Assembly (NCBI RefSeq): GCF_003143515.1
Contig: NZ_CP029343.1
Coordinates: 4,960,001 to 5,024,000, forward strand
Direction: 5' to 3'
Length of the DNA: 64,000 bases
DNA from: Massilia oculi
Lineage (GTDB): Bacteria; Pseudomonadota; Gammaproteobacteria; Burkholderiales; Burkholderiaceae_D
The notes below the pieces were generated by a model that did no database searches, was not told where the DNA came from, and saw only the letters and a program-made list of their open reading frames with translations. Position numbers and translations under genes: made by a program. This document shows positions 1 through 64,000 of the stretch, one piece after another (position 1 is the stretch's first letter; each line of letters begins with the position of its first letter).

Positions 1-378
1 CAGCATCAGCAGGATGTAGGTCAGCAGCGCATAGATGTACTTGCCGCGCTCGCCCAGGTCCGGCGTGCTGAAGGCCAGGATCGCCACCAGGCCGAACGGC
101 ACCGAGGTCCACAGGATCCAGGGGCGGAACTTGCCCCAGCGGGTCGCGGTGCGGTCGGCGATGATGCCCATCAGCGGGTTGAAGCAGGCGCCGACCAGGC
201 CGCCGATGAAGATGATGCTGGCCGCGGCGTTCGGCGAGATCTGGTAGACGTCGGTGTAGAAGAAAGCGAGGAAGGTGAGCAGGGTCTGGAAGATCAGGTT
301 GGCGGCCAGGTCGCCCAGTGCATAGCCGATTTTTTCAGTTGTCTCCAGCGTCGGCTGCGCTTTAATAATTGTAGTCAT
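1..378 (-). CDS. GPH-family sugar:cation symporter (N-terminal part)
   Basis: The 126 visible residues start at MTTIIKAQPTLETTEKIGYA and run off the left edge of the window. The segment contains a GYALGD stretch, several hydrophobic helices, and the loop GIIADRTATRWGKFRPWIL. The ADR-T-RWGKFRPW signature is characteristic of the glycoside-pentoside-hexuronide:cation symporter family (MelB, XynP, YicJ). Members import glycosides or pentosides with Na+ or H+ across the inner membrane. The gene is divergent from the LacI-type regulator at 675 and lies beside xylan genes, so a xylo-oligosaccharide or xylose substrate is likely; this is inference from context. Only about a quarter of the usual length (450-500 residues) is present. 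Confidence 0.85.
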   Translation of the reverse strand, partial: MTTIIKAQPTLETTEKIGYALGDLAANLIFQTLLTFLAFFYTDVYQISPNAAASIIFIGGLVGACFNPLMGIIADRTATRWGKFRPWILWTSVPFGLVAILAFSTPDLGERGKYIYALLTYILLML

Positions 379-626
379 TGTCTTGCCAATCTATGTGTTG
401 AAAAGCAATTGCAACCATCAACCTCCTGGCGCCAGCGTGCTGTCGCGAGGAGGCCGGGTCACGCATGTATCACGCTTGATCAATAAAAAGTTAGCGCAAT
501 CATTATTATCGATTGTGGATGAGATGCCATGCTGCCGTCAACCGCTTTATTATCAGTTCGCATAGCAGTTATAAGCATGGAGATGGATGTAAGTACGATG
601 CCGCGTGTTAGAATTAAATCATTAAA

Positions 627-639
627 GTTCGCGCTAACA
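627..639. promoter_or_regulatory. putative LacI-family operator upstream of the regulator gene
   Basis: The sequence AGTTC-GCGC-TAACA (626-639) is a near-palindrome close to the TGTTA-GCGC-TAACA LacI-family consensus. Read on the other strand, ATGTTAGCGCGAAC (627-640) is repeated exactly at 9784-9797 upstream of the GH67 operon. It lies about 35 bp before the start codon at 675, a position suited to autorepression. Protein binding is inferred. Confidence 0.5.
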
Positions 640-674
640 TCGCCTTACCATCGTTCTGTCAGAGGTCGCTCCGC

Positions 675-1772
675 ATGCCTACTTCCAATATCGGACTCAC
701 TACCCCAGTGGAGGCCAAGCGTGGCCCGAACATGGCCGACGTGGCGAAGCTCGCCGGGGTGTCGCCGATGACGGTCTCGCGCGTCATGAACGGCAAGTCG
801 ACCGTGCGCGCGAGCACGCGCAAGAAAGTGACGGCCGCCGCGGCGGCCCTGAACTACGCGCCGAATCCCGAGGCGCGCCTGCTGGCGGGATCGCGGCCGA
901 TCCGCATCGGCTTCCTGTACAGCATGCCCAGCGTGCGCAGCGGCGCCTATCTCACCGAGGTCTTGCTGGGATTGCTGAACAAGGTCAGCCTGAACAACGT
1001 CCAGCTGCTGGTCGAGAAGTGCGCCGACGGCGAGCAGATCGCCCAGCATGCCCAGCGCCTGATCGACAACCAGATGGACGGCATCATCCTGCCGCCGCCG
1101 CTGGTCGACAATGCCGAGATCGTGGCGCGCATCGTCGACGCCGGCATCCCGCTGGTCCTGATTGCCTGCGGCCAGCCCGATGCGCGGGCCGGCGCGATCG
1201 GCATCGACGACCGCCGGGCCGCCTACGAGATGACGCGCCACCTGATCGAGCTGGGCCACCAGCGGATCGGCTTCATCAGCGGGCATCCTTACCAGTCGGC
1301 CAGCGCGGCCCGTCTTGAAGGCTATCAGGCCGCCATCGAGGAGTTCGGCGCCGATCCCGCGGCCGAGCTGGTCACGCAGGGGATGTTCAACTACCGTTCC
1401 GGGCTCGATGCGTCCGAGATCCTGCTGGCGCTGTCCGACCGTCCGACAGCGATCTTCGCCAGCAACGACGACATGGCTGCCGCCACGGTCGCGGTGGCCC
1501 ATCGCCTGGGGCTCGACGTGCCGGGCGATATCACGGTGGTCGGCTTCGACGATACCGCCCTGTCGACCACGATCTGGCCGGCGCTCACCACGGTGCGGCA
1601 GCCGACCATGGACATGGCCGAAGCGGCGATCGAATGCATCGTCCAGCGCGTGACCGACGCGCGCAACGGCTTGCCGGCCGGCCCCGAGCACACCAGGGTC
1701 GATTTCGCCATCGTGCGGCGCCAGTCCGATGCGGCGCCGCGGATCCGGCCGCCGGTGCGCATCGTCGCCTGA
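675..1772 (+). CDS. LacI-family transcriptional regulator
   Basis: This 365-residue protein has an N-terminal LacI helix-turn-helix (about residues 19-43, MADVAKLAGVSPMTVSRVMN) followed by a hinge and a periplasmic-binding-protein-like effector domain. The effector domain shows typical segments such as LIELGHQRIGFISG, AIFASNDDMAAATVAVA and GDITVVGFDDT. It would bind operator DNA and release it on binding a sugar or sugar acid. A near-palindromic operator lies just upstream, and related sequences occur near 9785 and 13489, so it is the obvious candidate regulator of the surrounding xylan genes. The ligand cannot be read from the sequence; xylose, a xylo-oligosaccharide or glucuronate would fit. 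The start is the first ATG giving the usual short N-terminal extension; no strong ribosome binding site is visible. Confidence 0.92.
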   Translation: MPTSNIGLTTPVEAKRGPNMADVAKLAGVSPMTVSRVMNGKSTVRASTRKKVTAAAAALNYAPNPEARLLAGSRPIRIGFLYSMPSVRSGAYLTEVLLGLLNKVSLNNVQLLVEKCADGEQIAQHAQRLIDNQMDGIILPPPLVDNAEIVARIVDAGIPLVLIACGQPDARAGAIGIDDRRAAYEMTRHLIELGHQRIGFISGHPYQSASAARLEGYQAAIEEFGADPAAELVTQGMFNYRSGLDASEILLALSDRPTAIFASNDDMAAATVAVAHRLGLDVPGDITVVGFDDTALSTTIWPALTTVRQPTMDMAEAAIECIVQRVTDARNGLPAGPEHTRVDFAIVRRQSDAAPRIRPPVRIVA

Positions 1773-1774
1773 CG

Positions 1775-1826
1775 GCTTTGCGTCAACGCTGTGCGTCGAG
1801 GCTGTGCGTCGAGGCTTTGCGTCAGG
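1775..1826. repeat. four-copy 13-bp tandem repeat
   Basis: Four 13-bp units follow the stop codon of the LacI gene directly: gctttgcgtcaac, gctgtgcgtcgag (twice, identical) and gctttgcgtcagg. The units keep the core GCT-TGCGTC. The repeat sits between the regulator gene and the SGNH hydrolase gene and could vary in copy number by slippage. No function can be assigned. Confidence 0.7.
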
Positions 1827-1899
1827 TTTCGTTTCAACCGCCGGACTGATTGCGCTATCATTGGCGTTACAGATTTGGTAGTCCTGCATTCGGCAGGCC

Positions 1900-3210
1900 A
1901 TGCCATCACCGGAGACCATATTGCAAACTTATCGCCCTGGCCGCCTGGCCATCGCCGTCCTGGCCGCGCTCGGCCTGGGCGCCTGCAGTTCGGCCTATCA
2001 ACCGCCCTCCGCTGCAAGCGGCAGCGGTACGCCTCACTGGGTCAGCAGCTGGGGTACTTCCCAGATGCCGTATGGCCAGGCCGAAGCAATGCCTGCCGCA
2101 TTCTGGAAGGACGGCACCGTGCGCCAGATCGTGCGCCTTTCGCTGGGCGGCAGCCAGGTCCGGGTCCGCATCAGCAATGCCTACGGCAGCGATATGCTGA
2201 TCGTGAACGAAGCGAACATCGCGCACGCGGTGCGGCCGGGTACGTCGGAACTGGTTGCCGGTTCGCTGCAGCCGCTGCGCTTCAATGGCAGCACCTCGGT
2301 GCGCATACCCGCCGGCGCCGAATATGTCAGCGATCCGATCGACCTGGCGGCAACGCGTGGCCTCGATGTCGCCATCAGCATGCACCTGGCGAATGCGGCG
2401 GGCCAGCAGACCGGCCATGCCGGCTCGCGCACCACGACTTTCCTGGCCCCGGGCCGGCAGACCGGCGCCGCGAGCCTGCTTGACGCGAAGACCGTCACGC
2501 GCTGGCACCAGCTCGCCGACGTCGAAGTCAGCGCGGCGCCTGCCGCGCGGGCCGTGGTGGTGATCGGCGATTCGATCACCGACGGCTTTGGTGCGACGAC
2601 CGACGCCAACAACCGCTGGACCGATCACCTGGTGCAGCGCATCGCCCAGGATGGCAGGCGGCCGCTCGCGGTGATCAATGCCGGCATCGGCGGCGGCCGC
2701 CTGCTGCGCGAGGGCCTGGGCCCGAGCCTTGTCACACGCTTCGAGCGCGACGTCCTGGCGCGAAATGGCGTCAGTCATGCGGTCGTCTTCATCGGGGTCA
2801 ACGACATCGGCGTGCTGCGCCGCTCGAAAGAGGACACGCCGCAGGCGATCGCGGCGATGCTGGAGGACTTGAAGCAGGCCCATTTGCAGATGATCGCGCG
2901 CGCCCATGCGAAAGGGATTTGCGTGATCGGCGCGACCATCACACCGTTCATGGGCAGCGGCTACTATGCGCCGGCGCAGCACAACGAGGCGCTGCGCCAG
3001 GCGGTCAACGACTGGATGAGGAGCGAGAAGGCCTTCGACGGCGTGCTCGATTTCGATGGGGTGCTGCGCGACCCTGCGCGGCCGTCCTACCTGGCCAAGG
3101 CCTATGACAGCGGCGACGGCCTGCATCCGTCGCATGCGGGGTATGCCGCGCTGGCAGCGGCGGTGCCGCTGCAGCAGTTCGACAGCTGCGCCTACAGCCG
3201 GCCGCGGTAG
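1900..3210 (+). CDS. SGNH/GDSL-family lipoprotein esterase
   Basis: The N-terminus is a lipoprotein signal: a hydrophobic stretch ending in the lipobox L-G-A-C (Cys29 from this ATG). The rest is an SGNH hydrolase with block I VVVIGDSITDGFG (nucleophile Ser225), the block II-like glycine region INAGIGGGRLL, block III VFIGVNDI (Gly/Asn oxyanion residues) and block V DGLHPSHAGY (catalytic Asp and His). About 190 residues ahead of block I form an extra beta-rich region. Enzymes of this class deacylate polysaccharides or small esters; next to xylan genes an acetyl-xylan esterase role is plausible but unproven. A TTG at 1921, six bases after GGAG, has a better ribosome binding site and would start seven residues later with the lipobox intact. 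The 3' end overlaps the convergent GH43 gene by 19 bp. Confidence 0.85.
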   Translation: MPSPETILQTYRPGRLAIAVLAALGLGACSSAYQPPSAASGSGTPHWVSSWGTSQMPYGQAEAMPAAFWKDGTVRQIVRLSLGGSQVRVRISNAYGSDMLIVNEANIAHAVRPGTSELVAGSLQPLRFNGSTSVRIPAGAEYVSDPIDLAATRGLDVAISMHLANAAGQQTGHAGSRTTTFLAPGRQTGAASLLDAKTVTRWHQLADVEVSAAPAARAVVVIGDSITDGFGATTDANNRWTDHLVQRIAQDGRRPLAVINAGIGGGRLLREGLGPSLVTRFERDVLARNGVSHAVVFIGVNDIGVLRRSKEDTPQAIAAMLEDLKQAHLQMIARAHAKGICVIGATITPFMGSGYYAPAQHNEALRQAVNDWMRSEKAFDGVLDFDGVLRDPARPSYLAKAYDSGDGLHPSHAGYAALAAAVPLQQFDSCAYSRPR

Positions 3211-4820
3211 GGCCGCTCGCGGTACTCGAACCAGTCGAAGTCGGCATGCAGCGCGGTGCCGGCCATGTCCTGGCAGGCCATGCCGACGAAGGCGCCGGTG
3301 AAGTTGGGCTGGCCGGGCGCGCTGGCCTCGTCCGACAGGATGCTGGCGTCGAACTGCTGCGGCAGCCACCGCCATGGGCCGTCGTCCACGCGATAGCCGA
3401 ACAGCAGGCGTTCTTCATCGACCTCCACCCGCAGTTGCACCGGTACGCCAGCGGGGAGGGCGATCGGAGCGGTAAAGGCATCCGCCTGCAGGTGGTTGGG
3501 CAGGCTGCTCATCACGCGCAGGTGCTTGCCGATCTCGTCGTCGTGCGTGATGTACAGGTAATGGAACTTGGAAGCGCCGTAGTAGCAGACCAGCCCGGCC
3601 TGCTGCTGGAAGTGTTCCGGCGCGAACCCGACAGACGTCACCGCGCTGAAGCAGTGCGCCTGCTGCCGGCGCGCCACCAGCGCCTGGCGGAAGGTGCTGC
3701 CCAGGCTCTCGCGGCCGTACAGGCGCAGGTGGCCTGGCCGCGCCGTGAGGCTGAACAGTTCTTCCGGATACGGGGTGCGCAGCCACTGAAAATCGATCGG
3801 CAGCTCCGGCGTATCGAAGTCGGCCCGTTCGGGCGCGGCGTCGAAACGGTGTTCGGGCAGGCCGGGCGCCGGCACGTCCAGCTGCGGCATGCCTTCCCCG
3901 TCGAGCGTGCGCAGCCAGCCGTCTTCTCCCCATGCCACTTGCTGGATCGCGGTCTCGCGTCCCAGCGTGCACACGCCGCGGTTGCGCAGCGGCCGGCCGC
4001 ACAGGTAGACCATGTACGTGCGGCCATCCGGCGTGTCGACCAGGTCGGCGTGTCCGGCGCGCTGCAGCGCGGCGTCGGGCCGAGAACGGGTAGTGAGGAC
4101 ATTCAGGTCGGGGTGCAGCTCGTACGGTCCGAGCAGATCGCGCGAGCGCGCCATGGTCACGCCATGGTTCCAGCCGGTGCCGCCCTCGGCGGTGAGCAGG
4201 TAGTAATAACCGTTGCGGCGGTACAGGTGCGGCGCTTCGGTCAGGCCATGTTCGGTCCCGGCGAAGATATTGCTGCGTTTTCCGATCAGGCGACGTTCCT
4301 CGACCGAGTATTCCTGCAGCACGATGCCGGCAAAGCGCTTGCCGCCGGGACGGTGATCCCACAGCTGGTTCAGGAAATACTTGCGCCCGTCGTCGTCGTG
4401 GAACAGCGAAGGATCGAAGCCGCTGCTGTTCAGGTGGACCGGATCGGACCACGGGCCGTCGATGCTCGGGCTGGTGACCAGGTAGTTATGGAAATCGCGC
4501 AGCGAGGCGCTACCGCCGGCGCCGCCGGTCGAGGTGCGGCCGTAGCGCTTGACGTCGGTGTAGATCAGCCAGAACAGGCCATCGGCATATGTCAGGCAGG
4601 GCGCCCACACGCCGCAGGAATCGGGCGCGCCGCGCATGTCGAGCTGGCTGGCGCGGTTGAGCGGCCGGCCGGCCAGGCGCCAGTTGACCAGGTCGCGCGA
4701 GTGGTGGATCTGCACCCCCGGATACCTTTCGAAGGTGGAGGTGGCGATGTAGTAGTCGTCGCCGACCCGCACGATGGACGGGTCGGGATTGAATCCGCGC
4801 AGGATCGGGTTGTGGATCAT
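3192..4820 (-). CDS. GH43-family beta-xylosidase/arabinofuranosidase
   Basis: The protein has 542 residues. It begins NPILRGFNPDPSIVRVGDDYY, the classic start of the GH43 five-bladed propeller, with the general base in NPDPS (Asp13). Asp136 in GFDPSLFHDDDG and Glu195 in LTEAPHLY match the pKa-modulating Asp and acid Glu of the family. The C-terminal ~200 residues form the beta-sandwich domain typical of XynB-type (GH43_11) xylosidases, ending FDWFEYR. No signal peptide is seen, so it is probably cytoplasmic and cleaves imported xylo-oligosaccharides. It is the last gene of the leftward operon; its ATG overlaps the stop of the upstream transporter gene (ATGA). Xylosidase fits the locus, but an arabinofuranosidase cannot be excluded. 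Confidence 0.9.
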   Translation of the reverse strand: MIHNPILRGFNPDPSIVRVGDDYYIATSTFERYPGVQIHHSRDLVNWRLAGRPLNRASQLDMRGAPDSCGVWAPCLTYADGLFWLIYTDVKRYGRTSTGGAGGSASLRDFHNYLVTSPSIDGPWSDPVHLNSSGFDPSLFHDDDGRKYFLNQLWDHRPGGKRFAGIVLQEYSVEERRLIGKRSNIFAGTEHGLTEAPHLYRRNGYYYLLTAEGGTGWNHGVTMARSRDLLGPYELHPDLNVLTTRSRPDAALQRAGHADLVDTPDGRTYMVYLCGRPLRNRGVCTLGRETAIQQVAWGEDGWLRTLDGEGMPQLDVPAPGLPEHRFDAAPERADFDTPELPIDFQWLRTPYPEELFSLTARPGHLRLYGRESLGSTFRQALVARRQQAHCFSAVTSVGFAPEHFQQQAGLVCYYGASKFHYLYITHDDEIGKHLRVMSSLPNHLQADAFTAPIALPAGVPVQLRVEVDEERLLFGYRVDDGPWRWLPQQFDASILSDEASAPGQPNFTGAFVGMACQDMAGTALHADFDWFEYRERPYRGRL

Positions 4821-6121
4821 GGTTTTTGCATCGAAACAGGTTGAGGCTCGAAAGTCGGTTCCCGCACCAGGGTCCACAGCAGCACCGCCGCGATCAGGTC
4901 GAGCACCGCCAGGCTGACGAAGAAGGGCGTGTAGCCGACGCTGGCCAGCAGGGTGCCGATCAGCAGCGAGAAGATGAGCAGGCCCAGGTTGCCGAAGGTG
5001 CCGCACATGCCGGCCACGGTGGCGACCTCGTTGCGCCGGAACAGGTCGGACGACATGGTGATGACGGTGACCGACAGCGTCTGGTGGGCAAAGCCCGCAA
5101 GGCTGAGCAGGGCGATCGCGGCATAGGCATTGTCGACGTAGCCGACGAAGGCCACGCCCATCATCATGACGGCGCCGAGGGTGAACGCGCCGCGCCGGGC
5201 ATTGATCAGGCGTACCCCGCGCTTTTGCAGGGCCAGCACCACCACCGGACCGAACATGCAGCCCAGGTCGGCCGCCAGGAAGGGCAGCCAGGCGAACATG
5301 GCGATGTCCTTCAGCTCGAAGCCGCGCACCGTGGTCAGGTACAGCGGCACCCAGAACGCCAGCGTGCCCCAGGCCGGATCGGCCAGGAAGCGCGGCAGGG
5401 CGATGCCCCAGAAATTGCGTTTCTTGAGGATGGAAAGGACCGACGGCCTGGTGCCGTCGCCCGCCAGGTGGTCTTCCTGGCCGGCGGCGATGTGTTCGGC
5501 CTCGGCCTTCGACAAGAGGCGGTGGCGCTTCGGCGCGTCGTACAGCAGCAGCCAGGCGCACACCCACACCAGGCCCAGGGCGCCGGTGATCACGAAGGCC
5601 GATTGCCAGTTGTAGTGCAGGATGGCCCACACCACCAGCGGCGGGGCCAGCATCGAGCCGAACGAGGCGCCGATATTGAACACGCCGCCCGCCAGGCCGC
5701 GCTCCTTGGCCGGGAACCATTCGGACACCGCTTTCATGCCGGCCGGGTTGGCCGACCCTTCGGCGAAGCCGAGCAGGCCGCGCAGGATGGCCAGGGTCTG
5801 CCAGTTGGTGGCCATGCCGTGCGCCATGCAGATCAGCGACCAGGCGGTGGCGAAGATCGCGAAGCCGTATTTGAGGCCGATCACGTCGAGCACGTAGCCG
5901 CACAGCGGCTGCAGCATGATCGCGCCCTGGAAGGCGGCCGTGATGTACGAATACTCCCTGGCCGTGATGTCCAGCTCCGTCAGCAGGGTGGGGGCGGCCA
6001 CCGCCAGCGAGCTGCGGGTCAGGTAGTTGACCACCGCGCCCAGCATGATGAGGCTGATCATCCACCAGCGCAGCCCGCGGATGGTGCCTCCGCGGGTCCG
6101 GCCCAGGATCGCCGCGATCAT
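4817..6121 (-). CDS. MFS transporter, ACS family (hexuronate/glucarate type)
   Basis: This 434-residue protein has about twelve hydrophobic helices and belongs to the anion:cation symporter (ACS) branch of the major facilitator superfamily. The N-terminal segment RWWMISLIMLGAVVNYLTRSS and the loop RGLLGFAEGSANPAGMKAVSEWFP match ExuT/GudP-like hexuronate and glucarate permeases. These import acid sugars with protons through the inner membrane. It lies 10 bp downstream of the glucarate dehydratase gene and overlaps the GH43 gene by 4 bp. The substrate is therefore likely glucuronate, glucarate or an aldobiouronic acid released from glucuronoxylan. The exact ligand is inferred. Confidence 0.88.
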   Translation of the reverse strand: MIAAILGRTRGGTIRGLRWWMISLIMLGAVVNYLTRSSLAVAAPTLLTELDITAREYSYITAAFQGAIMLQPLCGYVLDVIGLKYGFAIFATAWSLICMAHGMATNWQTLAILRGLLGFAEGSANPAGMKAVSEWFPAKERGLAGGVFNIGASFGSMLAPPLVVWAILHYNWQSAFVITGALGLVWVCAWLLLYDAPKRHRLLSKAEAEHIAAGQEDHLAGDGTRPSVLSILKKRNFWGIALPRFLADPAWGTLAFWVPLYLTTVRGFELKDIAMFAWLPFLAADLGCMFGPVVVLALQKRGVRLINARRGAFTLGAVMMMGVAFVGYVDNAYAAIALLSLAGFAHQTLSVTVITMSSDLFRRNEVATVAGMCGTFGNLGLLIFSLLIGTLLASVGYTPFFVSLAVLDLIAAVLLWTLVREPTFEPQPVSMQKP

Positions 6122-6131
6122 CGGGTTTCCT

Positions 6132-7502
6132 TCATGGCTTCACCATGCTGGGTCGCTTCGGATCGTAGACGAAGTCCGGCACCAGGTAGCGCATCGCCAT
6201 CGCATCGTCGCGCGCGCCGCCGGCCACCTTCTTGTAGAGTTCATGCGCCGCGTTGATCTGGTCCATGTCCGGCTCGATGCCCAGGCCCGGACGCTCCGGC
6301 ACCGCCACCTGGCCGCCGACGATCTGCAGCGGTTCGGTCGTCAGGCGTTCGCGGCCTTCCTGCCAGATCCAGTGGGTGTCGATCGCCGTGATCGTTCCCG
6401 GCGCCGCCGCCGCACAATGGGTGAACATCGCCAGCGACACGTCGAAGTGGTTGTTCGAATGCGAGCCCCAGGTCAGGCCCCAGTCGTGGCAAAGCTGCGC
6501 CAGGCGCACCGAGCCCTGCATGGTCCAGAAGTGCGGGTCGGCCAGCGGGATGTCCACCGCGCCAAGCAGGTGCGAATGGGCCATCTGGCGCCAGTCGGTG
6601 GCGACCATGTTGGTGGCGGTGCGGATCCCGGTGGCGCGCTTGAATTCCGCCATGATCTCGCGGCCCGAATAGCCGCCCTCGGGGCCGCACGGGTCCTCGG
6701 CATAGGCCAGCAGGTGGCCCTGGCCGCGGCAGGCGTCGATGGCGTCAACCAGCGACCAGGCGCCGTTGGGGTCGAGCGTCACGCCGGCATCGGGGAAGCG
6801 GCGCTTGATCGCGGCGACGGCTTCCATCTCTTCCGCGGCGCGCATCACGCCGCCCTTGAGCTTGAAGTCCTTGAAGCCATATTGCTCGACCGCCGCCGCG
6901 GCCATCTCGCCGATCGATTCGGCAGTGAGCGCTTCTTCGTTGCGGACCCGGTACCAGCCGTCGCGGCCGGCATCGATGTCGTAGCCGAGGTCGGTGCGGC
7001 CACGGTCGCCGATATAGAACAGATAGGCCAGCATCGGCACATGGCTGCGTTGCTGGCCGTCGCCCAGCAGCTCGCACAGCGGTATGCCCATGAACTGGCC
7101 GAGCAGGTCGAGCAGGGCCGCCTCGACGGCCGTCACCACGTTCTCGAGGCGCAGGTTGATCTCGTGCGGCTGCTTCATCACCGCCGCTTCGGCGCTGGAC
7201 GTGACCTGGTGGCTGACGCCGGAGATGGCGGCGCGCAGGCGGTTCAGGGTGCGGCGGTGGTGGGCGATTTCGCTGCCCTCCACCAGCGGCACCAGTTTTT
7301 GCAGGGCCAGCAGGATGCCGTTCGAGCCGGGCACCTCGCCCATGCCGGTGCGGCCGGCGCTGTCTTTCAACAGCACCAGGATGCGGGTGAAGCAGGGCGC
7401 ATGGGCGCCGCACAGGTTGAGCAGCATGCTGTCGCGGCCGGCGACCGGGATGACCTGCATCTCGACGATGGTCGGGGTGGCGGCGCGTTGAATCGGGTTC
7501 AT
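6132..7502 (-). CDS. gudD: glucarate dehydratase (enolase superfamily)
   Basis: With the start MNPIQ the protein has 456 residues, close to the 446 of E. coli GudD. It carries the family signature segments: the KLK motif (Lys214-Leu-Lys216), TLDPNGAWS and [17 protein letters not shown] for metal binding, and [18 protein letters not shown] with the catalytic His348. These correspond to E. coli Lys205/Lys207 and His339 with a constant offset of nine. The enzyme dehydrates D-glucarate to 5-keto-4-deoxyglucarate in the cytoplasm using Mg2+. The start at 7502 is chosen because GGAG lies eight bases upstream; an in-frame ATG at 7523 lacks this. It follows the GH67 gene by 43 bp, which fits use of glucuronate after oxidation to glucarate. 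Confidence 0.95.
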
Positions 7503-7545
7503 CTGTACATCTCCAGAAGTCATTCAGGCAAACAGGGTGATTCGC

Positions 7546-9723
7546 TCAAATCCCTGGGGCATACGGGAAGCGGATCGACTTGTAGTGTTCGAGCGAGTGC
7601 GCGGGCTTGCGCACGCCGGCCGGCAGCGGCAGCCCGGACACGTCCTGGAAATAGGCGAGGCTGGCGTCGCGCCACCATTGCGCCTCGACGTGCTGCTGGG
7701 CCAGGCGCTGCGCGGTATCCGCGAAGCGCTGGGCATCGACGAAGGGTTTCATGCGCTGCCACTCGGCCTGCATTGCCGCGGCTTCGGCCACGCCGTGGTC
7801 GTAGCGGGCCACCAGCTCTTCCCACAGGGTGCGGCCGGACGGCATCCGGTAATCCCACGGCAGGCGGTGGAACCACAGCAGCAGCTCGGGCGGCGTGGTC
7901 CTGGGATCGGCGAAGCGGCGCGCCACCTCGGGCGCATACTGGGCCACGGCATTGCTGCCCTTGGCGGTGCGGTCGAAGCCGATGCCGTCGCGGCCGGCGC
8001 GGTGGTAATAGATCGGATTCCAGTCCGCGCGTTCCAGGTTGTCGACCCAGGGCGCCGGGCCATGGTGGTGGCTGCTGCCCATCACGTGGTTCAGGCCGAG
8101 CGGCGTCATGTAGTCGACCACGGCTTCGCGCGACCGCATCATCATGTTCACGACCGGGTCCAGCAGGCGCGCGTCCGGGCTGAAGGTCTGGGCCGCCCAC
8201 TCGCGTGCGATGGCGCGGCTGTCCAGGCCCTGGTCCCAGGCCATGCGGCCGTACATATACCAGTTGGCCTGGTCGAAGATCGAACCGCTCCAGCTGCGGC
8301 TGCTGCCGATATTGGCCACGCCCGCGATGCCGCCGACGCGGCCCTGCTTGCCCTGGATGGCGTCGGCCACCGTCAGCTTGCGGCCGCCAATGCGGGTATC
8401 GAATTCCAGGGTCTCCTGGAACATCGGGCCGAGATAGGCCAGGTGGGTGGCGAAGCCCAGGTATTCCTTGGTGATCTGGAATTCCATGATCAGCGGCGTC
8501 TTCGGCATGGCGCCGAAGATCGGGTGGGCCGGCTCGCGCGGCTGGAAGTCGATCGCGCCGTTCTTGACCTGCACCAGCACGTTGTCGTCGAACTTGCCGT
8601 CCAGCGGAATGAACTGGTCATAGCCCTCGACCGCGCGGTCGTGCGCCTTGCCCGCCTTCGACTCCTCGGGCGAGGCGTACACGAAGGCGCGCCACATCAC
8701 GATGCCCTTGTGTGGGGCCACGGCGCGCGCCAGCATATTGGCGCCGTCGGCGTGGTTGCGGCGATAGTCCTGCGGACCCGGCTGGCCTTCCGAATTGGCC
8801 TTGACCAGGAAGCCGCCGAAATCGGGAATGGTGCGGTAGATCTCGTCGGCCTTGTTCTTCCACCAGGCGGCGACTTCCGGGTCGAGCGGATCGGCCGTCT
8901 TCGTCTGCTTCATCTCGAGCGGGGTCGACCAGCGCACCGACAGGTAGACGCGGATGCCGTAGGGGCGCAGCACGTCGGCGATGGCGGCGGCCTTGGCGAT
9001 GAAGGGCGCGCCGAGCACCTCGGCCTTGGAGTTCACGTTGTTCAGCACGGTGCCGTTGATGCCCAGCGAGGCATTGGCGCGCGCATAGTCGGTATAGCGC
9101 GGATCGATGATGTGCGGGAGTTCCCACCAGTTCCAGATCGACTCGCCGGCATAGCCGCGCTCGACGCTGCGATCGAGGTTGTCCCAGTGGTTCAGCACGC
9201 GCAGGGGCAGGGTGGGGCTGGAGGCCAAGGCGATGCTGTCGGCGCGGGTGCCCAGTTGCAGCTGGCGCAGCCAGGCGAAGCTGCCATACAGCAGGCCGGC
9301 GTCGGCATTGGCCGCGACCAGGGTGACGGCGACGCCATTCAGCTTCGCGCGCCGCACCAGATAGCCTTCGTCGCCAAGCTTTTTCAACGCGTCGCGTACG
9401 GCGGGTGCGGCATCCAGGCCGGCCGGCAGGTCGGCGCCGCGCGCCAGCACGAGGGTGTCGAGGCGCGCCTTGTCGACGATGCCGGGCGCCTTGCCCAGCA
9501 TTCCCTCCAGGCCGCGTTGCAGCTCGGCGCGCGCCGCGCCTTTGGTGGGGCTGTCGGCGCCGAGCACCAGGATCGCATCGGGGACGTGTGCGCGCTGGGC
9601 GGCGGGGAGGGGTTGATAGCGCAACCACAGCTGGTAGCCATCTTCTGCGGCGGCATGGGTCGGCATGCACAGCAGCATGCCGAAAAGAAATGCGGCCCAG
9701 AGCCGCCCGAAGAGTCGGTGCAT
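7546..9723 (-). CDS. aguA: GH67 alpha-glucuronidase
   Basis: The 725-residue protein starts with a signal peptide (MHRLFGRLWAAFLFGMLLC... cut near THAAAED). It shows GH67 landmarks: LRVLNHWDNLDRSVERGYAG, the acid/base Glu312 in KANSEGQPGP, Asp392 in KNGAIDFQPREP and Glu420 in MEFQITKEYLGF. The 28-residue gap between the last two matches the paired catalytic bases of characterised GH67 enzymes. These enzymes remove (4-O-methyl)glucuronic acid from the non-reducing end of xylo-oligosaccharides. The start at 9723 is preferred because GGAG precedes it by eight bases and the signal peptide begins there; an ATG at 9771 would put a charged stretch ahead of it. It is the first gene of the leftward operon; export implies action in the periplasm or outside. 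Confidence 0.95.
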   Translation of the reverse strand: MHRLFGRLWAAFLFGMLLCMPTHAAAEDGYQLWLRYQPLPAAQRAHVPDAILVLGADSPTKGAARAELQRGLEGMLGKAPGIVDKARLDTLVLARGADLPAGLDAAPAVRDALKKLGDEGYLVRRAKLNGVAVTLVAANADAGLLYGSFAWLRQLQLGTRADSIALASSPTLPLRVLNHWDNLDRSVERGYAGESIWNWWELPHIIDPRYTDYARANASLGINGTVLNNVNSKAEVLGAPFIAKAAAIADVLRPYGIRVYLSVRWSTPLEMKQTKTADPLDPEVAAWWKNKADEIYRTIPDFGGFLVKANSEGQPGPQDYRRNHADGANMLARAVAPHKGIVMWRAFVYASPEESKAGKAHDRAVEGYDQFIPLDGKFDDNVLVQVKNGAIDFQPREPAHPIFGAMPKTPLIMEFQITKEYLGFATHLAYLGPMFQETLEFDTRIGGRKLTVADAIQGKQGRVGGIAGVANIGSSRSWSGSIFDQANWYMYGRMAWDQGLDSRAIAREWAAQTFSPDARLLDPVVNMMMRSREAVVDYMTPLGLNHVMGSSHHHGPAPWVDNLERADWNPIYYHRAGRDGIGFDRTAKGSNAVAQYAPEVARRFADPRTTPPELLLWFHRLPWDYRMPSGRTLWEELVARYDHGVAEAAAMQAEWQRMKPFVDAQRFADTAQRLAQQHVEAQWWRDASLAYFQDVSGLPLPAGVRKPAHSLEHYKSIRFPYAPGI

Positions 9724-9784
9724 GAGGTTGTCTCCATGTTTTTTTGAACCGGAATGTTTGTTTTGTATCATCCGGCTTCGGGAA

Positions 9785-9797
9785 TGTTAGCGCGAAC
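9785..9797. promoter_or_regulatory. putative LacI-family operator upstream of GH67
   Basis: TGTTA-GCGC-GAAC is a near-palindrome about 60 bp upstream of the GH67 start codon. With the preceding A it repeats exactly, in inverted orientation, the 14-bp sequence upstream of the LacI gene (627-640). This suggests that the same regulator controls both transcription units; binding is inferred. Confidence 0.5.
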
Positions 9798-9928
9798 CTT
9801 TTCGATTTGAAAGCGTTTTGTTTCTTTGCGCTTGTTGTGGAAGGGACTGATGGCGGTCCAGCGGTCGACGCCTCGGCACGGCTTGATATGCATAACATTC
9901 GCGCTTTACCAACGGTCCGAATATTTTG

Positions 9929-9958
9929 TTGACAATCATTATTTTTGACCAGTAGACT
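9929..9958 (+). promoter_or_regulatory. sigma-70-type promoter of the TonB-dependent receptor transcript
   Basis: A perfect -35 box TTGACA (9929-9934) is followed after 18 bp by TAGACT (9953-9958). Transcription would start near 9965, so the inverted repeat at 9972-9985 would lie just downstream of the start, a typical repressor roadblock position. Confidence 0.55.
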
Positions 9959-9971
9959 GGGATGGTTGCGA

Positions 9972-9985
9972 TAACATTCGTGTTA
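9972..9985. promoter_or_regulatory. putative operator, inverted repeat TAACA-N4-TGTTA
   Basis: TAACA-TTCG-TGTTA is an inverted repeat with a 4-bp centre. The same architecture, TAACA-TAAA-TGTTA, occurs at 13489-13502 upstream of the xylose operon. The half-sites match those of the LacI-like operators at 627 and 9785 but in everted order. A further pair, ATGTT-CG-TAACAT, follows at 9992-10004. It lies just downstream of the predicted receptor promoter. Confidence 0.5.
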
Positions 9986-10038
9986 ATAGAGATGTTCGTA
10001 ACATGTGCTTGAAGTAAAAAAATAACGAGGAGATAAGC

Positions 10039-10194
10039 ATGCAACAACGAGACGTCACCGCACGTCCGGCCATGCCATCTGGCGGCCGCACCCTTCACCC
10101 ATCCATTCCAGTCGCGTGGTCGGCGTCGCCCACCCCGCGCCGAGCGCATCCAGTCTGTTCGACCAACGTTTCGACCGACGTGACCTGCCGTTAG
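10039..10194 (+). CDS. possible 51-residue leader peptide
   Basis: The open frame begins MQQRDVTARPAMPSGG and ends VTCR-stop. Its ATG lies six bases after GAGGAG, one of the strongest ribosome binding sites in this region. Codon third positions are mostly G or C like the neighbouring genes. It has no hydrophobic segment and no recognisable domain, and it lies within the predicted leader of the receptor mRNA, about 120 bp before the receptor start. It may be a regulatory leader peptide or simply a chance frame in G+C-rich DNA; no function is assigned. Confidence 0.3.
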   Translation: MQQRDVTARPAMPSGGRTLHPSIPVAWSASPTPRRAHPVCSTNVSTDVTCR

Positions 10195-10315
10195 AGCGCG
10201 CCGGGAAGATCGCCCCGTTTGTCGCACCGGGCAGTCTTACGTACCACCAGACAACCGTAGAAGGTTGCTTACTCAGCAGTAATTAGAAGTAGAAAAAACC
10301 ATCAGGAGACATTGA

Positions 10316-13300
10316 ATGACTCGCAATTCGAAGCAGCAGGGTGCAGCGCGCCGGCGCCAATGGGCGCTTGGCCTGACCGTCATGGCTGGCCTGGTTCACC
10401 AGGCCTATGCGCAGGACGCCACCGCCACCACCACCGACGCCAACGCGCAGGCCAACGTGAACGTCGTGAAAGTCACCGGCTACCGCGGCAGCCTGCTGGC
10501 GTCCGCGCGCGACAAGAAGGAAGCCGTCGGCTTCCAGGACACCATCAGTTCGGAAGACATGGGTAAATTCCCGGACAAGAACATCGCGGAATCGCTCAGC
10601 CGCATTCCCGGCGTCCAGATTTCGCGCGACGTGACCGGCGAGGGCATGAACGTCCAGATCCGCGGCCTGGGCTCCAGCTTCACGAAAGTCCTGCTGAACA
10701 ACGCGCAGATCGCGGTGGCGTCTTCCGGCCCGATCGACGGCGCCAGCACCAACCGCGAGATCGACCTCGACCTGCTGCCGACCGAACTGTTCACCAAGCT
10801 GACCGTCAGCAAGAGCCCGAATGCCTCGCAGCTCGAGGGTGGCGCCGCCGGCGTCGTCAATCTGCGCAGCGCACGCCCGTTCGACAAGGAAGGCACCTAC
10901 GTCGTCTACAGCGCGACCGCGCAGAAGCAGGAAATCGCCAACGACGTCGGCGCACGCGGCTCGCTGCTGGCCAGCAAGACCTGGGGCGACAAGTTCGGTA
11001 TCCTCGGCGGCGTGTACTTCAACCGCCAGAAGGCGCGCACCACCGGCTACGAGACGGTCGGCCTGACCAACGCCAACCTGTCGGCCGCGCAGAACGGCCT
11101 GCCGTCGCGTAACAACACCGGCGGCGGCAACTGGACGATTCCGGCCACCGTGCCGGTCGGCGCGGGCGCGGGCCTCATCCCCGGCACGCCGATCAACCAG
11201 GGCTTCCTGGAGGCCAACAACCCGGGCACGAGCATCACCGCGATCGACAACGCGCTGGTGCCCCGCCTCGGCCGCTACATGGAGTACTACGGCGACCGCG
11301 ACAAGGCGTCGGCCATCATCAGCGCCGAATACCGTCCGACCGAGAACCTGCAGTTCTACGTCGACACGCTGTACAGCGAAAAAGACGACGACATGCAGCG
11401 CATCGGCTACACCTGGGCCATGCGCAACGAGTTCGCCATCCCGCTCAACATGACGGTGGACCGCGCCGACTGCAACGCCGGCTGCACGGCGACGGGCGGC
11501 ACCTTCGCCAACGCGCGTTCCTTCATCGAATACGGACCGCGCCGCGACAAGACCACGCTCAAGGGCATCAATCCCGGGATGACGTGGCAGATCGCCCCGA
11601 CCCTGAAGCTCGAGGCGCAGGCCAACGCGACGAAGTCGGACTTCAGCCACGAAGCGCCGACGGTCATGCCCATCACGCCGGCCGGCAGCGGCCTCGTGGC
11701 GACCTACGACGCCACCAACGGCGGCGTGCCTAACATTACCTTCAACAAGGACCTGAACGACCCGTCGCAATACGTATGGGCAGGTGGCCGCGTCAATATC
11801 CAGAACGAGCTGCGCGAAACCAGCACCAAGGGCTTCCATACCGACCTGACCTGGGGCGACAACAAGCTGAACCTGAAGCTCGGCTACGCCTACGACGACA
11901 TCGACCGCCGCATCCGCGGCCAGGACAACTCGGCCGCCTGGCAGGCCGCGGTGTGCGGCAACAATCCAAGCGTGTTCCTGCAAGGCCCCAACGGCGCGCC
12001 GACCTGCGATGGCGCCAACACGCCAGGCGCAAGCGCGGCAGCCCTCTATCCGGGCTTCGGCACCGGCTACACCGCTGGCCGCAATGACCAGCTGGTCTAC
12101 CAGGGTTCGCTGATCCCCGCCGACAAGCTGTCCAGCTACCTGGTGCCTGGCGAATACGGCCGCCTGGTCGTCGACTGGGACCGGTTCAGGAAGGATTCGA
12201 ACTACGACTACTACAACTCGACGGCGCCGGATTCGACCAGTTCGTCGACGGGGGCGAGCGCGGGCTTCATGCGTGAGAAGACCTCGGGCTTCTATACCGA
12301 GATCAATGGTTCGACCTTGCTCGCCAACATGCCGTTCCGGTACAACGCCGGTGTCCGCTACGTGCGCACCAAGCAGCAAGTCGGCTCCCTGAATTCGTTC
12401 AGCGACCCACGCAACGCTTCGCTCACGCTCAATGGCTCCAAGTACCCGAACGCCACCCAGTGGCAGTATGTGGACAATACTTACAACAACACGCTGCCAT
12501 CGGGCACCGCTGCCCTGACGGTTGCCAACAACGTCATCGTGCGCGCCGCGGCATCGAAGAGCATGACGCGCGCCAATCCGAACTCGCTGCGTCCCGGTAT
12601 CAATTTCAGCTCGGTGTCGGCCGACGTCGGCACGATCGGCAGCCCGGAACTGCAGCCCTACATCTCGAAGAATCTGGACTTCGGCGTCGACTGGTACACC
12701 GGCGGTGAAGGCTATGTGAGCCTGACCGTGTTCCAGAAGAAGCTCAAGGGCTTCACGGTGATCGAGAACCGTACCTTGCCGTTCAGCGCGCTGGAGCAGT
12801 ATGGCGTCACCTACGCCAACCTGATTCCCAATGCACAGGCGGCGATCGACGCGCGCGGCGGTCCGGGCGCGGCGACCGTGGTGATGAGCCAGGAGCGCAA
12901 TGCCGGCGGCATCCTGCGGATCCGCGGCCTGGAAATCGGCTGGGTCCAGCCGCTCGACAAGTTCTTGCCGATCAAGGGCTTCGGTTTCAGCGAAACCGCG
13001 ACCCTGATCAACCAGTCGGCCAGCGGAGAAGGCACGAACGGCTTCGTGGCGCTGAACGTGCCGCGCAAGAGCAACAACTTCGGCGTCTATTACGAGAACC
13101 ATGGCTTCATGGCCCGTTTCTCGCACACCTACCGCGAAGGCAGCCAGGCGGCCAACGGCGGCCAGAACGGTATCGCGGCGGCTGCCCTGTATGGCCGCGC
13201 CTACAAGCAGGCCGACTTCTCGTCGAGCGTGGATCTCGAGCAGGTGTTCGATCGTGAGAACTGGCCGACCATCACCTTCGATGTCGTCAACATCAACAAG

Positions 13301-13396
13301 GCCAAGCGGGACTCGTACTTCCAGTTCGAGAACGCGCAGTTCGGCTTCTACGATCCGGGCCGTACCTTCCAGCTGGGCCTGCGCGGCAAGTTCTGA
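10316..13396 (+). CDS. TonB-dependent receptor, xylan-locus type
   Basis: The protein has 1026 residues with a signal peptide (cut near HQAYAQDA). A TonB-box-like VVKVTGYRGSLLAS follows, then a plug domain with GFQDTISSEDMGKFPDKN, IAESLSRIPGVQI and MNVQIRGLGSSFTKVLLNN. A long 22-strand-type barrel follows and ends in Phe (LGLRGKF). The plug wording is typical of the large Xanthomonas/Caulobacter receptor group that takes up plant-derived oligosaccharides. It would import xylo-oligosaccharides, possibly glucuronate-decorated, across the outer membrane using TonB energy. The substrate is inferred from the genes on both sides. Its upstream region carries a good promoter and LacI-like inverted repeats. 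Confidence 0.93.
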   Translation: MTRNSKQQGAARRRQWALGLTVMAGLVHQAYAQDATATTTDANAQANVNVVKVTGYRGSLLASARDKKEAVGFQDTISSEDMGKFPDKNIAESLSRIPGVQISRDVTGEGMNVQIRGLGSSFTKVLLNNAQIAVASSGPIDGASTNREIDLDLLPTELFTKLTVSKSPNASQLEGGAAGVVNLRSARPFDKEGTYVVYSATAQKQEIANDVGARGSLLASKTWGDKFGILGGVYFNRQKARTTGYETVGLTNANLSAAQNGLPSRNNTGGGNWTIPATVPVGAGAGLIPGTPINQGFLEANNPGTSITAIDNALVPRLGRYMEYYGDRDKASAIISAEYRPTENLQFYVDTLYSEKDDDMQRIGYTWAMRNEFAIPLNMTVDRADCNAGCTATGGTFANARSFIEYGPRRDKTTLKGINPGMTWQIAPTLKLEAQANATKSDFSHEAPTVMPITPAGSGLVATYDATNGGVPNITFNKDLNDPSQYVWAGGRVNIQNELRETSTKGFHTDLTWGDNKLNLKLGYAYDDIDRRIRGQDNSAAWQAAVCGNNPSVFLQGPNGAPTCDGANTPGASAAALYPGFGTGYTAGRNDQLVYQGSLIPADKLSSYLVPGEYGRLVVDWDRFRKDSNYDYYNSTAPDSTSSSTGASAGFMREKTSGFYTEINGSTLLANMPFRYNAGVRYVRTKQQVGSLNSFSDPRNASLTLNGSKYPNATQWQYVDNTYNNTLPSGTAALTVANNVIVRAAASKSMTRANPNSLRPGINFSSVSADVGTIGSPELQPYISKNLDFGVDWYTGGEGYVSLTVFQKKLKGFTVIENRTLPFSALEQYGVTYANLIPNAQAAIDARGGPGAATVVMSQERNAGGILRIRGLEIGWVQPLDKFLPIKGFGFSETATLINQSASGEGTNGFVALNVPRKSNNFGVYYENHGFMARFSHTYREGSQAANGGQNGIAAAALYGRAYKQADFSSSVDLEQVFDRENWPTITFDVVNINKAKRDSYFQFENAQFGFYDPGRTFQLGLRGKF

Positions 13397-13417
13397 CGCT
13401 CGCGTCGCTTGCTTCGC

Positions 13418-13447
13418 CGCCAGCGCTCACCACGGTGAGCGCTGGCG
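13418..13447 (+). terminator. long perfect hairpin after the receptor gene
   Basis: A 14-bp perfect stem (CGCCAGCGCTCACC and its complement) with a two-base centre starts 22 bp after the receptor stop codon. There is no downstream T-run, so it may act as an mRNA 3'-end stabiliser or a Rho-dependent end rather than a classical intrinsic terminator. Confidence 0.5.
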
Positions 13448-13488
13448 CCAAAGTTCGGCGCAAGCTTGGGAAATTCGAATGATTGCGT

Positions 13489-13502
13489 TAACATAAATGT
13501 TA
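13489..13502. promoter_or_regulatory. putative operator of the oxidative xylose operon
   Basis: The perfect inverted repeat TAACAT-AA-ATGTTA lies about 90 bp upstream of the first gene of the operon. It has the same TAACA-N4-TGTTA layout as the site at 9972-9985. A TAGAAT sequence overlapping its right half (13501-13506) could serve as a -10 box, so a bound regulator would block RNA polymerase; no convincing -35 box is seen. Confidence 0.5.
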
Positions 13503-13591
13503 GAATCATGTCTGGCCCGGTTTGCGCCATCGACCCGCACCACGAACCCGATACTGCCGCCCCGAGGGGCGGCATCATCAATAGAGGAATC

Positions 13592-14776
13592 ATGACTACC
13601 ATCCAAGCCAATCCGCTTCCCGATGACCTCGACCGCGCGCTGCTGGTCGGCCGGGTCTGGCGCACCGGCGCCAACGAAGGTCCAGCCGTGGTCGCCGTGC
13701 GCGGCGGCCGCGTGGTCGACATCACCCGCCATGCGCCGACCGTGGCCGACCTGTTCGAACGCCGCGACCTGCTGGCCATCGCGGGCAGCGCCGAGGGCGA
13801 GGACCTTGGCGAGGTGCGCGCGCTGATGGACGCCGCGCTGCGCGGCGAGGCCGGCGCCGACGGCATCCGCCTGCTGGCGCCATGCGACCTGCAGGCGATC
13901 AAGGCCGCTGGGGTGACGTTCGCCGTCAGCCTGCTGGAACGCGTGATCGAAGAGCAGGCCAAGGGCGACCCGTCGCGTGCCGAGGCCCTGCGCGCGCAGT
14001 TGCAGGCGACCATCGGCACCGACCTGTCGGACATCGTGCCGGGCTCCGAGGCCTCGCAGCGCCTGAAGACCGAGCTGTCGGCGCGCGGCCTGTGGTCGCA
14101 GTACATGGAGGTGGGCATCGGCCCGGACGCCGAAGTCTTCACCAAGTCGCAGCCGATGTCGTCGGTCGGCCACGGCGCCGACATCGGCCTGCATCCGACC
14201 TCGCACTGGAACAATCCCGAACCCGAGATCGTGCTGGCGGTGAACAGCCGCGCCGAGATCGTCGGCGCCACCCTGGGCAACGACGTCAACCTGCGCGACA
14301 TCGAAGGCCGCAGCGCCCTGTTGCTGGGCAAGGCCAAGGACAATAACGGCTCCTGCGCCATCGGCCCCTTCATCCGCCTGTTCGACGACACCTACACGCT
14401 CGACACCCTGCGCGAGTGCGAAGTGAACATGCTGATCGAAGGCGTGGACGATGGCTTCATCCTGGAAGGCAGCAGCCGCATGCGCGAGATCAGCCGCGAC
14501 CCGCTCGACCTGGTCGCCCAGACCTGCGGTCCGCACCACCAGTACCCGGACGGCTTCATGCTGTTCCTCGGCACGATGTTCTCGCCGATCAAGGACCGCG
14601 ACGCCGAAGGCGGCGGCTTCACCCACCACCTGGGCGACAAGGTCGGCATCTCGACCCCATCGCTCGGCACCCTGGTCAACACCGTGCAACGCAGCGACGC
14701 GATCACGCCCTGGACCTTCGGCGTGCGCGCCCTGTACGCCAACCTGGCGCAGCGCGGCCTGCTGGTCCAGAAATAA
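13592..14776 (+). CDS. xylX: FAH-family 2-keto-3-deoxy-D-xylonate dehydratase (XylX type)
   Basis: This 394-residue protein belongs to the fumarylacetoacetate hydrolase superfamily, seen in EVFTKSQPMSSVGHGADIGL, the metal-binding NNPEPEIVLAVNSR and VGATLGNDVNLRDIEGRS. The start at 13592 follows GAGG and leaves a 195-bp leader after the receptor gene. In Caulobacter a protein of this family, XylX, dehydrates 2-keto-3-deoxy-D-xylonate to 2-oxoglutarate semialdehyde. Here it is directly followed by the three other Weimberg genes, which supports that role over the many other FAH-family activities. The related arabinose enzyme (2-keto-3-deoxy-L-arabonate dehydratase) is the main alternative. Confidence 0.82.
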   Translation: MTTIQANPLPDDLDRALLVGRVWRTGANEGPAVVAVRGGRVVDITRHAPTVADLFERRDLLAIAGSAEGEDLGEVRALMDAALRGEAGADGIRLLAPCDLQAIKAAGVTFAVSLLERVIEEQAKGDPSRAEALRAQLQATIGTDLSDIVPGSEASQRLKTELSARGLWSQYMEVGIGPDAEVFTKSQPMSSVGHGADIGLHPTSHWNNPEPEIVLAVNSRAEIVGATLGNDVNLRDIEGRSALLLGKAKDNNGSCAIGPFIRLFDDTYTLDTLRECEVNMLIEGVDDGFILEGSSRMREISRDPLDLVAQTCGPHHQYPDGFMLFLGTMFSPIKDRDAEGGGFTHHLGDKVGISTPSLGTLVNTVQRSDAITPWTFGVRALYANLAQRGLLVQK

Positions 14777-14802
14777 AAAACAGCCTTTCATACGAAAACC
14801 CC

Positions 14803-15621
14803 ATGTCTGACACTAATCAATCGGGCTTTAACAGCGCAGCCTTTGTATACGCAAGTTATCCGGACCTGAACGGCAAGCGCGTCGTCATCACCGGCGGCGG
14901 CAGCGGCATTGGCGCCGAGCTGGTCACCGCCTTCGTCGGGCAGGGCGCCCGGGTCTGGTTCCTCGACATCGCCGAGGGCGCGGGACGCGCCCTGGCCGAG
15001 TCGCTGGCCGCATCGGCGGCCAACCCGACCCACGCGCCGCGCTTCGTCCACTGCGACCTGACCGACCTCGATGCGCTCAAGCGCGCCTTCGACGGCATCG
15101 TGCAGGAAGCCGGCGCTGTCGACATCCTGCTCAATAACGCGGCCAACGACGACCGTCACAGCATCGGCGACGTCACCCCAGCCTATTGGGAAAGCCGGAT
15201 GAACGTCAACCTGCGCCACCAGTTCTTCTGTTCCCAGGCCGTCATTCCAGGCATGCGGGAGCAGGGCCATGGCGTGATCCAGAATTTCGGCTCGATCTCG
15301 TGGCACCTGCCGCATACCGAGCTGGCCCTGTACATGACGGCCAAGGCCGGGGTCGAGGGCATGACGCGCGCGATGGCGCGCGAACTCGGACCGCACGGCA
15401 TCCGCACCGTCGCGGTGATTCCTGGCGCGGTGCGTACCCCGCGCCAGGAAGCGCTGTGGCATACGCCACACGAGGAAGCGCGCATCCTGAACGGCCAGTG
15501 CCTGCAGGAGCGCGTGGAAATGCAGGACGTCGCGGCGCTGTCGCTGTTCCTGGCCTCGAACAATGCGCGCCGCTGCAGCGGCCGCGAATACTTCATCGAC
15601 GCGGGCTGGTACGGCGCATGA
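14803..15621 (+). CDS. xylB: D-xylose 1-dehydrogenase, SDR family (Caulobacter XylB type)
   Basis: The 272-residue protein is a short-chain dehydrogenase with the Rossmann motif VVITGGGSGIGAE (about residues 24-36). The catalytic segment is FGSISWHLPHTELALYMTAKAG, with the Tyr-x3-Lys pair replaced in spacing by the Y-MTAK form. Distinctive stretches NNAANDDRHSIGDVTPAYWE, RMNVNLRHQFFCSQAV and GREYFIDAGWYG match the Caulobacter crescentus xylose dehydrogenase XylB closely. It would oxidise D-xylose to D-xylonolactone with NAD+. This XylB is unrelated to the xylulokinase of the same name in E. coli. The start is 26 bp after the xylX stop codon; the stop overlaps the next ATG (ATGA), so the genes are translationally coupled. 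Confidence 0.93.
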   Translation: MSDTNQSGFNSAAFVYASYPDLNGKRVVITGGGSGIGAELVTAFVGQGARVWFLDIAEGAGRALAESLAASAANPTHAPRFVHCDLTDLDALKRAFDGIVQEAGAVDILLNNAANDDRHSIGDVTPAYWESRMNVNLRHQFFCSQAVIPGMREQGHGVIQNFGSISWHLPHTELALYMTAKAGVEGMTRAMARELGPHGIRTVAVIPGAVRTPRQEALWHTPHEEARILNGQCLQERVEMQDVAALSLFLASNNARRCSGREYFIDAGWYGA

Positions 15622-16496
15622 ATAGCGCGCCGCACTGCCTGTGGGAGGTGGGCGCCACGCTTGGCGAAGGCGCGCTGTGGCATGGCGCGGCGGGCCAGGT
15701 GTGGTTCGTCGACATCAAGGGCCGGCGCCTGCATTGCTACGACACCCGGGACGGTGGAAAGCGCAGCTGGGACGCGCCGGGGCAGGTGAGTTTCGTGGTG
15801 CCGGTCGCGGGCGGCGGTTTCGTCTGCTCGCTGGAGGATGGCCTGTACCGCTTCCACGAGGCGAGCGGCGAATTCGCCCCCTTGCTGAAGGTCGAGGCCG
15901 ACCAGCCGGGCAACCGCTTCAACGATGGCCACGTCGATGCCGCGGGCAATCTGTGGTTCGGTTCGATGGACGATGCCGAGGACCAGACCACCGGCGCCCT
16001 ATACCGTTTCGACGGACGCGAGGCGAGCCGCGTGGACGACGGCTACGTGATCACCAACGGCCCGGCCATCAGCCCCGACGGGCGCACGCTGTACCATACC
16101 GATACGCTGGCGCAGCGCATCTACGCCTTCGACCTGGGCCAGGACGGCCAGGTCGCGCGCAAGCGGCTGTTCACCGAACTGGCCGACGGCGGCTATCCGG
16201 ACGGGATGGCGGTCGATGCCGAAGGCTGCCTGTGGGTGGCCACCTTCGGCGGCTGGCGCATCGACCGCTTCGACCCGCAGGGACGCAAGGTGGGCGAAGT
16301 GCGCTTCCCGTGCGCCAACATCACCAAGCTGGCCTTCGGCGGCGACGACCTGCGCACCGTGTATGCGACGACGGCGCGCAAGGGCCTGTCCGCCGCCCAG
16401 CTCGAGGCGCAGCCGCTCGCGGGCGGACTGTTCACCTTCCGCGCCGACGTGCCGGGACTGCCGCAGCATGCGCTGCGGCTGCAGGATCAACCATAG
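15618..16496 (+). CDS. xylC: SMP-30/gluconolactonase-family xylonolactonase
   Basis: The 292-residue protein is a six-bladed propeller of the SMP-30/Gluconolaconase/LRE family. It shows the expected N-terminal LGEGALWH with the metal-ligand Glu, NRFNDGHVDAAGNLWFGSMD, NGPAISPDGRTLYHTDT and DGMAVDAEGCLWVA. These enzymes open sugar lactones with a divalent metal; here the substrate would be D-xylonolactone made by the preceding dehydrogenase. It overlaps the dehydrogenase gene by 4 bp and is followed 13 bp later by the dehydratase gene, which fixes its place as step two of the pathway. Confidence 0.92.
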   Translation: MNSAPHCLWEVGATLGEGALWHGAAGQVWFVDIKGRRLHCYDTRDGGKRSWDAPGQVSFVVPVAGGGFVCSLEDGLYRFHEASGEFAPLLKVEADQPGNRFNDGHVDAAGNLWFGSMDDAEDQTTGALYRFDGREASRVDDGYVITNGPAISPDGRTLYHTDTLAQRIYAFDLGQDGQVARKRLFTELADGGYPDGMAVDAEGCLWVATFGGWRIDRFDPQGRKVGEVRFPCANITKLAFGGDDLRTVYATTARKGLSAAQLEAQPLAGGLFTFRADVPGLPQHALRLQDQP

Positions 16497-16509
16497 AATA
16501 ATCGACTCA

Positions 16510-18312
16510 ATGAGCAACCACGTGAGCAACAACGCGAGCAATAAGGCCAAACGCCGCTACCGGTCCCAGGACTGGTTCGACAATCCCGAGCGCATCGACA
16601 TGACCGCGCTCTACCTCGAGCGCTTCATGAACTACGGCATCACGCCCGAGGAGCTGCGCTGCGGCAAGCCGATCATCGGCATCGCCCAGAGCGGCAGCGA
16701 CATCACGCCGTGCAACCGCATCCACCTGGAGACCGTCAAGCGGGTGCGCGACGGCATCCGCGACGCCGGCGGCATCCCGATGGAATTCCCGCTGCATCCG
16801 ATCTTCGAGAACTGCCGCCGCCCGACCGCGGCGCTGGACCGCAACCTGGCCTATCTGGGCCTGGTCGAGATCCTGCACGGCTATCCGATCGACGCCGTGG
16901 TGCTCACGACCGGCTGCGACAAGACCGTGCCGGCCCAGCTGATGGCCGCTGCCACGGTCGACATTCCCGCCATCGTGCTGTCGGGCGGACCGATGCTCGA
17001 CGGCTGGTTCGAGGGTGAGCTGGTGGGTTCCGGCGCCGCCATCTGGAAGGCGCGCCGCCAGCTGGCGGCCGGCGCCATCGACGAGAAGAAGTTCGTCGAC
17101 ATCGCCACGGCATCGGCGCCCTCGAGCGGCCACTGCAACACCATGGGCACCGCCTCGACGATGAATGCCGTGGCCGAGGCGCTGGGCATGTCGCTGACCG
17201 GCTGCTCGGCGATCCCCGCGCCTTACCGCGAGCGCGGCCAGATGGCCTATGAAACGGGCCGGCGCATCGTCGAACTGGCCAAGGACGACGTGCGGCCCTC
17301 GCAGATCATGACGCGCGAGGCCTTCCTCGATGCGATCGTGGTCAACGCCGCGATCGGCGGATCGAGCAACGCCCAGCCGCACATCGTGGCGATGGCGCGC
17401 CATGCGGGCGTGGAAATCACGCCCGAGGACTGGATGGAATACGGCTACGACGTGCCGCTGCTGCTGAACATGCAGCCGGCCGGCAAGTACCTGGGCGAGC
17501 GCTTCCACCGCGCCGGCGGCGTGCCGGCCGTGATGTGGGAGCTGGAACAGGCGGGCCTGCTGCGCTCGCAACGCCCCACCGTCACCGGCAAGACCATGGC
17601 CGAGAACATCTACGACCGCGAGACCGACGACCGCGAGATGATCAAGCCGTTCGCCGAACCGCTGAAGGAAGCGGCGGGCTTCCTGGTCCTGAAGGGTAAT
17701 CTGTTCGACTTCGCGATCATGAAGACCAGCGTGATTTCGCCTGCCTTCCGCGCGCGCTACCTGGCCAATCCGGGGCAGGAGAACTGCTTCGAGTGCAAGG
17801 TGGTCGTGTTCGACGGATCGGACGATTATCACGGTCGGATCAACGATCCGAGCCTGGGCATCGACGAGAACACGATGCTGGTGATCCGCGGCGCGGGTCC
17901 GGTGGGCTGGCCCGGTTCGGCCGAGGTGGTCAATATGCAGCCGCCCGATCACCTGATCAAGGAAGGCATCAACAACCTGCCGACCCTGGGCGACGGCCGC
18001 CAGTCGGGCACCTCGGACAGCCCGTCGATCCTGAACGCCTCGCCCGAGAGTGCGGCCGGCGGCAACCTGTCGCTGCTGCGCACCGGCGACGTGATCCGGG
18101 TCGACCTGAACCATGGCCGCTGCGACGTGCTGCTGTCGGACGAAGAGCTGGAAGCGCGCCGCCAGGACACGCCGCCGGCGATCCCCGCCAGCCAGACCCC
18201 GTGGCAGGAAATCTACCGCGCCACGGTGGGCCAGCTGCACAAGGGCGCGTGCATGGAGCTGGCCTTGCCGTATCGCGGCGTGGGGCACGACATGCCCCGC
18301 CACAACCACTGA
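16510..18312 (+). CDS. xylD: D-xylonate dehydratase (IlvD/EDD family)
   Basis: This 600-residue protein belongs to the IlvD/EDD iron-sulfur dehydratases, in the branch that acts on sugar acids. Three cysteines that would hold the [2Fe-2S] cluster are present: Cys68 (SDITPCNRIHLE), Cys136 (TTGCDKT) and Cys209 (SGHCNTMG). All three are shifted by eight from the positions I recall for Caulobacter XylD. GAGPVGWPGSAEVVNM and DGRQSGTSDSPSILN form the C-terminal substrate site. The enzyme converts D-xylonate to 2-keto-3-deoxy-D-xylonate, the substrate of XylX. It is the last gene of the operon and faces sbcC with 13 bp between the stop codons. Confidence 0.94.
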   Translation: MSNHVSNNASNKAKRRYRSQDWFDNPERIDMTALYLERFMNYGITPEELRCGKPIIGIAQSGSDITPCNRIHLETVKRVRDGIRDAGGIPMEFPLHPIFENCRRPTAALDRNLAYLGLVEILHGYPIDAVVLTTGCDKTVPAQLMAAATVDIPAIVLSGGPMLDGWFEGELVGSGAAIWKARRQLAAGAIDEKKFVDIATASAPSSGHCNTMGTASTMNAVAEALGMSLTGCSAIPAPYRERGQMAYETGRRIVELAKDDVRPSQIMTREAFLDAIVVNAAIGGSSNAQPHIVAMARHAGVEITPEDWMEYGYDVPLLLNMQPAGKYLGERFHRAGGVPAVMWELEQAGLLRSQRPTVTGKTMAENIYDRETDDREMIKPFAEPLKEAAGFLVLKGNLFDFAIMKTSVISPAFRARYLANPGQENCFECKVVVFDGSDDYHGRINDPSLGIDENTMLVIRGAGPVGWPGSAEVVNMQPPDHLIKEGINNLPTLGDGRQSGTSDSPSILNASPESAAGGNLSLLRTGDVIRVDLNHGRCDVLLSDEELEARRQDTPPAIPASQTPWQEIYRATVGQLHKGACMELALPYRGVGHDMPRHNH

Positions 18313-18325
18313 TCGGGCCGCGCGG

Positions 18326-21300
18326 TCACTCCACCACGACCGCGCTGCTGCCTCCGCCGGCGGGTCGCACCAGCACCTTGGTCGCGATCCGCTCGGTCAT
18401 CTCCTGCACGTGCGAGATCACGCCGACCTTGCGGCCCATCGACTGCAGCGCATCCAGGGCGTCCATCGCCACCCCCAGCGTCTCGCTGTCGAGGCTGCCG
18501 AAGCCCTCGTCGATGAACAGCGATTCGACCCGCACCCGGTTCGAGGACAGCGACGCCAGGCCCAGGGCCAGCGCCAGCGACACCAGGAAGGATTCGCCGC
18601 CCGACAGGGAATTGACCGAACGCACTTCACCGCCCATGTCCTGGTCGCGCACCATCAGCGCCAGTGACGGCATGCCCTGGTAGCTGACGCGTTCCAGGCG
18701 GTAGCGCCGGGCCAGCTGCTTCAGGTGTTCATTCGCGTAGCCGAGCAGCACGTCCAGCGTGAATTGCTGGGCGTAGTTGCGGAACTTCTTGCCGTCGCTG
18801 GAGCCGATCAGCTCCGACAGCTTGCCCCAGCGCTGCTCGACCGCCTGCTGGCGCTCGATCTCGGCCAGGCTCGATTCGGCCTGGCGCCGTCGCTCGTCGT
18901 CCTGCATCGCACGCAGGCGCAGCGCGGTCGCCGCTTCGATCGACGCCTGGCGTTCGACCACCAGCGCGTCGACCATCGCCTGAATGACGTCCATCGGCTG
19001 GCCGTCCGGCGGCGCCGACTCGAGATGCGCCGCGCGCCGGGCGCGCCGTTCGGCCAGGACCGCGGTGGCATTGGCGACCCCGGTCTCGATGGCGTTCAGG
19101 GCGCTGCGCTCCTGCGCCAGCCAGGCGGCGCCGACCTGCAGCAGGCGCGCCAGTTCGTCGGTATCCGCGATGTCGTCGAGGCCATCGGCCTGGCGCCGGT
19201 AGTCTTCCAGCCAGTCGGCGAGTCGCGCGCTGGCCGTGGCGCCGGACTGGTCGAGTTCCGCGATGCGCTCGACCAGCTGGGCCTGCGCCGTGCGGGCCCG
19301 GGTCTCGGCCTGGGCCGCCTCATTGGCTGCTTGCTGGCGCGCCGCTACCTGTTCGCGCGCGCCGCTCACGGCGGCAGTCAGCTCGCGTTCGACCTCGCTC
19401 GCCGCGCGGCCTTGCCACAAGCTGGCGCGCGCCGCGCGTTTCGCGCTCGACTCGCCGTCGATGCGCTCGAACTGCGCGGCCAGCCTGGCGCCCGCCGCAT
19501 CGATCTCGGCGATGCGCGCCTGCAGCGCGCCTGCTTCGACTTCCAGGGTCGCGCTCGCGGCGGCGCCGCGCGCCTGGGCCTCGGTCTGCTCGCGCCATCC
19601 GTCGGCTTCCGTCGCGCGGGCCTGGCTCCAGCCTGCGGGATCACGGCGCCACGCCGTCTGCCAGCCGTCGCCGTGGGCGGCGGCCATGGCAGGATCGAGT
19701 TCGGCCAGCAGGGCATCCAGCTGCGCGGCTGCCGCCTGCCGGCCGGCGTCCAGTGTTTTCAGCTCGTTCTGCAGGCGGGCCGCCGTGTCGCGCTCGGCCT
19801 CGGCATTCCGGCGCAACCCGGCCAGCACCGATTGCGCGCCGTCGACGTCGCGCTGGGCCGCGTCGCGCGCGCTGGCGGCGGCGCGCCAGGCTTGCTCGCG
19901 CCGCGCCAGCGCATCGAGGGCTTCGCGCACGGCGCCTCGCTGGGCGCCGAACCAGTCGCTGCGTTCCGGTTCGGCTGGCGCCTCGGCCGCCAGTGGATCG
20001 GCTTCCCAGGCATCAAGCAGGCCGGCGATGCGCAGATCGAGCGTCGTGCGGTCCTGGGACAGCGCCGCGAGTCGTTCCCGGGTGGCGGCGAGGGCGGCGC
20101 CGTGGGTCGCCTCCAGCGCACCATTCTCGCGCACGCCCGCGCGGCAGCCATCGACTTCGGCCCGCAGGCCGGTCAACATCGCCTTCAGCGTCGCATCCTG
20201 GTGGGCGTATGGGTGCGCGAGGGCGCCGCACACGGGGCAGGGATCGTCGTCGACCAGGTGCGCGCGCAGCTGCTCCACATTGGCGGCGCACGCCAGTTCG
20301 GCGGCGCTCAGCGAGCGTTCGGCCTGCGCCATCGCCGCTTCCAGTGCCGGCGCCGCCGCGCGCGCCTCCTGCAGGGCGCGTTCGGCGCCGGCGGCAGCGG
20401 TTGCGGCGCGCTCGGTTTCGCGCGCGAGTCCGGCCAGCGTTTCGCGCGCCGCCGACAGCTCGAGCCAGGTGCGTTCGGCCGCCGCCAGCCGTTCGCGGCG
20501 TCCTTCCAGCTGCTGGCGCTCGGCGCCGATCGCCTCGGCGTCGAACTGTCCGAGCGCCGCCATCGCCGCGCGCCGGTTCGCCTCCAGGGTGTCGAGTCGT
20601 TCGATGGCCTGTGCGAGTGCGCTGGCCGCCTGGGCGTCACGTCCGGCCGCCTGATCGGCCGCCGTGCGGGTTGCCGCCAGCGCCGTTTCGCCGGCCGCCA
20701 GCGCGGCTTGTGCCTGGCCGGCCTGGCGCAGCAGGCGTTCCCACTGCGGCCAGCCGGTGGCTACGGCTTCGTGCCGCGACTGGGCCGTCAGCCACGCCGA
20801 GGCGGCCTCGATCAGGCCGCGTGCGTGCGCGAGTTGTTCGGACTTCGACCCATGCTGGGCACGCGCCTCGCGGGCTTGCTGGCGCGCCGCTTCCAGCGCG
20901 GCTTTTGCCTGGGCATGGCCGGGAGCGAGCGTCTCGAGCGCCGCATCCAGCGCCTTGGCCTGGTCCAGTTGCGGGCCGGCGGCGCGCAGCCGCTCTTCAC
21001 TGGCGTCGAGGCGCGCGATGGCGGCGTCGACTTCGGCGTTGCCCGCGCGGCGCGCTTCCAGCGCCGCAGCCAGCTCGCCTTCCAGCTTGGCGACGGCGGA
21101 ATGGGTCTGGCGCCGCTCGGCTTCCAGGCGCTGGACTTCGACGGTCAGCGGCCGCGCGCTCTGTACCGCTTCCAGCGTGGCCAGGCGCTGGCGTCGCTCG
21201 GCAGTCGCGACACGCTCGCCGTTGGCGGCGGCCAGCGCTTCCTCGGCCTGGGCTTCGCCGCGCCCGAGCTTGTCGAGCTCCTGGTGCCAGCGCAGCTGCT

Positions 21301-22075
21301 GTTCCAGCAGGGTGTAGCGGCTGTCGAGCGCTTCGCGCGCGGCGTCGGCGGCGCTGCGCTCGAGGTCGAGCTGGGCGCGTTCGCTCGGTGCCAGCGGCGC
21401 CACATTGGCGAGCCTGGCCTGCAGCACCTGGGTGCGCTGCTGTTCGAGCTTGTAGCGCTCGAAGGCGCGGCGCGAGATCTCGCTGTAGACCGTGGTGCCG
21501 GTCAGGGTCTCGAGCAGCTCGCCGCGCTCGTTCTCGTCGGTCTTGAGGAAAGCCGAGAACTCGTTCTGCGCCAGCAGCACGGCGCGCGTAAACTGCTCGA
21601 ACGACAGGCCGATGCGCTGCACGATCTCCGCCGCCACTTCGGTCTTGGTGCCGCCGATCGGCGCGAGTTCCGGCAGGCGGTGCAGGCTCATCCTGGCCGG
21701 CTGCAGCGCGCCGCCCGGCTTGCCATAGGAACGGCGCACGCTCCAGCGCGCGCGGTAGCGGCCGTCGTCGCTGCCGACGAAGTCGACTTCGGCCCAGGCC
21801 TCGGCCGCGCCCCGCCGCAGCAGGGTGCGCGGATCGAGCGCCGAGACGGTGTCGCCGCCGACGTCCGGCAACTGGCTGCCGGCCCGCTTGAGCATGCGCG
21901 GGGTGGCGTCGTACAGCGCCAGGCACAGGGCGTCGAGCAGGGTGCTCTTGCCCGCGCCGGTCGGGCCGCTGATGGCGAACAGGCCGGTGGTGGCCAGCGG
22001 TCCGGACTCGAAGTCGACCGCGAATTCGCCCGCCAGCGAGGCCAGGTTCTTGCCGCTGATACGGAGGATCTTCAT
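18326..22075 (-). CDS. sbcC: nuclease SbcCD, ATPase subunit SbcC
   Basis: The 1249-residue protein starts MKILRISGKNLASL and has Walker A GPTGAGKS (residues 37-44). Very long Ala/Arg/Glu-rich coiled coils flank a zinc-hook motif CPVC (Cys613-Cys616). The C-terminal lobe carries the ABC signature NSLSGGESFLVSLALALG and Walker B LFIDEGFGSLD. With SbcD it forms the bacterial Mre11-Rad50-type complex that cuts DNA hairpins and blocked ends. It is longer than the E. coli protein (about 1050 residues), the extra length being coiled coil. The ATG overlaps the sbcD stop codon (ATGA), so the pair is translationally coupled. Confidence 0.95.
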   Translation of the reverse strand: MKILRISGKNLASLAGEFAVDFESGPLATTGLFAISGPTGAGKSTLLDALCLALYDATPRMLKRAGSQLPDVGGDTVSALDPRTLLRRGAAEAWAEVDFVGSDDGRYRARWSVRRSYGKPGGALQPARMSLHRLPELAPIGGTKTEVAAEIVQRIGLSFEQFTRAVLLAQNEFSAFLKTDENERGELLETLTGTTVYSEISRRAFERYKLEQQRTQVLQARLANVAPLAPSERAQLDLERSAADAAREALDSRYTLLEQQLRWHQELDKLGRGEAQAEEALAAANGERVATAERRQRLATLEAVQSARPLTVEVQRLEAERRQTHSAVAKLEGELAAALEARRAGNAEVDAAIARLDASEERLRAAGPQLDQAKALDAALETLAPGHAQAKAALEAARQQAREARAQHGSKSEQLAHARGLIEAASAWLTAQSRHEAVATGWPQWERLLRQAGQAQAALAAGETALAATRTAADQAAGRDAQAASALAQAIERLDTLEANRRAAMAALGQFDAEAIGAERQQLEGRRERLAAAERTWLELSAARETLAGLARETERAATAAAGAERALQEARAAAPALEAAMAQAERSLSAAELACAANVEQLRAHLVDDDPCPVCGALAHPYAHQDATLKAMLTGLRAEVDGCRAGVRENGALEATHGAALAATRERLAALSQDRTTLDLRIAGLLDAWEADPLAAEAPAEPERSDWFGAQRGAVREALDALARREQAWRAAASARDAAQRDVDGAQSVLAGLRRNAEAERDTAARLQNELKTLDAGRQAAAAQLDALLAELDPAMAAAHGDGWQTAWRRDPAGWSQARATEADGWREQTEAQARGAAASATLEVEAGALQARIAEIDAAGARLAAQFERIDGESSAKRAARASLWQGRAASEVERELTAAVSGAREQVAARQQAANEAAQAETRARTAQAQLVERIAELDQSGATASARLADWLEDYRRQADGLDDIADTDELARLLQVGAAWLAQERSALNAIETGVANATAVLAERRARRAAHLESAPPDGQPMDVIQAMVDALVVERQASIEAATALRLRAMQDDERRRQAESSLAEIERQQAVEQRWGKLSELIGSSDGKKFRNYAQQFTLDVLLGYANEHLKQLARRYRLERVSYQGMPSLALMVRDQDMGGEVRSVNSLSGGESFLVSLALALGLASLSSNRVRVESLFIDEGFGSLDSETLGVAMDALDALQSMGRKVGVISHVQEMTERIATKVLVRPAGGGSSAVVVE

Positions 22076-23343
22076 GGCGCGTCTCCTCCCACGGCGTGGA
22101 ACAGCTCGGCGAACGCGTCGATCTGGTCCGGCGGCGCCTCGTCGCCATACTTTTGCCGCCACAGGCGGCGGAAGATGTCGTCCGGCTGCAGCTGCGCCAG
22201 CTGGTCCAGGCTCAGGGCTTCGGTCTCGCTCGACGCCGCGACCAGCTTGCGGGTCGGCTCGATCTTGGCCAGCCGCACCGGCTTGCCGGCCAGGATGGCC
22301 TCGACGCGGGCGCGCAGACCCGGCTCGGGCCCGTCCAGCAGCACCCGCACCTCCAGGTAGGGCCAGGCCTGCTGCGGCAGATCCGCGTCCAGCGCCAATG
22401 CTTCCAGCGCCGCCAGCGCCTCTTCCGGTGGCGCCGGCAGGGCCGGCACGCGCAGCAGTTGCACCGGACGCGGTACATATAAAGGTGTGACTACGGCGGG
22501 ATTGGCGCCATCGAGATCGATGCGCAGCACCTGGTGCCGGTAGCCGACTTCGGAGAACGACAGCGGCAGCGGGCTGCCGCAGTAGCGCACGTGTTCGAGG
22601 CCGCCGACGCGCTGGGCCAGGTGCAGGTGGCCAAGGGCCGCATAGGCGATGCCGGCGTCGAACATGCCGACCGGCAGGGCTTCGCTGCCGCCGATCACGA
22701 TGCGGCGCTCGGAGTCCTCGGACGGCTGGCTCCTGGCCATATGGCAGTGGCCCATGGCGACGATGGGCTGGCCCTCGGCCGCCCGTTCGCGCGCCAGCGC
22801 ATGCGCCTGGCGGTAGAGCAGGGCGGTGCCGTGCTCGTAGGGGTCGCGCACGCTGTCGTCAGCCGCTTGCCCGCCTTCGGCGGCGCGCAGGCGCGGCAGG
22901 TCGCCCGGACGCAGGAAGGGCACGGCCAGGCACCAGGCCGCCGTGTTGCCGTCATGGTCCGAGAGCGGCACCAGCAGGCGCTCCAGGTCGATCTCGCCGT
23001 CGCCGCGGCGCGGGACGTTGCCGACCACGATCGTGCCGTGGGCTTCCAGCAGCGGCGTCGGCGCTTCCAGCCGGCCCGGCGAATCGTGGTTGCCGGCGAT
23101 GACCACCACCTGCAGGTGCGGCGCGCGGGTGCGCGCCTGCTGCAGGAAGCGGTACAGCTGGCGCTGGGCGCTCGAGGACGGGTTGGCGGTGTCGAAGATG
23201 TCGCCCGCGATCAGGAGCACGTCGATGCGCTCCTCGACCAGCGTGTCGGCCAGCCAGTCGAGGAAGCACTGGTGTTCGTAGGTCCGGTCGTGATTGTGCA
23301 GGGTCTGGCCGAGGTGCCAGTCGGAGGTGTGCAGCAGCCGCAT
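22072..23343 (-). CDS. sbcD: nuclease SbcCD, exonuclease subunit SbcD
   Basis: The 423-residue protein has the calcineurin-like phosphoesterase motifs in order: RLLHTSDWHLG (metal ligands Asp8 and His10), LLIAGDIFD, VVIAGNHDSPGR and the later MGHCHMA and LGHLHLAQ histidines. It is the Mn2+-dependent nuclease partner of SbcC and acts on double-strand ends and hairpins. The gene is first in a two-gene operon, and its length agrees with the family (about 400 residues). Confidence 0.95.
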   Translation of the reverse strand: MRLLHTSDWHLGQTLHNHDRTYEHQCFLDWLADTLVEERIDVLLIAGDIFDTANPSSSAQRQLYRFLQQARTRAPHLQVVVIAGNHDSPGRLEAPTPLLEAHGTIVVGNVPRRGDGEIDLERLLVPLSDHDGNTAAWCLAVPFLRPGDLPRLRAAEGGQAADDSVRDPYEHGTALLYRQAHALARERAAEGQPIVAMGHCHMARSQPSEDSERRIVIGGSEALPVGMFDAGIAYAALGHLHLAQRVGGLEHVRYCGSPLPLSFSEVGYRHQVLRIDLDGANPAVVTPLYVPRPVQLLRVPALPAPPEEALAALEALALDADLPQQAWPYLEVRVLLDGPEPGLRARVEAILAGKPVRLAKIEPTRKLVAASSETEALSLDQLAQLQPDDIFRRLWRQKYGDEAPPDQIDAFAELFHAVGGDAP

Positions 23344-23728
23344 GAGAGACTCGAGAAAGGTGGAACGACAAATCGGCGCCTACTATAACGCAGCCGGCCG
23401 CTCGTCTCGCGATCCGGCGCATGCGCATGCCGCAGATCGACGCCATCAGCGTGGTCGCGCGCAGTCCCTGCCTGGTGTTGTGGAGCCGGCTGGGCGACGA
23501 CGTGGAAGGGCATTTTGTAGAGGAAATTCACCCCGTCCGACCTCGCTCGCATCGTGAAATCGGGTTTGAGAAATGTCAAACCCGCCCACCTCCTTCTCTC
23601 TACACTACGAAGTTCCTGACGGCCGGCACATAACCAGACAATAGCCGGCTACCCCTATAAAGCATCCCCGGCCGCACCAGGCGTGGACTGTCCACGTGGG
23701 CCGGAGGAGCAAATTGAGAGGAGACACC
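23344..23728. other. intergenic region, sbcD to hemerythrin-like gene
   Basis: This 385-bp stretch separates two divergent genes and holds no convincing coding frame. A short palindrome CGTGGAC-T-GTCCACG lies at 23682-23696, 33 bp before the rightward gene, and could be a protein-binding site. Two purine-rich ribosome-binding-like sequences (GGAGGAG and GAGGAG) lie at 23703 and 23719; the second serves the start at 23729. Confidence 0.4.
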
Positions 23729-24319
23729 ATGCTGACATCAACCTATACGCTGGTCGCCTTGTCCGTCGAGCAGGCACGCACGCGGATCGAGGTGCAGGCG
23801 TTGCTCGAACGCTGGCGACCTTGCACCTGGTGGGGCGAACCGCCTGCCATGCGGCAGTACGAACAGGCTTGCGATGCGCTGCGCCGGGTCTGCGAGGCCT
23901 GCCACTGGCGCAAGCTCGACAAGTTCGTGCTGCCGGCCCTGCGCCGCCGCGGCGAGGATGCCGCCCGGCTGGTGGCCGAGCTGGATGGGTTGAGCCGGCA
24001 GGCGCTCGAAGCGCGCCAGGCGGCGCAGGCGGCCGCCGTCGACGGCGATCCCGGCTGCCTGGCGGCGCTCGAGCGCTGCTGCGAGCTGCTGCTCGAACGC
24101 CTCGACCGCGAAGAGCGCGAACTGCTGCCGCTGGCGCGCACCATGATCCCGGGCGAGACCTGGTTCGCCATCGCCAACCAGATGCTGGCGCATGACGCCC
24201 ACCAGAGCGAAAGCCGGGGTGAAACCCGTGGTGACGGCCGCGGCGCCGACCTGGGCGTGCTGCGCGGCCTGCCGCCATCTGACCTTTCCTCAAGGCAAAA
24301 TCGGCTTTGCCATTCTTAA
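23729..24319 (+). CDS. hemerythrin-like helical protein
   Basis: This 196-residue, mostly helical protein resembles hemerythrin (HHE) domain proteins. Residues 60-80 read HWRKLDKFVLPALRRRG, matching the H-x-x-K-E-E-x-x-FPAL motif of the family, and later LERLDREERELLPLARTMIPGETW matches the last HHE helix. Several usual iron-ligand histidines are absent, so iron binding is doubtful. The start is chosen at 23729, five bases after GAGGAG. Its last 30 residues are polar and charged and look unstructured. Function is unknown; the family is often linked to oxygen, iron or nitric-oxide handling. Confidence 0.5.
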   Translation: MLTSTYTLVALSVEQARTRIEVQALLERWRPCTWWGEPPAMRQYEQACDALRRVCEACHWRKLDKFVLPALRRRGEDAARLVAELDGLSRQALEARQAAQAAAVDGDPGCLAALERCCELLLERLDREERELLPLARTMIPGETWFAIANQMLAHDAHQSESRGETRGDGRGADLGVLRGLPPSDLSSRQNRLCHS

Positions 24320-24417
24320 ATTGCCGCTTGTAAACTGAGGAGGGCAGCCGGGCCGGACATGCCGATCGATACCGACGTTCTTTGCTATGATGGGAGTTTT
24401 GGAAGTGCGATTTCATC

Positions 24418-27060
24418 ATGTTCGAATTCCTATTCAAGCGGCAGGGCGGGAAATCGGCTACGTCCGGCGACAAGCCGGAGGCCAGGCCTGCCGCGGCCAA
24501 GGCTTCCGCGGCGGCTGGGGCCAGGTCCGTCTCCGGCAAGTCGGGCAGTGCGGCGTCCGGCCCGGCAGCTGCCCCTGATGCCCGCGCTGCGCTCGCCGAT
24601 GCCCGCGCGCGCCAGGCCGAACGGCTCAAGCAATTAGGCGCCGACGAAGCGGCTGCCGTCGATTTCATCCTCCAATCCGAATTCTCCGAACTGCGCCTCG
24701 CGGCGGCCGAACTGGTCCATGCGCGCGCTCACCTCGAGCACGTGCACACCGCGATGCGCAACGTCGACCGCCGCGTCGCCAAGCTGGTGCAGGGCAGGCT
24801 GGACGCGATCCGCCACCACGAATCCGAGCTGCGCCGCGGCGAAGAAGCGCTGGCCCAGGCCAGGTCGCTGCTGAACGACACCCTCCTGACCCCGAACCAT
24901 GTGGCCGAGCTGGACCGCAAATGGTCGGTCATCCGCGCGCCCGAGCTGGCGCCCGACTTCGACACGGTGCGCGCCGAGCTCGGCCGCCGCCTCGAATCGC
25001 AGGTGGCGCTGCAACGCGCCATGATCGACCGCCTGGCCGTCTTGCGCGCCCTCGCGGCGGACGGGCTGGACGCGGTCGCGCTGGCCGCACGCCTGGCCGA
25101 ACTGCAGCAGGAGCACGAGGCGGCCCTGGCCGATCCCGGCCACGCCTCGCTGCCGCGCGCCCTGGTCGCCGAATTCGCGACCGAACACGCGCGCCTGACG
25201 GCTGGCCTGGTGACGATCGAGCAGGACCAGGCCGCGCTGGCCGCACGCGAGGCGGCCCTGGCTGCATGGCAAGCCCTGGCCCCGGCCGAACTCAAGCAGG
25301 AAGCGCTGCGCCGGGAGTGGCAGCGCTTGCCCGCCTTGCCGGCGAACGCCGCTGGCGGCGCCCTGCAGGAGCGCTTCGATGCGCTGCTCGCGAGCCTGCC
25401 GCAGGAAACGCGCCTGCCGAAGCCGGCTCCGGCCGTGAAAGAGGCCGCCAGGCCGGCCGCGCGCGGCGCCGACCAGGCCTTCCTCGACAAGTTGGATGCG
25501 CTCGAAGCCGCCTTGCAGCACGGTTCGCTCGGCACCGCCGCCGAGCTCGACAAGGCGTTGAAGGAAGCCAGGGACAAGGGCCTGCGCCTGAACGCGCCGC
25601 AGGCCGACCGCCTGGCCCATCTGCGCGCCGAGCTCAAGCGGTTGTCGGACTGGGCGCGCTGGGGCGGCAACGTCTCGCGCGAAGAACTGATCAAGACCGT
25701 CGAATCGCTGCCGACTCAGGGCCTGGCGATGGCCGAGCTGGCCAAGAAGGTGGGCAGCATGCGCGACCGCTGGAAAGCGCTGGACAGCCTGTCCGGTCCG
25801 GCGCCGCGCAGCCTGTGGGAGCGCTTCGACGCCGCCTGCAGCATCGCCTATGCGCCGGCCGCGGCCCATTTCAGGCAGCTGGCCGATGAACGCCACGCCA
25901 ACGCGGCGCGCGGCCAGGCCCTGGTCGAGGAAGCGCAGGCCGAGATCGTGCGCCTGCAATCGGGCGAGGCCGACTGGAAGCACGTGTCCGGCACCGTGCA
26001 GCGCCTGCGCACTGCCTGGAGCCACCTGGGTGCAATCGACCGCAAGGAAAAGAAGCGCCTGGACGCGTTGTTCGCCGACGCCTTGACCACCCTGCAACGT
26101 CCGTTGGAAGACCAGCGCAAGGTGGAGATCGCGGTGCGCGAGCAGCTGATCGAAGAGGTGCGCAAGCTCGACCCGCACGAGCGCCATGCGGTGGACATGC
26201 TGCGCGAGCTGCAGGCGCGCTGGCAGGAACATGCGCGCGCGCTGCCGCTCGAGCGCAAGGCCGAGCAGGCGCTGTGGCAGCGCTTCCGCGGTGCCTGCGA
26301 CGCGCTGTTTGCCGCGCGCAAGGAGCACGCGCACGCGGCCGACAGCGAGCGCCGCGCCCACGAAACCGCCAAGGAAGCCGTGTGCGAACGCCTGGAAGCG
26401 GCTGCGCAAGATGCCACGCCTTCCAACGTCGGCAAGCTGCTGCGCGAGGCGGCCGCCGAATGGCAGGCGATCGGCCCGGTGCCGCGCGCCCACGAGGCGC
26501 GCATCGACAAACGCTACCACGCCGCTGTCGCCAAGGTGCAGCAGCATGCCGACGCCGCCCGCCGCGCCCAGGATACGGTCCTGGCCGGCGCCGTGCGCGA
26601 CAAGCTGCGCCTGGTCCAGGCGCTCGAGACGGCGCTGGCCAATCCGGCAGCGCATACCCAGGCCTCGGACTGGCGCGGGCGTTGGGACGCCATGCTGGCG
26701 CTGGACGGGGGCTACGAACCGATCCTGCGCGCGCGCTACGATGCCGCCCTGGCGGCCCTGGATGCATCCGAGGGCGAGCGCGCCGCCTACGTGCGCCAGA
26801 TGGAAGAGAACCGCGAACGCGTGCTGAGCGACTTGCTGCGCCTGGAAATCGCGGCCGGCATCGACAGCGGCCCCGAGTTCGCGCGCGAGCGCCTGCGCCT
26901 GCAGGTCGAGGTGCTGCAAAGCTCCCTCAAGTCGGGCCGGAAGCCGGGTGCGCAAGCGGCCGAGCTGCGCGCGCTGCTGGCGCTCGCGGCCCTGCTCGAC
27001 GTGCGCACCGAGACCCGTATCGAACACCTGTTGCTGCGCCAGCCGAAGGACCATTCATGA
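24418..27060 (+). CDS. large DUF349-domain protein
   Basis: The 880-residue cytoplasmic protein begins MFEFLFKRQGG, then has an Ala/Lys/Pro-rich linker to about residue 60. A long helical region follows and includes DUF349 repeats of the form W-x3-G-x3-R/K-x2-E-x2-LW-x-RF-x2-ACD. Examples lie near residues 440-480 (RWKALDSLSGPAPRSLWERFDAAC split by a short linker), 525-560 (AWSHLGAIDRKEKKRL) and 600-640 (RWQEHARALPLERKAEQALWQRF). DUF349 proteins are widespread in proteobacteria and have no firmly assigned role. Its stop overlaps the moaE start (ATGA), so it is the first gene of a coupled group. Confidence 0.8.
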   Translation: MFEFLFKRQGGKSATSGDKPEARPAAAKASAAAGARSVSGKSGSAASGPAAAPDARAALADARARQAERLKQLGADEAAAVDFILQSEFSELRLAAAELVHARAHLEHVHTAMRNVDRRVAKLVQGRLDAIRHHESELRRGEEALAQARSLLNDTLLTPNHVAELDRKWSVIRAPELAPDFDTVRAELGRRLESQVALQRAMIDRLAVLRALAADGLDAVALAARLAELQQEHEAALADPGHASLPRALVAEFATEHARLTAGLVTIEQDQAALAAREAALAAWQALAPAELKQEALRREWQRLPALPANAAGGALQERFDALLASLPQETRLPKPAPAVKEAARPAARGADQAFLDKLDALEAALQHGSLGTAAELDKALKEARDKGLRLNAPQADRLAHLRAELKRLSDWARWGGNVSREELIKTVESLPTQGLAMAELAKKVGSMRDRWKALDSLSGPAPRSLWERFDAACSIAYAPAAAHFRQLADERHANAARGQALVEEAQAEIVRLQSGEADWKHVSGTVQRLRTAWSHLGAIDRKEKKRLDALFADALTTLQRPLEDQRKVEIAVREQLIEEVRKLDPHERHAVDMLRELQARWQEHARALPLERKAEQALWQRFRGACDALFAARKEHAHAADSERRAHETAKEAVCERLEAAAQDATPSNVGKLLREAAAEWQAIGPVPRAHEARIDKRYHAAVAKVQQHADAARRAQDTVLAGAVRDKLRLVQALETALANPAAHTQASDWRGRWDAMLALDGGYEPILRARYDAALAALDASEGERAAYVRQMEENRERVLSDLLRLEIAAGIDSGPEFARERLRLQVEVLQSSLKSGRKPGAQAAELRALLALAALLDVRTETRIEHLLLRQPKDHS

Positions 27061-27515
27061 ACGAAGCAAGGGTGCAAAGCGGGGATTTCGACCTCGGCCA
27101 GGAAGTGGCGCGCCTGCGCGCCGGCGATGCGCGCATCGGCGCCGTGGTGTCTTTCGTCGGCACCGTGCGCGACCTGAACGATGGCGCCAGGGTCTCCGAG
27201 ATGGAGCTGGAACACTATCCGGGCATGACAGAAAAGTCGCTGGAAGCGATCGCGGCGCGCGCCTGCGAACGCTGGCCCCTGTACGGTACCTTGGTCATCC
27301 ACCGCGTCGGCCCGCTGGCGCCGCTGGACCAGATCGTGCTGGTGGCCTGCAGCGCCGCGCATCGGGGAGATGCGTTCGCGGCCTGCGAGTTCATCATGGA
27401 CTACCTCAAGACCGAGGCCCCGTTCTGGAAGAAAGAGCAGACGCCAGACGGCGCGCGCTGGGTCGACGCCCGCGTCACCGACGACACCGCGAAGGCCAGG
27501 TGGGAAGCGCCTTGA
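27057..27515 (+). CDS. moaE: molybdopterin synthase catalytic subunit MoaE
   Basis: The 152-residue protein matches MoaE: GAVVSFVGTVRDLNDG at the N-terminus, MELEHYPGMTEKSLEAIA, the substrate loop ACSAAHRGDAFAACEFIMDYLKTEAPFWKKE with the catalytic lysines, and a C-terminal RWVDAR. It adds sulfur, carried by MoaD, to precursor Z to make molybdopterin. moaD is not visible here. The ATG overlaps the stop of the DUF349 gene, and the 3' end overlaps the crcB frame. Confidence 0.95.
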   Translation: MNEARVQSGDFDLGQEVARLRAGDARIGAVVSFVGTVRDLNDGARVSEMELEHYPGMTEKSLEAIAARACERWPLYGTLVIHRVGPLAPLDQIVLVACSAAHRGDAFAACEFIMDYLKTEAPFWKKEQTPDGARWVDARVTDDTAKARWEAP

Positions 27516-27886
27516 GCTTTGCCGCGATCGGCCTGGGCGCCGCGCTCGGCGCCTGGCTGCGCTGGGGCCTGGGGCTGTGGCTGGGCGGCCTGCATGGCTT
27601 CGTGCAGGTCGGGACCCTGGCGGCCAACCTGGTCGGCGGCTTTCTTGTCGGCCTGGCGCTCGGCTTCTTCGCCGACCAGCCGCAACTGGCGCCCGAGTGG
27701 CGCCTGTTCGTCATCACCGGCTTCCTGGGCGGGCTGACCACGTTCTCCAGCTTCTCGGGCGAATCGGTGCTGCTGCTCCAGCGCGGTGAGGTCGGCTGGG
27801 CGCTGGCGCATACCGCGCTGCACCTGGCCGGCTCGCTGCTGCTGTGCGCGGCCGGCTTCGCCACATGGCGCTTCCTGCGTGGCTGA
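27500..27886 (+). CDS. crcB: fluoride ion channel CrcB (Fluc)
   Basis: The ~128-residue inner-membrane protein has four hydrophobic helices and the Fluc landmarks GAALGAWLRWGL (with the conserved Arg), TLAANLVGGFLVGLALG (conserved Asn) and FVITGFLGGLTTFSSFSGE (the Phe-box and TTFSSF motif). It exports fluoride as a dual-topology dimer. The start is uncertain: GTG at 27500 after AAGG, or TTG at 27512 which overlaps the moaE stop codon (TTGA). Either gives a normal length. No fluoride riboswitch is seen upstream; the gene overlaps moaE. Confidence 0.92.
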   Translation: MGSALSFAAIGLGAALGAWLRWGLGLWLGGLHGFVQVGTLAANLVGGFLVGLALGFFADQPQLAPEWRLFVITGFLGGLTTFSSFSGESVLLLQRGEVGWALAHTALHLAGSLLLCAAGFATWRFLRG

Positions 27887-27908
27887 GCCATCCCATCCGG
27901 CCGCGCCG

Positions 27909-29618
27909 ATGACCCTAGGGCGCCGCATCGATGCCGCCATCGCCCTGGTCCGGCAGGGCGCGTTCCAGGATGCGCTGGCGTCGGTGGATGATCTGCTGGA
28001 CGGCGCGGCCGCCGATGTCGATGCCCTGAACCTGGCGGCCGCCTGCGCGCTGGCGCTCGGCCAGCCGCTCGAGGCCGAGCGCCGCTGGCGCCAGGCGCTG
28101 GCGCTGCAGCCCGGCCATCCGGCATGTCTCGACAATCTGCGCATCCTGCTGCAGGAGCAGGCCGATGGCCTGCAGCGGCAGGGACTGCGCGCCGAGGCCG
28201 AGGCGCGCTACCTGGCGGCGCTCGCACTGCAGCCCGACCAGCCCGAACTGCACAACAACCTGGCCGTGCTGTACGCCGGCGCCGGACATGCCGACCCGGC
28301 CGAAGCCCATTACCGGCGCGCGCTGGACCTGCGCCCCGCTTATGCCGAGGCCTGGCACAATCTGGGCCTGCTGTACACGGCGCGCCGCCGCCTGCCGGAA
28401 GCCGAGGCGGCGCTGCGCGCATACGTGGCGCTGCGGCCGCACGATCCGGAAGGCCTCAATTCGCTGGGCAATGTGTGCCAGTACCTGCATCGTGTGCTTG
28501 ATGCGGAGGCGCTCTACCGCCAGGCGCTGGCGCTCGCCCCGCGCAATGCCCGCACCCTGAACAACCTCGGCGCGCTGCTGCAGCGCGAAGGTCACGCCAC
28601 GCAGGCCGAGGCGTCCTACCGCCAGGCGATCGCGGCCGATCCGGACTATCCGGAAGCGCGCTGGAACCTGGGATTTCTGCTGCTGTCGCGCGGTCGCCTG
28701 GAAGAGGGCTGGCCCTGGATGGAGGCGCGCTACGATCCGGCGCTGGCGCGCCCGATCGCGACCGCGCCCCAGCTCGGCTGCCCGCAATGGCGGGGCGAGC
28801 CCCTGGCCGGGCGCGGCATCGTGGTGTGGCCTGAGCAAGGCTTCGGCGACACCGTCCAGTTCGTGCGCTACCTGCCGCTGTTGAAGGCGGCCGGCGCCGG
28901 CCGGGTCACCCTGGTATGCCAGGACGCCTTGCTGCCGCTGCTGGACGCGGTGCCCGGCGCGGACCGGGTGGCGGGCCTGGGCGCGGCGGCAGGGCTGCCG
29001 CCACACGATTGCTGGGTTTTTCTCCTGAGCCTGCCGTTGCATGCGCAGACCTCGCTGGCGACGATCCCGGCGGCGCTGCCCTATCTGGCGCCGGATCCGG
29101 CGCGCGTGCGCGATTGGCGCACGCGGCTGGCGCAGGATGGCGCCGGCATGCGGGTCGGTCTGGCGTGGCGCGGCTTCGGCGGCCACGTCAACGACGCCAA
29201 CCGTTCACTGCCCGGCGTGGACTGCCTGGCGCCGCTGCTGGCCGTGCCGGACGTGCGCTTCTTCAGCCTGCAGCGCGGCATGGAGGCCGGCGCCGGCGAA
29301 GCGTTGCCTGCGCACCTGGCCGACCTCGGCCCGGAGATAAACGACTTCGGCGACACCGCCGCCATCGTGTCCGCGCTCGACCTGGTGATCTGCGTCGACA
29401 CCGCCGTGGCCCATGTGGCCGGCGCGCTGGGCAAGCCGTGCTGGGTCCTGCTGCCTGCCGTGCACCCGGACTGGCGCTGGATGGACGAGCGCGCCGATTC
29501 GCCCTGGTATCCCGGCGTGATGCGCCTGTATCGTCAGGCGGCGGCCGGCGACTGGGATACGGTGGTGCGCAAGGTCGCTACTGACCTGATTAGTGTGGTA
29601 ATTTCTCACGTGAAATAA
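27909..29618 (+). CDS. TPR-repeat glycosyltransferase
   Basis: The 569-residue protein has about seven TPR units in its N-terminal half (residues 5-265), with typical LNNLGALLQREGHATQAEASYRQAI and NNLAVLYAGAGHADPAEAHYRRAL wording. The C-terminal half is a GT-B-like domain: WRGEPLAGRGIVVWPEQGFGDTVQFVRYLPLL, MRVGLAWRGF, DLVICVDTAVAHVAGALGKPCWVLLP and DWRWMDERADSPWYP. Such proteins resemble heptosyltransferase (GT9) and O-GlcNAc-transferase-like enzymes and often sit by surface proteins they modify. No signal peptide is seen, so it should be cytoplasmic. It directly precedes the giant autotransporter, which is the natural candidate substrate; that link is inferred. Confidence 0.82.
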   Translation: MTLGRRIDAAIALVRQGAFQDALASVDDLLDGAAADVDALNLAAACALALGQPLEAERRWRQALALQPGHPACLDNLRILLQEQADGLQRQGLRAEAEARYLAALALQPDQPELHNNLAVLYAGAGHADPAEAHYRRALDLRPAYAEAWHNLGLLYTARRRLPEAEAALRAYVALRPHDPEGLNSLGNVCQYLHRVLDAEALYRQALALAPRNARTLNNLGALLQREGHATQAEASYRQAIAADPDYPEARWNLGFLLLSRGRLEEGWPWMEARYDPALARPIATAPQLGCPQWRGEPLAGRGIVVWPEQGFGDTVQFVRYLPLLKAAGAGRVTLVCQDALLPLLDAVPGADRVAGLGAAAGLPPHDCWVFLLSLPLHAQTSLATIPAALPYLAPDPARVRDWRTRLAQDGAGMRVGLAWRGFGGHVNDANRSLPGVDCLAPLLAVPDVRFFSLQRGMEAGAGEALPAHLADLGPEINDFGDTAAIVSALDLVICVDTAVAHVAGALGKPCWVLLPAVHPDWRWMDERADSPWYPGVMRLYRQAAAGDWDTVVRKVATDLISVVISHVK

Positions 29619-29740
29619 TGTGTATTTGGTGAGGGTGTATCGCGATCGACGTCACAAACTGTGGTGAAAATGCACACCGCACGTACCAATATGAGCCTGT
29701 CGGCATTTAGTATTGTTCAGCAGCATTGTTTCCGTTAAAT

Positions 29741-29786
29741 AATATCGGTTTTACGGCTTTCGCCGTCTTCGTCACTTACCGATATT
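29741..29786 (+). promoter_or_regulatory. structured 5' leader of the autotransporter mRNA
   Basis: An 8-bp perfect inverted repeat (AATATCGG at 29741-29748, CCGATATT at 29779-29786) encloses a second hairpin (ACGGC-TTTC-GCCGT, 29753-29766). The outer stem ends three bases before the ATG at 29790. No Shine-Dalgarno-like sequence is visible, so the fold would occupy the ribosome landing site. It may be a translational switch or thermometer-like element; function is inferred. Confidence 0.5.
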
Positions 29787-29789
29787 GTC

Positions 29790-32700
29790 ATGAACCATAT
29801 TTACCGCCTGATCTGGAACAAGAAACGCCATATGCTGATGGCCGTCGCCGAAGTCGCCAGCGCGAACGGCAAGGAAACCGTCAGCGACGCCGGCGTGCGG
29901 TGCGAGGTGGCGGGGACGGACCGGGGATTCACCGGCGCGCGCACCCTGCTGGCGACAGCCGTCGCGGCGCTGTTCCCGATCCTGGCGCTGGCGCAGAACG
30001 GCGGGGCGTACGACACCCGCCACATCGCCGAGCTGACTAGGTTGACCCTGAACGACGCGGATGACTCGAATGCGCAGGCCGCCGGCTGGCATATCGACAA
30101 TGACGGCGAGCTCGATATCTCCGCGACCGATGCCGGCACCAGCCTGCAGAGCCTGTCGGGTTCCGGGACCGTGCTGCTGGGCGAGCGCCTGCTCACGCTC
30201 ACCAACGCGAGCCCGGACCATGTCTTCCTGGGTACCATCCAGGGTTCCGGCGGCCTGCTCCTGGCAGGCGGCATCGGAATGCTCGGCGGCCTCAACGCGT
30301 ACGAGGGCGCCACGACGATCAACGGCGGCGCGAGCCTGGCCCTGTCCGGCTCGGGCAGCATCGCGCTCTCGAGCGGCGTGCTGAATAATGGACAGTTCGA
30401 CATCTCGGCCGCCGACAAGGACGTCGGCATCCGTTCCCTGTCCGGCAGCAGTTCGGGCAGTGTGGTGCTCGGCGGACGGACCCTGGTCCTCAGCGCCGCC
30501 AGCGGCCATTATGCGGGCGCGATCACGGGTGCGGGCGGCCTGACGGTCGAGGACGGCGAAGAAGTGCTCAGCGGCGTCAACCGTTACACGGGCGCGACCA
30601 GCATCGGCTCCGACGGCACCCTGGCCCTGAGCGGCAGCGGCGCCATCGCCATGTCGAGCGGCCTGTTCAACAATGGCGTGTTCGACATCTCGGCAAGCCA
30701 TGACGGCGCCCAGGTACAGAATATGGAGGGCAATGGCGCGGTCTGGCTGGGCGGCAAAACGCTGACGTTGACCAATGCTGGCGGACAATTTGACGGCAGC
30801 ATACACGGTTCGGGCGGCCTGGCGATCGCCGGCGGCTATGCGACCCTGACCGGAGCCCAGCACTATACCGGCGATACCACGATCGCGCAGCAGGCCGTGC
30901 TGTCGCTGACCGGACAGGCCAGCCTTGCCGCCTCGCGCGAAGTGGCTGTCGACGGCGCCCTCTACTTCACCCAGCCAGGCCAGGATACCCGGCTGCAGTC
31001 GCTGTCCGGCTCGGGCACGGTGATCCTGAATGACGACAGCCTGGTCCTGACCGATGCCCACAGCCGTTTCGACGGCGGCATCCATGGCGCGGCTGGGTTG
31101 ACGGTTGCGCAAGGCACCCAGACCCTGAACGGCGCGAACTGGTACAACGGCGTGACCCGGATCGACGACGGCGCCGGGCTGGCGCTGGGCGGTTCCGGCA
31201 GCATCGCCCTCTCGAGCGGCGTGGTGGCCGATGGCCGGTTCGATGTCTCGCAGGCGACGGCCGGCGCGCAGATCACGACCCTGTCCGGCTCGGGTGCGGT
31301 ATTGCTGGGCGGCCAGGTCCTGACCTTGACCCAGGCCAGCGGCAATTTCTCGGGCAGCATCCAGGGCTCGGGCGGCCTGGCCATCGCCGCCGGCCACGAA
31401 ATCCTCAGCGGCGCCAATACCTATAGCGGCGACACGGTGCTGGCGCAAGGCGCCCGCCTGACGCTGGAAGGCGAGGGCAGCATCGCCAACAGCCGCCTGG
31501 TGCTCGACGGTAACCGCTTCGACATCGCTGCCACCGACGGCGGCGCCGCCGTCAAGAGCCTGTCCGGCTCGGGCTCGGTCATCCTGGGCGACCAGTCGCT
31601 CACCATCACCGGCGCCGGCGACACCTTCACCGGCAATATCCGCGGTTCCGGCGGCCTGGCGATCACCGGCGGCACCCAGGTGCTGGATACCCACCTGAGC
31701 GTGTTCCACGGCGCGACCACAATCGCGAGCGGCGCCACCCTGGGCCTGGCCGGCCAGGGCAGCGGCGGCCTGGCGATGTCGAGCGGCGTGCTGGTCAATG
31801 GCACGCTCGATATCGCCGCCATGCAGGTGGAAGCCGAGATCAAGACGCTGGCGGGCGCCGGCGCCGTCAACCTCGGCAACAACAAGCTGATCCTCACGAA
31901 TGCCAGCGGCAACTTCTCGGGTACGATTCGCGGCTCGGGCGGCCTGGAACTGGCTTCTGGCCAGGAAATCCTGAGCGGACGCAATACCTACAGCGGGGAC
32001 ACCAGCATTGCCCAGGGCGCCACCCTGGCGCTGGCGGGTAACGGCAGCATCGCCAACAGCCGCGTCACTGGCGACGGCACGCTCGACATCGCAGCCAGCA
32101 ACGGCGGCGCCGCCGTCAAGAGCCTGGGCGGCTCCGGCGCCGTCCTGCTGGGCGGCCAGACCCTGACCCTGACCCGGGCAAGCGATACCTTCAGCGGCCG
32201 CATCGACGGCTCGGGCGGCCTCACCGTCGCCGGCGGCAGCGCGGTGCTGGCCGGCGACATTCGCTACACCGGCCGCACCAGCATTGGCGCCGGCGCCAGC
32301 CTGGCCCTGTTGGGTAAGAGCAGCCTTGCCTCGTCGAGCGGCGTGCAGGCTGACGGCACCTTCGACGTCAGCCAGGCCGACAGCGCCCAGATCAAGACGC
32401 TGTCCGGCGCCGGCGCGGTCCGGCTCGGGAACAATACGCTGCGCCTGAGCGATGCCAATGGCACCTTCACAGGCGTCATCAGCGGCAATGGCGGCCTCGA
32501 GGTGGCAGCCGGCACTGAAACCCTGGGCGGCGCCAATACCTACCGCGGCGCCACCACCATCGGCCGCCACGCCACGCTGGAGCTCTCCGGCGACGGCAGC
32601 ATCGCCGCCAGCCGGGTCGACGTCGCGGGCACCCTGGACGTTTCGCGCAGCGACGGCAAGGCCGCCGTCAAGAGCCTGACGGGCGCCGGCACTGTGCGGC

Positions 32701-35639
32701 TCGGCACGCAGACCCTGACCCTGGCCGAGGCCGCTGATAGTTTCGGCGGCAATATTACCGGCGCCGGCGGCATTAAGCTGGCGGGCGGCAAGCTGGGCTT
32801 TACCAGCGCCCAGGACTACACCGGCGCCACCGACATCGCCAGGGGGGCTACCCTGGCCCTGACGGGCAGGGGCGGCATCGCCGGCAGCGCGGTCGGCGTG
32901 GAGGGCGTGTTCGACGTCTCGGGTGCGTCCGGCAAGGTCGCGGTCGCGGGCCTGGGCGGCGCCGGCTCGGTATTGCTGGGGGCGAACGACCTGAGCGTGA
33001 CGCGGGCCAACGGATCCTTCAGCGGCATCCTCGCCGGCAACGGCGGCCTGAACCTCGACGGCGGCAAGCTGTCCCTGGCCGGCAACAACACCTACACCGG
33101 CAAGACCGTGGTCGCCAACGCCACCCTGCGCACGCTGGCCGACGCCAACCTGGGCCTGGGCCGCAGCGCCCTCGAGCTGGCCGACGGCGCCTGGCAGACC
33201 GGCGCCGACATGACCCACACCCGCGGCCTGCTGCTGGCCGGACGCGGCACGGTCGACGTCGACGCCGCGACCACGCTAGTCGAGACCGGCAAGGTGGACG
33301 GCAGCGGCAAGCTGGTCAAGGATGGCGCCGGCACCCTGATACTGCGCGGCACGCTGGCCAACGGCGGCGGCCTGCAGGTGAGCGGCGGCACGCTGGCCCT
33401 GAGCGCCGACAACACCTTCACGGGCGGCGCCACGATCGGTTCCGGCGCCACCCTGCGCATCGACCGCGACGCCAACCTGGGCGCGGCCGGCAGCGGCCTG
33501 GTGCTCGACGGCGGCCGCCTGCAGACCACCGGCACGCTCGGCTCGGCGCGCGGCATCGAGGTGACGGCGAAGAACGGCGTGATCGATACCGAAGGCGCCG
33601 CCAGCGTCGTGACGCTGGACGGCGACATCAGCGGCGCCGGCCGCATCGTCAAGGACGGCGAAGGCACCCTGGTGCTGGCCGGCGACAACGCCGGTGGCCG
33701 TCTCGCGGCGAACCGGCCGGGCGATGGCTGGACCGGCGGCCTGACCATCAATTCGGGCCTGGTGAAGGTGACCAATTCCTGGGGCCTGGGCTGGGGCAGC
33801 GTGATGACCTTCAATTCGGGCACCATCCACGCCACGGTCGACATCCTGACCGGCCAGGACATCACCATGGGCCGCAAGACCGACATCAACGTCGATGCCG
33901 GCACCACCACCACGCTGGCGGGCGGCCTGATCTCGACCGGCGCCGGCGACGGCTGCTTCAACAAGACCGGCCTGGGCACCCTGAACGTGACGGGCGCGGC
34001 GCGCATCGACGCCACCTGCGTCCTCGAGGGCAAGCTGCTGGCCAACGGCGTCTTCGCCAGCAAGGTGATGGTCGCCAAGGGCGCCACGCTGGGCGGCGCC
34101 GGCACGCTGCAGGGGGACTTGATCGTCCACGGCACCCTGTCGCCGGGCAACTCGCCGGGCATGCTGAGCGCCGATTCGAACATCACGATGGCCGCCGGCA
34201 GCACCTACAAGCAGGACATCGGCGGCGCCCGCCAGGCCGGCATGGACACGCCGATCGGCGCGGCCGGACATTACTCCTTCCTGCACGTGGTCAACGGCAA
34301 GCGCTTCACGATCGAGGCCGGCGCCACGCTGGCGCCGGCGCTGAAGAACCTGTACACGCCCGGCCAGGCCGGCTACGGCTCGGCCCAGTTCGTGCCCGAG
34401 CTCGGCCAGAACTTCCTGATCCTGACCGCCGACGGCGGCATCGACGGCCGTTTCGATACCCTGGCGCAGCCGGATGGCCTGGGCGCCAATACCCGGCTGG
34501 CGGCCTTCTACGACCATGGCGGCAACAACAGCATCGAGCTGAAAGTGCTGCCGGCCTCGTACGCCACCTGGGCCGGGGACGCGAGCGCCAATGCGCGTTC
34601 GGTGGGCGCGGCCCTCGACCGCATCGTCGACCTGGACCAGGCCGGCAAGGGCAGCGCCGCCCAGACCAGCCTGAGCTACCAGACCGGTTCGCGCAACGCG
34701 CAGCAGCTCGGCGGCGTGCTGCAGGGCCTGGCGGGCGAGGTGCATGGCGCGCTGGCGGCGGCCCTGCCGCAGGCCAACTGGGAACTGCAGCGCACCCTGC
34801 TGCAGCGCGCGGACAGCCAGGACGGGCGCGCGCTGTGGATCGACCTCGGCGCCGGCCGCGCGAAGTGGAAGGGCGGCGACGTCGCTTCCGCGTTCGACGC
34901 CGACCGCGTGCAGGTCACGGTCGGCTTCGACCTGCTGAAGGAGCGCGATGTGCGCCTGGGCTTCGGCGCCAGCCACGCCAGCACCGACCTCGATGCGCTG
35001 GCCGGCAACGGCAAGCTGCGCCAGAACAAGGTGTTCGCCTATGGCGAGGCGGCCGCGGGCAAGGTCGTGTTCGACCTGCAGGGCAGCTATGGCCGCGACA
35101 AGACCGAAAGCAGGCGCGCCGATCCGCTCGATCCGGCGGCCGGCCTGGCCACGCGCGGCAGCGGCAACAGCGCGCTGCTGGGCGTCGGCGCCAGCCTGCC
35201 GACGCTGCTCGGGGGCGCCAGCTTCGCGCCGTTCGCCCGTGTGACGGCCCAGCGCGTCGAGCGCGACGCGCTGGCGGAAAGCCCGGCCTCGGTGGCGGCG
35301 CTGGCGCTGGACGAGTGGTCGGCCAACGGCGCCCGCGCGGTACTGGGCCTGTCCGGCGCGTCGCGCAACCTCGATCCGCTGCTGGCCTCGACCTGGCGCT
35401 TCAAGCTCGGCGCCGGCGTCGACGGTGGTGAGCTGCTGCGTCCGGTACTCGGCGCTACCCTGGCCGGCGAGCGCATCGCGGCCGGCGCGCCGGACGTGGG
35501 CCGCGGTTTCGTACAGGGCGGTGTCACCGGCACCGTCCAGCTCAGGAAGGGGGCCTATCTCTACTTCGGCGTGAGCGGCGAAGCACGCAGCGATTACCAC
35601 ACCGTGGGCGGCAACGCCGGCCTGCGCGGCGTGTTCTGA
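29790..35639 (+). CDS. giant repeat-containing autotransporter (type Va)
   Basis: The 1949-residue protein starts with an extended signal region MNHIYRLIWNKKRHMLMAVAE typical of autotransporters, then the hydrophobic signal TLLATAVAALFPILALAQ near residues 52-69. Residues 120-1117 hold eleven tandem ~92-residue beta-helix repeats built on SLSGSG-VLLG, NF-G-I-GSGGL and GANTYSGDT. Residues 1118-1400 carry autotransporter-associated strand repeats such as KDGEGTLVLAGDN. A segment containing LSPGNSPGMLS follows, and from about 1640 to the terminal Phe there is an outer-membrane barrel domain. It is a surface-displayed or secreted adhesin-like protein. Only two cysteines are seen in the passenger. 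It is surrounded by glycosyltransferase genes. Confidence 0.92.
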   Translation: MNHIYRLIWNKKRHMLMAVAEVASANGKETVSDAGVRCEVAGTDRGFTGARTLLATAVAALFPILALAQNGGAYDTRHIAELTRLTLNDADDSNAQAAGWHIDNDGELDISATDAGTSLQSLSGSGTVLLGERLLTLTNASPDHVFLGTIQGSGGLLLAGGIGMLGGLNAYEGATTINGGASLALSGSGSIALSSGVLNNGQFDISAADKDVGIRSLSGSSSGSVVLGGRTLVLSAASGHYAGAITGAGGLTVEDGEEVLSGVNRYTGATSIGSDGTLALSGSGAIAMSSGLFNNGVFDISASHDGAQVQNMEGNGAVWLGGKTLTLTNAGGQFDGSIHGSGGLAIAGGYATLTGAQHYTGDTTIAQQAVLSLTGQASLAASREVAVDGALYFTQPGQDTRLQSLSGSGTVILNDDSLVLTDAHSRFDGGIHGAAGLTVAQGTQTLNGANWYNGVTRIDDGAGLALGGSGSIALSSGVVADGRFDVSQATAGAQITTLSGSGAVLLGGQVLTLTQASGNFSGSIQGSGGLAIAAGHEILSGANTYSGDTVLAQGARLTLEGEGSIANSRLVLDGNRFDIAATDGGAAVKSLSGSGSVILGDQSLTITGAGDTFTGNIRGSGGLAITGGTQVLDTHLSVFHGATTIASGATLGLAGQGSGGLAMSSGVLVNGTLDIAAMQVEAEIKTLAGAGAVNLGNNKLILTNASGNFSGTIRGSGGLELASGQEILSGRNTYSGDTSIAQGATLALAGNGSIANSRVTGDGTLDIAASNGGAAVKSLGGSGAVLLGGQTLTLTRASDTFSGRIDGSGGLTVAGGSAVLAGDIRYTGRTSIGAGASLALLGKSSLASSSGVQADGTFDVSQADSAQIKTLSGAGAVRLGNNTLRLSDANGTFTGVISGNGGLEVAAGTETLGGANTYRGATTIGRHATLELSGDGSIAASRVDVAGTLDVSRSDGKAAVKSLTGAGTVRLGTQTLTLAEAADSFGGNITGAGGIKLAGGKLGFTSAQDYTGATDIARGATLALTGRGGIAGSAVGVEGVFDVSGASGKVAVAGLGGAGSVLLGANDLSVTRANGSFSGILAGNGGLNLDGGKLSLAGNNTYTGKTVVANATLRTLADANLGLGRSALELADGAWQTGADMTHTRGLLLAGRGTVDVDAATTLVETGKVDGSGKLVKDGAGTLILRGTLANGGGLQVSGGTLALSADNTFTGGATIGSGATLRIDRDANLGAAGSGLVLDGGRLQTTGTLGSARGIEVTAKNGVIDTEGAASVVTLDGDISGAGRIVKDGEGTLVLAGDNAGGRLAANRPGDGWTGGLTINSGLVKVTNSWGLGWGSVMTFNSGTIHATVDILTGQDITMGRKTDINVDAGTTTTLAGGLISTGAGDGCFNKTGLGTLNVTGAARIDATCVLEGKLLANGVFASKVMVAKGATLGGAGTLQGDLIVHGTLSPGNSPGMLSADSNITMAAGSTYKQDIGGARQAGMDTPIGAAGHYSFLHVVNGKRFTIEAGATLAPALKNLYTPGQAGYGSAQFVPELGQNFLILTADGGIDGRFDTLAQPDGLGANTRLAAFYDHGGNNSIELKVLPASYATWAGDASANARSVGAALDRIVDLDQAGKGSAAQTSLSYQTGSRNAQQLGGVLQGLAGEVHGALAAALPQANWELQRTLLQRADSQDGRALWIDLGAGRAKWKGGDVASAFDADRVQVTVGFDLLKERDVRLGFGASHASTDLDALAGNGKLRQNKVFAYGEAAAGKVVFDLQGSYGRDKTESRRADPLDPAAGLATRGSGNSALLGVGASLPTLLGGASFAPFARVTAQRVERDALAESPASVAALALDEWSANGARAVLGLSGASRNLDPLLASTWRFKLGAGVDGGELLRPVLGATLAGERIAAGAPDVGRGFVQGGVTGTVQLRKGAYLYFGVSGEARSDYHTVGGNAGLRGVF
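30147..33140 (+). repeat. eleven tandem ~276-bp coding repeats in the autotransporter passenger
   Basis: Units of 91-96 residues begin with the pattern (K/Q/R)SLSGSGxVxLG and end with (F/L)DIS/DVSxxxxxAxI. Ten units are complete and the eleventh diverges near its end. The units are diverged at protein level, so the array is old rather than a recent expansion, although short DNA stretches such as GGCTCGGGCGGCCTG recur and could recombine. Confidence 0.85.
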
Positions 35640-35675
35640 TCGCCGCCGGAGCAGACCTAAGCTAGACTGTACGCC

Positions 35676-36416
35676 ATGCTCGAAGGACTGCCCCATTTCT
35701 GGATCAACCGCGCCGCCGACGAAGGGCGGCGCCTGCTGGCGCGCGAGGCCTTCGAGCGCGCCGGCGTCGTTCACGCACGCATCGAGGCGGTCACGCCCGA
35801 CACCTTGCCCACGGTGAAGGTGCGCGAGCCGTTCGCCAACTCGCTGTCCGAGCTGGCGATCGTCGCCTCGCACCTGCGCGCGGCCGGGGCCGCGCTCGAC
35901 GCGGGCGCGGCGGCGGCGGTGATCATGGAAGACGATGTGCGCGCCCACCACCGCTACGACGGCGCGGCGCTGCTGGCGTCGGCGCCGCCGGACTGGGAAA
36001 TCCTGCAGCTGCACGTGAGCCATGCGTCGGTGATCGGCGAGCTGGGCGAGCTGTACCTGCGCCACGGCATCCTGTGGCATGAATGGGAGCCGAGCTGCTA
36101 CTCGGCCGGCGCCTGGGTCGCGCGGCGCGGCGCGCTGGCGTCGCTGCTCGCGCGCTACAGCCCGGACGGGGTCGGGCTCGACCTGTCCGGCGTGCACGCC
36201 TGGGGCAAGCTGGTGGCCGATCACCTGCTGTACCGGCGCACCGCCTGCTACACGGCGACGGTGCCGTACTTCTTCAACGACATCGGCCTCGACTCGACCC
36301 ATGCGCCGCAGCGCGACGCCACCCACCATCGCCCCGGCGCGCTGGCGGCGCAGGGGCTCAGGCAGCGCATCCTCGCCGCCAGGGGCGCCTACCCGTTCGC
36401 GCTGGACCAGCGATGA
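35676..36416 (+). CDS. GT25-like glycosyltransferase
   Basis: The 246-residue protein begins with HFWINRAADEGRR, the usual start of family 25 (LPS biosynthesis) transferases. It continues with FANSLSELAIVASHLRAA and AAVIMEDDVRAHH, where EDD is the metal-binding acidic motif. SCYSAGAWVARRGALASLLARY follows. GT25 enzymes add galactose or other sugars to lipooligosaccharide or to protein. No signal peptide is visible. It starts 36 bp after the autotransporter stop codon and its stop overlaps the next ATG (ATGA), so it may be co-transcribed with the autotransporter. Confidence 0.78.
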   Translation: MLEGLPHFWINRAADEGRRLLAREAFERAGVVHARIEAVTPDTLPTVKVREPFANSLSELAIVASHLRAAGAALDAGAAAAVIMEDDVRAHHRYDGAALLASAPPDWEILQLHVSHASVIGELGELYLRHGILWHEWEPSCYSAGAWVARRGALASLLARYSPDGVGLDLSGVHAWGKLVADHLLYRRTACYTATVPYFFNDIGLDSTHAPQRDATHHRPGALAAQGLRQRILAARGAYPFALDQR

Positions 36417-37183
36417 ACGGCGCCGGCCACGACGTCGCGGTGGTGATCGCCACCACCTGCCGCCTGTCTCTGGCGCGCGCCGTGCGCTCGGTCTACGGCC
36501 AGCGCATCGACGGACGCATCCAGGTCCTGGTCGGCGTCGATTGCGACCCGCACGGACGGCTCGATGCACTGCTGGCGCAGCTGGCGCCGGAATGCCCGCC
36601 CCACGTCACGCTCAGCCTGATCGACCTGGGTTACTCGACCTCGCGCCGCCATGGGGGCGTGCACGCCTCGTTCTACGGCGGCTCGCTGCGATCGGCGCTG
36701 ACCCTGCTGGCCGACAGCCGGATCGTGGTCTATCTCGACGACGACGACTGGTTCAGGGACGACCATTGCGCGCGGGTGCTGGCCGCGATCGAAGGCAGGA
36801 AATGGGCTTTCTCCTACTCCGTTTACGCCGACGGCAACACCGGCCGGGAATTGTGCGTGGACGAGATCGAGAGCGTGGGCGTGGGCCGCGGCATCTATGC
36901 CGAGCGCTTCGGCGGCTTCGTGCGGCCCAGCGGGCTGGCGATCGACAAGCTGCAGCTGCTGCACCTGGTGCACCTGTGGTCATGCGCCGCGTTCGCGACC
37001 GGCGACGGCGAGGACCGGCTCGTGTTCGAGCAGCTGCGCCACGAGCCGCATGGCTGCACCGGCGTGGCCAGCGTGTGCGTGGCGCTCGACCCGAACGACG
37101 CGCTGCATGCGCGGCGGGTGGAATTCATGCGTACGCGCGGGGTGACGTATGACGGCGCCGACAAGGTCGAGTCGAGCCGCTAG
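36413..37183 (+). CDS. family 2-like glycosyltransferase
   Basis: The 256-residue protein has a GT-A fold pattern: DVAVVIATTCRLSLARAVRSVYGQ at the N-terminus, IQVLVGVDCDPHGR for nucleotide-sugar binding and RIVVYLDDDDWFRDDHC as the DXD metal site. The second half is less typical. The donor and acceptor cannot be read from the sequence. It overlaps the GT25-like gene by 4 bp and ends convergent to the diguanylate cyclase gene, 18 bp away. Confidence 0.78.
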   Translation: MNGAGHDVAVVIATTCRLSLARAVRSVYGQRIDGRIQVLVGVDCDPHGRLDALLAQLAPECPPHVTLSLIDLGYSTSRRHGGVHASFYGGSLRSALTLLADSRIVVYLDDDDWFRDDHCARVLAAIEGRKWAFSYSVYADGNTGRELCVDEIESVGVGRGIYAERFGGFVRPSGLAIDKLQLLHLVHLWSCAAFATGDGEDRLVFEQLRHEPHGCTGVASVCVALDPNDALHARRVEFMRTRGVTYDGADKVESSR

Positions 37184-37201
37184 CCCCGGCCGGCGCCAGG
37201 T

Positions 37202-38893
37202 TCAGGCTGGCGCGGCGGTGCCGGCAATGACCACCCGGTTACGCCCATCCTTCTTGGCCGCGTACAGGGCGCGGTCGGCTGCCTGCAGCGGATCGGCTTC
37301 CTGCCCGCCATCGCCGTTCCATTGAGCGACGCCGAACGAGGCCGAGATGCCCGAGATCGTCGCGCCCTGGTGCTGGATGACCATCTCGGCCAGGGTCTGG
37401 CGGATCGACTCGGCACACTTCGCAGCTTCTTCTGCGCCGCAATCGGGCAACATCAGCACCAGTTCCTCGCCGCCGTAGCGGCAGGCCACGTCGCTGGCGC
37501 GCACCCGCTGCAACAGGGTGCGGCTGGCCGCCTGCAGCACCAGATCGCCGCCATCGTGGCCGTACGTATCGTTGATGCGCTTGAAGTGATCGAGGTCGAT
37601 CATCACCACCGAGCAGACGCTCCGGCTGCGCTGTGTGCGCGCCAGTTCGCGCTTGAGCGACTCGTCGAAGAATCGCCGGTTGTACAGGCCGGTCAGCGGA
37701 TCGACGGTCGATTGATGGCGCAGCGTGTTGCGCAGCGAGACATTGCTGATCGCCAGGCTGAGCTGTTCGGCCAGCGAGACGATGTGTGCGTTGTCGCTCG
37801 GGCTTGCGTCGTGCCGGTCGCCGGCGATCACCAGGATCCCAATCACATCACCCTGGGAAATCATCGGCACGCAGGTCTGGGCCTCATGGTCACCGTGCCA
37901 GGTCGCGCGATGGTCGCAGCACAGATCGTGTTCTCTATTGGCGCGATGGACCTTGCCCAGGCGCAGGGCCCAGCATTCGCCTGGCGCCACCGTGGGCGGC
38001 GCATCTTCCATCAGGCCCCAGCTGGCCTTCAGTTCGAGCACGTCACGCGAATTGCGATATAGATAGACCGCGCCAGATGCGCCAGGCAACAGCTTGCGCA
38101 GGAATACCGGTAACACCCGCTCGAGCTCGGGCAGTGTCTTCACGCTATCGAGCGCCTGCAGCATATCGGCAGTAATCGCCAGGCGCTCGGCGCGTATGGC
38201 GGCCTGTTGCGCCAGCTGTGCGTTGTTCTCCGCCAGTAATGTCGACCGGCGCGCCGATTCCGCCTGTTCATTCAGGCTCCTGGTCACGATATAGATGGTG
38301 GCAAAAATCAGCACGACGCTGGCCAGGCTGGCGCCGATGCCCAGCGCCGAGTTGTAGCGCAGGGTCGCTGTCAGCTCGTCGCGCAAGCCGCTGCGGTGGT
38401 CGGCCAGCGCCTTTTGCTGGCGGCCGAGCAGGGTGCGCAGCTCGTCCATGATGATCCTGCCGCGCTGGCTGGCCACCATGTCCATTGCCGCCTGCGACTT
38501 TCCGGCTTTCTTGAGGCGGATGGTCTTGTCCATTTCGCGGACCTTCGCCTGGCTCAGTTCGACGATACGCGCCACCAGCGTGCGCTCCGCATCCGAACCG
38601 GCGTGCCGTTGCAGATGCTCGAGCGCGGCGGGTATGCCCGCCACGCCCGCGTTGTACGGGGCCAGGAAACTCTCGTCGCTGCCGATCAGGAAGCCGCGTT
38701 GCCCGGTCTCGGCGTCCTGCAGCAGTGTCAGCATGAGCCCGTAGGCACGTTCCTTGGCAGCCCCTTCCTTCAGCGCCTCCAGGGTGGCGTTCGCCTGGGA
38801 GCCGCTGAGGATGGGCAGCGTGGCAAGGCAGGCAAGGATGACGATGATGAGGGTGCCGAAAATCTTCAGGCTGGCGTCGAGTCGGGAAAACAT
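37202..38893 (-). CDS. CHASE3-GAF-GGDEF diguanylate cyclase
   Basis: The 563-residue protein has a first membrane helix near residues 9-30, then a periplasmic CHASE3-like domain (DAETGQRGFLIGSDESFLAPY). A second helix lies near 195-215, followed by a cytoplasmic GAF domain and a GGDEF domain with RYGGEELV (GGEEL at 474-478). The active-site motif is intact and an RxxD inhibitory site (RASD) lies five residues before it, so product inhibition by c-di-GMP is expected. It would make c-di-GMP in response to a periplasmic or small-molecule cue. Start at the ATG leading straight into the first helix; no ribosome binding site is clear. It lies downstream of the leftward glycosyltransferase operon and could be co-expressed with it. 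Confidence 0.9.
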   Translation of the reverse strand: MFSRLDASLKIFGTLIIVILACLATLPILSGSQANATLEALKEGAAKERAYGLMLTLLQDAETGQRGFLIGSDESFLAPYNAGVAGIPAALEHLQRHAGSDAERTLVARIVELSQAKVREMDKTIRLKKAGKSQAAMDMVASQRGRIIMDELRTLLGRQQKALADHRSGLRDELTATLRYNSALGIGASLASVVLIFATIYIVTRSLNEQAESARRSTLLAENNAQLAQQAAIRAERLAITADMLQALDSVKTLPELERVLPVFLRKLLPGASGAVYLYRNSRDVLELKASWGLMEDAPPTVAPGECWALRLGKVHRANREHDLCCDHRATWHGDHEAQTCVPMISQGDVIGILVIAGDRHDASPSDNAHIVSLAEQLSLAISNVSLRNTLRHQSTVDPLTGLYNRRFFDESLKRELARTQRSRSVCSVVMIDLDHFKRINDTYGHDGGDLVLQAASRTLLQRVRASDVACRYGGEELVLMLPDCGAEEAAKCAESIRQTLAEMVIQHQGATISGISASFGVAQWNGDGGQEADPLQAADRALYAAKKDGRNRVVIAGTAAPA

Positions 38894-38974
38894 GCTGGAG
38901 GGAAATAATAAATTTGGCAGATGATAGCCCGGGACGGGCGCGGCCAATGCGCGAAACAGCCGGCCACATTCGCT

Positions 38975-39817
38975 TCAGTTCGGACGATCGGCGCGTGGCG
39001 CCGTCGCCAGCGCCGCCGCGTAGGCCGCATGCGGTCCATGGGCGCCCAATGCCGCCAACGCCGTCTCGTATCCCGTCGGCGCCTGCTCGAAACTGGCCGC
39101 CGCCCAGATCGCCGCGAAGTGTTCCGCGGCCCAGGTATTCGCTCCGGTCTGCACATAGGTGTAGGCCCACGGCGCATCGAGCAGCAGCACCCGCCCGCGC
39201 CGCAGCATGGCGTGCATCACGGCGGTGTCCTCGCCGCGCGCCAGCGCCGGGTAGGGCGGCACGCTGGCGCGCCGCGCCAGCATCGAACCTTCCCATTCGC
39301 GGGCGCCGGACACGCCCAGCCGGCGCGCGCCCGGCGCCCACAGCAGCCAGCGCTGCAGGAACATCGCGTCGGCCCCCAGCGCCAGCAAGGCCTGCATTCC
39401 CAACCCGATGCGGTCGGGGTGGTACAGGTCGTCGTCGTCCCACTGGCAGACCCAGTCGCCGCGCGCGGCCTCCAGCGACAGGTTGCGCAGCTCGCCCAGG
39501 CTGGCCGCGGGTGTGGAAGGGTAGACCAGCCGGATGCGCTCGTCGCCCAGCTGGCGGCAATAGGCCTCGATCGCGGTGCCGGGCGCGTCGCAGACCAGCA
39601 CCAGTTCGCGGCTGGCCCAGCCCTGGGCGCGGAAGCAGTCGACCGCGAAGCGCGCCGGGAACAGGCGGCCGCGGGTCACCATCAGGCACGATACCAACGG
39701 CTGCGCGCCGGGCCAGGCCAGCTGCTGCAGCACGCCTTGCGCCACCTGCACGCCGTCCTGGCCCAGCTTGAAGCCGGCGCCGCGGCCGGGGCCGGGCAGG
39801 AAGTCGGTCAGGTTCAT
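38975..39817 (-). CDS. family 2-like glycosyltransferase
   Basis: The 280-residue protein starts MNLTDFLPGPGRGAG and contains LVSCLMVTRGRLFPARFAVDCF, LVLVCDAPGTAIEAYC and GDWVCQWDDDDLYHPDRIGLG, the last with the DDDD metal site. This is the standard GT-A layout of family 2 enzymes. The ending GYETALAALGAHGPHAAYAAALA is Ala-rich. The ATG overlaps the stop of the upstream gene. The sugar transferred is unknown. Confidence 0.8.
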   Translation of the reverse strand: MNLTDFLPGPGRGAGFKLGQDGVQVAQGVLQQLAWPGAQPLVSCLMVTRGRLFPARFAVDCFRAQGWASRELVLVCDAPGTAIEAYCRQLGDERIRLVYPSTPAASLGELRNLSLEAARGDWVCQWDDDDLYHPDRIGLGMQALLALGADAMFLQRWLLWAPGARRLGVSGAREWEGSMLARRASVPPYPALARGEDTAVMHAMLRRGRVLLLDAPWAYTYVQTGANTWAAEHFAAIWAAASFEQAPTGYETALAALGAHGPHAAYAAALATAPRADRPN

Positions 39818-40689
39818 GGGGCGGATTCCGGCAATGATTCCGGCAACGATTCCGGCAATGATTCGGGCAGGTAAGGCTGCGCCAGCAGCGCATAGGTCGA
39901 GGCGCCGGCGCGCACCCAGTCCTCGGTCAGCAGGCCGGCATGGAAGCTGGTGAAGTCGGTGCGCGCGGCGTCCCACCACAGGTGGCTGCACAGGTGCAGG
40001 CTGACCACGTCGCGCAGGTCGGGATCGATCCGCTCGAACAGGTTGCGCATGCCGTCCGGCGTCCACGGCTGGCGGTAGAAGTACTGGCGCGGCGCCACGT
40101 GCACCAGCTCCGGGTGCGCTTCCCACAGGCGCGTGGCGAGCTGGCAGGAGTGGCTGGTCCACTTGCCGTCGAAGGCGGCGTGGGAATCGTGCAGCCAGCG
40201 CGCGATGAAGGGCGCGCCGGGACTGGCCGCGATCAGGGCGTTGCACAGCGACGGGCGCAGGATGCCGCGTTCGTCGGGCAGGGCGCCTTCGTCGCCCAGC
40301 ACGCAATCGTAATCATGCAGGTGGTCCGGCATGGGGGCGACGAACAGCGTGTCGATGTCGGCATAGATGCCGCCATGCCCGGCCAGCACCCGCAGGCGGA
40401 TGAAGTCGGCCTCGTGGGCATAGCTCCAGCCGGCGGCGGCGATCAGGCGGCCTTCGCCGGATTGCTGGTAGGCGGCCTGCGGCAGCGCCTCGCGCGTCAC
40501 CTTGCGCAGCACCAGGTGCGGCTTGATGCGATCCCACAGCGGCCCCCACGGTTCGTGGTCGTGGTGGAACCAGATCGCGTGGCCGGGGTTGAGACGGCGG
40601 CACGATTCGAGGCACAGGTAGTGCGCCAGGTGGAATGGTTCGTCCTGCACGCGCAGGCCGAACACGAAGTGGAAGATGCGCGGGATCAT
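39814..40689 (-). CDS. GT32-like glycosyltransferase with LPES-repeat tail
   Basis: The 291-residue protein begins IPRIFHFVFGLRVQDEPFHLAHY and has HEADFIRLRVLAGHGGIYADIDTLFVAP. The latter is the DXD signature of the Gly_transf_sug (family 32-type) enzymes. These add sugars to glycans using a nucleotide sugar. The last residues are four tandem LPES units followed by AP, encoded by a 12-bp repeat at 39823-39870. The ATG overlaps the stop of the upstream GT4 gene and the stop overlaps the downstream gene, so all four are translationally coupled. Confidence 0.8.
   Translation of the reverse strand: MIPRIFHFVFGLRVQDEPFHLAHYLCLESCRRLNPGHAIWFHHDHEPWGPLWDRIKPHLVLRKVTREALPQAAYQQSGEGRLIAAAGWSYAHEADFIRLRVLAGHGGIYADIDTLFVAPMPDHLHDYDCVLGDEGALPDERGILRPSLCNALIAASPGAPFIARWLHDSHAAFDGKWTSHSCQLATRLWEAHPELVHVAPRQYFYRQPWTPDGMRNLFERIDPDLRDVVSLHLCSHLWWDAARTDFTSFHAGLLTEDWVRAGASTYALLAQPYLPESLPESLPESLPESAP
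39823..39870 (-). repeat. four-copy 12-bp tandem repeat encoding LPES
   Basis: Four 12-bp units (close to TTGCCGGAATCA on the coding strand) encode L-P-E-S four times at the extreme C-terminus of the GT32-like protein. Because the unit is a multiple of three, copy-number change would lengthen or shorten the tail without a frameshift. Confidence 0.75.
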
Positions 40690-41900
40690 GGCTGGCCCTC
40701 CAGGACGCCGATCGCACGGGCGAACTGGCGCATGACGGCGCCTTCGGCGTAGCGGTTGGCGATGGTCTCGCTCAGGCGCCTGGCGTGGAGATCGGGCGCA
40801 TCGCGGTGGATGAAGCGGTAGCGCATCTTGGCGCGCGCGTCCGCCACGTCGGCCACCGCCCAGCGCTGGTCCGGCGCATAGGTGGTGCCGGGCCAGTCGA
40901 TCGCTTCCAGGCGGCCGCCGACCAGGCCCGGATGGTCGCGCCCGAGGTAGTCGAGGGGGCCGCTCCAGCCCGTCATCAGGACCGGACGCCCGAGGGTGGC
41001 GGCCTCGAAGGCGCCCATGCCCCAGCCTTCGGCGCGGCTCAGGGACACATAGGTGTCGCCGATGCCGTGCACGCGGTCGATCCAGCTGCCATCGAGGCCG
41101 TCGCCGGCCAGTACGCCGATGCGCGGCAGTTGCGCGCGTGGGCTGCGCGCGGCGAAGGCGCGGATGGTTTCCTGCACCAGCTCGCGCGAGGTCTTGCCCT
41201 GTTCGTGGGGCAGCGGGAAATGCACCGGCCGGGTCGAGGTCTTGATGCACAGGGCGGCCGCTTCGACGGCCGTGAATTCGGCGAGGAAGGCCTCGACCAG
41301 GCGCGGCAAGTCCTTGCGCAGCATCCAGGCGCCGATCGTGTAGAACACGTGGTCATCCGGCCGGAAGCCCATCCGCTCGCGCAGTTCGGCGCGTGCGGCG
41401 GGCGTGACGTCGTCGACCGCGTGGCGCCGGATGTGCGGCACCACGTGCACCGGCACGGTCACGCCGCCGGCGCGAAACGCATTCGCGTTGAAGGTCGACG
41501 GTACCAGCACCGCCTCGAAGCGGTTCAGGATCGCCGGCCAGTGGGCCGGGATGCGGTCGGCTTCCCAGGTGCAGTAGGCATAGTTGCGCTTGCCCGGCTC
41601 GAGGCAGGCTTCCAGGTATTCGGGCACCAGGTGGGCGACCACGATCTCGCAGTCGCGCGGTGCCGCGCAGCGCGCGAGGATGGCGGGCAGGTCGCGCAGG
41701 CCCGGGTCGGCGCCCGCCGCGCGCATGCATTCGAGCAGCCCGGGCGCCATGCCCGGTTCCCAGAACTGCAGGCCCTGCGGCCCCCAGAACACGGGCTGCC
41801 ACTGTACCTCCAGGCCCAGGTTGAGCAGGCCGCGCACGTAGGCAAGGCCCGACAGGCCGTAGCCGGTGGTATCGCCGTAGGAGACATATTTGATGGTCAT
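40686..41900 (-). CDS. GT4-like glycosyltransferase (GT-B fold)
   Basis: The 404-residue protein starts MTIKYVSYGDTTGYGLSG and includes CTWEADRIPAHWPAILNRFEAVLVPSTFNANAF. Its C-terminal donor domain reads VFYTIGAWMLRKDLPRLVEAF, DTYVSLSRAEGWGMGAFEAATLGRPVLMTGWSG. The E-G-W/F-G-x4-EA pattern is the hallmark of family 4 glycosyltransferases. The N-terminal acceptor domain is unusual and gives no clue to the substrate. It is the second gene of the leftward operon, overlapping its neighbours by 4 bp on both sides. Confidence 0.83.
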   Translation of the reverse strand: MTIKYVSYGDTTGYGLSGLAYVRGLLNLGLEVQWQPVFWGPQGLQFWEPGMAPGLLECMRAAGADPGLRDLPAILARCAAPRDCEIVVAHLVPEYLEACLEPGKRNYAYCTWEADRIPAHWPAILNRFEAVLVPSTFNANAFRAGGVTVPVHVVPHIRRHAVDDVTPAARAELRERMGFRPDDHVFYTIGAWMLRKDLPRLVEAFLAEFTAVEAAALCIKTSTRPVHFPLPHEQGKTSRELVQETIRAFAARSPRAQLPRIGVLAGDGLDGSWIDRVHGIGDTYVSLSRAEGWGMGAFEAATLGRPVLMTGWSGPLDYLGRDHPGLVGGRLEAIDWPGTTYAPDQRWAVADVADARAKMRYRFIHRDAPDLHARRLSETIANRYAEGAVMRQFARAIGVLEGQP

Positions 41901-43024
41901 GCGGTTTCCTGGTGCGGTCGCTCGACGCGCAGGCCGGCGATGCGCAGCAGCCCCGCGCCGGCGCTGAAGACGCCGATCACGATGTCCTTGCGGCTGGTGG
42001 CGACGTCGAGGTCGAGCGCCGGCGTGGCCGCGCCGCCGCCCAGGCGGTGCCCGGCGCGCGCCAGCGGCAAGCCGGAATCGTTCTCCAGCGCCGCCAGGGT
42101 CACTGCGGCGCCGGCGGCCGCGTCGTCCAGCTCGAGCAGCACCCGGTAGCGGCCCGCCGCGAACGGGATCGGCAGGTGGCACAGCGCCACCGTGTCGAGC
42201 GCGCCGTCGCTCCTGGCCGGCGCGCCTGGATAGACCAGGCGGCCGCCGTCGAGCGTTGCCGCGGTGCGACCATGGCGCGCCAGGTAATCGGCCTGGATCA
42301 GCACCGGATAATCGGCGGCATAGGTCAGGCGGGCGTAATAGAAATCGTTGTAGTCGTTGACGCCCCGGTCCAGCCCCAGTTCCGCCAGCCCGGCGGCGCG
42401 TTTGGTGCGGTAGCCGATCAGGCGACCGTCGGTGGCGTCGACGAAGGCCAGCGACTCGGTATCGTTGCGCTGGGCCAGGTTGCTCACCTCGCCCAGGTGG
42501 ATCTGGTCCGGTTCGCAGTGCAGGGCGATCGCCTTGCCCAGCAGCACCGGACCCGTGGGGCACAGCGAGGAAGCGCCACGGTAGCGGCTGCGGCAGTTGG
42601 CCACGATCATCCGGATCGCCGCCGCCAGGGCCGGCGCGCCGGCCGGCGCCCCCAGGATGGTGTTGCTCACGATCCAGGGCGCAACCACGGCGCGGTCGCG
42701 GAACACGATCAGCTTGCCCGATTCCAGCGGCAGCGGGGCATGGAAGAACACCGACAGGTCGGCATACAGCCCGCCGAACTCGTGCAGCAGGCACAGGCGC
42801 GCCAGGTCGGCGCGGTAGGCATAGGGCAGCAGCTGATCGTAGGCCCAGGCGACGTCGGCTTCCATATGGGTGCGCAGGAAATCGCGGATGGCGTCCTCGC
42901 GGTACACATGGTGCGGCAGGCCCGGGTGGTGCTCGCGCAACGACGCGAGATTGCGTGCGATGGCGGGCGGGAGCGCCTGGTCGGCAGGGGCCTGGTCGGC
43001 GATGAGAATGCTGAATAGGTTCAT
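41897..43024 (-). CDS. GT32-like glycosyltransferase with C-terminal beta-rich domain
   Basis: The 375-residue protein contains AYRADLARLCLLHEFGGLYADLSVFFHAPLPL, the DXD (here DLS) motif of Gly_transf_sug enzymes, in its first third. From about residue 250 a beta-rich segment (AAGRYRVLLELDDAAAGAAVTLAALE... LRIAGLRVERP) looks like a small carbohydrate-binding sandwich. DLS lacks the second Asp of a typical DXD, so catalysis needs checking. It is the first gene of the four-gene leftward operon; no clear ribosome binding site precedes the ATG. Confidence 0.75.
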   Translation of the reverse strand: MNLFSILIADQAPADQALPPAIARNLASLREHHPGLPHHVYREDAIRDFLRTHMEADVAWAYDQLLPYAYRADLARLCLLHEFGGLYADLSVFFHAPLPLESGKLIVFRDRAVVAPWIVSNTILGAPAGAPALAAAIRMIVANCRSRYRGASSLCPTGPVLLGKAIALHCEPDQIHLGEVSNLAQRNDTESLAFVDATDGRLIGYRTKRAAGLAELGLDRGVNDYNDFYYARLTYAADYPVLIQADYLARHGRTAATLDGGRLVYPGAPARSDGALDTVALCHLPIPFAAGRYRVLLELDDAAAGAAVTLAALENDSGLPLARAGHRLGGGAATPALDLDVATSRKDIVIGVFSAGAGLLRIAGLRVERPHQETA

Positions 43025-43080
43025 TGGCTGAGACGAAAGCGCGTGTCCGCATTGTACGGGATGGCGGGGGCGTGCGGCAT

Positions 43081-43109
43081 CTTGAAAAGGCTCTGGCTCA
43101 ACCCCATCT
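43081..43109 (+). promoter_or_regulatory. RpoH (sigma-32) heat-shock promoter of clpB
   Basis: The -35 box CTTGAAA (43081-43087) and -10 box CCCCATCT (43102-43109) are separated by 14 bp. Both match the sigma-32 consensus nearly perfectly. The clpB ATG is 39 bp downstream with GGAG at 43137-43140. Confidence 0.85.
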
Positions 43110-43147
43110 TGCTCTCATGCTAATAACAACCTCTACGGAGCAACACC

Positions 43148-45757
<2,610 letters not shown>

Positions 45758-45777
45758 CGCAACCTTTGTTGCGGGCA

Positions 45778-45815
45778 CGAGGGGCGCGGTATTCTGCCGC
45801 GCCCCTCGTCATTTT
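45778..45815 (+). terminator. intrinsic terminator after clpB
   Basis: A 12-bp perfect stem (CGAGGGGCGCGG and its complement) with a 7-base loop is followed by TCATTTT. It lies 20 bp after the clpB stop codon. Confidence 0.85.
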
Positions 45816-46048
45816 CCACGATGCGAAATCACTGTTCTGCGATGTGGAATGTGCAGCAAATCCGCCGGCAGGTTCGCTCTCATGCTGAGAAATTTTGTTT
45901 CACATGATGGTTTGGTATTGGTAAGTAGTTGAAATCAAACTAAATTATTTTACTGTTCTGTCTTATATAAGAGTGATTGTGCTGCGCACAAACCGGGCTA
46001 AGATGGTGTCAATGGATTCGCACTTACCTTCAACTTCAGGAGAGCATC

Positions 46049-47347
46049 ATGACCAGCCGTGAACAGCAAATCGCCGAACTGCAGCAGGAATGGGACAGCA
46101 ACCCGCGCTGGAAAGGCGTGGTCCGCAACTACACCGCGGCCGACGTCGTCCGCCTGCGCGGCTCGCTTCCGATCGAGCATACCCTGGCCAAACGCGGCGC
46201 CGACAAGCTGTGGAAGCTGGTGCACGACGAGCCCTACGTCAACGCCCTCGGCGCCCTGACCGGCAACCAGGCGATGCAGCAGGTGAAGGCCGGACTGAAG
46301 GCGATCTACCTGTCGGGCTGGCAGGTGGCGGGCGACGCCAATGCCGCCGGCGAGATGTATCCCGACCAGTCGCTGTATCCGGCCAACTCGGTGCCGCTGG
46401 TCGTGCGCCGCATCAACAACACCTTCCAGCGCGCCGACCAGATCCAGTGGTCCGAGGGCAAGGACGATATCGATTACTTCGCGCCGATCGTGGCCGATGC
46501 CGAGGCCGGCTTCGGCGGCGTGCTCAATGCCTACGAACTCATGAAGTCGATGATCGAGGCGGGCGCCGCCGGCGTGCACTTTGAAGACCAGCTGGCCTCG
46601 GTCAAGAAATGCGGTCACATGGGCGGCAAGGTGCTGGTGCCCACCCGCGAGGCGGTCGAGAAACTCAACGCCGCCCGCCTGGCCGCCGACGTGATGGGCA
46701 CGTCGACCCTGGTCATCGCCCGCACCGATGCCGAGGCCGCCGACCTGCTGACCTCGGACGTCGACGCCAACGACAAGGAATTCTGCACCGGCGAGCGCAC
46801 GGTGGAGGGCTTCTTCCGCGTCAAGCCGGGCATCGAGCAGGCGATCTCGCGCGGCCTGGCCTATGCGCCGTATGCCGACCTGGTGTGGTGCGAGACCGGC
46901 AAGCCCGACCTCGAGTTCGCGCGCCGCTTCGCCGACGCCATCCACGCGAAATTCCCCGGCAAGATGCTGGCCTATAACTGCTCGCCCTCGTTCAACTGGA
47001 AAAAGAACCTGGACGACGCCACCATCGCCAGGTTCCAGAAAGAGCTCGGCGCCATGGGCTATAAATTCCAGTTCATCACCCTGGCTGGCTTCCATGCGCT
47101 CAACTACGGCATGTTCAATCTCGCCCACGGCTACGCCCGCAGCGGCATGTCGGCCTTCGTCGAGCTGCAAGAGGCGGAATTCGCGGCCGCCGAGAAGGGC
47201 TTCACCGCCGTCAAGCACCAGCGCGAAGTGGGCACCGGCTACTTCGACGCCGTGACCCAGGCCATCCAGCAGGGCCAGAGCTCGACCACCGCATTGCATG
47301 GCTCGACGGAGGATGAACAGTTCTTCGAGCCCAAAAAGGTTGCGTGA
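46049..47347 (+). CDS. aceA: isocitrate lyase
   Basis: The 432-residue protein carries the isocitrate lyase signature [16 protein letters not shown] with catalytic Cys188, plus [30 protein letters not shown] and [13 protein letters not shown]. It splits isocitrate into glyoxylate and succinate, allowing growth on acetate and fatty acids through the glyoxylate shunt. Length matches E. coli AceA (434). The start at 46049 follows AGGAGA. The 230-bp upstream region is A+T-rich with TATATAAG near 45964-45971 as a possible -10 box. Malate synthase is not adjacent. Confidence 0.97.
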
Positions 47348-47352
47348 TCGTC

Positions 47353-47378
47353 GGGGCGGCGACGTAGTCGCCGGCCCC
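47353..47378 (+). terminator. hairpin after aceA
   Basis: GGGGCGGCGAC pairs with GTCGCCGGCCCC across a GTA loop, with one bulged base. It starts six bases after the aceA stop codon. No T-run follows, so its efficiency as an intrinsic terminator is uncertain. Confidence 0.5.
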
Positions 47379-47476
47379 CACTGGAATTCCCAGCCGCAGT
47401 CGGTTGTAGTGGATAATGGCGCCACATTCTGCCGCCAACTTTCTCGCGGCAACGACTCTTTTAGGAATTCCAGCTT

Positions 47477-48727
47477 ATGTTGAGCTACCGCCACGCCTTC
47501 CACGCGGGTAACCACGCCGATGTCCTCAAGCATTTTGTACAGGTGCAGCTGCACCTGTACATGAACCAGAAGGATGCCGCCTATACCTATATCGACACCC
47601 ACTCGGGCGCCGGCGTGTATGCGCTCGATAGTTTCCAGGCGACCAAGACCGCCGAGTTCGATACCGGCATCGGCCCGCTGTGGAACTGCACCGATGTCCC
47701 GGCCCCGCTGAAGGAATACCTCGACCTCATCCGGGGCATGAATCCGAGCGGCAAGATGCGCTACTACCCGGGTTCGCCGTATGTGGCCGAGCAGATGTCG
47801 CGCGAGCAGGATCGCCTGCGCCTGTTCGAGCTGCACCCAGCCGATTGCAAGATCCTGGCCGATAACTTCCGCAAGCTCGACGCACACAAGGCCGAGCAGG
47901 GCGAGCGCTCGCGCGGCCGCCGCGTGATCATCGAGCATGGCGACGGCTTCCACAGCATGAAGGCGCTGCTGCCGCCGCCGTCGCGCCGCGCGCTGGTGCT
48001 GATCGATCCGCCCTACGAGATCAAGGACGACTACAAGCGCGTGCGCGACGCGCTTGAAGAAGCGTTGGGTAAATTCCCGAGCGGCATGTATGCGATCTGG
48101 TACCCGGTGCTGCAGCGCATGGAGTCGCGCCAGTTCGCCGACCGCCTCAAGCGCCTGCCGGCCAAGGAATGGCTCAACGTCACCCTGACCACCAATACCC
48201 CGACCCCGGACGGCACCGGCCTGCACAGCAGCGGCATGTTCATCCTGAATCCGCCGTACACACTGGAGCCGATCCTGCGCGAAGTCATGCCCTATCTGGT
48301 GCGCGTGCTGGGCAAGGATGCCGGCGCGCGCTTCACGATCGAAAAGGGCACCCAGGTGACGGGCGCCGCCGCCGGCCGCCTGGCGGGCGACGCGCCGCGT
48401 GCGCCGGTGGGCAATGCGCGCCGCGCCAGCCCGCTGTCGGGCAAGGGCAGCCTGCGCCTGCCGGGCCAGAGCATGCCGCGCGTCGACGAGGCGCCGGCCG
48501 CCCCGGCCAAGCCGGCGCGCGCCGGCGGTCCACGCACTGCCGCGCCACGCGATGGTGCACCGCGCGACGGCGCGCCACGCGGCAACGCGTCGCGCAGCCG
48601 TGCCGACGCGGCCACGGGCCCGCGTGACGGCGCACCGCGCACCGCGCGCAACAGCGCCGCCCGGCCGGCAGCGCCGAGCGCGCCGCGCAATGGCCGCACC
48701 CGCCAGGGCGGTGGCGGCCGCGGCTGA
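47477..48727 (+). CDS. rlmJ: 23S rRNA (adenine2030-N6)-methyltransferase RlmJ with long C-terminal tail
   Basis: The first ~290 residues match RlmJ: MLSYRHAFHAGNHADVLKH at the start, YIDTHSGAGVYAL for SAM binding, the amino-methyltransferase motif IDPPYE (Asp177-Pro-Pro-Tyr180) and SSGMFILNPPYTLE. RlmJ methylates A2030 of 23S rRNA. E. coli RlmJ has 280 residues; this one has 416. The extra ~120 residues are a low-complexity Arg/Ala/Pro/Gly tail with PRDGAPRDGAPRGN repeats ending RTRQGGGGRG, resembling disordered RNA-binding tails of RNA helicases. Confidence 0.93.
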   Translation: MLSYRHAFHAGNHADVLKHFVQVQLHLYMNQKDAAYTYIDTHSGAGVYALDSFQATKTAEFDTGIGPLWNCTDVPAPLKEYLDLIRGMNPSGKMRYYPGSPYVAEQMSREQDRLRLFELHPADCKILADNFRKLDAHKAEQGERSRGRRVIIEHGDGFHSMKALLPPPSRRALVLIDPPYEIKDDYKRVRDALEEALGKFPSGMYAIWYPVLQRMESRQFADRLKRLPAKEWLNVTLTTNTPTPDGTGLHSSGMFILNPPYTLEPILREVMPYLVRVLGKDAGARFTIEKGTQVTGAAAGRLAGDAPRAPVGNARRASPLSGKGSLRLPGQSMPRVDEAPAAPAKPARAGGPRTAAPRDGAPRDGAPRGNASRSRADAATGPRDGAPRTARNSAARPAAPSAPRNGRTRQGGGGRG

Positions 48728-48753
48728 TTCGAACCCCGTTCGATTCGATGTCG

Positions 48754-48775
48754 AAATGCTAAGATTAGCATTTTT
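48754..48775 (+). terminator. short inverted repeat with T-run after rlmJ
   Basis: AAATGCTAA and its perfect complement TTAGCATTT are separated by GA and run into TTTTT. The stem is A+T-rich and only 9 bp, so it may be a weak terminator of rlmJ or a protein-binding palindrome in the promoter region of the next gene. Confidence 0.45.
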
Positions 48776-48858
48776 GTAGTATAGTCGGCGTAGATGGGCG
48801 GCGTGTGCCGTCCACCGGGCGCGGCGCGCTGCCGTGACTGTTTCCAGGAGTATTTTCG

Positions 48859-50139
48859 ATGCACGCCGATGCAACGGCAGCGGTCTCCGTGCCGTCCGAT
48901 GATTTCTTTCTTGCGCGTCAGCCCATTCTCGGGCGCGACCAGCATCTGGTGGCGTTCGAGCTGCTGTTCCGTGCGGCCGGCGAGGACCACGACGCCAAGC
49001 TGACCGACGGCGCGGCGGCCACCGCCGCCGTCATCTCGCACGCATCCCAGCTCGGCATGGAGCAGGTGGTGGGAGAGCAGCTTGCCTTCGTCAATGTCGA
49101 CGAGGTGGTGTTGATGAGCGACTTCGTGCGCTTCCTGCCTCCACACAAGGTGATCCTTGAAATCCTCGAGACGGTGGAACCGACGCCGGAACTGCTGGCG
49201 CGGGTGTCCGAGCTCAAGGAACTCGGCTTCAAATTCGCGGTCGACGACGTGGTCGAGCACTCGAGCGAGCTCGACAAACTGGTGCAGCTGGTCGACATCA
49301 TCAAGGTCGACGTCAAGGGCGTGGTCCCGAACGCGCTGGCGCAGCTGGTCGCATCGCTGCGCGGCACCGGCAAGCGCCTGCTGGCCGAGAAGGTCGAGAC
49401 CATCGACGAGTTCAAGCTGTGCATGGAACTCGGCTTCGAGTATTTCCAGGGCTATTATTTCGCGCGACCCGTGACCCTCAGCGGACGCAAGATCACGCCG
49501 TCCGAGATCACCATCCTGCGCCTGCTGGAACTGGTCAACTCGAACGCCGACAGCCAGGCGATCGAGACCGCCGTCAAGCGCGACGCGTTGATCAGCCTGA
49601 ACCTGCTGCGCCTGGTGAACAGCCGCGCGGTGCCCGGTCCGCGCATCGAGTCGCTGTCGCAGGCCCTGGCCCAGCTCGGCCGGCGCCAGCTGGGGCGCTG
49701 GCTGCAGATTCTGCTGTACACGGCGGCCGGCGCCCGGGTCGAGCTCAAGTCGCCGCTGCTGCAGCTGGCCACGACGCGCGGCAAGCTGCTCGAACTGATG
49801 ACGCTGCGCGTGCGGCCGGGCGACACCGCCAGCGCCGACCGCGCCTTCACGGTGGGCATCATGTCGCTGGCCGAAGCCCTGTTCTCGGTGCCGATGGCCG
49901 ACATCCTGGCCCACGTCGACATCGCTCACGACGTGCGCGAGGCGCTGCTGGAGCGCGAAGGCGACTTCGGCACCATGCTGCGCATCGCCGAGCTGCTCGA
50001 GGCGGCCGAGGGTGGCGGCAAGCTGGCCTGCGCGCTCAAGAAGATCGGCCTGACGGTGGCCGAGGTGCGCGAGATCGAGCTGGCGGCGTTCGACTGGGTG
50101 CGCGAGCTGACCACCGACGCTCCGCCGCTGCCGCAGTAG
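48859..50139 (+). CDS. EAL-HDOD (YuxH-type) signalling protein
   Basis: The 426-residue cytoplasmic protein pairs an N-terminal EAL-like domain (residues 15-215) with a C-terminal HDOD domain (about 225-420). The EAL domain begins FFLARQPILGRDQHLVAFELLFR, so the signature is E-L-L. It has ILEILET and DIIKVDVKG, but DDVVEHSS replaces the DDFG catalytic motif. The phosphodiesterase activity is therefore probably lost, as in other YuxH-type proteins, leaving a c-di-GMP-binding or purely regulatory role. The HDOD part has LISLNLLRLVNSRA and QALAQLGRRQLGRWLQILLY. Confidence 0.88.
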   Translation: MHADATAAVSVPSDDFFLARQPILGRDQHLVAFELLFRAAGEDHDAKLTDGAAATAAVISHASQLGMEQVVGEQLAFVNVDEVVLMSDFVRFLPPHKVILEILETVEPTPELLARVSELKELGFKFAVDDVVEHSSELDKLVQLVDIIKVDVKGVVPNALAQLVASLRGTGKRLLAEKVETIDEFKLCMELGFEYFQGYYFARPVTLSGRKITPSEITILRLLELVNSNADSQAIETAVKRDALISLNLLRLVNSRAVPGPRIESLSQALAQLGRRQLGRWLQILLYTAAGARVELKSPLLQLATTRGKLLELMTLRVRPGDTASADRAFTVGIMSLAEALFSVPMADILAHVDIAHDVREALLEREGDFGTMLRIAELLEAAEGGGKLACALKKIGLTVAEVREIELAAFDWVRELTTDAPPLPQ

Positions 50140-50205
50140 CTACGGCATCGCCTTTGGTGACATTGCGTGAGCGTGTGGTGCCGCGCCAGGCGCTACAGTC
50201 ATGGG

Positions 50206-51516
50206 ATGAGTGTCGCCATCCTTTTCCTGGCCGCCGCCGCGGCCGTCGCTTCGGTCCACGATTCCGCAGAACAGGATCGCATCCGGCAAGCGATGAAATT
50301 CGATCTTTACGCCTGCGCGCGTCCCGACTATCCGCCTGCCGCGCTTGCGCAAAGGGCCGGGGGACAGTCGACGCTGGACATCCGGATCGATGCCGAGGGC
50401 AAGGTCACTGACGCCCGTGTCGCGGTGTCCAGCGGCAGGGCCGATCTGGACGCGGCGGCGCTGGCCGGCATCCGCAAATGCGCCTTCCATGCGCTGAACA
50501 CGCTGGGCAAGTCTCCAGGCAAACGGTTTGCGGCGCAGTTCATCTGGCAGCCGGGCGAACCGCCCCGGGCGCTCGATCCGGCGCTGGTCGCGCGTACCCA
50601 GCGGCTGGCGGAACTGGGCGATCCCGCCGCCCAGAACACGCTCGGCACCTGGCATGAGCAGGGGCGCTTCGGACAGAAAGACCTGGCGCAGGCCGCGGCC
50701 TTGTACCGTCTGGCAGCGCACGGCGGCAATGCTTTCGCGCAGAACAATCTCGGGGTATTGCTCAACCGCGGCGTCGGCGTGGCGCGCGATCGCCGCCAGG
50801 CGGTCTTCTGGTATGCCAGGGCAGCCGAACAGGGTCATGGCTGGGCCCAGGCCAATCTGTCCTGGGCCTATCAGCATGGCAGCGCCGGCGAGCCGAATAT
50901 GGAGCAGGCGCGCGCGTGGCTGACCCGGTCGGCCGAAGGCGGTCTGGCCGCCGCCCAGGTGCGCCTCGGCCTGCTGATGCTTGAGCGGGCGGTCTATGCC
51001 GAAACGCGGGCGCCGGGTGCGCAGTGGTTCGCACGCGCGGCCGTGGCGGACGATCCCGCCGGCCTCTACTACCTGGGGCGCAGTTACGAGCTGGGAGTCG
51101 GCAACGAGCCGGATGACGCGCTGGCCGCTGCACTGTACCGGCGCGCGCTCGGGCGTAGCGGCGGACGCGCCGAAACGGCGCTGGCGACATTGATCGAGGC
51201 CGGCCGGGAGCAGGCCGAAGCGCCGGACGAAGCGCTGACATTGTACGAGACCGCGATGCGGTCGGGCGATGGCGGCGCCTTCTATCACTATGGACTCGTG
51301 CTGGAACGGCGTGGCGATCACGCGCTGGCGGCCGCGCTGTTCCGGCATGGACAGCGGCTGGGAGACTGCCGGGCGGCCGTGCGAGCCATCCAGGCCCGGG
51401 CGGGGAGGGCGCCGCAAGCGCACGTCGCATCGCTGCGTGCGATCCGGCCGGTATCGGTGGAGCAGTGCGGCAATCCGCTCGACCCCCGGCGTCACGGTTG
51501 GCGCGAGCTTTACTGA
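50206..51516 (+). CDS. exported protein with TonB-C-like and Sel1-repeat domains
   Basis: The 436-residue protein starts with a signal peptide (MSVAILFLAAAAAVASVHDS). Residues 30-110 resemble a TonB C-terminal domain (ARPDYPPAALAQRAGGQSTLDIRIDAEGKVTDARVAVSSG). The remainder holds about eight Sel1-like repeats of the form A-x-AQ-x-LG-x2-Y-x2-G-x3 (NAFAQNNLGVLLNRGVGV, HGWAQANLSWAYQHGSAG). It is likely periplasmic and mediates protein-protein contacts. No transmembrane anchor for a TonB system is present, so it is not a TonB itself. Its 3' end overlaps the convergent methyltransferase gene by 7 bp. Confidence 0.75.
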   Translation: MSVAILFLAAAAAVASVHDSAEQDRIRQAMKFDLYACARPDYPPAALAQRAGGQSTLDIRIDAEGKVTDARVAVSSGRADLDAAALAGIRKCAFHALNTLGKSPGKRFAAQFIWQPGEPPRALDPALVARTQRLAELGDPAAQNTLGTWHEQGRFGQKDLAQAAALYRLAAHGGNAFAQNNLGVLLNRGVGVARDRRQAVFWYARAAEQGHGWAQANLSWAYQHGSAGEPNMEQARAWLTRSAEGGLAAAQVRLGLLMLERAVYAETRAPGAQWFARAAVADDPAGLYYLGRSYELGVGNEPDDALAAALYRRALGRSGGRAETALATLIEAGREQAEAPDEALTLYETAMRSGDGGAFYHYGLVLERRGDHALAAALFRHGQRLGDCRAAVRAIQARAGRAPQAHVASLRAIRPVSVEQCGNPLDPRRHGWRELY

Positions 51517-52259
51517 CCCAAAAACAGGAATACGGTCGGTTTCTTGTGGAAGTCCGGCCCGTTATTGACCGCCAGCGCCGCCTTCCACCTGGCGGCCGTC
51601 ATGGTGCGCACCGACTCCGTGGGCAGCGACAGGTCGGTCGCCACGCAGATCAGGGTGCCGGGCTGGCAAGCGCCCGCCAGCGCTTCGAGCATGGCGCCGT
51701 TGCGATACGGCGTTTCGATCAGCAGCTGGGTCTGGCGCTCGGCGCGCGAACGTTTTTCCAGATCGACGATGCGCTTGGTGCGCTGCGCCGCGTCAAGCGG
51801 CAGGTAGCCGTTGAAGGCGAAGCTTTGTCCGTTCAGGCCGCTGGCCATGACGGCCAGCAGCAGCGACGACGGTCCCACCAGCGGTCGCACGGCGATGCCG
51901 TGCTGGTGGGCCAGGCGCACCAGGTCGGCGCCGGGGTCGGCCACCGCCGGCACGCCGGCTTCCGACACCAGGCCCGCGTCGCGGCCCGCCTGCAGCGGCG
52001 CCAGTAGTTGCGCCAGCGCCGTCGGCGGCGTATTCACGTTCAGTTCCGCGATCTCGATTTCCTGCAGCGGCTTGGCCAGCGGATGGTCGATCGCGATCAG
52101 TTTCAGGAAGGCGCGGGCGGTCTTGGCGTTTTCCGCCACGAAGTAATCGAGCTTGCTGGTCAGCGCCTGCACCTGGGTCGGGAGCAGGGCGTTCAGGGCG
52201 CCGGGAGCGGCGTCGGTCGGGCCGAGGGTGTTCGGAATCAGGTACAGGGTGCCGGGCAT
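51510..52259 (-). CDS. RsmI-like SAM-dependent methyltransferase (tetrapyrrole-methylase fold)
   Basis: The 249-residue protein begins MPGTLYLIPNTLGP and shows the tetrapyrrole-methylase (RsmI) pattern: AENAKTARAFLK, DAGLVSEAGVPAVADPGADLVRLAH, VRPLVGPSSLLLAVMASGLNGQSFAFNGYLP and QLLIETPYRNGAML. RsmI makes 2'-O-methyl C1402 in 16S rRNA, but this short form lacks the C-terminal extension of true RsmI and belongs to a paralogous group of uncertain target. It lies 20 bp downstream of maf on the same strand and is probably co-transcribed. Confidence 0.82.
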   Translation of the reverse strand: MPGTLYLIPNTLGPTDAAPGALNALLPTQVQALTSKLDYFVAENAKTARAFLKLIAIDHPLAKPLQEIEIAELNVNTPPTALAQLLAPLQAGRDAGLVSEAGVPAVADPGADLVRLAHQHGIAVRPLVGPSSLLLAVMASGLNGQSFAFNGYLPLDAAQRTKRIVDLEKRSRAERQTQLLIETPYRNGAMLEALAGACQPGTLICVATDLSLPTESVRTMTAARWKAALAVNNGPDFHKKPTVFLFLGQ

Positions 52260-52278
52260 GATGAAATGAATAAATGAA

Positions 52279-52884
52279 TCAGGCGCCAAAAAATCGGACG
52301 CCGGCCTTGCGCAGCATCCCGGTCAGGGCGATCAGCGGCAGGCCGGTGAGGGCGGTGGGGTCGTTCGACTGGATGCTTTCGAGCAGGGCGATGCCCAGCC
52401 CTTCGTTCTTGGCGCTGCCGGCGCAGTCATACGGCTGCTCGATGCGCAGGTAGGAGTCGAGTTCATGATCGGGCAGGTCGCGGAAGGCGACGCGCACCTG
52501 CACGTTCTCCGCTTGCGCCGCCTGTTCGGGATCGGCCACGCGGCCATCCCACAGGCATAAGGCGGTATGGAACACGACTTCGCGTCCGCGCATCAGCTGC
52601 AGCTGGGCCAGGGCGCGCGGATGGTCGCCGGGCTTGCCGATCTGCAGCCCATCCAGCGTGGCCACCTGGTCGGAACCGATCACCAGCGCGCCGGGGTGCA
52701 GGGCTGCTACGGCCTGCGCCTTCGCGCGCGCCAGGCGCAGGGCGGTGGCTTGCGGTATTTCGCCGTCCAGCGCGGTCTCGTCGATGTCGGGCGCGACGGC
52801 CTCGAAAGGCAGGCCAAGGCGCTGCAACAGTTCGCGGCGGTAGGCGGAGCTCGAGGCGAGGATGAGCGTAGGCATCGGTTTCAT
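52279..52884 (-). CDS. maf: Maf-family nucleotide pyrophosphatase (YceF type)
   Basis: The 201-residue protein has the Maf start TLILASSSAYRRELLQRLGLPFE, the base-loop VIGSDQVATLDGLQIGKP and QPYDCAGSAKNEGLGIALLE. The CAGS-K-EG segment follows the YceF subgroup, which hydrolyses m7GTP, rather than the dTTP/UTP-specific YhdE group. It acts as a house-cleaning enzyme for modified nucleotides. The start may be this ATG or another nine bases downstream (MPTLIL). It is divergent from yceD, as in many beta- and gammaproteobacteria. Confidence 0.92.
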   Translation of the reverse strand: MKPMPTLILASSSAYRRELLQRLGLPFEAVAPDIDETALDGEIPQATALRLARAKAQAVAALHPGALVIGSDQVATLDGLQIGKPGDHPRALAQLQLMRGREVVFHTALCLWDGRVADPEQAAQAENVQVRVAFRDLPDHELDSYLRIEQPYDCAGSAKNEGLGIALLESIQSNDPTALTGLPLIALTGMLRKAGVRFFGA

Positions 52885-52927
52885 GGCGCTGGTTGATGAG
52901 GATATGACGGGAAAATACGACGGTTTT

Positions 52928-52957
52928 TTGACGCTGGCGCGAAAAGCCTGCTATTAT
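52928..52957 (+). promoter_or_regulatory. promoter of the yceD-rpmF-fab transcript
   Basis: TTGACG (52928-52933) and TATTAT (52952-52957) are separated by 18 bp, a good sigma-70 match. It lies 27 bp before the yceD ATG in the 100-bp divergent gap with maf. Confidence 0.65.
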
Positions 52958-52984
52958 CGCAGGTTTTCCGGGGTAACTTTCTAA

Positions 52985-53482
52985 ATGAGCGCTTTTGTCA
53001 TCGACGCCTTCGAGTTTTGCAAGAACGACGGCCATCGTGAAGGCTCTACGCCCCTGGTCGAGATGACCCGTCTCGCCGCCGAGAGCACGGACAAGAGCGG
53101 CGATATCCGCTGGTCCATCCAGGGCGGCCAGACCCGTCAGGGTTATCCTTCGCTGACCCTCGCGGTCGCCGGGCATGTGAAGCTGGTGTGCCAGCGTTGC
53201 CTGCAGCCTATCGATTACGAGATCGATTCGTCGACCATGCTGGTGCTGGGCGAGAACGACGAGGATGCCGACGCGATCGAGGAAATCCTCGACGACGAAA
53301 GCATCGACGTCATCGTCGGCAGCCGCACCTGCGACATCCGCCAGCTGCTCGAGGACGAGGCCCTGTTGGCCTTGCCGCAGTCGCCACGGCATGATGTTTG
53401 TCCGGATACGGGCTTGCTCGATAGCCTGAAAACCGATAAAGTGTCGCCTTTCGCCGCCCTCAAGAACCTGAAGGCGGATTAA
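52985..53482 (+). CDS. yceD: YceD (DUF177) protein
   Basis: The 165-residue acidic protein matches the YceD/DUF177 family: VKLVCQRCLQPIDYEIDSS with the conserved C-x-x-C, the Asp/Glu-rich middle and DIRQLLEDEALLALPQSPRHDVC near the end. YceD is nearly always upstream of rpmF, as here. It is linked to 23S rRNA accumulation in plants and E. coli, though its biochemical role is not settled. Confidence 0.93.
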   Translation: MSAFVIDAFEFCKNDGHREGSTPLVEMTRLAAESTDKSGDIRWSIQGGQTRQGYPSLTLAVAGHVKLVCQRCLQPIDYEIDSSTMLVLGENDEDADAIEEILDDESIDVIVGSRTCDIRQLLEDEALLALPQSPRHDVCPDTGLLDSLKTDKVSPFAALKNLKAD

Positions 53483-53731
53483 GAAGCAGTAACAGCAAGA
53501 ACAATCAGCAGCACAGGATTCGCAGTACGGTGGCGGCAGCGTAGAAACAATGTCGTCCAAATTCTGCAAACAAACGTGTCAAACGCGTGCAATCGAGTAT
53601 GGCATTCGCGGTAGTTGTAGCAGCGTTCAACATGTCGGCAGTCCGCAAGGCTTGCCGCCGAGATACTCGACTTGCATCCTTTTTGCATATCGAATGTGTT
53701 AAAATTTTAGAACTTTGTACTAGGAGTTATC

Positions 53732-53914
53732 ATGGCAGTTCAACAGAACAAGAAATCCCCATCGAAGCGCGGCATGCACCGTTCGCACGATTTCCTGACC
53801 GCCCCTAACCTGGCAGTCGAGCCGACCACCGGCGAAACCCACCTGCGTCACCACATTTCGCCTAACGGCTTCTACCGTGGTCGCAAGGTCCTGAAAACCA
53901 AGAACGACGAGTAA
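53732..53914 (+). CDS. rpmF: 50S ribosomal protein L32
   Basis: The 60-residue basic protein [20 protein letters not shown]... is L32: [30 protein letters not shown] is the conserved core. It lacks the zinc-binding cysteines of some L32 forms. AGGAG lies six bases before the ATG. It follows yceD with a 249-bp gap and precedes plsX, the classic arrangement; a terminator hairpin follows it. Confidence 0.97.
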
Positions 53915-53940
53915 TCGACGTTCTGGCTTTTAGCATCATG

Positions 53941-53982
53941 AAAGCGGCGCAACGTATGTTATCTGCGTGGCGCCGCTTTTTC
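53941..53982 (+). terminator. terminator between rpmF and plsX
   Basis: AAAGCGGCGC (53941-53950) pairs with GCGCCGCTTT (53970-53979), followed by T residues. It begins 26 bp after the rpmF stop. It would uncouple abundant L32 expression from the fatty-acid genes. Confidence 0.75.
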
Positions 53983-54136
53983 TTTGGCATCTGCTCAGTA
54001 ACCGGCTGCATCCCCGGAGCCCGTCTCAATGCTCCCGGCACCGTCATGTTGAACAGCCTGGATCCCGTGCGCCTGCGCGCCACGACCCGATCCCCTCTGG
54101 CCGCCCGTCCTGTGTGAGCCGCGGCATCTCCAACAA

Positions 54137-55219
54137 ATGACAATTAAAATATCCATTGACTGCATGGGCGGCGATCACGGCCCCTCAGTTACCATTCCGG
54201 CAGCCATCTCCTTTCTCAAAAAGCAAGCTGACGCCGAGCTCGTGCTCGTGGGCGTCGAAGATGTGCTGCGCGCAGAACTCAAGAAGCATCACGCGGACAA
54301 CAACCCGCGCCTGACCGTCAAGCATGCCTCCGAAGTCGTGGCGATGGACGATCCCGTCGAAGTGGCCCTGCGCCGCAAGAAGGATTCGTCGATGCGCGTC
54401 GCGATCGAGGCCGTCAAGGACGGCAGCGCCCACGCCTGCGTCTCGGCCGGCAATACCGGCGCCCTGATGGCCGTCTCGCGCTACGTGCTCAAGACGATGG
54501 CAGGCGTCGATCGCCCGGCGATCTGCTCGATCATGCCGAACCAGAAGGGCGGCCCGACCTATATCCTGGACCTCGGCGCCAACGTCGACTGCGAGCCCGA
54601 CCACCTGCACCAGTTCGCCATCATGGGCTCCGTGCTGTGCTCGGCGATCGAGGGTATCCCGCGTCCGACCATCGGCCTCCTGAACGTCGGCACCGAAGAC
54701 ATCAAGGGCAACGAGGCGGTGAAGGCCACCGGCGTGCTGCTGCGCGCCGACGCCGAACGTGGCAAACTGAACTTTTTCGGCAATGTCGAAGGCAATGACA
54801 TCTTCAAGGGCACGGTCGATGTCGTCGTGTGCGACGGTTTCGTCGGCAACGTCATGCTCAAGGCGATCGAAGGCCTGTCGCGCTTCATGAAGACGACGTT
54901 CAAGGAAAGCGTCATGTCGATGCTGGGCGCGCTCTTCGCGCGCAAGGCGCTCAAGAAGCTCAATCCGGAACGCTACAACGGCGCCGGCCTGCTGGGCCTG
55001 AAAGGCCTGGTCTTCAAGAGCCACGGCGGCGCCAATGCCTATGCCTTCGAGTGGGCGATCAAGCGCGCCTACGATGCCGCGCACAATAATGTGCAGGAGC
55101 ACCTGTCGGCCCTGATCGCCGAACTGATGCCGAGCTCCCCGATCACGGCTCCGGCGACCGCGGCCGCAGTGGCGCCGACATCGGCGCCCGTGCTCGACGG
55201 CCAGCGCCAGGCACTATAA
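54137..55219 (+). CDS. plsX: phosphate acyltransferase PlsX
   Basis: The 360-residue protein begins [21 protein letters not shown], the PlsX signature, and contains [18 protein letters not shown] and [20 protein letters not shown]. PlsX makes acyl-phosphate from acyl-ACP for phospholipid synthesis at the inner face of the membrane. The last ~20 residues are an Ala/Pro/Thr-rich tail. It heads the plsX-fabH-fabD-fabG order after a 222-bp gap from rpmF. Confidence 0.96.
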
Positions 55220-55239
55220 CCCAGCAGGATGGTGAAGCA

Positions 55240-56226
55240 ATGACCATGTATAGCAAAATCACCGGCACCGGCAGCTACCTGCCAGCCAATCGCGTCAGCA
55301 ACGAACAGCTGGCGGCCCGACTCGCCGAGAATGGCGTCGAAACCTCGCACGAGTGGATCGTCACCCGCAGCGGCATCGAGGCGCGCCACTACGCCGCGGC
55401 CGACGAACTGTCGTCCGACCTGGCCGTGCACGCCGCCCGCAAGGCACTCGAGATGGCCGGCAAGACGGCGGCCGACGTCGACCTGGTGATCGTCGCCAGT
55501 TCCACGCCCGACTTCCACGGCAGCTTCCCGAGCACCGCCTGCATCGTCCAGCAAAAGCTGGGCATGGCCAACGGCAGCGCCGCCTTCGACGTGGCCGCCG
55601 TCTGCAGCGGCTTCGTATACGCGGTCTCGACCGCCGACGCCTTCATCCGCGCCGGCAACCACAAGCGGGTGCTGGTGATCGGCGCCGAAGTGTTCTCGCG
55701 CATCGTCGACTTCAACGACCGCACCACCTGCGTGCTGTTCGGCGACGGCGCCGGCGCCGTGCTGCTCGAAGCCTCGAACGAGCCGGGCATTCTCGGCGCC
55801 AAGCTGCATGCCGACGGCAGCCATGCCGACATCCTGTCGATCCCGGGCAACCTGGCCAATGGTGCGGTCGCCGGCAGCGGCTTCCTGCACATGGACGGTC
55901 CGGCGGTGTTCAAGCTGGCGGTGTCGGTGCTCGAAAAAGTCGCGTATGAGGTGCTGGATCACGCCGGCGTGTCCGCCGACCAGATCGACTGGCTGGTGCC
56001 GCACCAGGCCAATATCCGCATCATGAATGGCACCGCCAAGAAACTCGGCCTGCCGCTCGAGAAGATGGTCGTCACCGTCAACGAACACGGCAATACGTCG
56101 GCCGCCTCGATCCCGCTGGCGCTCGACCAGGCGGTGCGCGATGGCCGCATCAAGCCGGGCCAGAACGTCCTGATGGAAGGCGTGGGCGGCGGCTTTACCT
56201 GGGGCGCGGTGCTGGCGCGCATGTAA
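55240..56226 (+). CDS. fabH: beta-ketoacyl-ACP synthase III
   Basis: The 328-residue protein has the FabH catalytic triad: Cys122 ([10 protein letters not shown]), His255 ([11 protein letters not shown]) and Asn285 ([11 protein letters not shown]). It condenses acetyl-CoA with malonyl-ACP to start fatty acid synthesis. The start is ambiguous between this ATG and one six bases later. It follows plsX by 20 bp. Confidence 0.97.
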
Positions 56227-56272
56227 GCGCCTGGCCGAGCTCCCAAGAACAACAAAACTACGGAAAACAACG

Positions 56273-57211
56273 ATGAGCAAATTCGCATTCCTGTTCACCG
56301 GACAAGGCGCCCAGGCAGTTGGCATGCTGAACGGCTTCGCCGGAAACCCGGTCGTCGATCAAACGGTGCAAGAAGCGTCCGACGCCCTGGGCTTCGACCT
56401 CCAGCGCCTGATCGCCGAGGGCCCGAAGGAAGACCTCGACCTGACCACCAACACCCAGCCGGTCATGCTGACCGCCGCGGTCGCCGTCTACCGCGCCTGG
56501 ATCGCGGCCGGCGGGCCGGTGCCGGACGTGGTCGCGGGCCATAGCCTGGGCGAGTATTCGGCCCTGGTGGCGGCCGGGGTGATCCCGTTCGCCGACGCCG
56601 TGCCGCTGGTGCGCTTCCGCGCGCAATCGATGCAGGACGCGGTGCCGGTCGGGCAGGGCGGCATGGCCGTCATCCTCGGCCTGCAGGCCGACGACGTGCG
56701 CGCCGTCTGTGCCGAGGCGGCGCAGGGCGAAGTGGTCGAAGCCGTGAACTTCAACGAGCCGACCCAGATCGTGATCGCCGGCCATACCGCCGCCGTCGAG
56801 CGCGCCTGCGAGATCGCCAAGGCCAGGGGCGCCAAGCGCGCCATGAAATTGTCGGTGTCGGCGCCATTCCACTCGTCGCTCTTGAAGCCGGCCTCCGACC
56901 GCCTGCGTACCTATATGGCGGAGCTGAAGTTTGCTGCTCCGCAAATTGACGTCATCAACAACGTCGACGTCGCCGTGCTGAACGATCCCGAGCAGATCAA
57001 GGACGCGCTGGTGCGCCAGGCCGCCGGTCCGGTCCGCTGGGTCGAGACCATGCAGAAGATGGCGGCTGACGGCGTGACCCAGGTTATCGAATGCGCACCG
57101 AGCAAGACCCTGATCGGCATGGCCAAGCGCATCGACGCCAACCTCGTCGGCGAAGCGCTGGTCGACCAGGCTGCGCTGGAGCGCGTGCTGGCATCGTTCA
57201 AGCCGGCTTGA
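56273..57211 (+). CDS. fabD: malonyl-CoA:ACP transacylase
   Basis: The 312-residue protein starts FAFLFTGQGAQAVGML. It has the nucleophile Ser91 in VAGHSLGEYSALVAAG and the catalytic His200 in SAPFHSSLL. The Q-x-x-E near the C-terminal side (QVIECAPSKTLIGM) is also typical. It transfers malonyl from CoA to ACP. It lies 46 bp after fabH. Confidence 0.97.
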   Translation: MSKFAFLFTGQGAQAVGMLNGFAGNPVVDQTVQEASDALGFDLQRLIAEGPKEDLDLTTNTQPVMLTAAVAVYRAWIAAGGPVPDVVAGHSLGEYSALVAAGVIPFADAVPLVRFRAQSMQDAVPVGQGGMAVILGLQADDVRAVCAEAAQGEVVEAVNFNEPTQIVIAGHTAAVERACEIAKARGAKRAMKLSVSAPFHSSLLKPASDRLRTYMAELKFAAPQIDVINNVDVAVLNDPEQIKDALVRQAAGPVRWVETMQKMAADGVTQVIECAPSKTLIGMAKRIDANLVGEALVDQAALERVLASFKPA

Positions 57212-57240
57212 TGCCTCTGAACCAAGAATAAAGGAAACCC

Positions 57241-57978
57241 ATGAATCTGCAGAACCAAGTCGCGCTCGTCACCGGCGCATCGCGCGGCATCGGCAAGGCC
57301 ATCGCGCTGGAACTGGCGCGCCAGGGCGCCAAGGTCGTCGGCACCGCCACCAGCGAATCGGGCGCCCTGGCGATCTCCGATTACCTGGCCGAATTCGGCG
57401 GCAAGGGCGTGGTCCTGAACGTGCTCGACGCGGCCCGCTGCGCGGAAGTCGTCGATGAAGTGCAGAAAGGCTACGGCAGCCTGTCGATCCTGGTCAACAA
57501 TGCCGGCATCACCCAGGACAACCTGGCCATGCGCATGAAGGATGACGAGTTCGACAACGTGATCGCCACCAATCTCACCGCCGTCGGCCGCCTGTCGCGC
57601 CTGGTGTTGCGCGGCATGATGAAGGCCAAGGCCGGCCGTATCATCAGCATCACCTCCGTGGTCGGCGCGGCCGGCAACCCGGGCCAGATGAACTACGCCG
57701 CCGCCAAGGCCGGCGTGGCCGGCATGACCCGTGCGCTGGCGCGCGAGATCGGCAGCCGCAACATCACCGTCAACTGCGTGGCGCCGGGCTTCATCGACAC
57801 CGACATGACCAAGGCGCTGGGCGAAGGCCAGCACGAAGCGCTGCTGACCCAGATTCCGCTGGGCCGCCTGGGCCAGCCGGAAGACATCGCCCATGCGGTG
57901 GCCTTCCTTGCCGGCCCGCAGGCCGCCTACATCACGGGCACCGAACTGCACGTGAATGGCGGCATGTACATGAATTAA
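57241..57978 (+). CDS. fabG: 3-oxoacyl-ACP reductase
   Basis: The 245-residue short-chain dehydrogenase has VALVTGASRGIGKAIA for NADP(H) and LVNNAGITQDNLAMRM. Its catalytic residues are Ser139 (ITSVVGAAG), Tyr152 and Lys156 (NYAAAKAG). It reduces 3-oxoacyl-ACP in each elongation round. Its length matches E. coli FabG (244). The ATG is 29 bp after fabD. Confidence 0.97.
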   Translation: MNLQNQVALVTGASRGIGKAIALELARQGAKVVGTATSESGALAISDYLAEFGGKGVVLNVLDAARCAEVVDEVQKGYGSLSILVNNAGITQDNLAMRMKDDEFDNVIATNLTAVGRLSRLVLRGMMKAKAGRIISITSVVGAAGNPGQMNYAAAKAGVAGMTRALAREIGSRNITVNCVAPGFIDTDMTKALGEGQHEALLTQIPLGRLGQPEDIAHAVAFLAGPQAAYITGTELHVNGGMYMN

Positions 57979-58080
57979 TCAGTAAAGTAATACCTGCGCT
58001 CATACACCTCGTTAAACAGGGATCGTTATGAGCGCAATCCGGACTTTTAGCAGGACTTTCCGGCGAAATAGCCGCAGTCG

Positions 58081-58117
58081 CCGAAAATAGTTTTTCGGGT
58101 CGCAAACCTGATAAAAT
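58081..58117 (+). promoter_or_regulatory. possible acpP promoter region with hairpin
   Basis: In the 180-bp gap before acpP a TAAAAT box at 58112-58117 could be a -10 element. The inverted repeat CCGAAAA-TAGT-TTTTCGG (58081-58098) covers the expected -35 position, so it might be an operator. No good -35 box is visible; a separate strong acpP promoter is common in this gene order. Confidence 0.35.
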
Positions 58118-58158
58118 GCGCGCACTTTCCGCAACACATACCTTAATGGAGCCAAAAC

Positions 58159-58398
58159 ATGTCGGATATCGAACAACGCGTTAAAAAAATCGTCGCTGAG
58201 CAACTGGGCGTTGCCGAAGCAGACATCAAAATCGATTCCTCGTTCGTTGACGACCTCGGTGCTGACTCGCTGGACACCGTTGAACTGGTGATGGCACTGG
58301 AAGACGAGTTCGAAATGGAAATCCCTGACGAGCAGGCTGAGAAAATCACCACCGTCAAGCAAGCCATCGACTACGCAACCGCGCACGTCAAGGCCTAA
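58159..58398 (+). CDS. acpP: acyl carrier protein
   Basis: The 79-residue acidic protein [18 protein letters not shown]... has the phosphopantetheine site [15 protein letters not shown] with Ser37. It carries growing acyl chains for the fab enzymes on both sides. It is preceded by its own AT-rich leader. Confidence 0.98.
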
Positions 58399-58429
58399 GT
58401 AGGCGCTTTACAGTTTTTGGGAGAATCGC

Positions 58430-59677
58430 TTGAGTCGTTCACGCAACCGCCGTGTCGTCGTCACCGGCCTGGGCTGCATCTCACCGATCGGTAACACCGT
58501 TGCCGAGACCTGGGATGCGGCACTGGCCGGCAAGTCGGGCATTGCCAACATCACCAAGTTTGATGCAGCGCCATTCACGACCCACTTCGCTGGTGAGGTC
58601 AAGAACTTCAACGTCGAAGACTACCTGCCGGGCAAGGAAGGCCGCCACATGGATACGTTTATCCATTTCGGCATGGCAGCCGGCATCCAGGCCCTGCAGG
58701 ATTCGGGCCTGGAAGTCACCGAAGAGAACGCGGACCGCATCGGCGTGGTGATCGGTTCGGGCATCGGCGGTCTGCCGATGATCGAAGCGACCAAGGAAGA
58801 ATACGCGAGCCGCGGCGCACGCCGCATCTCGCCGTTCTTCGTGCCGGCATCGATCATCAACATGATCTCGGGCGATCTCTCGATCAAGTTCGGCCTGCGT
58901 GGCCCGAACCTGTCCATCGTCACCGCCTGCACCACCGGCCTGCACAGCATCGGCGCGGCAGCGCGCCTGATCGAGTACGGCGATGCCGACGTGATGATCG
59001 CGGGCGGCGCCGAATCCACCGTGTCGCCGCTGGGCCTGGGCGGTTTCGCCTCGGCGCGCGCGCTGTCGACCCGCAACGACGATCCGGCCACCGCCTCGCG
59101 TCCATGGGACCGCGACCGCGACGGCTTCGTGCTGGGCGAGGGCGCCGGTGTCATGGTGCTCGAAGAATACGAACACGCCGTCGCGCGTGGCGCCAGGATC
59201 TATGCTGAAGTCATCGGCTTCGGCATGAGCGCGGACGCCTACCACATCACCTCGCCGGTCGAGGATGGTGCCGGTGCGGCGCGTTGCATGGTCAATGCGT
59301 TCAACAACGCCGGCATCAACGTCGACCAGGTGCAGTACGTGAATGCGCACGGCACCTCGACCCCGCTGGGCGACAAGGCTGAAGTGCAGGGCATCAAGCG
59401 CGTGTTCGGCGACCATGCCAGGAACCTGGTCGTGAATTCGACCAAGTCGATGACCGGTCACCTGCTCGGTGGCGCCGGCGGCCTGGAATCGGTGTTCACC
59501 GTCCTGGCGATCCACAACCAGGTGTCGCCACCGACGATCAACATCTTCAACCAGGATCCGGAGTGCGACCTGGACTTCTGCGCCAACACGGCGCGCGAGA
59601 TGCAGATCGACTACGCGGTGAAGAACTCCTTCGGTTTCGGCGGCACCAACGGTACGCTGATCTTCGCCAAGGTCTGA
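58430..59677 (+). CDS. fabF: beta-ketoacyl-ACP synthase II
   Basis: The 415-residue protein has the FabF active site: Cys167 (TACTTGLH), His307 ([11 protein letters not shown]) and His344 ([12 protein letters not shown]), and ends [13 protein letters not shown]. It elongates C16:1 to C18:1 and other chains. The start is TTG at 58430, six bases after GGGAG, and it gives the usual [16 protein letters not shown]-terminus; no ATG fits. It follows acpP by 31 bp. Confidence 0.96.
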
Positions 59678-59687
59678 ACCACTTCGC

Positions 59688-59711
59688 CCCATCCCGGTCA
59701 AATGGGATGGG
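59688..59711 (+). terminator. hairpin after fabF
   Basis: CCCATCCC (59688-59695) pairs with GGGATGGG (59704-59711) across GGTCAAAT. It lies 10 bp after the fabF stop codon but has no T-run, so it may reduce rather than stop read-through. Confidence 0.5.
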
Positions 59712-59845
59712 CGCTTCCAACAGCCCGCCCTGTCGCCCGTTCGTGGCGGCCGGCCGGTGCTGGCGGTAGAGGATTTTTTCCGGATAGTCCTCCGCCCGCC
59801 ATCCTGCCCATCGGCAGGCCATTCCCTCGATTCATCCTTTGCTTC

Positions 59846-60388
59846 ATGTCGCTTGCGGTGTCCGCCGTCATCGCGCCGTCGCGTCGCCTGCGCTGCCTGC
59901 TCGCCGCCTTCTGCGCATCCCTGTTCGCGGCCGCCGTGGCCGTGGGCCTGCTGCTGCCTGAACGCTTCGCATTCGGCGGCGCTGTCGCATGCGCGCCGCT
60001 GCTGGCCGCGCTGTTGCTGGCCCGCTGCCTCACACATTCCACGGTGATTTCGCACTCGGTTGCAACGGTGCGCCGAATTGATATTTCTGGAGTTGGGCAG
60101 CTACGCCTGACGGTACAACAGGAGTTGGGGAAAGGCGTGCCGGCGGCCGGGATTCCGCGGCCGGGCCCAGCCATGACGCTGCTGCCCGGCGCCACGGTCT
60201 GGCCCTGCTGCATCCTGCTGCGCCTGCGCGCCGAGGACGGAGCGACCTGGCCGCTGGTGCTGCTGCCAGATGCCGTGGGTGCCGGCCAATACCGCGCGCT
60301 GGCGGTGGCCCTGCGTGCGCTGGCCAACGGTGCTGCAACAATACCGATACAAAACAGTGTGAACTTATTGCAGGGGGCCAACTCTTAA
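59846..60388 (+). CDS. small membrane protein, YgfX-like
   Basis: The ~180-residue protein starts MSLAVSAVIAPSRRLRCLLAAFC and has two adjacent hydrophobic helices (about residues 15-55). A soluble beta-rich part follows, ending WPLVLLPDAVGAGQYRALAVALRAL. This layout resembles YgfX/CptA-type proteins, in which two N-terminal helices precede a domain with a L-x-D-S/A-x2-P/A-x3-R-L segment. The match is weak. The ATG at 59846 is chosen over an upstream frame because it leads directly into the membrane helices. A possible sigma-E promoter for rpoE overlaps its 3' end. Confidence 0.45.
   Translation: MSLAVSAVIAPSRRLRCLLAAFCASLFAAAVAVGLLLPERFAFGGAVACAPLLAALLLARCLTHSTVISHSVATVRRIDISGVGQLRLTVQQELGKGVPAAGIPRPGPAMTLLPGATVWPCCILLRLRAEDGATWPLVLLPDAVGAGQYRALAVALRALANGAATIPIQNSVNLLQGANS
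60360..60387 (+). promoter_or_regulatory. possible sigma-E-type promoter of rpoE
   Basis: TGAACTT (60360-60366), 16 bp, then TCTTA (60383-60387) resembles the sigma-E consensus GGAACTT-N16-TCTGA. It overlaps the end of the YgfX-like gene and lies 75 bp before rpoE, consistent with autoregulation. The match is imperfect. Confidence 0.4.
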
Positions 60389-60461
60389 GGAGGTACCGAT
60401 TGTCGCTGGCGCGAATGAATCGGTGCCTCCTCGCGAGAGGGTCGCCAATGGGGCATGGTCC

Positions 60462-61063
60462 GTGACGACAGAACGCGAGTGTGATCAGTTGCTGGTAGAG
60501 CGCGTCCAGGCCGGGGACCAGGGGCATTCGATTTGCTCGTCTCCAAGTACCAACGTCGCCTGATGCGCCTGGTGTCGCGTCTCGTCCACGATCCGGCCGA
60601 AGCCGAAGACGTGGTGCAAGAGACCTTCATCAAAGCATACCGGGCCCTGCGCCATTTTCGCGGGGATTCGGCTTTTTATACGTGGCTCTATCGAATAGGA
60701 ATCAACACCGCCAAGAATTTTCTAGTCACCCAGGGAAGGCGCGCACCGACCTCGACCGAGACGGATGCCGAGCGCGCCGAAGCATTCGAGGATGCAGACA
60801 GCTTGCGCGACATCAATACACCTGAATCGATGCTCGCGAGTAAGCAGATCGCCCACACAGTCAACGCGGCCATGGAGGCCTTGCCGCTCGAGCTGCGCAC
60901 GGCGATCGTCTTGCGCGAGATTGAAGGACTCAGCTATGAGGAAATCTCCGAAGTGATGGCCTGTCCAATAGGTACGGTGCGCAGCCGGATTTTCCGGGCG
61001 CGCGAAGTCATTGCCGAGAAATTACGCCCTTTACTCGATTTCCCGGTTGACAAACGTCGGTAG
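60462..61063 (+). CDS. rpoE: extracytoplasmic-stress sigma factor RpoE, frameshifted in this sequence
   Basis: Reading from GTG 60462 gives MTTERECDQLLVERVQAGDQ, the standard RpoE N-terminus. The rest, GAFDLLVSKYQRRLMRLVSRLVHDPAEAEDVVQE and so on to the C-terminus (GTVRSRIFRAREVIAEKLRPLL), is in a different frame from 60521 onward. One base is missing at about 60522-60523, next to GGGG. The only alternative start in the second frame is TTG at 60533, which would delete the first ~24 residues of region 1.2/2.1. All sigma2 and sigma4 motifs after that are intact. Either the base loss is a sequencing error or rpoE is mutated here. The product directs envelope-stress genes, including the protease downstream. 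Confidence 0.85.
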
Positions 61064-61123
61064 GTAGCGGGATCGTACGAACACAGCACATATTGAACAC
61101 TACCGACGTCGATGGAACCACCG

Positions 61124-61423
61124 ATGGACACCAATAAAAAACTCCGCGAGCAGATCTCTGCCCTGAAAGACGGCGCCTTGCCTGACGCCGACCTGGAGCT
61201 GGCATTGGCGGCGCTGCAGGGCAGCGACGGCCGCCAGGCCTGGGATCTGTATCACCTGATCGGCGACACGCTGCGCGAGACGTCCGCACCGGCGCTGTCG
61301 CCCGCATTCCATGCGCGCCTGGCCGAACGCCTGGCCGGCGAGCCGCCGCCGCTGCGCCGCGCGACCGTCGCGGCCGAGTCCACCGGCCTGGCGGCGGTGC
61401 TCGCCAAGACCGCTTCTTCCTGA
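61124..61423 (+). CDS. rseA: RseA-type anti-sigma-E protein, short form without membrane segment
   Basis: The 99-residue protein MDTNKKLREQISALKDGALPDADLELALAALQ... has the N-terminal RseA domain that binds sigma-E. SALKDGALPD corresponds to the S-A-L-x-D-G motif and AWDLYHLIGDTLR to the second helix. Typical RseA proteins have 170-220 residues with a transmembrane helix and a periplasmic domain; this one ends AVLAKTASS before any membrane helix. The DNA after the stop does not encode one in another frame. It is 60 bp after rpoE; another ATG lies at 61112. Without a membrane helix it would act as a cytoplasmic inhibitor, if functional. Confidence 0.8.
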   Translation: MDTNKKLREQISALKDGALPDADLELALAALQGSDGRQAWDLYHLIGDTLRETSAPALSPAFHARLAERLAGEPPPLRRATVAAESTGLAAVLAKTASS

Positions 61424-61565
61424 CTTCCCGGTCGTCCATTCTTATCCCAGGCTTAAATTTCATCCCTCGTCCGTCGTGCGCAGGCGATACGCGGCTGGCA
61501 TGGCGCGACAAAGCGCTTGATTTGGCTTACCATTCAGTCAATCTTAGCCATTCGATAGCGAATCC

Positions 61566-63022
61566 ATGACCAGTAAAACTGCCAGCCTGCTCCTGTCGGC
61601 GCTGCTCGTGTCCGGCGCCACGGCATTCATTCAACCAGTCCACGCTGCCGCCCCGTCCCCACCCCGAACGTCTCCGGCTTGCCCGACTTCACCGACGTCA
61701 TCGAGAAAGTAGGACCGGCCGTCGTCAATATCCGCACCACCGAGCGCGTGCGCACCCGCGGCGGCGCCCCGGGCGAGGAAGAGATGCAGGAATTCCTGCG
61801 CCGCTTCTTCGGCGGCCAGATGGTGCCGCGCGGCGGTGGCCGGCGCGGTCCGCAGCAGCAGGAAGAAGAACGCGAAGTGCAGCGCGGCGTGGGCTCCGGC
61901 TTCATCATCTCGGCCGACGGCTTCGTGCTGACCAATGCCCACGTGGTCGAGGGCGCCGACGAGGTCACCGTGACGCTTTCCGACCGGCGCGAGTTCAAGG
62001 CCAAGGTGCTGGGCGCCGACCGCCGCTCCGACGTCGCGGTCCTGAAGCTGGACGCGACGAATCTGCCTTACCTGCGCACCGGCGACTCCAGCAAGATCCG
62101 GGTCGGCGAATGGGTGCTGGCCATCGGCTCGCCGTTCGGCCTCGAGAATACCGTGACCGCCGGCATCATCTCGGCCAAGTCGCGCGATACCGGCGAATAC
62201 CTGCCCCTGATCCAGAGCGACGTGGCGGTCAATCCCGGCAACTCGGGCGGCCCCCTGATCAATCTGCGCGGCGAAGTGATCGGCATCAACTCGCAGATCG
62301 CGACCCTGTCGGGCGCCTATAACGGCATCTCGTTCGCGGTGCCGATCGACGAGGTGCTCCGCGTATCCGACCAGCTCAAGACCACCGGCAAGGTCACCCG
62401 CGGCCGCCTGGGCGTGCAGATCAGCGAAGTCACGCGCGACGTGGCCGAATCGCTGGGCCTGGGCAAGGCGCGCGGCGCCGAAGTCTCGATGGTCGAGCCG
62501 GGTGGCCCGGCCGAGAAGGCGGGCATCAAGGTCGGCGACATCATCCTGGCCTTCAACAAGCAGCCGATCCAGTCGACCACCGACCTGCCGCGCCTGGTGG
62601 GCGCCTCCAAGGTCGGCAGCCGCGCCAGCGTCACCGTCTGGCGCCGCGGCGCCCAGGTCGAGGTGCCGGTCACCATCGTCGAGCTGCAAGAAGAACGTCC
62701 GACCCAGGGTCGCCAGCAGCCGAAGAAACCGGCGCCGGGCGTCGCCCCGGATGCGCTGGGCCTGCAGTTGTCGAACATCCCGGCCGCCGACCGCAAGGAG
62801 CTGGGCATCGACCACGGCCTGCTGGTCGAGGAGGCGCAGGGTCCGGCCGCCAGCGCCGGCATCCAGCCCGGCGACCTGGTCCTGCAGTGGAACAACACCC
62901 CGATCACCAGCGTCGAGCAGTTCAAGGGCTTGCTGGCCAAGCACGACAAGTCGAAGGCGGTGGCCCTGCTGGTGCAGCGCGAAGACACCACGCAGTACAT
63001 CACGCTCAAGCCGCGCCAGTGA
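61566..63022 (+). CDS. degQ: Do-family periplasmic serine protease (DegQ/MucD), frameshifted near the signal peptide
   Basis: From ATG 61566 the frame reads a signal peptide, MTSKTASLLLSALLVSGATA...VHAAAPS. The mature enzyme continues in another frame from about 61661 (TPNVSGLPDFTDVIEKVGPAVVNIR). One base is missing near the CCCC run at 61657-61660. The intact part (61679-63022) has the trypsin-like domain with His in LTNAHVVEGADE, Asp in RSDVAVLKLDATN and Ser in NPGNSGGPLIN. Two PDZ domains follow (from about GRLGVQISEV and ALGLQLSNIP). It degrades misfolded periplasmic proteins and is a classic sigma-E target. The TTG at 61679 is the only in-frame start without the signal peptide, so an unshifted sequence is needed for export. 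Confidence 0.88.
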
Positions 63023-63309
63023 CGCAGCAGGCGAGGGCGCCGACGCAGTCCGGCCCAAGGTTCGTCCTGTACTCGCGCAGCTGGTGCCACCTGTGCGAGG
63101 ACATGCTGGCGGCGCTGCGTGCGCTCGAGCCGCCCGGGCAGCCGTTCGACGTCGCCGTGCTGGACGTCGACGCCGACCCGGCGCTGCTGGCGTCCTTCGA
63201 CGAGCTGGTGCCGGTGCTGTACGGCGATCCGGACGGTCCCGAACTGTGCCATTACTTCCTGGACGAGGCGGCGGTGCGGGCCTATCTGGCCTCGGTCGCG
63301 GCTTCCTGA
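63019..63309 (+). CDS. small glutaredoxin/thioredoxin-like protein
   Basis: The 96-residue protein starts at GTG 63019, overlapping the protease stop codon (GTGA). It reads FVLYSRSWCHLCEDMLAAL with a C-x-x-C redox motif (SWCHLCED), then VAVLDVDADPALLASFDELVPVLYGD with the cis-Pro-type loop. It belongs to the DUF836 glutaredoxin-like family of short thioredoxin folds. Its partner is unknown. This gene commonly lies between the Do-family protease gene and lepA in related betaproteobacteria. Confidence 0.85.
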   Translation: MTQQARAPTQSGPRFVLYSRSWCHLCEDMLAALRALEPPGQPFDVAVLDVDADPALLASFDELVPVLYGDPDGPELCHYFLDEAAVRAYLASVAAS

Positions 63310-63536
63310 TGGCCGCCCCCGGAAATCGGGCTTTCTACTCCGAAATCCGGTAAAATGCCGGGTCGGAGCGGTGATCGAATACCTTCCAGAGAATTCCAAG
63401 GCGCTCGCCTGGGGACCGGCACGGCCCCGACGCAGCGCTTTTTCGTATTGCGCAGCCGATTCGTGCTGCACGGCAGTACGCCTTATATCGTCGTAGTCGC
63501 CGCCTTTCGCGGCCTTTTTGGTTTTGAGCTTTGTTA

Positions 63537-64000
63537 ATGAACAACATACGTAACTTCTCCATTATCGCCCACATCGACCATGGCAAATCGACCCTGGCCG
63601 ACCGCATCATCCAGCTGTGCGGCGGCCTGTCGGACCGTGAAATGGACGCCCAGGTGCTCGATTCGATGGACCTGGAACGCGAGCGCGGCATCACCATCAA
63701 GGCCCAGACCGCGGCGCTGCAGTACAAGGCGCGCGACGGCCAGGTCTACAACCTGAACCTGATCGACACCCCGGGCCACGTCGACTTCTCGTACGAAGTG
63801 AGCCGCTCGCTGTCGGCCTGCGAAGGCGCGCTGCTGGTGGTCGACGCCTCGCAGGGCGTGGAAGCGCAGACGGTTGCCAACTGCTATACCGCGCTCGACC
63901 TGGGCGTGGAAGTGGTGCCGATCCTGAACAAGATCGACTTGCCGCACGCCGACCCGGACAACGCCAAGAAAGAAATCGAGGACGTGATCGGCATCGATGC
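63537..64000 (+). CDS. lepA: elongation factor 4 (LepA), N-terminal part
   Basis: The 154 complete codons visible read [26 protein letters not shown] (G1 loop AHIDHGKST), [12 protein letters not shown] (G2), [14 protein letters not shown] (G3) and [10 protein letters not shown] (G4). This is LepA, a GTPase that back-translocates or rescues stalled ribosomes. The gene runs off the right edge. A GCCGC-CTTTC-GCGGC hairpin followed by CTTTTT lies about 25 bp before the start and may attenuate transcription; the 227 bp upstream hold nothing else obvious. Confidence 0.96.

Follow-up and report, generated by a model that had tools for sequence, protein, structure and literature searches.

A candidate eight-gene cassette for autotransporter glycosylation in Massilia and Noviherbaspirillum

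Introduction

What is a single, very large autotransporter gene doing among seven glycosyltransferase genes? The question is raised by a 64,000-nucleotide stretch of the Massilia oculi genome (5.84 Mb, one contig), referred to below as the window. Positions 27909-43024 hold a glycosyltransferase with TPR repeats (TPR-GT), a 1949-aa autotransporter and six further transferases predicted to be soluble: one GT25-like, two GT2-like, two GT32-like and one GT4-like.

For type V proteins, a 2021 review names two cytoplasmic glycosylation mechanisms, HMW1C-like NGTs and BAHTs (PMC8151025). A BAHT is described as one heptose-adding enzyme with an N-terminal beta-barrel, a beta-hairpin thumb and an iron finger of four cysteines (PMC4358343), and HMW1C is described as having no TPR domain and adding mono- or di-hexoses to Asn sequons (PMC3012730). 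At the Fap1 locus of Streptococcus parasanguinis, six genes build a hexasaccharide stepwise on one adhesin, in a pathway that employs an accessory secretion complex (PMC5207161). A search of open-licence PubMed Central for the arrangement in the window found nothing on point among the papers listed.

Results

The gene features and spacings that a sequence-only reading had reported are all present, and the domains are confirmed (Table 1). TPR-GT ends 171 bp before the autotransporter starts; the GT25-like gene begins 36 bp past the autotransporter and overlaps GT2a, and the leftward run of GT32b, GT4, GT32a and GT2b is coupled by 4-bp overlaps. Scans for promoters and terminators gave matches at chance level only. 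TPR-GT starts 22 bp downstream of its left neighbour (window 27886-27909), which we take to be crcB, and may be co-transcribed with the DUF349-region, moaE and crcB genes in this genome; the gene on the right is presumably clpB.

Table 1. Features of the candidate cassette and its surroundings, in window coordinates
Feature	Position	Strand	Evidence
TPR-GT, ~8 TPR repeats and GT9-like GT-B catalytic domain	27909..29618	+	Pfam, AF2 model, structure matches
Type Va autotransporter, 1949 aa, proposed acceptor	29790..35639	+	ESPR, PATR, repeat spacing and composition, PF03797 in orthologues
Autotransporter beta-domain PF03797, within the autotransporter gene	34833..35573	+	Domain scan
GT25-like glycosyltransferase, EDD motif	35676..36416	+	Alignment of 5; PF01755 in relatives
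GT2a, GT2-like, conserved YLDDDDW	36413..37183	+	Sub-threshold PF00535; alignment of 6
CHASE3-GAF-GGDEF diguanylate cyclase, outside the cassette	37202..38947	-	Domains; absent between halves in other bearers
GT2b, GT2-like, conserved QWDDDDLYHP	38975..39817	-	PF00535; alignment of 6
GT32a, DXD sugar-binding glycosyltransferase	39814..40689	-	PF04488; alignment of 5
GT4-like glycosyltransferase	40686..41900	-	Weak PF20706/PF00534, both below cut-off; alignment of 5
GT32b, Caps_synth/PF04488-type with ~130-aa C-terminal part	41897..43024	-	PF05704, PF04488; alignment of 6
Left neighbour of the insertion site, taken to be crcB, start approximate	27500..27886	+	crcB-clpB adjacent in G169, G120, G146
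Right neighbour of the insertion site, taken to be clpB	43148..45757	+	

The 1949-aa protein has the signal, passenger and C-terminal PF03797 beta-domain of a type Va autotransporter. Pfam scores are 48.4 bits for ESPR and 44.2 bits for PATR; PF03797 is missed when the whole protein is scanned, is found at 76.1 bits (E 4.9e-21) in a scan restricted to the last 350 aa, and is present at the C-terminus of all six orthologues. As the 2021 review puts it in discussing type V proteins, ESPR is not required for glycosylation (PMC8151025), so the ESPR alone is no evidence of glycosylation. The passenger consists of about ten units of ~93 aa. Serine and threonine make up 19.3% of residues 71-1500, the same 1430 passenger residues contain 15 N-x-S/T sequons, and no acceptor motif was identified. 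A PDB sequence search with the autotransporter gave no match, and its low-confidence model (pLDDT 48.7), which counts for little, ranks the EspP, NalP, Hbp and BrkA barrels first. The length of the protein varies, with an open frame of 2288 aa in the Massilia genome G124, 1949 aa in the window and 1211 aa in Noviherbaspirillum (L073/L128).

We propose TPR-GT as the initiating protein glycosyltransferase. Pfam TPR families cover residues ~1-283, and the GT9 family domain PF01075 is found at 23.1 bits, just above its cut-off of 22. The AF2 model (pLDDT 94.0, pTM 0.88) has 16 helices in the TPR part and matches both SPY/OGT and the GT9 structure 3tov in structure comparison. By sequence, the whole enzyme matches TPR proteins and OGT/SPY in the PDB through its TPR part, and the catalytic part returns one row (E 0.04) that we regard as chance. 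None of its 17 Pfam matches at E<=0.001 is to an HMW1C or GT41 family; the same threshold gives no match to PF13844, which we take to be the accession of the GT41 (OGT/SPY) catalytic domain family.

The BAHT family TIGR04414 is likewise absent from the 15 NCBIfam matches of TPR-GT at E<=0.001. A genome search with TIGR04414 put none of seven above the cut-off, and none of 14 controls either, so this search has no passing positive control; the weak matches were one in Noviherbaspirillum (21.6 bits, cut-off 200) and, among the controls, one in E. coli. Only cysteines 337, 495 and 511 are conserved in all six cassette TPR-GTs, spread across 175 residues, and the BAHT iron finger (four cysteines in one C-lobe insertion) was not found in these six enzymes. 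Relatives of TPR-GT are common: at least 4724 of the 7999 candidates scored reach E<=1e-20, and 24 of the 62 Massilia genomes hold some TPR-GT at E<=1e-40. A striking expansion, 11 matches at E<=1e-60, was seen in genome G037 of the family scan (L010), with no ESPR-like start beside TPR-GT at the one locus checked.

The six further transferases are recognized with varying ease. No Pfam family matches the GT25-like protein itself at E<=0.001; PF01755 is found in five listed relatives at 54-64% identity (P0034, P0036, P0037, P0040 and P0048), and the nearest named proteins belong to M. aurea and Massilia sp. CFBP9012, at 95-96% identity. PF00535 scores 21.2 bits in GT2a, below the cut-off of 23.3. 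In GT4, the motif EGWGMGAF is followed by E in three of five orthologues and by D in two. Sequence searches of the PDB gave no match for GT4 and only four weak subtilisin rows for GT25 (E 0.64-0.78). With GT32a, the same search matched SetA (E 3.2e-5), which we take to be a Legionella effector, and a putative insecticidal toxin (E 0.049), both counted as support for the DXD transferase fold only. No 19-residue window exceeds a hydropathy of 1.6 in GT25, GT2a, GT2b or GT32a, and borderline windows occur in GT4 (one), GT32b (two) and TPR-GT (seven), the highest at 1.88; all seven transferases are thus predicted to be soluble, and all are presumably active.

Two of these enzymes carry additional parts. 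The C-terminal ~130 residues of GT32b (window 41897-42300) are present in all six orthologues and have no Pfam match; they may form a binding module. In GT32a, 3.8 copies of a 12-bp unit (window 39824-39869) encode a PESL-type tail, which none of the four aligned Massilia orthologues has.

Does the same set of genes occur together elsewhere? TPR-GT, the autotransporter, GT25 and GT4 were used as queries against 62 Massilia genomes; the presence of GT2a, GT2b and GT32b is taken from the neighbourhoods of the loci found. GT4 (E<=1e-20) and GT25 (E<=1e-5) occur in the same five genomes. The autotransporter (E<=1e-20) occurs in these five and as an N-terminal piece in G164, and a TPR-GT of at least 66% identity has the same distribution. 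Neither GT25 nor GT4 is found without the autotransporter in any of the 62 genomes, and a contig scan with GT25 gave three loci, all of them already among the genus-scan loci. Order and orientation of the eight genes are identical in the window genome (G000), G124, G129, G133 and G160. Assembly breaks within the autotransporter repeats of G129, G133 and G160 leave the halves on separate contigs, presumably adjacent. In G164, TPR-GT is followed by the start of the autotransporter, and the contig ends ~535 codons into it. The autotransporter C-terminus, GT4, GT25 and GT32a were not found elsewhere in this 99% complete assembly; the cassette there may be truncated or may be unassembled.

Beyond the genus, a GT32a profile (E<=1e-30) matches 6 of 392 family-sampled genomes, namely the five Massilia and Noviherbaspirillum cavernae (G100). 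The latter has all eight genes within 12.3 kb, with autotransporter>GT25>GT2a convergent with TPR-GT>GT32b>GT4>GT32a>GT2b. Because the same set is held there in a different order, the association is not merely a frozen neighbourhood, and because the arrangement recurs in other genomes, it exceeds chance. Co-occurrence in relatives, the check suggested with the sequence-only reading, thus comes out in its favour within Massilia and outside it, and on comparative grounds the putative dedicated eight-gene cassette is well supported.

Among 399 order-sampled genomes, GT32a was found in three more, from three other families. A GT4 relative adjoins a GT32a relative in G705 (44% and 54% identity; L183:9420-13874) and in G596 (36% and 48%; L184:7517-10487), and at E<=1e-4 the 20 kb around either pair contain no homologue of the autotransporter or of TPR-GT; G473 has a 35% GT32a match on a 4.3-kb contig. 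The two pairs, from two other Burkholderiales families, show that some of these transferases occur in distant relatives with no autotransporter nearby, and can serve another acceptor; half the cassette may have its ancestor, or a cousin, in such autotransporter-free pairs. Transferase genes without the autotransporter in many relatives had been named as what would count against a dedicated system, and such genes were seen only at this distance, as GT4-GT32a pairs of 36-54% identity, and not for GT4 or GT25 in Massilia. In protein databases, the GT25 profile gives 50 clusters at E<=0.001, and the seven named by organism are from Massilia (three), Noviherbaspirillum (three) and Burkholderiales (one). 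GT32a is broader, with at least 1130 matches at E<=1e-10 among 7999 candidates scored.

In the window and G124 the cassette lies between crcB and clpB; the other four bearers have it at other positions. In G169, G120 and G146, with ClpB 97-98% identical to that of the window (96% for G124), the crcB-clpB site is empty and the two genes are 78-95 bp apart. No cassette genes are near clpB in 12 clpB regions, including those of G129, G133, G160 and G164. Comparison of ORFs of at least 150 aa flanking the cassette in the window, G129, G133, G164 and G100 gives a single weak match (34%), and so the sites differ; the G160 pieces are too short for this comparison.

G129 and G133 are close relatives: ClpB (first 337 aa) is 96% identical, and two markers that we take to be MoaE and a DUF349-region protein are 93% and 88% identical. 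Identity falls to 63-83% in their cassette proteins, all eight included, using the last 350 aa of the autotransporter and the catalytic part of TPR-GT. For G000 and G124, the same markers give 96, 88 and 86% and the cassette 80-88%. Transfer of the whole unit would account for the G129-G133 divergence, as would each genome having kept a different old copy.

Two further lines were set aside. Divergences correlate between cassette genes with a mean of 0.78, compared with 0.88 for housekeeping markers; the mean is 0.23 without the G000-G124 pair, and an argument for a common tree that hinges on one genome pair is weak. Plasmid carriage of GT4 was rejected as well, 15 of 72,556 plasmid records matching, all at <60% identity. 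The search for repeats at the insertion ends gave nothing convincing.

Discussion

We consider it probable that the eight genes form one dedicated autotransporter glycosylation cassette, with TPR-GT initiating and the other six transferases extending. The autotransporter would be made in the cytoplasm with its extended ESPR signal and would be the acceptor. TPR-GT, which is OGT-shaped (TPR superhelix and GT-B), would dock on the repetitive passenger and add the first sugar, probably to Ser/Thr in an O-linkage. The six other transferases would then lengthen it one after another, so that the finished oligosaccharide could reach about seven sugars. Sec would export the decorated protein, and the protein's own beta-barrel would display it. 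The eight genes include no dedicated export factor.

The sequence-only reading had pointed to known heptosyltransferase and HMW1C-type systems, and that likeness is a functional one; the sequence features that define the two systems were not found. As with TibC/Aah and TibA/AIDA-I, the gene of a cytoplasmic transferase with a GT-B fold adjoins an autotransporter, and Ser/Thr, the acceptors in TibA/AIDA-I, are abundant in the Massilia passenger. Unlike TibC/Aah, the cassette has seven transferases and a TPR superhelix, with no TIGR04414 match and no four-Cys set. HMW1C, EtpC and ApHMW1C are likewise dedicated transferases encoded next to type V adhesins and act in the cytoplasm, as is proposed here, but the cassette differs from HMW1C in its TPR enzyme, its six further transferases and the sequon count given above. 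OGT and SPY (GT41) likewise have a TPR superhelix fused to a GT-B domain, whereas TPR-GT has no PF13844 match and its catalytic domain is matched by PF01075 of GT9. The Fap1 or serine-rich repeat locus follows the most similar logic: there too, one repetitive adhesin has a dedicated transferase cluster. That system, however, has a Gram-positive cell-wall adhesin, a Gtf1/Gtf2 initiator and accessory secretion proteins, in contrast to the Gram-negative type Va autotransporter and TPR-GT9 enzyme of the cassette, which has no accessory secretion gene.

A wider claim, to which we would give an even chance, is that this is a third mechanism for type V adhesins: a TPR-GT9 enzyme would start and six transferases would finish a cytoplasmic oligosaccharide, the passenger would pass SecYEG and the outer-membrane barrel bearing oligosaccharides rather than single sugars, and the eight-gene assembly line would move between species as one cassette. 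If true, Gram-negative bacteria would have an equivalent of the Fap1 pathway of streptococci. The size limit on glycans that cross Sec and an autotransporter barrel could then be tested in an environmental bacterium, as could the role of the orphan TPR-GT9 enzymes, a large family, and the eight genes could serve as a kit for placing defined glycans on a repeat protein.

The transferases may instead work on a lipid-linked surface glycan, building or capping the LPS/LOS outer core or a capsule, with the autotransporter as a co-selected partner, such as a lectin-like adhesin that binds or presents the glycan, or receiving it by the LPS route; we think this unlikely. GT25 (PF01755) and Caps_synth/GT32 relatives are usual in LPS and capsule loci, but none of the eight genes encodes an initiating phosphoglycosyltransferase, flippase, polymerase, ligase or sugar-nucleotide enzyme. 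The G705 and G596 pairs stand without an autotransporter, whereas GT4 and GT25 never do so in 62 Massilia genomes. One paper about a dependence on LPS biosynthesis reportedly concerns the trimeric autotransporter EmaA. It is among the references of the 2021 review (PMC8151025). Although the acceptor in the cassette is one that we infer, the autotransporter gene in Massilia lies between TPR-GT and GT25 in the same direction, and the OGT shape of TPR-GT is a form known for protein substrates.

Distinctly improbable, in our view, is a general O-glycosylation set that serves the autotransporter as its main client and other surface proteins as well. The TPR domains of OGT are described as recognising a broad range of targets (PMC3012730), and TPR-GT relatives are as common as noted above, yet the cassette co-occurs with one autotransporter family. 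That unrelated surface genes gathered by chance in an insertion hotspot is barely credible: the window site is indeed an insertion between housekeeping genes, and a GGDEF gene landed there independently, but the same eight genes are found at other sites in two genera. The differing sites, together with the G129-G133 divergence, also contradict single vertical inheritance as the source of the recurrence.

The GGDEF gene is the diguanylate cyclase that the sequence-only reading had counted with the transferases. In none of the five other bearers does it lie between the cassette halves, which share 4 bp in both G129 and G133 and are separated by 15 bp in G160 and by 14 bp in G100; G124 has a 1.35-kb gap there without it, and the gene was dropped from the cassette. 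Its orthologue in G124, 80% identical, is ~136 kb from the cassette. Relatives (E<=1e-60) occur in 33 of the 62 Massilia genomes, 28 of these without the cassette. An EAL-domain gene is found at window 48859-50139, ~10 kb from the GGDEF gene, and both apparently lie near the cassette by accident.
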